Of a stretch of DNA of 23,369 nt, positions 1-23,369 are shown piece by piece; positions within the stretch are counted from its first letter, which is position 1, and each line of letters begins with the position of its first letter. The notes under the pieces are model-generated. The model was not told the origin of the DNA, did not search any database, and was given only the letters and a program-made list of their open reading frames with translations. Source of the stretch: Chrysophaeum taylorii (lineage: Eukaryota > Sar > Pelagophyceae > Pelagomonadales > Pelagomonadaceae); NCBI GenBank assembly GCA_029834535.1, contig JAQMWT010000597.1, positions 15,001 to 38,369 of the forward strand. Reading direction: 5' to 3'. The translations under genes were made by a program, and so were the position numbers.

Positions 1-126
1 TCATCTCCGATGCAGATGTTCATCTTAGGCAGACGTCGTCGTCGTTTGCTGGGTCCCCATCGTCTAGGATGCATAGTAGACTCGCCCCAGATGTTCACGT
101 TTCACTATGATGGGGAAGCACAGGGG

Positions 127-135
127 TATATATAG
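127..135 (+). promoter_or_regulatory. TATA-box-like element
   Basis: TATATATAG sits in an otherwise GC-rich stretch, flanked by GGGG and CCCC. It lies about 70 bases before an ATG at 203 and about 100 bases before the open frame at 232-693, a usual spacing for a eukaryotic core promoter reading rightwards. No other promoter element is evident in 1-231. This is pattern evidence only. Confidence 0.35.
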
Positions 136-231
136 CCCCGGCCACTCGCACACACCAGGACCGGCATTCCTACCCTCACCTTTCGCATCCATCTTTCAAA
201 CGATGGCAGGAGGCGTGTGGAGCGCCTATGA

Positions 232-693
232 GCAAGTGTCGTAAAGGCCAAGCCTTCGAAACCGGGCGTGAACGAGAGGTTCAAGCAGGGAGCGCGCAAG
301 GCCGCGGCCGCTAAACGTGCTAAACGGTGGAACGGTATGCTTGCTGACGATAACGACGTTCTTCGGCGGTTGTTCCAGCTCGCCGAGGAGTTGGAAGCGA
401 CGCAGGACGCCACGAACGCGTTCAAGAGAACTCTGCGAAACGCAGTGCGGCGGGCGCGGGCTGGCGACGACCCCTTCATAGAGTCGACGGGCGGCTGCCT
501 CGGTTGTCGAAATTCGAATCGCTCGCACTATCTGTTCTGCACCAAGCGTAAGAAGTCCGGCCAGAAGTTGAGATCGGTCGTTGACAGGTCGCGCCAGATT
601 CTCAGGCAGGAGAAGAAAAGGCAGGTGACTGCCGCTGATGTGGAACAGGTAGCTGCCCTCCCCCCGACGGGGACGTCCACCTGTCGCGCCTAG
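232..693 (+). CDS. Hypothetical protein, probable upstream exon or N-terminal part
   Basis: I do not recognise this protein. The frame opens after a TGA at 229-231 and runs to TAG at 691-693. It has no early in-frame ATG: the first usable codon in the standard track is a GTG at 268, so this is more likely an internal exon or a frame reached by splicing from the ATG at 203 (which hits a stop at about 243). The product is basic and Lys/Arg-rich, with a helical stretch (ADDNDVLRRLFQLAEELEAT) and a Cys/His cluster, CLGCRNSNRSHYLFC, that could bind zinc. The next frame starts at 698 and is open upstream of its ATG, so the two frames overlap and may be one gene split by a small intron or a frameshift at about 620-697. 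Confidence 0.4.
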   Translation, partial: ASVVKAKPSKPGVNERFKQGARKAAAAKRAKRWNGMLADDNDVLRRLFQLAEELEATQDATNAFKRTLRNAVRRARAGDDPFIESTGGCLGCRNSNRSHYLFCTKRKKSGQKLRSVVDRSRQILRQEKKRQVTAADVEQVAALPPTGTSTCRA

Positions 694-697
694 CTCG

Positions 698-1563
698 ATG
701 GCGGTGACTGCGACGGCGCCAACTGCGACGAGGCAGCTGACATCTCGGACGTGTGAGCCCCCCGATGTCATCGTGATACACGACAACAACGACGACTATT
801 CGAGTGCGGCGTGCACGGACCGCCCCCATGTCCAACCAGGTGTCGATTACAAGGAGGTGAAGGAGCAGGCCGACAGCAACTCCATCTCCGTCCACGAAAA
901 GGAGGTCGTGCTACTTCGAGAAAGTCCGAGCATGGACAATACCGCGGACGAGCTGAGTGCCGCCATCACTGGCGGTGACCGGTCGCCCAGAGTCTCGGCT
1001 GACGTTGTGGCGGCGACGGCGGCCCGCATTATTGATGGCGCCATGTGCGACAAGGTGCCAAACGTCTTCTTCGACTCTGTGCCGGTGGCGCGACAGGAAC
1101 CCTCTTGGGCGCGGGGCCGCACCTCGGTGCTATTCCGAGTGTACAAGCAGGGCCGCTCGAAGATTGTCTACGAGTACAAGGGAAAAGCAGCGCGAGACCA
1201 AATGGGGCGCCGCCTGCGTCCATCAAAAGACGACGTCTGTATTCAAGGGCGTCGGGTCGCCTTCGTCAACTTCGAGGACGGCGAGCCTAAGAGGGTCTGC
1301 GAGCAATTCGGCCTAGCCTGCTGCCCATGCGCAAATCCGGCGTGCTTCGGCACGAATGGCGCGTGGTACACGGCGCCGGTGAAAAGCAAGGACTGGTCTT
1401 TCCACACGCCCGCTCACAAGATCCTAGTTGAGGGCGACGGCTTGTGCACGCTGGTTGTCTCGCGCCGATCGCTTTGTTCCGACGGCGGCACCACCTTCTA
1501 CCATTTCGACCGGATTGTGCTCAGGCGTGTGCCACTCCTCGCTTGGGCCGCCCTCGACGTCGA
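698..1563 (+). pseudogene. Hypothetical gene, 5' part, interrupted by a retrotransposon
   Basis: An open frame starts with ATG at 698 and would run to 1591, but its last codons lie in the LTR that starts at 1564. About 288 native codons remain. I do not recognise a family. The N-terminal 100 residues are low in complexity and acidic. The middle has a Cys-rich cluster (CEQFGLACCPCANPACFG, about residues 209-226), followed by a Trp/Phe/His-containing segment that looks like a folded domain. After removal of the insertion and one copy of the 5-bp duplication, the same frame continues at 14524 without a stop, which supports a real former coding sequence rather than chance. It could be a host gene or an older mobile-element protein; nothing visible decides between them. 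Confidence 0.45.
1559..1563. repeat. Target-site duplication (left) of the gypsy-like element
   Basis: GTCGA directly precedes the left LTR and is repeated exactly at 14519-14523 directly after the right LTR. Five-bp duplications are typical of Ty3/gypsy integration. The match is exact at both junctions defined independently by LTR alignment and TG/CA ends. Confidence 0.85.
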
Positions 1564-1774
1564 TGCGGCAGGAAAGGATCATGCGCGCTGACTTCTTACC
1601 CTGCTTCGACTGTGCCCTCGACGTCTCGAGGGTGCCGAGCGGGTTGAGGAGCGCTTCCTTCCTGTCGATCAACCTTCACACTGCCCACGAGCTTCAATCC
1701 GAAGACTCGTGAAATGATTTGTGGTTGAGATTAGTCGATTTGAAAGGAGTAAACGCCTGGTGGCGTTACAAATA
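1564..1774 (-). repeat. 3' LTR, first part (outer), interrupted
   Basis: Aligns with 14212-14422 at about 7 substitutions plus a 4-base insertion (CAGG at about 1569). It begins TGCGG on the plus strand, which is the CA-type end of the minus-strand element. It stops at 1774, where the MULE-like element begins, and resumes at 5491. Confidence 0.88.
1766..1774. repeat. Target-site duplication (left) of MULE-like element A
   Basis: TTACAAATA here and TTACTAATA at 5482-5490 flank the insertion, with one mismatch. The uninterrupted LTR copy has a single TTACAAATA followed by CGTGCG, and the right flank continues CATGCG. This shows that the nine bases were duplicated. Nine bp is the usual MULE duplication length. 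Confidence 0.75.
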
Positions 1775-1780
1775 TTCTTT

Positions 1781-1965
1781 GGGTAAATGTCACATCACTG
1801 GTTCTTGAGGTCACATCACTGTTACCCAAAAAAGTGAGGTCACATCACTCGCACCCTAGGCCAATCACTGGTACCCCATTTGTGCTTAGGTCACATCACC
1901 CGTACCCTAGGGACACATCACTCGTTCCCCGTCTCGCGGGCTCACAGGTACCAGTGATGTGTCCC
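1781..1965. repeat. Left terminal inverted repeat and subterminal motif array
   Basis: Seven copies of a motif close to GTCACATCACTSGTNCC occur at about 1789, 1809, 1838, 1861, 1889, 1911 and, inverted, 1947-1965. The outermost copy belongs to the terminal inverted repeat. Clustered subterminal motifs in DNA transposons are commonly transposase-binding sites; that role here is an inference. Confidence 0.8.
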
Positions 1966-2192
1966 GAACTGGTGTATAGTAACGTGATATGACCCATATT
2001 AGAAAAACGGTACAACTGATGTGAGCAAGAAGGAACAGCTGATGGAACGTAGTTCAAATCAGACTCACGCCGGCAGTTTCTTATCAGTGCACCGTTGCCA
2101 GCGGTCCTGCAGACGGGGGTGAGTGAGAGACGCGCGCTTTCTGCAGGTGCCGGTCCCGCCGGATCTTGTTCGGTCGGTAGACTCTCGTGCGG

Positions 2193-3865
2193 ATGTCGGC
2201 GTCTTGGGAGAGCGTCGATAGCCTAATGAACATCTCGGACACATTCAGAGAATACGCAGAAGTTCTCGCGACTCAAAAAGCCCAGCTTCCGACGACGACG
2301 AGGAGGATGGAGGGCCCGAGGATGCACTGCGGGGCGGGGGCGCTGAAGGAGTCTCGGCGACGGAGCGCAAAGCGGTGCGTCGAAAGGCCAGGACCGAGGC
2401 CATCAAAGACGAGAACGCCCGCTACGAGGGCTTGTACCAGCCGATGCCGCGAAAACTGGCGCAAATCCCGCACGACGAGAAACTTGAAGTCGGCAAAGTG
2501 CACCCGAGTCGGGCCCACGCAGAACTTCAAGCGACTGAATTGGCTGCGAGGGACAGCAAGGTCCTGCTCGCGAATGGCCCACCGGTTCAAAGGCTCGCCT
2601 CGGGCATTAACATGAAGCCGACGAAGAACGGAAGTTGGCTTGCGCTGCGCTGTGGTGGGTGCGATAGTTTTTTCGTTATCATGACGCGCACGGACTGCGG
2701 GAGTTGGGTTCTCCAGTATGCCCACAGGATCATGATATCAATTTCTCAAATCAACGGTCGATGACTGTCTCGTCACGCCAGCCGCGGAATGGCGGGCCTT
2801 CGAACGACCATCGAAAGCAGCGCGCCTACACCGCGCAGCAGCTGCTTCCAGTTATTCTATCCGCTATGCTTCACGACCTCAAAAAGAAGAAGAAGCAAGA
2901 ACGCAAAGCAACGCCGAGCGGATTGGTTTCCATTTTACAAGAGTTTGTTCCTCGGAAAGTGGACATCGAATTCGCGCACCGGGTGCTGAAACACACGCGG
3001 GCTGTGATATACGGGAAGCCAGAGGATGATGTTAAGGCCATAACTCATATCGAGCAAGCATGTGCTGCTGCTGGCATCCATCTCAAATTTATCTGCGTCA
3101 ACGCAGCGTAGGCGAAGTCCATGCGTCTCGAGGCCGAGAAGCTCAAATTCGGGCGGGAACAGGAGCGCCTGACGAAAGGGAGGATGATCAAGGAGAAGGC
3201 CAAGTTTGATCCTACGACTGTTCCTCTCCAAATGTATGACGACCTGGGCGAGGACATACGATTCGTCATCGGCCACTCGGTATGCTTCCAATTCGCATAC
3301 GAGCCCCTTCCGGATTGCTCGAACGCGAGCTTCGGTGATTTCACCCACACCAAGGCGGGTTGCTTGGGCGGGATTGTCAAGCTGGCATCCTGCAACAAGA
3401 GCACTACAATCTCTTTTTCTGGCCTTCGGCTGACGAGCACGACGGCGACGAAGATGACGACGCGACGAGTATGACAACGTCGACGTGTTCACTGACGACG
3501 AAGAAGGCGATCGCGACGCTCCTCGAGATGGCCCGCCTTCTGACACCCCGGCCACTGCTGGAGACGAACCGTGGCTGGCTGCCCCATCCGCTGCTGGAGA
3601 CCAACTGTGGCCACCTGTCGAGGACGAGGTGCTCGTGGCCGAGGAGAAGGCTGCGAAAGCACAAGCCGCCATTTTGAAGGAACGCAAGCGAAGCTTCCGA
3701 GACGAAGAGATGTCTGATGAGGAAGCAGCGCCGAATTTGCAGCAACCCCGCGCGTCACAGCAACCCGCCGCGGGTGTCTGTGAGCCGATCTCGAAAGGCA
3801 CTCGAGGTGCGACTGCCATGGCGATTGCTCGGGACTTTCAGGCTCTTCCATTCGCTCGTGTGTAG
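2193..3865 (+). pseudogene. Decayed MULE-like transposase remnant
   Basis: Coding-like sequence passes through several frames. It starts near ATG 2193, shifts at about 2275 into a frame with an acidic run (SDDDEEDGGPEDA), then reads a Cys pair followed by an aromatic/Trp stretch (RCGGCDSFFVI ... TDCGSWVL, about 2640-2715). A further shift reaches a C/H/H segment (CPQDHDINF, about 2716-2745). Together these resemble the FLYWCH/WRKY-like zinc domain at the N-terminus of MULE transposases. The frame continues through a Lys-rich region, a TAG at 3109-3111, and then GHSVCFQFAYEPLPDCSNA and GDFTHTKAG at about 3270-3350. The latter is placed like the first catalytic Asp of a DDE transposase. Downstream only an acidic, Ala/Pro-rich tail (3485-3865) is readable. 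The rest of the catalytic core is not seen. Confidence 0.5.
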
Positions 3866-5212
3866 GAAACCACCCAGTCGCGCTTAGAACCAGGCCAAAA
3901 GCGCGCAGTTGCTGGGTGCTTCGTGGGACTGCCATCGCAGCACACGTGTTCACGCTGCCAGCGGTTTATTCACCTACAGTGCGCTGCACGCGCTCAGGGA
4001 GTTCGATGAAGGCGACCAGCAAAACAACTTCTGGGAACTCAAGTGCAAGCCAATTCGCAAGCCACAGCGCGAGGTGAAACGCCGCCGCGGCAAATAGCTC
4101 TTCAGAACCATGCTGCACCCGCCCGTGTCCCGCCGAGGGAAAGGCGCTGTTCATGGTAGTTTCCACTCAGACAAGCTGTGACGTGCTATTCTTGCGCATG
4201 CAGCCCTATTTCTTGCTCATGCGACATGTGACGATCTTTCTTATTCTTGCGCATGCGACTTTCTTGCGCATGTCCACCCCATCGCTGTCCGTTGAGAAGA
4301 AATCTCTTCCCTACAACCCTTCTCCTTTCCTTGTCAATAGCCCCTGGATTGACCTTCAAGCACCCACAAGCACCCCCCGACTCTTTGCAGTCGACATTAA
4401 AAAACCCCTCGAGTGCACCTCTTGCACCTCTTAGCAGTCGACCTATGGATCGTGCTTACACTCATCTTCATAGATTAGCGCGCCCCGTAGGCACGCAGTT
4501 TTACATGTTAAAGCCTGCAGTTCTACGTATCGTCTGTCGTGTGCCTAGGCTAGGGAAACTAACCAGTTCCCTGAATTCCAACATACCAGATTCACACGTT
4601 GAGGCGGGGTAGTTCTTCAGTTCTCTTCCCACTGCATTTCAGAATCCTCTGGAGCACGTGGCAATCCTAAAACCTCGCATGTCTGCCATCACCTGCCTCG
4701 GTGCACTTGTATGCTCCCATTCACTCGCACGCATGATCCCCTTTGCTTGCCTCCGGGGAGGCCCCAATTAGCCATTCAGCCGAAGAAGGGCCTTCACCCG
4801 GAAGTTCACCGACGAAAAGCGCCGGGTGACCAGTGCCCCGCAGCACTGCCCCAGCCCTAACTTTGAGTATATGGAAGATGGGGTAGGAACCTACTTCCCT
4901 GGTTCTGGCGAATGGACCGAGCAGAGTCCCGGCGAGGGCCGCGGGGCACCGGGGAAGGCCGAGGCTCCGCGTATATTGTCACGGCGAGGCGCAATTGCCC
5001 CGAAGAGTAGTCGAGCCTCGCCACGTGCCACAAAGTGAAGTACACATCTGCTGGCACGAGCAACTCACCAGGCCCGGCGGCCGTTCGCAACATCCATTGC
5101 GTTGGTAACACAGGCGCGCACCGCCGTGGCCCGTCGGCGGGCATCAAGATACAAGAAGTATTTGAAATAACCCGTGACGTGACCATTACCAAAAAATCCT
5201 GGTCAACCTTCG
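3866..5212. other. Internal non-coding part of MULE-like element A
   Basis: No convincing gene. A 62-codon plus frame at 3909-4097 ends in a basic stretch (KPQREVKRRRGK) and could be the remains of a transposase C-terminus. The rest is moderately AT-rich, contains a short CATG repeat cluster near 4190-4275, and has no frame longer than chance. Confidence 0.5.
4189..4275 (+). repeat. Interrupted short repeat, TTCTTGCGCATG
   Basis: TTCTTGCGCATG or close variants (one with GCTCATG) occur about four times within 90 bases, with short irregular spacers. Each contains a near-palindromic TGCGCATG/GCATGC core. It lies inside MULE-like element A. It has no clear function and may be a decayed minisatellite. 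Confidence 0.55.
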
Positions 5213-5481
5213 GGTCACATCACTGGTTCCACCTTCGGCAAGCAGGGTCACATTACTGGTTTATAAGAACCAGTGATGTGACCGTTTTCCCGTGTCGCTC
5301 CGGAGCTCCGTCCTGGAACGAGTGATGTGACCCGAGAGGACGAGTGATGTGTCCTGTTTATTATGAGGGCAAGTGATGTGGGTAAGGAGTCAGTGATGTG
5401 ACCCGAGAAATTAAGAGAACCAGTGATGTACCCTTGGTGCGAGTGATGTGACCTCGAGAACCAGTAATGTGACTTTTACCC
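5213..5481. repeat. Right terminal inverted repeat and subterminal motif array
   Basis: About ten copies of the motif seen at the left end occur here. Most are in the opposite orientation (AGTGATGTGACC form at about 5268, 5315, 5338, 5367, 5388, 5417, 5437 and 5457), while the two innermost (5213 and 5246) face the other way. The outermost copy is part of the inverted terminus ending in ACTTTTACCC at 5481. Confidence 0.8.
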
Positions 5482-5490
5482 TTACTAATA
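5482..5490. repeat. Target-site duplication (right) of MULE-like element A
   Basis: TTACTAATA, one mismatch from the left copy at 1766-1774. After it the LTR sequence resumes (CATGCGCCAGGGGTT, against CGTGCGTCAGGGGTT in the intact LTR). Confidence 0.75.
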
Positions 5491-5590
5491 CATGCGCCAG
5501 GGGTTAAAGAAGAATCCAGTAAACGGGAATTGGGGTAGAGAACTCGATAGAACCAGGGGTAAGGATGGCGGTGTAAGGGTTACCGCCACA
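5491..5590 (-). repeat. 3' LTR, second part (inner)
   Basis: Aligns with 14419-14518 with about 9 substitutions and ends in GGTTACCGCCACA, which on the minus strand is the TGTGGCGG start of the LTR. With 1564-1774 it gives a 311-bp LTR against 307 bp for the other copy. The difference equals the single 4-base indel. Confidence 0.88.
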
Positions 5591-5611
5591 GGACTCCCCT
5601 GCTTTGATAGG
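5591..5611 (-). promoter_or_regulatory. Polypurine tract
   Basis: On the minus strand AAAGCAGGGGAGTCC directly precedes the TGTGG start of the 3' LTR. A purine-rich run at this place is the plus-strand DNA primer site of LTR retrotransposons. Its position fixes the orientation of the element. Confidence 0.7.
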
Positions 5612-5619
5612 AGCTGTCC

Positions 5620-7224
5620 TCAGCGACGGCGGTGGTGCGACTGACGAGAGTTTCGGCGCGGACCGTCGGTGGACGGGACTTGAGTGCGCGTCTGATGAGC
5701 GCGCTGTTGAGCTTGGAGTTGTTCTTGTTCTTGTTCTTGGCGCGCGCGATGCGCGAGAATATCTTTGACTCGCTGGACGATCGGAGGAGGAACTGATTTA
5801 CCCTGGAGCTTGAACCGGGGAACCAGGACGTCGATCTCGTCCGGGGCGAAGTCGGTCACGCAAGGGGTGCACTGAGGTGTTAATTTCTCGGTGCGGGTGA
5901 AGCTGCGACCGAGTGCCGTCTTGAATTCCGGGCTCAGCGTGCGACCTTCAAGCGGTGAGGTCGGGTCGAAATACGATGGATCGTCGCGCGGGCCCAGGTC
6001 GGAGTAAAAATGGAGGGCGACTCGGTCTTGAACATCATCATAATCCTCGAAAACCTCGGCGACGTAGAGCTTCTTGCGCCAATCGGGGTCTCGGGCCGAC
6101 GGGATTCGGAAGATGACGAACTTGCCGCGCTCGTACTCGCTGCGGAATCCGGGGCTCGGACGACGGATCGTGGTATCGAGTGCGGGAGGCATCGACACTG
6201 GGGTGATCTGTTGGACCGACACGATTCGCTCTTCGGCGGCTCCGTAAACCGATCGGATCTTGTACGAGACAGGCGACAGACGCTCGGTGATGAGGAAGGG
6301 GCCGTGCCACTCCGGTCGCAACTTGTTTTGGGACTGCGGAATGTACAGTAATACGTGCGAATTGACATTGTATTCGACATCCACGTGCTCGGCGTCGTAA
6401 GCGAGTTTCTGCGTCTTCTTGGCATGATCCTGTGCTTCGGCGACTACTTTCGAGTAATACTGGGAGCTCTGCTTGACGTTCAGTAACACGTCGGATCGTG
6501 GTCGCGGCAAAACGGGGTCAGGCCGAACCAAAAAGGTGTAGTCCGTGGGCAACATCGGCTGCCGGTTCAGGCGCAACATGAATGGCGAGATTTGCGTGCC
6601 GGATATGAACTTTCGGTTGTAGCAAATCGACACGTACCGGACGAGGGCCGGCCAGTCGGTGATGCTGCGACTCTCGAGGCGGCGGGCCCGGAGAAACGCC
6701 TTGAGGAGTCGATTGACTTGCTCCGCGGGGTTCGCTTGGGCGTGGTATTGTCTCGGCGTCCTGTGCTTTCGGCCGGCCCAGAACGCTATGGCGTCCTCTT
6801 GCGGCGCGTTCGGCCCTCTGTCTTCAACCAACTGATCGTTGAGCGGACGTAAGTCGACGGCCGCGCGGAGAGCGTTAGATGTCCCGAGCTCTGCCCCTTT
6901 CTTCGGAAGCATTAAGATCGGGAACCCCCGAGGGGAGTTGGCGGGTCTTACGACTCCGTCTCGGCGCCATTTGGAAATCTGCTTGCGAAGATATTCGATC
7001 TTGGCTGGAGCGAGGCCGTACGGCGACGTCTCGATGGGCTTTGGGTTCGCGTCTTTGAATCGGAGGGACACCGGTCGAGGGTCCACGGTCCTCATAATGG
7101 GATCGAAGGAGGCCCAAGAGTATCGAACGCAGTGCGCCAACATGAGTTTGGCATCCTCGTCCAAGTGTGAGTTGTTCGGGATGCCTAGCTCGTCGACTTG
7201 TCCATAGAGAACAGTAAAAATCAC
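5620..7224 (-). CDS. Pol fragment: RT N-terminus fused in frame to integrase C-terminal half
   Basis: A 534-residue open frame. Residues 60-132 match the start of a gypsy reverse transcriptase: a linker, then ISKWRRDGVVRPANSPRGFP, LPKKG and AVDLRPLND. At about residue 133 the sequence passes directly to integrase: EDRGPN (the second catalytic Asp region), YHAQANPAEQVNR (catalytic Glu, about residue 168), then a basic tail with LRPEWHGPFLI (about 302-312), which matches the GPY/F module. Asp and Glu are 33 residues apart where about 36 is usual. Residues 365-410 (VIFRIPSARDPDWRKKLYVA ...) resemble a small chromo- or SH3-like targeting module, with low certainty. The RT palm with its YxDD box, RNase H, the integrase HHCC finger and the first Asp are absent. 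The deletion joins the two parts in frame near 6825, so a fusion protein is possible but would be catalytically inactive. Confidence 0.85.
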   Translation of the reverse strand: MIFTVLYGQVDELGIPNNSHLDEDAKLMLAHCVRYSWASFDPIMRTVDPRPVSLRFKDANPKPIETSPYGLAPAKIEYLRKQISKWRRDGVVRPANSPRGFPILMLPKKGAELGTSNALRAAVDLRPLNDQLVEDRGPNAPQEDAIAFWAGRKHRTPRQYHAQANPAEQVNRLLKAFLRARRLESRSITDWPALVRYVSICYNRKFISGTQISPFMLRLNRQPMLPTDYTFLVRPDPVLPRPRSDVLLNVKQSSQYYSKVVAEAQDHAKKTQKLAYDAEHVDVEYNVNSHVLLYIPQSQNKLRPEWHGPFLITERLSPVSYKIRSVYGAAEERIVSVQQITPVSMPPALDTTIRRPSPGFRSEYERGKFVIFRIPSARDPDWRKKLYVAEVFEDYDDVQDRVALHFYSDLGPRDDPSYFDPTSPLEGRTLSPEFKTALGRSFTRTEKLTPQCTPCVTDFAPDEIDVLVPRFKLQGKSVPPPIVQRVKDILAHRARQEQEQEQLQAQQRAHQTRTQVPSTDGPRRNSRQSHHRRR

Positions 7225-7383
7225 TGTGCCTCTGGTAGAGAATGGTGGCAGTGGTAGTGCTGCCTTTCGTCCTGTCCTCTAACGACACAAAGAGCAGCAC
7301 GGTGTACGACACAGCGATTTTGGGGTTGTAATGTGAGTGTGAGGTTAAGGGGGGTTTCTAACCCTAAATGGAATTTTCTATCT
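7225..7383 (-). other. Short linker upstream of the RT fragment
   Basis: The frame of the RT fragment is closed here by a TAG at 7384-7386, but another frame on the minus strand (ending near 7210, MSYTVLLFVSLEDRTKGSTT from 7312) reads into it with a frame change. The sequence around 7335-7380 is AT-richer than its surroundings and includes TTAACC and CCATTTAGGGTTAG on the minus strand. It could be a decayed joint or an intron-like piece. I see no gene. Confidence 0.35.
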
Positions 7384-7704
7384 CTAGTCCACTTCTTCCT
7401 TCGTGGGGTTCTCGACGATTATGGCCTCGTTCTCTTTCAGATGGTTGGGCTGTTGCGGTAGCGGCGCGCCGTCTTTGTCCCTTGGTGCGTTTTTCCATGG
7501 CACGTGAAACCGTTCCTCATACTTGAACCGGACGGACTCTTTGGTCTTGTCGCCTGTTGGTCCCTTGGTTGGTTTTTCGTCAAATCTCGGTTCGCCTTTC
7601 GAGATTGCGTCGTTTTTGCTCGCGCGGGTACCCCCTTGGGAAGATGAGTGCATCGCCCCTGATGCAGCGGGCTTCGGAGGGGTCAAAGGAAGATCCGGCG
7701 GTTG
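7384..7704 (-). CDS. Pol linker, charged hydrophilic segment
   Basis: An open frame between stops at 7705-7707 and 7384-7386 encodes about 106 residues rich in Lys, Pro, Glu and Asp. It overlaps the distal end of the methyltransferase frame in another frame. Its reading (LTPPKPAASGAMHSSSQGG and onward) looks more protein-like than the overlapping frame, so the polyprotein probably switched to it, by decay or by a sequence error, at about 7700-7850. Its SSQGGTR echoes PHSPQGGTR in the protease precursor (about 10635-10661), where the DNA also shares GGGTACCCCCTTGGG. No known domain is seen. Confidence 0.4.
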   Translation of the reverse strand, partial: QPPDLPLTPPKPAASGAMHSSSQGGTRASKNDAISKGEPRFDEKPTKGPTGDKTKESVRFKYEERFHVPWKNAPRDKDGAPLPQQPNHLKENEAIIVENPTKEEVD

Positions 7705-8758
7705 CTATTTCGCTTTGTCCTGGAGGTCGCGGTTGGGCACCCAGCGGATTACGCGAGTCGAAACGCTCACGAGGGCGCTCCGAGGCTCGGGTGCGGTGGC
7801 TCCGTTGCGGGTGTGGTCGGAGTGGGCTCGATGATGTATGTTTCGGAGGTTCGTCGGTGGGTGCGACTACGTTCGGGCGCGCGATTCCGATGTTGCGGAG
7901 CATGGGCGGCAACGCGTTGTGGGCGTCGAGGACTATGTACGCCATGGCGGACGGGGGTATCACGGCTGCTAGATGCTTCATTCGGTCCGTGACTGTGAGT
8001 TTACCCCATGCGAGATCGCGCGGCATTGTGAGAGCCTCCGCGAGCATCTCTAGTCTGAGCGCTTTGGTGTCCGAAGGCGTGGGTCCTGTTCGCACCCCGG
8101 TCCGCGTGATGGTGTATATCGGTGCCGTGGCATCTCGCGTGCATCCAAAGTTGTTGCGCTGGATGAGGTGCTGCGAAGGGTCGAGTCCGAGTTTCGCGGC
8201 GAAGGTATCCTGAATAGTGCCGCACGTCTTGGGACGTCGGGTGAGCTGAAGAGGCCAGCTCGCGATGATCATGCGCCGACGGGTACTCATGAGGTCCGGC
8301 GTCGTCGTCCATAGATCGACGACGGTGATGAAACCTTGCCGCAGCGTGATTTTCGAGCGGATGGAAGGTTCCTGCTCGATGATCCAGCGTCCGACTCCGG
8401 AGAGCTGGAAGAGCCTGATAGTCCAATTGGTCGCGGAGTCTCCTTTCCCGGCGTCGCGGGCCGTAAGCTTGCACAAGGCGGAATCGACGCATGGTGGCGT
8501 GCCAACGAAAAGTGCTGTGGGCCATAGGCTTTCATGCAGGTAACCTTTGACCAGAGATAAGACCCTGTCGTACCGACCGCCGAGGGTGTGCTGGACGACA
8601 GGTACTCCTGGATAGTTTCTCTCATGGACTTCTTTGGCGGTGTCGGATGCGTCGATGACGAGCGCGACCTTATACGCGGTTCCGAACCATTCATTGCTCC
8701 GGTAGATACCCTGTGTGCCACCTCCAATCCCGCCGAAGAACATCACGACGGGCGTCAC
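7580..8758 (-). CDS. C5 cytosine DNA methyltransferase domain within the retrotransposon polyprotein
   Basis: This frame (positions counted from the GTG at 8758; the frame is open upstream to beyond 8960) shows the ordered motifs of m5C methyltransferases. Motif I, which binds S-adenosylmethionine, is FFGGIGGGTQG (7-17). Motif II is VIDASDTAKEVHERNYPG (34-51). Motif IV is VGTPPCVDSALCK (85-97) with the catalytic Cys at 90. A motif VI-like WIIEQEP (125-131) has Glu where ENV has it, and a motif VIII-like STRRRMIIA (158-166) follows. A motif IX-like KLTVTDRMKHLAAV (253-266) and a motif X-like HNALPPML (280-287) close the fold. About 290 residues is a normal minimal length for such enzymes. Unusual points are Val after the PPC Cys, where Gln is normal, and no QxRxR Gln. 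It lies between protease and RT, so it would be made as part of Pol. The expected activity is cytosine-5 methylation of DNA, inferred from the fold motifs. Residues after about 305 are probably out of frame. Confidence 0.82.
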   Translation of the reverse strand: MTPVVMFFGGIGGGTQGIYRSNEWFGTAYKVALVIDASDTAKEVHERNYPGVPVVQHTLGGRYDRVLSLVKGYLHESLWPTALFVGTPPCVDSALCKLTARDAGKGDSATNWTIRLFQLSGVGRWIIEQEPSIRSKITLRQGFITVVDLWTTTPDLMSTRRRMIIASWPLQLTRRPKTCGTIQDTFAAKLGLDPSQHLIQRNNFGCTRDATAPIYTITRTGVRTGPTPSDTKALRLEMLAEALTMPRDLAWGKLTVTDRMKHLAAVIPPSAMAYIVLDAHNALPPMLRNIGIARPNVVAPTDEPPKHTSSSPLRPHPQRSHRTRASERPRERFDSRNPLGAQPRPPGQSEIATAGSSFDPSEARCIRGDALIFPRGYPREQKRRNLERRTEI

Positions 8759-8898
8759 GTTCTCTGAGATCCAGGAGAGCGCCTGGTGCTTGTCGATGAT
8801 CGCTTGGTCGGCGACCCGGGATTTCGGCGGTTCTTGCGACTGCGCCTTCGGGGCTTGCAGACGCGGCTTGATTGAAGACGTTCGAAATGCTTGGCCGT

Positions 8899-9204
8899 CT
8901 AGTTCTCCGGGGTCTGGAGTTGGGTAACTGGTGACCGAGACCGTGAAGGAGGCCGTGCCCTCGGGCTCGCTCTCGTGCGCGTTTCCCGGGTCGGCGCTTG
9001 GCCATGGGTTGTCACCTGAACTTCTTCTTGGCAGTTGATGATTTCCCCCCGCGCGAGCTCTTGACCTCGGATGATCGACATCGGCGTGTCGTCCATCGAC
9101 GACACGGCCACTGCGGCCGCGGTCGGGTCGGAGCGGTCACACGTCGAGCAGGTCCCGGCGACGACACCGAGGTGATCCACGCTTGGCGCGGTGGCGACAA
9201 AGAC
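8899..9204 (-). CDS. Protease-to-methyltransferase linker after an in-frame stop
   Basis: This is the direct continuation, in the same frame, of the protease frame after its TAA at 9205-9207. The text around the stop (a Pro-rich approach, then SVDHLGVVAGTC, PMSIIRGQELARGEIINC) matches the pattern of the protease-RT linker of gypsy elements, where a beta-strand module ends in an I..G..L..G-type phrase. The stop therefore most likely arose by mutation or sequence error, with programmed readthrough a less likely option. The frame ends with TAG at 8899-8901, and the methyltransferase frame is already open in this overlap, so a frame change occurs at about 8900-8980. Confidence 0.5.
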   Translation of the reverse strand, partial: VFVATAPSVDHLGVVAGTCSTCDRSDPTAAAVAVSSMDDTPMSIIRGQELARGEIINCQEEVQVTTHGQAPTRETRTRASPRARPPSRSRSPVTQLQTPEN

Positions 9205-10830
9205 TTATCCGGGCTTCAGCGCTTGACTCAGCTTGACCGGGATGTTGTGGGTTCGACCGGGGTCGATGCGCTGGGAGCCGGTTGCGAACGCTCGGATCTC
9301 GGGAGCGGACGTTTTCGGGTCGTTGCTCGGCATAGACGGATCTTCGGCCAAGGTTACGGCGGCCGAAGCTCGCTGAGGAGGCGGCGAGAGGAGATCCTCT
9401 TCAGCGAGCAGTGGTGGCAGAGCTCCCTTGCCACCTTGACTCCGACTCTGCGTCATCGCTTGCCCTCGAAAACCGCAAATCGGCGCTACGATAGGGTGTC
9501 TTTCGTACGCTGCCCGATAAAGAATGGCGGGTGACCGAACGATTTCCCCAGCGTACGGGAGCTTCATCATCTGGAAGACTGTTTGGGTTCGCGAGAAGGA
9601 GATTCGGTCTCGGGGATAATCCACGACAGCGCCCAAGGCTCGAATGTCGCCGGCTCCCAGCAGAAATTGTTTGTTGGTGTATGCCACGATGGCGACTACC
9701 GGTACGGCCATTTCGTCCGAAACGGATATTCGCAGGGCGATCCACTCGGAAATCGAGGTCGTGTTCTTTCCCGATCCGAAGAACGTTCGCTCGAAAGGCA
9801 GCTTGCCGCTATCCAGCAATATCCCTCGCCTTCGCATTAGGCGTGCGAGGTCGCGACAGATGTAGGTGACGTCGGCCATTCCGTCCACACCGATCACCGT
9901 GGCATACGAGGATTCGCCCGGCTTATTGAACACGTGGATGGGCATGAACGTCAGGCTGCCGGCTTCCAAGCAGTTAAGGACACGCAGGTCTCTGTCGATC
10001 GTGTCGGCGTTGATGGAAGCGAAAGAGGAGTGCATGCACATGGCTTCGTCCTCCGTCCCTGCCATCGGCATCGATACGTGCGCGCGTCCCGCGAAGACTC
10101 GGCGAGCTCTCGACCACCAGCCCTGTCGGCGCGTTCGCGGATCGGCGGGTAGCTCTTGGATTCTCCGTTGCAACCGACGGCCTCTTTCTTCGCGCTCTCG
10201 AGCCGGGAAGTCGGGAAATCTTCGTTCCTCGCCTTTCCGATGCTCGTTTCGTTCTTCGGGTGGCTCGGGCTCCTTGCCGATTGGCTTCTCTTCGTTTTGG
10301 AGAAGGAGGACCCTGCCACCGTCTGGGGTCTTGTTTCGGTTTCGTGCCGGGGGGTCGGTTCGCTCTTGACTCTTCTTGTTCCAGAGCCGCTTGACTCTCG
10401 TCCACATCCCCGACACTCGGCGCGGAGGTCTTAATCTGGCGTTTCTTAACCGCGTGCGGGACGCTTTCGATCCGTGAGCTTCCTCTAGGCTTCTCTCTTC
10501 TCGAGCTTCGCGCGGGGGTCCCCTGTCGGTTTCGGTTGCTTTTTCCAATTCTTCCGGTTCCGGCGTGGTCGGTTCCTGGGCGGGTTCCTCGACTGGTGGC
10601 GACTCGCTGTTTCCGCTGCCGACATCGCGCCCGTGTCCGCGGCGGGTACCCCCTTGGGGAGAGTGCGGCGCCGCCCCCGACGTTGAATCGGGGTTGATAT
10701 CGTTCTCGGGCGTGCTGTCGTCGTCGTCATGGTCGTTTCGGTCGGGCGCGTCGCCGTCCGCATCCGCGGGGTTTTGTCGGCGCGGGTCCGCGAATGCTTG
10801 GAGAAGGGCGTCTGTTATTGCTGTGGCGGT
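9205..10830 (-). CDS. Retroviral-type aspartic protease with a long charged N-terminal extension
   Basis: This frame (from 10869; real coding probably enters from the previous frame near 10830) begins with about 250 residues rich in Arg, Glu, Pro and Asp and no visible fold. The protease spans about residues 305-430: a strand (FMPIHVFN), the active-site phrase VIGVDGMADVTYI with Asp at about 329, a flap-like FFGSGKNT, and the closing phrase FLLGAGDIRALGAVVDY, which matches the conserved [IL]LG.D.L...GA.IDY end of gypsy proteases. The usual D[ST]GA is DGMA here: Asp and Ala are kept, the second and third residues are not. Its role is to cut Gag-Pol into mature parts in virus-like particles; whether this variant could do so is unknown. 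A TAA stop ends the frame. Confidence 0.7.
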   Translation of the reverse strand, partial: TATAITDALLQAFADPRRQNPADADGDAPDRNDHDDDDSTPENDINPDSTSGAAPHSPQGGTRRGHGRDVGSGNSESPPVEEPAQEPTTPEPEELEKATETDRGPPREAREERSLEEAHGSKASRTRLRNARLRPPRRVSGMWTRVKRLWNKKSQERTDPPARNRNKTPDGGRVLLLQNEEKPIGKEPEPPEERNEHRKGEERRFPDFPAREREERGRRLQRRIQELPADPRTRRQGWWSRARRVFAGRAHVSMPMAGTEDEAMCMHSSFASINADTIDRDLRVLNCLEAGSLTFMPIHVFNKPGESSYATVIGVDGMADVTYICRDLARLMRRRGILLDSGKLPFERTFFGSGKNTTSISEWIALRISVSDEMAVPVVAIVAYTNKQFLLGAGDIRALGAVVDYPRDRISFSRTQTVFQMMKLPYAGEIVRSPAILYRAAYERHPIVAPICGFRGQAMTQSRSQGGKGALPPLLAEEDLLSPPPQRASAAVTLAEDPSMPSNDPKTSAPEIRAFATGSQRIDPGRTHNIPVKLSQALKPG

Positions 10831-11665
10831 TTCGGGTCCGCGCGGATGACGGAACGGGGCATGGAACAATTCTCCGGGTTGACTTTCCCGTTCGTCCGAA
10901 CTGCCGCTGTCCGAATCGGTGTATCGTCGATGAGGTCGGGGAGTTCGTCATCAGCGGCGAGTGGATTTGCCTCCGGTGATCTCGTTCGGTTAGCGTCGGG
11001 GTCGGAATCGTCGTCGCTGTCGCTGTCGGAGTCAGACGGGTGCTCATCGGTCGCTTCCGTTCCCGAGTCGGAGTCGTCATCCCCGTCGGATGTGTCCTCG
11101 ATGAGGGCGGGGCCGTCGGTGTCCGAGTCGTGCGGGACTTCCGCGGTTGCGCCGCTGATGCGGCTGGCCACATCTTCCTCCTGAGTGCGCGAACTCGAGT
11201 CTTCGGCGTCGTCGTTGACGTCCGAGGGTGTTGCGTCCGACTCGTGCGGTCCCCACTGGATGTCCTCGGTGTTTCAGAGTCCTGGCTTAGCCAGAGGCGA
11301 TAGCGCGTTCTCCTCTTGACCGGGCCGACCGTCATCAGGCGCCTGGGCGGTGAGTGATCGAGGGTCGACCACCGGCTCGGAGTCGACGTCGGTCTCGGGG
11401 AGCCCGGCGTTCTCTTCGTTCCGGAGCGGGACTCCTCGCAAGGCGAGCTTTGACTGTGCGATAGCGGTCTCCGCTTGCGTTTTGTCCAGCTCGTCCTCAG
11501 GGACCACGTCGAGAGCCGTCGTGGAGTCGAACGTCGGGTCAGTCGGGGCGGCCAGCGCGCATGGTTTCGGCGGCGGGTCGCTCGATGGTGTCGCTGGGGG
11601 CACGGAGGACGGCCCCAAGGCTCCGAAAAACTCGCCGTCGGTGCTGCTGGCCGACCCGAGGAGCG
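10830..11665 (-). CDS. Gag-Pol acidic linker
   Basis: In this stretch the protein-like frame is a third one, seen as two pieces (11618-11274 and 11171-10815) separated by a stop near 11274 or a short shift. The second piece contains a striking Asp/Ser run (DEHPSDSDSDSDDDSDPDAN, about 11042-10983). The first is Pro/Ser/Thr/Asp-rich. The region joins the Gag capsid region to the protease extension and has no recognised fold. Acidic disordered linkers are common in Gag-Pol, but this one could also have drifted after the element died. Confidence 0.45.
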
Positions 11666-12562
11666 TGGCGTCGGAGACGGAACATCCGGATGCGCCGCCG
11701 CTGATTGAGGTCCAAAGAAAGACCCGGCGTAATCCATCGACGATTGCGCACTCGAGCTCGAGGAGTTTCGAGCTGCGAGCGCGCGCTCAACGATCGCTTC
11801 AATCTGGTCGGCCTGCACGGCGCCAACATTCGACGACGCGGTGGCGTTCGCATTCGCCGGCGGTCGTTGGTCGCCGTTGGCTCGTGCGGCTTTTTGTGCT
11901 TTCTTCCAGACTCCGTGAGGGATTGTTTCTTGTCCCTGCCGTCGTCGCGCTTTCATCGCCTGCCTATAAGCGTTCGGGCGAGGGCATCGGAGGGAACCAT
12001 CCTCGTTTCGCGTATGATCGACGTTGAAATTTCCGCAGTCGCACATCTCCCGCATCCAGGCGTCTTTCTCTCGCATGCTGGGCCTCGGGTCCGCGTCCAC
12101 CTCGGGCTCTTCCTGCAGCGTCGCGTATGCGCCGGGTTTCCTGCGGTCGCGCGGGTCGCGCGGCGGTGGGTTGGTGGTTTTGCCGGGGTGCGCCTTCTGC
12201 CACGCGTCGAACTGGATCTCGTGCCGGAGGATCAGGCTTTGGACTTCAGCGAAGGTGTTGTACTGGTTGGGCTGATCGCATCGCGCGGTGTGGATCTTTT
12301 GCTGGAGCTTCGTCGATGCCAGTCCGGGGATCATTTGGTGAATCATCTCGATGCTATCCATCGACGTTCCCGTCAACGCTGTATAGGCCGTAGCCTCCTT
12401 CTGCAGCGATTTGAGGTAGGTCATGACCCAAGATTCGCCTTCCTTCTTCGGCGTTGTGGCTTGCGTGATGTTCCGGACCCCGTGGAAGGCTGCCTCCGGT
12501 CGAGGCGCGGGTCGGCAGGCTTGGCGGAGCTGCTGGAGGATACGCTTGACGTGGGAGAGTTC
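11665..12562 (-). CDS. Gag capsid-like region with an atypical zinc knuckle
   Basis: Coding-like sequence is entered by a frame change near 12562 and left near 11665. The helical part (SHVKRILQQLRQA, KKEGESWVMTYLKSLQKEA, MIHQMIPGLASTKLQQKI, NTFAEVQSLILRHEIQFDAW) has the pattern of a retrotransposon Gag capsid domain: a short-repeat Leu pattern and an invariant-looking Trp. It is followed by CDCGNFNVDH ... LRC (about residues 282-301 of the frame from 12886), a Cys/His array with spacing C-x-C-x6-H-x9-C in place of the classical C-x2-C-x4-H-x4-C. Downstream are a Lys/Arg-rich stretch and a Ser run (about 12040-11700). It is assigned to Gag from position and pattern; sequence similarity to any one Gag was not testable here. 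Confidence 0.6.
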
Positions 12563-13721
12563 AGGTCGCGAAGCTGTCGGGTCTGTTCCTTGTACGGCGT
12601 CTGGCTGTCGGCGTGGAATTGCAGATAGAACGACTCGGGGTGGCCGAACGAAGTACACAGTGCCTCGGCCGCCATTCGCCCTTCCTCCAACGTCGGTAGC
12701 ACGGCCTGGCGCACGTCGTCCGCGAGGCCAAACGACAGCGAGCTGATGGAATAGTGCTCCTTCGACAACTCTCCGACGATGAGGGCGGCCTCGAGATCGA
12801 ACTGCCGCTGGTCTTTGCCCTCGATGTCCAGCTTGATCATCTCCAACTTGAGACGTCGGTGCCTCGGGGCGGCCGCGTCCTCGCATGTTCGGGAAGCCAG
12901 GGAGGCGGATGGCCCTTGGCCCGTTGCGGCCCTCACCAGTGCGGCGACGATCTTGTCGGCCTCCGTGGGTTCCTTCTCTTCCTCGTGGGCTCGCGGACGA
13001 TTCGCCTGCTCCGTGCGTCGGACCGGCGGTTCGCTGCTCGGCGGCTCGGAGTCGGATTCGTCGAGATCCGATCCGCGAGGCGATTCGGGTCGCGGTGGTC
13101 GCGCTCGCTGCTCTCGATGTGTCTTGAGCGAGCGCACTTCCTCCCGGAGATCTTGGATCTCGGTCGCTGCGGCTTCGCGAGCGTGCTCCGCGTCCTCGCG
13201 AGCGCGTCGGAGCTCGTTCTGAAGGGCTTCCTTCTCCTCACGGGTGACGGTTTCGAGTCGAGCCGTCGCCGCCTCTTCGATCTGCGCCGCGATTTCTTGG
13301 GCAATCAAGCTGCGCTCTTCCTCGCGCTCTTGCGCCTGCTTCTGTATCTCTTCAGCTTGTATTCGGATCCGCTCTTGCAGCAGGCTTCGCACTTCTTCGT
13401 CTTGCTGGGTGCGCTGCTGCAGCTGGTCTTGGAGCAACGATACCATCTCCTGCAGCTCGCGAACGGCGCGGGAACTTTCGGCGGCGCGCTCGTCGGCGGG
13501 TTCGGTTCGAGCGTGGTCGGGGCGCTTGGCTGCTCGCCCGTCGACTCTTCATCTTGTCTCTCTTCGGCTTCCGCCGGTCTTTCGGTTTCTCGGCCTGGCT
13601 CGTGAGCGGCGGCCGGCGCCGGCGCGTGTGGCTGCGTCGGCGGGGTCTCTTTTTCTTCCGCCCCTTCTCTCCCGGCGTCGGGGGGGACGTCCTCATCTCG
13701 TATGATGCGTCGCTTCGGCAT
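12562..13721 (-). CDS. Gag N-terminal region with a long coiled coil
   Basis: A genuine ATG lies at 13721-13719 on the minus strand, about 490 bases inside the 5' LTR, the expected place for a Gag start. The first 70-75 codons (frame from 13721) are charged and Pro-rich. The coding then appears to shift at about 13490 to the frame that contains ELQEMVSLLQDQLQQRTQQD and a heptad-like Gln/Glu/Arg run to about 13100 (LLQERIRIQAEEIQKQAQER and following). This predicts a coiled coil of over 80 residues. A Pro/Glu/Ser-rich hinge and a helical block (EMIKLDIEGKDQRQFDLEAA ... YSISSLSFGL) follow, before the next frame change near 12562. The start of the capsid domain is probably in that last block. 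Confidence 0.6.
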
Positions 13722-14211
13722 TGTTGCTGATGCGGTCTCTTCTAGTGCCTCTGTTTTGGCGTGGCCCGTCTTCTCGGACTCCGCTCACTCTTTTCCGGTG
13801 ATCGGCTATTTGGTTGTCCTCGGGCTTGTCGGGCGAGTCGATGCTCGTCTCCGGATTGCGCGCAAATATACGTTTTCACACGTATGCCGCGCTCGACGCT
13901 CCGCTCAGGACCACGTCGGGAAGCTTCTTTGCCACTCAGTTCCCAAACTGGTGGTGATGCCGAGAGAAGTTTTCTCGGCCGGGTACCCTTCTTGTTGTTG
14001 TGCGTGTCTTCACGCGGGCGTACGATCTCGTCGACGACCGTACGGAGCACGTTTCGTGTGCTAGTCTTCTCTCGAGCGCCTTGAAGAGCTTCGGGGGTGA
14101 TCAATCCCCGCGGCAACTACCGGCGGTGCTTGCACTGTTCCCAGCGCTTGGCTTGCGGTTGCAGGTTCGGAGATCTCGCCGATGTAGCAAGATCTCGTAT
14201 CCTCCACCACC
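13722..14211 (-). other. Retrotransposon leader and putative primer-binding site
   Basis: Between the LTR and the Gag ATG there are 490 bases with no convincing coding. Directly inside the LTR the minus strand reads GG then TGGTGGAGGATACGAGAT. A TGG start within a few bases of the LTR is the usual primer-binding site form (complement of tRNA CCA), but I cannot assign the tRNA. The frame spanning 14116-13742 uses a TTG start and has no supported product. Confidence 0.5.
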
Positions 14212-14518
14212 TGCGGAAAGGATTATGCGCGCTGACTTCTAACCCTGCTTCGACTGTGCCCTCGACGTCTCGAGGGTGCCGAGCGGGTTGAGGAGCGCCT
14301 CCTTCCGGTCGATCAACCTTCAAACTGCCCACGAGCTTCAATCCGAAGACTCGTGAAATGATTTATGGTCGAGATTAGTCGATTTGAAAGGAGTAAACGC
14401 CTGGTGGCGTTACAAATACGTGCGTCAGGGGTTGAATTAGAGTCCAGTAAACGGGAATTGGGGTAGAGAGCTCGATAGAACTAGGGGTAAGGATGGCGGT
14501 GTAATGGTTACCGCCACA
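14212..14518 (-). repeat. 5' LTR of the gypsy-like element
   Basis: A 307-bp uninterrupted LTR. On the minus strand it starts TGTGGCGGTAACC (14518) and ends CCGCA (14212). It carries the promoter and polyadenylation signals of the element by general LTR logic; I could not pick a convincing TATA box. It differs from the other LTR by about 16 substitutions and one 4-base indel by eye. Confidence 0.9.
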
Positions 14519-14696
14519 GTCGACTCAAACTGGGTTCGTGGCGAAATCACCCTCACCCGGGCCACACTGTGCATGCCACCCAACGCCAGTTTTATGGCTG
14601 CCCACACTGGACCACCGGCGACAGCGGCTGCAGATTCAAAGCATTTTTTTTCATTGGATTTCTCCGCGTCGCATCCTCCGATGACAGTGGCTACTG
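14519..14696 (+). pseudogene. Hypothetical gene, middle part between two insertions
   Basis: After the right GTCGA duplication (14519-14523) the plus-strand frame that was broken at 1563 continues without a stop (SNWVRGEITLTRATLCMPPN and onward) to 14696, the last base of the left duplication of MULE-like element B. Joining 1563 to 14524 keeps frame. The segment encodes about 58 residues, rich in Ala/Thr/Ser, with no recognised motif. Confidence 0.45.
14687..14696. repeat. Target-site duplication (left) of MULE-like element B
   Basis: GTGGCTACTG, exactly repeated at 16456-16465. Ten bp fits the 8-11 bp range of MULEs, and the repeat lies just outside matching inverted ends. Confidence 0.88.
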
Positions 14697-14757
14697 GGGA
14701 CAATTCCCTTGGGGGATAATGGTTTACGTACCCAGGGATAATAAATCTTGGGTACCT
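14697..14757 (+). repeat. Left terminal inverted repeat of MULE-like element B
   Basis: Starts GGGACAATTCCCTTGGGGGA and pairs with the reverse complement of 16391-16455 (GGACCGGGTCGCTCTTGGGA). The best-conserved part is at 14723-14741. Confidence 0.8.
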
Positions 14758-14823
14758 CTATGGCACTACAAGAAGTCTTGAAGTCGTGACGTCACTCCTG
14801 ATGCACACGACAATCAGTTCAGC

Positions 14824-16399
14824 ATGGCGGAGCGACCGCTGCGACCACTCAACGAGATATTTGTCGCTGCTTCGAAGATGCTCACTGGGAACGAGTGCGA
14901 CGGAACGTCCTGTGTGCTCGAGATGGCGCGCGAGGCGTGCGATGCGTTCGGCTGGGATTTCAGCAAGGAGATGACGAACGGTGGCCTTGCAGGTATTGCG
15001 AAGCGTATGGGGACCTATCATCGGAGTCGAGGTGCACCGAAAGGAGCGCGCGCGTGAACCATCCAAGCAAACGACTCCAAACCCCCGGCCGCAGCAGCGC
15101 AGCCGCCGCGGGGAGATACTAGATGCAAGTGACGAGAGCGTGGTCGAGATGCCGCACTCTGCGCGGCGGCTCGGCTTTGGCGAGGAGGAGGAGGAGGAGG
15201 ACTACGAGCTTATGGCCATGGGCACCGAGACCATGGAAGCAGATTGGGAGGTCGTGGACGACAACGAGGAGGTCGAGGACGATGAGGACGACGAGATCGA
15301 GCCCCTGTCCGACGCCTCCACCAAGGCCACCCTCAACAAGGACGGCACGCTCCGCACGCCGCGATGCACAGTATCAAGCGGTAAGTATGAGCTCGCAGTA
15401 GTCGCCGCCGCTGGTGATTACAAGCTCAGCACTACCAAGAACCACACCGGCAAGTACGAGACAGGCGAGCGACCCGCGCCCATTAAGAACGAATTCAAGG
15501 TGCGTTCTCTGAGCCATTCGAGGTGGGGAGTCGCGCGGACCACCGCTCTCAGTGCAGATCATTGCAAGGTGACGCTATACCTGGCCTGCGAGTTCCGCAA
15601 GAACAAGCCGTGCTGCCCGGCCAAGGCGAAGCTCGTTTACCACATCGCTGCCGGTCAGGTTGAGCTCTACTTCAGCGGCGAGCACCAGAAGCACGCCAGC
15701 GACCTCAGCGACACCCGGAAATGTCGAGGTCTCCCGCGACTGCTCAAAGGCCCTATCCTAGCGCGCTTCGCTGCCGACCCCAAACCCCGCGCCATACCCA
15801 TCCGCCAGTGGCTCGTGGACACCGGCCTTACTTACAAGAACCAGTTCAAGTTGCACAAGGGCAACAACAATCGGAGGCAGCTGATGCGCTTCGTCCGCCG
15901 TATGCGCACAAAGCTGCTCAGTAGCCTGTCAGTGGGCGACACGGTCGCGTACACGGTCATGATGGTTGACGGTCGTGACCTTATCGCCCACGTTCTACAC
16001 CTGCAGCTATCCCAAATTCTGGCACATTACAAGTGCAAGCACGTTCTCGCTCTCGCCATCCGCCTCAAGCACGTTCAAGTCCCGGAAGACACGATCATCC
16101 TGCCCTTCCGCAAGCGCCGCCGTGGTCGCGGTGCCAAAGCGCACGGCGGAGAGGCGTTGAGCGCGAACCTTCTCGACATCGTGGCCGCGGCCGCAACAAA
16201 GCCCGCTGCCGTTTCCCAACCTCGTCAATTCCCACTATTCCAGGCGCGTCTGCCAAACCACCTCACCCCAACCCACACCACCTCTGTGCGCGTTCCTCTC
16301 ATTAGAACGGTTTCGAGCGAGTCAGGGCAGGGTTGCAGCCGCGTAGCACCGTTAAACACTTCATCCCAACAGGCGATTTCTTTTTATCCCAAGGGGTAA
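14824..16399 (+). CDS. MULE-type transposase remnant lacking the DDE core
   Basis: The ATG at 14824 opens a 77-codon frame (MAERPLRPLNEIFVAASKML) that ends at 15057. The main frame, open from before 14981 to TAA at 16397-16399, is entered by a frame change or a small intron near 14990 (a CAG|GTATTG donor-like site is there). In main-frame numbering from 14981, residues 67-108 are very acidic. Residues 190-240 hold a FLYWCH-like zinc segment (CEFRKNKPCCPAKAKLVYH, HQKH). Residues 255-310 are a basic helical region (KGPILARFAADPKPRAIP, then IRQWLVDTGLT), as found just before the catalytic domain. At about 320-345 the sequence jumps to YKCKHVLALAI (350-360), the CxH end of a SWIM zinc finger, followed by an Arg-rich nuclear-localisation-like run (FRKRRRGRG). 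The DDE/D core and first SWIM Cys pair are missing. The stop lies inside the right inverted repeat. Confidence 0.7.
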
Positions 16400-16455
16400 C
16401 CCTAAATCTTTTATCCCTGGGTACGTAAATCATAATCCCAAGAGCGACCCGGTCC
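16391..16455 (-). repeat. Right terminal inverted repeat of MULE-like element B
   Basis: The reverse complement matches the left end with a few small indels; exact core 16411-16429. It overlaps the last codons of the transposase remnant. Confidence 0.8.
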
Positions 16456-16656
16456 GTGGCTACTGCCTCGTGTCGCTCCTCCCTCGCCACACTCTGTCAT
16501 CTCACCTCTCTTCACCACCCCTCTTCGCTCTTCACATGTCTCCCCACCTTTTCCCGCCTCTTCCCCACCTTCCTTATTCTTATTAGGGAAAAGTCAAGTT
16601 TCCAACCACCATATATGTTTTGTCACCGTAAACCCTCAACAAGTTTGGTCACTTAA
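16456..16656 (+). pseudogene. Hypothetical gene, 3' part after MULE-like element B
   Basis: The first ten bases are the right duplication. From 16466 the plus-strand frame interrupted at 14696 continues to a TAA at 16654-16656. Joining 698-1563, 14524-14696 and 16466-16656 gives 1,230 bases, a whole number of codons with one terminal stop. The 16470-16600 part is pyrimidine-rich (CTCC/TCTTC runs), so it may instead be a 3' untranslated or intronic tract, and the open frame could be partly fortuitous. Confidence 0.35.
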
Positions 16657-16692
16657 GTTTGGTCAATCCGTATCTTGGTTGACTAAACTCGC

Positions 16693-16762
16693 GGGGGGGT
16701 TTGGGGGGCAGAGCCCCCCAATTCCCGGGGGGTTCGGGGGGCTTGCCCCCCGAGAAAAAGGC
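16693..16762. repeat. Paired G/C hairpins with four G6-7 runs (unit 1 start)
   Basis: Two adjacent perfect hairpins: TTGGGGGGC-AGA-GCCCCCCAA and TCGGGGGG-CTTG-CCCCCCGA. The strand also has four runs of six or more G, which could form a G-quadruplex. Same structure at 18797-18865 and, with shorter runs, 21302-21352. At the unit 1/2 and 2/3 joins a third hairpin (CCGGGGGTGTCCCCCGG, about 18779-18795) precedes them. Confidence 0.85.
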
Positions 16763-16888
16763 CGAAAAAAACCCGACTTGGCCTTACTAGTCCACAATAA
16801 TTAATTGGGAAACGTGTGTCAGTCAGTGAGAGAACTCTAACGGCACTCTACTTTCTGTTCGAAGCCCTATGTATGCTCGAAACGGCCA

Positions 16889-16935
16889 CACAAAATCTGC
16901 GTTTTGTGAAGCCGATTTATTTCAAAACGCTTCAC
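16889..16935. repeat. Overlapping hairpins conserved in every unit
   Basis: CACAAAA-tctgcg-TTTTGTG (16889-16908) overlaps GTGAAGC ... GCTTCAC (16906-16935), sharing GTG, so both cannot form fully at once. Identical arms occur at 18992-19038 and 21484-21530. Confidence 0.7.
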
Positions 16936-17452
16936 CCGCGACCTACTTTCTGTTCTTTTGGTAATGTATGCGCCAAAAGCATTAATGTTTATAAAATGTT
17001 TTGTTCTTGCTATCTACGGCGAGCCTTGTAGTATCGGAGAGACCGTAGAAGTTTGAGCGAGAATCTGGGGTAGTTGCTGTACGTACGTCTCGAGTTCGGA
17101 TCCTGTTAGTGTTTCGAAGGAAAAAACCCTTAGTCGTGAGTATTTCGAAGAAGGAAACCCGTAGTATTCGTTGAAAAGAAAACCGTGTCGGTTGGTCGAT
17201 TTCTATGCTGGCTGTATGCTGGCGTAGTCGTAGATCGCGAGTATTTCGAGGAAGAAAACCCTAACCTTCCGTCTTCGCCCCCCGGCCATGCACCGTCCCA
17301 CAGCGAACGTTCCGGCTGCCAACCGGCACGTTCGGGAGGCGAATAGGTGCCAACCTACGCCGGGAGGGCGGATGGGCCTCGCAAGGCTCAGGATTCGTGA
17401 GGCACCGTCCTCCATCGCCCGCAGTCAGCGATCAGGGTAAGGTTGTAGTCGT

Positions 17453-17466
17453 AAAAAAATTTTTTT
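17453..17466. repeat. A7T7 tract conserved in every unit
   Basis: AAAAAAATTTTTTT lies between GGTTGTAGTCGT and GAAGTAAGGTTGTCG, and the flanks GTAAGGTTGT/GTAAGGTTGT form a direct repeat around it. It is kept exactly in units 2 (19556-19569) and 3 (22043-22056), although other homopolymers in unit 3 are shorter. Confidence 0.7.
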
Positions 17467-17761
17467 GAAGTAAGGTTGTCGCGTGCGACGGCGATGGAGC
17501 CTTCGCCCGGCAAACGGGACGACGCGCTCGAGCCAGGGACGCGAGCCTCGACGCCGGCATGGCATGCCGGGTGGCTCCCTCTTATCTTTCGGGGTTCTTT
17601 TGGGTTCTGGCGCGCGCAAAAATGCGACGCGATTTCGCCTTTTTTACGCGCGAACTCTTCGGTACGCGCGCGATGCGTGCCAGCGTCTTCGTCGCCGCTG
17701 AGACCGCCACCGAAGCGACCGAACGAGACGCGACCGTCGACTCGGTGGATCGACCACCGTT

Positions 17762-18050
17762 TAACCTTCGTTACGATGCGTGCCGGCGGCTTCGTCGCCG
17801 CGAGCGGCCACCGCCGTCGCGACCGCGGACTCGGACTCGCCCGCGGGTTGACGTCCAGTCGACCAACCCGAAATAAAAACTCGGCGGCGCGGCGCGCCGC
17901 CGATCGTCGAGCTCGACGCGTCCGCCAGCGCTTCGATACGATGCGTGCCGGCGTCTTCGTCGCCGCTGCGAGCGGCCACCGCCGTCGCGACCGCGGCCTC
18001 GGAATCTCCCCCGCGGGCGACAACGGCTCGCCGTAAAGTCGCGGCCTTCG
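17762..18050. repeat. GC-rich subrepeats, two copies (unit 1)
   Basis: Two copies, about 165 bases apart, of a block that starts CGATACGATGCGTGCCGG (first copy CGTTACGATG) and continues CGTCTTCGTCGCCGCTGCGA, then GCGGCCACCGCCGTCGCGAC. The tail GTTGACGTCCAGTCGACCAA separates copies. Confidence 0.75.
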
Positions 18051-19664
18051 TCGAGGTGTCGTCGAGCTCGACGCGTCTGCGACCGCGATTTCGCTTTGGT
18101 CGACGGTGGTCGCGCCACGTCCTGGGACTGGCCGCGTTCTGGCCATCGCAAACCTCGCGACCTACTGCTGGAGCGCCTACGGATCGAAGACCAGGAACAA
18201 CGCGGCGACGAGCGCGACGAGCGCGCGGCGCGCCGACGCGCCGACGACCGGCCGCGCGCCCGCGCGCGTCCACGACGACCGCCCGTGGCCGCGCTCTGGC
18301 CATCGCCGACGGAGACGAAGACCTCCCCGCTCGCGTCTACGGCGAAGCCCGCTTCCGCGGCCACGCCTCGCTCTTCCCGCAGCGGCCGTCCTCGCCGCGA
18401 GAACCTCTGGACCGTCGACCGCGACGGCGCGTCCGCTATCTATGGATTATGCGCCACGCCCTCCTTCTCAGTACGCCCGCCGCCACCCCGGCGCCTACAC
18501 CAAAAATATTGTCTATAGGGAAATACTCCAATAAAGAAAGCGGCCATCCGCCATCTCATAGTCCATCCGCAAAAAACGCAAAGCCGAAAATAAACAGGCA
18601 TAACGCTAACCCCCAGAACGCTTCGCGCAACGGAAAGCAAGGAAAACGGTACACACCCTAACCCAAGAACGAAAAATTACGCAGAAATCTTCAAGAACCG
18701 AACACAGAATTTCCACGGCGTGCGACGGCGTTTTTGGTCGGCTCCCGAGACGCGGCGGCCCTCGAGGCGGTGGGGGGTCCGGGGGTGTCCCCCGGCGGGG
18801 GGTTTGGGGGGCAGAGCCCCCCAATTCCCGGGGGGTTCGGGGGGCTTGCCCCCCGAGAAAAAGGCCGGAAAAAACCCGACTTGGCCTTACTAGTCCACAA
18901 TAATTAATTGGGAAACGTGTGTCAGTCAGTGAGAGAACTCTAACGGCACTCTACTTTCTGTTCGAAGCCCTATGTATGCTCGAAACGGCCACACAAAATC
19001 TGCGTTTTGTGAAGCCGATTTATTTCAAAACGCTTCACCCGCGACCTACTTTCTGTTCTTTTGGTAATGTATGCGCCAAAAGCATTAATGTTTATAAAAT
19101 GTTTTCTTCTTGCTATCTACGGCGAGCCTTGTAGTATCGGAGAGACCGTAGAAGTTTGAGCGAGAATCTGGGGTAGTTGCTGTACGTACGTCTCGAGTTC
19201 GGATCCTGTTAGTGTTTCGAAGGAAAAAACCCTTAGTCGTGAGTATTTCGAAGAAGGAAACCCGTAGTATTCGTTGAAAAGAAAACCGTGTCGGTTGGTC
19301 GATTTCTATGCTGGCTGTATGCTGGCGTAGTCGTAGATCGCGAGTATTTCGAGGAAGAAAACCCTAACCTTCCGTCTTCGCCCCCCGGCCATGCACCGTC
19401 CCACAGCGAACGTTCCGGCTGCCAACCGGCACGCCCGGGAGGCGAATAGGTGCCAACCTACGCCGGGAGGGCGGATGGCCCTCGCAAGGCTCAGGATTCG
19501 TGAGGCACCGTCCTCCATCGCCCGCAGTCAGCGATCAGGGTAAGGTTGTAGTCGTAAAAAAATTTTTTTGAAGTAAGGTTGTCGCGTGCGACGGCGATGG
19601 AGCCTTCGCCCGGCAAACGGGACGACGCGCTCGAGCCAGGGACGCTACGCGAGCCTCGACGCCG

Positions 19665-19690
19665 GCATCGCATGCCGGCGTTTTACGTTC
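19665..19690 (+). repeat. Perfect hairpin followed by TTTT (units 2 and 3)
   Basis: CGCCGGCAT-CGC-ATGCCGGCG is followed by TTTTACG, here and at about 22146-22172. Unit 1 has a variant (CCGGCAT-GGC-ATGCCGG) without the T run. It could stop RNA polymerase III, or be just a structured spot; there is no transcript evidence. Confidence 0.5.
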
Positions 19691-19959
19691 GGGGTTCTTT
19701 CGGGGTTCTGGCGCGCGCAAAAATGCGACGCGATTTCGCCTTTATTCCGCGCGAACTCTTCGGTACGCGCGCGATGCTGCCCGGCGTCTTCGTCGCCGCT
19801 GCGACCGGCCACCGAAATCGACAACGGCTTGCCGCGCTCGCGTCTCTGCGGTCGAAGCCCGCTTCCACGGCTACGACTCGATCTTCCGACGGGCCGTCCT
19901 CGAGAACGCGCGCGACCGAACGAGACTCGACCGTCGACTCGGTGGATCGACCACCGTTT

Positions 19960-20575
19960 AACCTTCGATACGATGCGTGCCGCCGACTTCATCGCCGCTG
20001 CGAGCGGCCATCGACGTCGCGACCGCGGTATCGGACTCGCCCGCGGGTTGACGTCCACTCGACAAACCCGAAAAAAAACTCGGCGCGGCTCGCTCGACGG
20101 GCGGCGCTCCGCGCCGCCGGGCAGCGCTTCGATACGATGCGTGTCGGCGTCTTCGTCGCCGCCGTCGCGACCGCGGGCCGTCGCGACCGCGGCCTCGGAC
20201 TCTCCAGCGGGTTGACGTCCAGTCGACCAACCCGAAATAAAAACTCGACGGCGCGTCGAGCTCGACGCGTGCGCCAGCGCTTCGATACGATGCGTGCCGG
20301 CGTCTTCGTCGCCGCTGCGAGCGGCCACCGCCGTCGCGGACTCGGACTCGGACTCGCCCGCGGACTCGGACTCGCCCGCGGACTCGGACTTCCCCGCGGT
20401 GTCCAGTCGACCAACCCGAATAAAAACTCCGCGGCGCGGCGCGCCGGCGCTCGACGCGTCTGCCAGCGCTTCGATACGATGCGTGCCGGCGTCTTCGTCG
20501 CCGCTGCGAGCGGCCACCGCCGTCGCGACCGCGGCCTCGGACTCTCCCCCGCCGGCGACAACGGCTCGCCGTAAA
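19960..20575. repeat. GC-rich subrepeats, four copies (unit 2)
   Basis: Four copies spaced about 155-190 bases. The third is followed by GGACTCGGACTCGCCCGC repeated about three times (20337-20399), an 18-bp minisatellite. Copy-number change of this block accounts for most of the length difference from unit 1. Confidence 0.78.
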
Positions 20576-21301
20576 GTCGCGGCCTTCGTCGACGCGTCGT
20601 CGACCTCGACGCGTCTGCGACATCGATTTCGCTTTTGTCGACGGTGGTCGCGCCACGTCCTGGGACTGGCCGCGCTCTGGCCATCGCAAGCCTCGCGTCC
20701 TACTGCTGGAACGCCTACGGATCCAAGACCAGGAACAACGCGGCGACGAGCGCGCCGCGCGCGCCCGCGCCGACGACCGGCCGCGCGCCCGCGCGCGTCC
20801 ACCACGACCGCCCGTGGCCATCGGCCATCGCCCACGGAGACGAAGACCTCCCCGCTCGCGTCTACGGCGAAGCCCGCTTCCGCGGCCACGCCTCGCTCTT
20901 CCCGCTGCGGCCGTCCTCGCCGCGAGAACCTCTGGACCGTCGACCGCGACGGCGCGTCCGCTATCTATGGATTATGCGCGACGCCCTCCTTCTCACTACG
21001 CCCGCCGCCACCCCGGCGCCTATTGTCTATAATGAAATACTCCATTAAACAAAGCGGCCATCCGCCATCTCATAGTCCATCCGCAAAAAACGCAAAGCCG
21101 AAAATAAACAGGCATAACGCTAACCCCAGAACGCTTCGCGCAACGGAAAGGAAGGAAAACGGTACACACCTAACCCAAGAACGAAAAATTACGCGGAAAT
21201 CTTCAAGAACCGAAAAGACAGAATTTCCACGGCGTGCGACAGCGTTTTTCGTCGGCTCCAGACGACGGCCGTCGAGGCGGTGGGGTCGGGGGTGTCCCGG
21301 C

Positions 21302-23369
21302 GGGGGTTTGGGGCAGAGCCCCCAATTCCAGGGTTCGGGGCTTGCCCCTAGAAAAGGCCGAAAAAACCCGACTTGGCCTTACTAGTCCACAATAATTAAT
21401 TGGGAAACGTGTGTCAGTCAGTGAGAGAACTCTAACGGAACTCTACTTTCTGTTCGAAGCCCTATGTATGCTCGAAACGGCCACACAAAATCTGCGTTTT
21501 GTGAAGCCGATTTATTTCAAAACGCTTCACTCGAGCCTACTTTCTGTTCTTTGCTAAATGTATGAGCCGAAAGCATTAATGTTTATAAAATGTTTTCTTC
21601 TTGCTATCTACGGCGAGCCTTGTAGTATCGGAGAGACCGTAGAAGTTTGAGCGAGAATCTGGGGTAGTTGCTGTACGTACGTCTCGAGTTCGGATCCTGT
21701 TAGTATTTCGAAGGGAAAACCCTTAGTCGTGAGTATTTCGAAGAAGGAAACCCGTAGTATTCGTTGAAAAGAAAACCCTGTCGGATGGTCGATTTGTATG
21801 CTGGCTGTATGCTGGCGTAGTCGTAGATCGCGAGTATTTCGAGGAAGAAAACCCTAACCTTCCGTCTTCGCCCCCCGGCCATACCCCGTACAGCGAACGT
21901 TCCGGCTGCCAACCGGCACGCCCGGGAGGCGAATAGGTGCCAACCTACGCCGGGAGGGCGGATGGCCCTCGCAAGGCTCAGGATTCGTGAGGCACCGTCC
22001 TCCATCGCCCGCAGTCAGCGATCAGGGTAAGGTTGTAGTCGTAAAAAAATTTTTTTGAAGTAAGGTTGTCGCGTGCGACGGCGATGGAGCCTTCGCCCGG
22101 CAAACGGGACGACGCGCTCGAGCCAGGGACGCTACGCGAGCCTCGACGCCGGCATCGCATGCCGGCGTTTTACGTTCGGGGTTCTTTCGGGGTTCTGGCG
22201 CGCGCAAAAATGCGACGCGATTTCGCCTTTATTCCGCGCGAACTCTTCGGTACGCGCGCGATGCTGCCCGGCGTCTTCGTCGCCGCTGCGACCGGCCACC
22301 GAAATCGACAACGGCTTGCCGCGCTCGCGTCTGCGGTCAAAGCCCGCTTCCACGGCCACGACTCGATCTTCCGACGGGCCGTCCTCGAGAACGCGCGAGC
22401 GAACGAGACTCGACCGTCGACTCGGTGGATCGAACATCGTTTCACCTTCGATACGATGCGTGCCGCCGGCTTCGTCGCCGCTGCGAGCGGCCATCGACGT
22501 CGCGACCGCGGTATCGGACTCGCCCGCGGGTTGACGTCCAGTCGACAAACCCGAAAAAACTCGGCGGCTCGCTCGACGGGCGGCGCTCCGCGCCGCCGGG
22601 CCCGGCGCTTCGATACGATGCGTGCGTCGCCGCTGCCAGCGGCCACCGCCGTCGCGACCGCGGCCTCGGACTCTCCCCGCTACGGATCGAAGACCACGAA
22701 AACGCGGCGGACCGCGGCCGCGCGCCGCCACTGCCCGGTGCGCCGCCGGGCAGCGCACCGATGCGTGTCGGCGTCTTCGTCGCCGCCGTCGCGACCGCGG
22801 GTTGACGTCCAGTCGACCAACCCGAAATAAAAACTCGACGGCGCGTCGAGGTCGACGCGTCCGCCAGCGCTTCGATACGATGCGTGCCGGCGTCTTCGTC
22901 GCCGCTGCGAGCGGCCACCGCCGTCGCGGACTCGGACTCGCCCGCGGACTCGGACTCGCCCGCGGACTCGGACTCGCCCGCGGTGTCCAGTCGACCAAGC
23001 CGAATAAAAAGTCCGCGGCGCGGCGCGCCGGCGCTCGACGCGTCTGCCAGCGCTTCGATGATGCGTGCCGGCGTTCGTCGCCGCTTCGATACGATGCGTG
23101 CCGGCGTCTTCATCGCCGCTGCGAGCGGCCACCGCCTTCGCGACCGCGGCCTCGGACTCTACGAGCGGGCCGCGCCCGCGCGCCGACGACCGGCCGCGCG
23201 CCCGCGCGCGTCCACCACGACCGCCCGTGGCCATCGGCCATCGCCCACGGAGACGAAGACACTCTCCGCTCGCGTCTACGGCGAAGCCCGCTTCCGCGGC
23301 CACGCGTCGCTCTTGCTGCGGCCGTCCTCGCCGCGAGAACCTCTGGACCGTCGACCGCGACGGCGCGTC
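21302..23369. repeat. Tandem array unit 3 (cut by window end)
   Basis: Begins with the same hairpin cluster in a shortened form (G runs of 4-5 where units 1 and 2 have 6) and continues in the same order. At least five to six subrepeat copies, some truncated, occur at about 22450-23110. The window ends inside the second GC-rich block, so the array probably continues to the right. Confidence 0.83.
22440..23160. repeat. GC-rich subrepeats, five to six copies, some truncated (unit 3)
   Basis: Copies begin at about 22453, 22615, 22757, 22877, 23057 and 23089. The last two are only about 32 bases apart, a partial duplication. The 18-bp minisatellite recurs at about 22926-22983. Confidence 0.72.

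Follow-up and report, generated by a model that had tools for sequence, protein, structure and literature searches.

A Ty3/gypsy retrotransposon lineage in the alga Chrysophaeum taylorii with a putative in-frame C5 cytosine methyltransferase domain

Retrotransposons that carry the class of enzyme that hosts use for silencing are, to our knowledge, known from only a few lineages. Retrotransposon-encoded DNA methyltransferases (DNMTs) have been described in Symbiodinium and in a Ty3 element of Klebsormidium, and de novo methylation of CG has been reported for some of them (de Mendoza et al. 2018, PMC5890265); Copia and orphan DNMTs were added by PMC12344493, and further related literature is found in PMC9998398, PMC6338049 and PMC12477816. 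The locus considered here lies in a window of 23,369 nucleotides (the whole stretch of DNA that was analysed) from the pelagophyte Chrysophaeum taylorii (assembly GCA_029834535.1, contig JAQMWT010000597.1, positions 15,001 to 38,369). A sequence-only reading of this window had proposed a Ty3/gypsy-type element with its own cytosine-5 (C5) methyltransferase (MTase) and had called the principle known, which the published Symbiodinium and Klebsormidium enzymes bear out as far as the account in PMC5890265 goes. Joining the lines of evidence given below, we consider it probable that a Ty3/gypsy lineage has acquired an in-frame C5 MTase that would be packaged and would methylate the element's own nucleic acid, the activity being deduced from sequence. 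What we observed directly is the homology of the domain, its position, its copy number, the conservation of its catalytic residues and purifying selection at the level of the family.

The putative MTase of the window is part of a minus-strand open reading frame (7580–8758, 392 aa), the first codon of which is GTG and which is embedded in a longer open frame of 518 codons, which makes it a domain of a polyprotein rather than a separate gene (a motif search demanding a Met start failed in this frame). Set against its sister on contig C405, the window copy switches its pol frame near 9007, 7847/7839 and 7387/7197. This delimits the C5 MTase domain of pol to residues 1–306 (7841–8758, minus strand, 306 aa without an internal stop) and makes residues 307–392 (7580–7840, minus strand, beyond the switch near 7847/7839) a frame-shifted tail outside the enzyme; own-genome matches to the window query mostly stop near residue 303–308. 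The uninterrupted MTase frame claimed earlier must therefore be shortened by this tail, whereas the six motifs quoted for it are all present on the minus strand.

The assigned motifs (minus strand) comprise the SAM loop of motif I, FFGGIGG (8720–8740; F8, G10 and G13 invariant in 18/18 rows of an 18-row family alignment), the motif II region LVIDASDTAKEVHERNYPG (8606–8662; Asp 36 invariant), the catalytic motif IV, GTPPCVDS (8480–8503), motif VI, WIIEQEP (8366–8386; Glu 128 invariant), and motif VIII, STRRRMII (8264–8287; RxR invariant), followed in the profile alignment by a motif IX-like stretch EMLAEALTMPRDLAW (8006–8050) and a motif X-like stretch HLAAVIPPSAMAYIV (7931–7975), in which the window copy reads LAAVIPP. 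The octapeptide HNALPPML (7898–7921), previously offered as the last motif, is not motif X, since the profile alignment sets the latter at HLAAVIPPSAMA (7931–7975).

The family as a whole has the FxGxG SAM loop of motif I and the Pro-Cys nucleophile of motif IV. PPC is kept in 17 of the 18 rows (L006 has lost it) and, together with EQE, in 19/19 rows of a second, 19-row alignment from which L006 was left out and in which RxR is also invariant. The PPCV noted in place of the usual PPCQ turned out to be a trait of the family, the residue after the catalytic Cys being V in subfamilies A and B (described below) and I in the subfamily-C row L066. Both the Gln after Cys and the ENV of motif VI are absent from the family, EQE being found in 18/18 rows of the first alignment with the Glu of motif VI retained. 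LASVVPP, LAAVIPP and LGSIVPP align with the motif X consensus GNxVxP, the Asn missing; the subfamily-C row L069 matches PF00145 positions 257–321. Such deviations (the non-canonical residue after Cys, EQE and a motif X without Asn) weigh against the preferred reading and would be expected of a catalytically dead domain that binds SAM or nucleic acid and plays a structural role in the particle. This seems quite unlikely to us, given the retention of PPC, EQE and RxR and the fact that Cys-Val (SCV) also stands in motif IV of both the host DNMT5 and that of Cryptococcus, which implies that Gln after Cys is not essential for membership in the superfamily. Transfer of methyl groups to cytosine C5 would be the predicted activity of the domain.

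Searched on its own, the window copy produced no match in Pfam at E≤1, just one unrelated chain in PDB (E 0.32) and nothing among 5.8 billion proteins at E≤10 or among viral contigs. The 18-row family profile likewise found nothing in the protein database at E≤1, and no relative of the 19-row profile was found among viral and prokaryotic genome contigs. With the single-sequence and profile searches of proteins and of viral and prokaryotic contigs empty, no donor was identified. On the other hand, the family profile aligned to C5 MTases along the full length of the domain (columns 1–281; hhalign 97.7%, against at most 0.6% in 20 shuffles), and PF00145 was detected in 13 of the 19 rows, with scores of up to 40.8 bits in subfamily C, but in none of the six subfamily-A rows (the window copy included among the non-matches). 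The first outcome named as refuting the proposal, the lack of a significant match to C5 MTases, thus applies to the single window copy but not to the family. In the structure search (Foldseek at E≤0.001), an AlphaFold model matched C5 MTases only, including DNMT3, DNMT1 and HhaI chains, with low TM-scores of 0.30–0.51 by query length (28 rows used). The AF2 model behind this search is modest to weak (mean pLDDT 49, pTM 0.56; 34–38 for the other four models), and an earlier run (18 sequences, window first, mean pLDDT 40) was discarded; at this modest model confidence, the predicted structure has the expected C5-MTase fold. A chance likeness, or a generic Rossmann fold unrelated to C5 MTases, would agree with the absence of Pfam, PDB and protein-database matches when the window copy is searched by itself; profile and fold matches that cover both ends of the domain, with negative shuffled controls, come close to refuting it, and we regard it as extremely improbable. 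Overall, the whole-domain profile homology, the PF00145 matches, the structure search and the position of the domain in sister copies (see below) bear out the proposal of a Ty3/gypsy element with its own MTase and support the classification of the domain as a C5 cytosine methyltransferase by homology, with a predicted activity. Its earlier description as either a separate capture or a diverged branch fits, either of the two being compatible with a tree that has long branches and does not fix the place of the family (54/80), DNMT1, DNMT3 and DNMT6 sequences being absent from this tree.

DNMT2 and DNMT6 act on RNA, and an enzyme that is a C5 MTase by descent could do so here as well, with the genomic RNA or the tRNA primer as substrate. 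Among seven single C5 MTases compared with the family profile by hhalign, host DNMT2 ranked best (79%; 0.6–64% for the six phage proteins), and for this reason we hold the preferred DNA reading less firmly, and the RNA alternative more firmly, than we otherwise would. DNMT2 chains were also among the best PDB profile matches, at non-significant values (E 0.14 and 0.43). However, the six phage DNA MTases taken as a set, with DNMT2 left out, reached 96.8% (an uneven contest in hhalign, as a set is compared with a single sequence), the tree does not place the family, and the CFT motif, a mark of DNMT2, occurs in 0/19 rows, while it is present in the host DNMT2 (L051). On balance, action on RNA appears unlikely.

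The element that contains the domain is bounded by direct LTRs on the minus strand, a 5' LTR at 14215–14519 (305 bp) and a 3' LTR in two parts (1571–1774 and 5491–5591), which are 94.8% identical (16 differences in 305). The 3' LTR is split by a DNA-transposon-like insertion of 3.7 kb (1775–5481) with 40-nt terminal inverted repeats (92.5% alike) and a 9-bp target duplication, TTAC(A/T)AATA (5482–5490); no target-site duplication of the retroelement itself was seen at the element edges displayed. Beside the 5' LTR, the sequence TGGTGGAGGATACGA (14170–14214, element orientation) is a candidate tRNA primer-binding site, to which no tRNA was matched. The minus-strand coding remnants include a presumptive gag-like region (11355–13904; no Pfam match), matched to a sister copy in pieces with broken frames, the retropepsin-like protease motifs GVDGMAD ... 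FLLGAGDI (9631–9891; assigned by motif, no Pfam match), a linker with an RT stub (6757–7197, with ~90 aa of RT at 7026–6757, 72% to the sister RT) and a C-terminal remnant of the integrase (5623–6757; Integrase_p58_C 23.8 bits, below its 27-bit cut-off). RT is cut ~90 residues in and fused in frame to the C-terminal part of the integrase. This deletion junction (6718–6777, minus strand) is common to four of the five subfamily-A copies examined, being also found in C405, C608 and C371 and absent from C169, for which a single deletion that later spread is the simplest reading. Recombination took part as well, since the near-identity of C405 and C169 in gag does not extend to the RT stub. The window copy is a decayed, non-autonomous derivative that has lost most of RT and integrase and whose frames are broken; it probably does not make the enzyme within a functional polyprotein.

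Around the element, plus-strand open frames at 14981–16399 (472 aa) and 698–1591 (297 aa) flank it on the two sides, the left one running into the LTR; neither had a match in Pfam. Farther on, the window (16694–23369) contains three consecutive direct repeats of 2.1–2.5 kb, pieces of which are 60–100% alike and which carry long GC-rich open frames on both strands.

The genome surveyed (70.8 Mb, 697 contigs) harbours a large family of such domains. The window query had at least 108 own-genome matches, of which 24 belong to subfamily A, 81 to subfamily B (44–49% identical to the window copy) and three are second pieces of A copies. A subfamily-B query gave at least 130 matches (107 of the 130 listed were without a stop in the matched stretch), and subfamily C, 36–39% identical, at least 137. 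The 108 matches and the many stop-free stretches exceed what chance would produce. The resulting family total of at least 291 matches in three subfamilies (24 A, 130 B, 137 C) should not be read as an exact number of copies, since certain copies are split into two matched pieces and certain contigs have the appearance of haplotype duplicates. The contig pairs C25/C521 and C10/C297, for example, have equal matches at near-identical positions and are probably haplotype duplicates that inflate the counts. Among the matches listed, 76 of 99 to RT were stop-free; the listed MTase and RT matches being the best ones only, this shows no more than that the two domains are similarly intact in their best copies.

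The architecture of the intact element (statements on RT context and architecture cover subfamilies A and B) is best seen in the sister copies. In the subfamily-B copies L037, L039 and L041, PF00145, RVT_1, RNase H, H2C2 and rve follow one another in a single frame. The subfamily-A copy L047 has RVT_1, RNase H, H2C2 and rve behind the MTase in the same frame, Pfam being blind to the A-type MTase. All four thus have the Ty3/gypsy pol order RT – RNase H – integrase with an rve core, which is deleted in the window copy, and the overall order in sister copies is protease-like / MTase / RT / RNase H / integrase. The protease region of the sister copies had no match in Pfam and is assigned by its retropepsin-like motifs. 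The earlier placement of the MTase between protease and RT consequently holds in the sister copies (with the protease recognised by motif), which also supply the further genomic copies with the gene in this place; in the window itself only ~90 residues of RT are left. The copy at C5:541501–557500 has an open frame of 3063 codons, with a gag part unlike (by eye) that of C679, and a subfamily-B copy on the latter contig, L035 (C679:153501–162500), has a 1854-aa open frame that stops soon after the MTase. Of the 99 listed RT matches, 54 had a listed MTase match on their own strand no more than 3 kb upstream, in 51 cases at a distance of 623–640 bp; five of the other 45, chosen non-randomly, all proved to be preceded by MTase sequence, which is rearranged in L062 and incomplete in L063.

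Estimates of dN/dS (NG86) for the MTase ranged from 0.055 to 0.23 in the family. They were 0.23 within A (21/21 pairs, single pairs up to 0.67), 0.065 within B1 (10/10 pairs), 0.22 within B2 (15/15 pairs, up to 0.57) and 0.055 between B1 and B2 (30/30 pairs), the last being rough ratios at a saturated dS of ~2; between A and B, dS was computable in 17 of 77 pairs. For L030 (B1) against three B2 copies, dN was ~0.11 in the MTase and ~0.026 in RT (the L048 rows were set aside in this MTase/RT table because of a probable frame break). The MTase is constrained, yet faster-evolving than RT. Recombination as a cause of the larger MTase divergence between B1 and B2 was ruled out, as the dS of RT is also near 2. 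For the window copy and C608, the closest pair of deleted copies, dN/dS was 0.75 in the MTase, 1.14 in the RT stub, 0.89 in the integrase remnant, 0.49 in the protease region and 0.50 and 0.31 in two gag pieces; with the MTase value close to that of the integrase remnant, selection is visible for the family but not for the window copy. Hundreds of matches under purifying selection might also reflect a benefit to the host, with the domain damping transposition or recruited by the host, a possibility that PMC5890265 brings up in its discussion. We consider this very unlikely for the present family, where the domain was part of element polyproteins wherever the surroundings of a copy were examined.

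The preferred reading, methylation of the element's own DNA, supposes that an LTR-retrotransposon lineage of an alga took up a C5 cytosine MTase, now an in-frame domain between the protease-like and RT domains of the polyprotein. The MTase would be packaged with RT and would methylate cytosines in the nucleic acid of the element, the new double-stranded cDNA being the likeliest substrate. A new copy would then enter the genome already marked, and the mark could be kept by a maintenance enzyme of the host, which has a DNMT5. No CpG depletion was seen in the Ty3 frames, where observed/expected CpG was 1.20–1.43 in five stretches and 1.30 in the window element, the values elsewhere being 1.07–1.14 in three flanks, 1.40–1.49 at the host DNMT2 and DNMT5 loci, 1.57 in the window repeats and 1.00 in a copia-type frame. 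Nor was there a clear sign of methylation-driven CpG decay between copies: transition rates at CpG versus other G/C sites were 0.018 v 0.027, 0.014 v 0.024 and 0.040 v 0.043 for B copies and 0.076 v 0.070 for A copies, and the LTR pair had transitions at 2/48 CpG sites v 8/119 other G/C sites. A missing footprint of this kind favours the RNA alternative, although it would be compatible with methylation that affects few copies, lies at other sites or is followed by efficient repair.

The host is a photosynthetic organism, with 84 light-harvesting family matches and two D1/D2-type genes on contig C697, taken as a plastid contig. It encodes both DNMT2 (L051; PDB 1g55, E 3.2e-39) and DNMT5 (L053; 7r76, E 2.2e-132), the best named relative of the latter being that of Tribonema minus (54%). 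PF00145 matches of a second kind (profile ~22–166) are common in the genome, one query giving at least 151 matches. Examples are L052 (C4:17101–17900; 47 bits) and L054 (C96:62001–68000; 32.4 bits, in a 1635-aa frame). In L054 the MTase is preceded by a DGGAS protease-like motif (by eye) and followed by a weak rve match (E 0.0048, 17.6 bits, cut-off 32.6). An integrase after the protease, with RT not yet seen in the fetched part, suggests that this second family is Ty1/copia-like. A copia-type MTase profile made of two sequences only reached 93.5% against the C5 set and 0.1% against the Ty3 family (hhalign), so that a common origin of the two was not demonstrable with this two-sequence profile. 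It is conceivable, but somewhat short of probable, that Ty3 and Ty1/copia elements (by domain order) each took up a different C5 MTase in the same position, immediately behind the protease. If true, packaging an MTase in the particle would be a strategy that LTR elements in a DNMT5 host have adopted recurrently and under selection, and an MTase lineage that ordinary sequence search hardly detects would have come to light.

DNMT5 (host L053; Cryptococcus 7r76) resembles the present family in being a C5 MTase with Cys-Val in motif IV. Derivation from DNMT5, which this shared feature might suggest, was ruled out: the family gave 0.1% against 23 DNMT5 proteins and 0.2% against host DNMT5 alone, although DNMT5 matched the phage set at 99.5% (positive control, hhalign). 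Our searches of the open literature (subscription papers and preprints lying outside them) found no description of this Ty3 MTase lineage; its kind is known, whereas lineage, host and variant appear to be new.

Among the described systems, KnitGypsy-Dnmt3 of Klebsormidium nitens, as presented in PMC5890265, likewise has a C5 MTase inside a Ty3/gypsy Pol polyprotein and evolves under purifying selection (Ka/Ks < 0.2, compared with 0.055–0.23 here). On this description, however, its MTase is a recognisable Dnmt3, whereas the present one is an orphan missed by a single-sequence search of the window copy, and its repeats are arranged as in DIRS elements, whereas those of the window copy are direct LTRs. 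SymbioDIRS-Dnmt3 and SymbioLINE-Dnmt of Symbiodinium are high-copy retrotransposon MTases as well according to the same account, the SymbioDIRS enzymes being reported to methylate CG de novo and the SymbioLINE MTases also forming an orphan lineage (PMC5890265). These are DIRS (tyrosine recombinase) and LINE elements, in contrast to the LTR element described here, which has an rve integrase and LTRs in place of either architecture. According to PMC12344493, LTR Copia elements and DIRS elements carry DNMT3, and orphan DNMTs occur in protists and algae; the element here is Ty3. Our analysis adds another host and a Ty3 lineage whose sampled RT copies carry an MTase. As Pfam misses one subfamily and barely reaches another, genome surveys that count PF00145 matches will arrive at too few of these elements. 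Whether a retroelement marks its own cDNA can now be tested in an alga with a small genome, which offers hundreds of matches, several open polyprotein frames, RT copies that are nearly identical, and a DNMT5 of its own.
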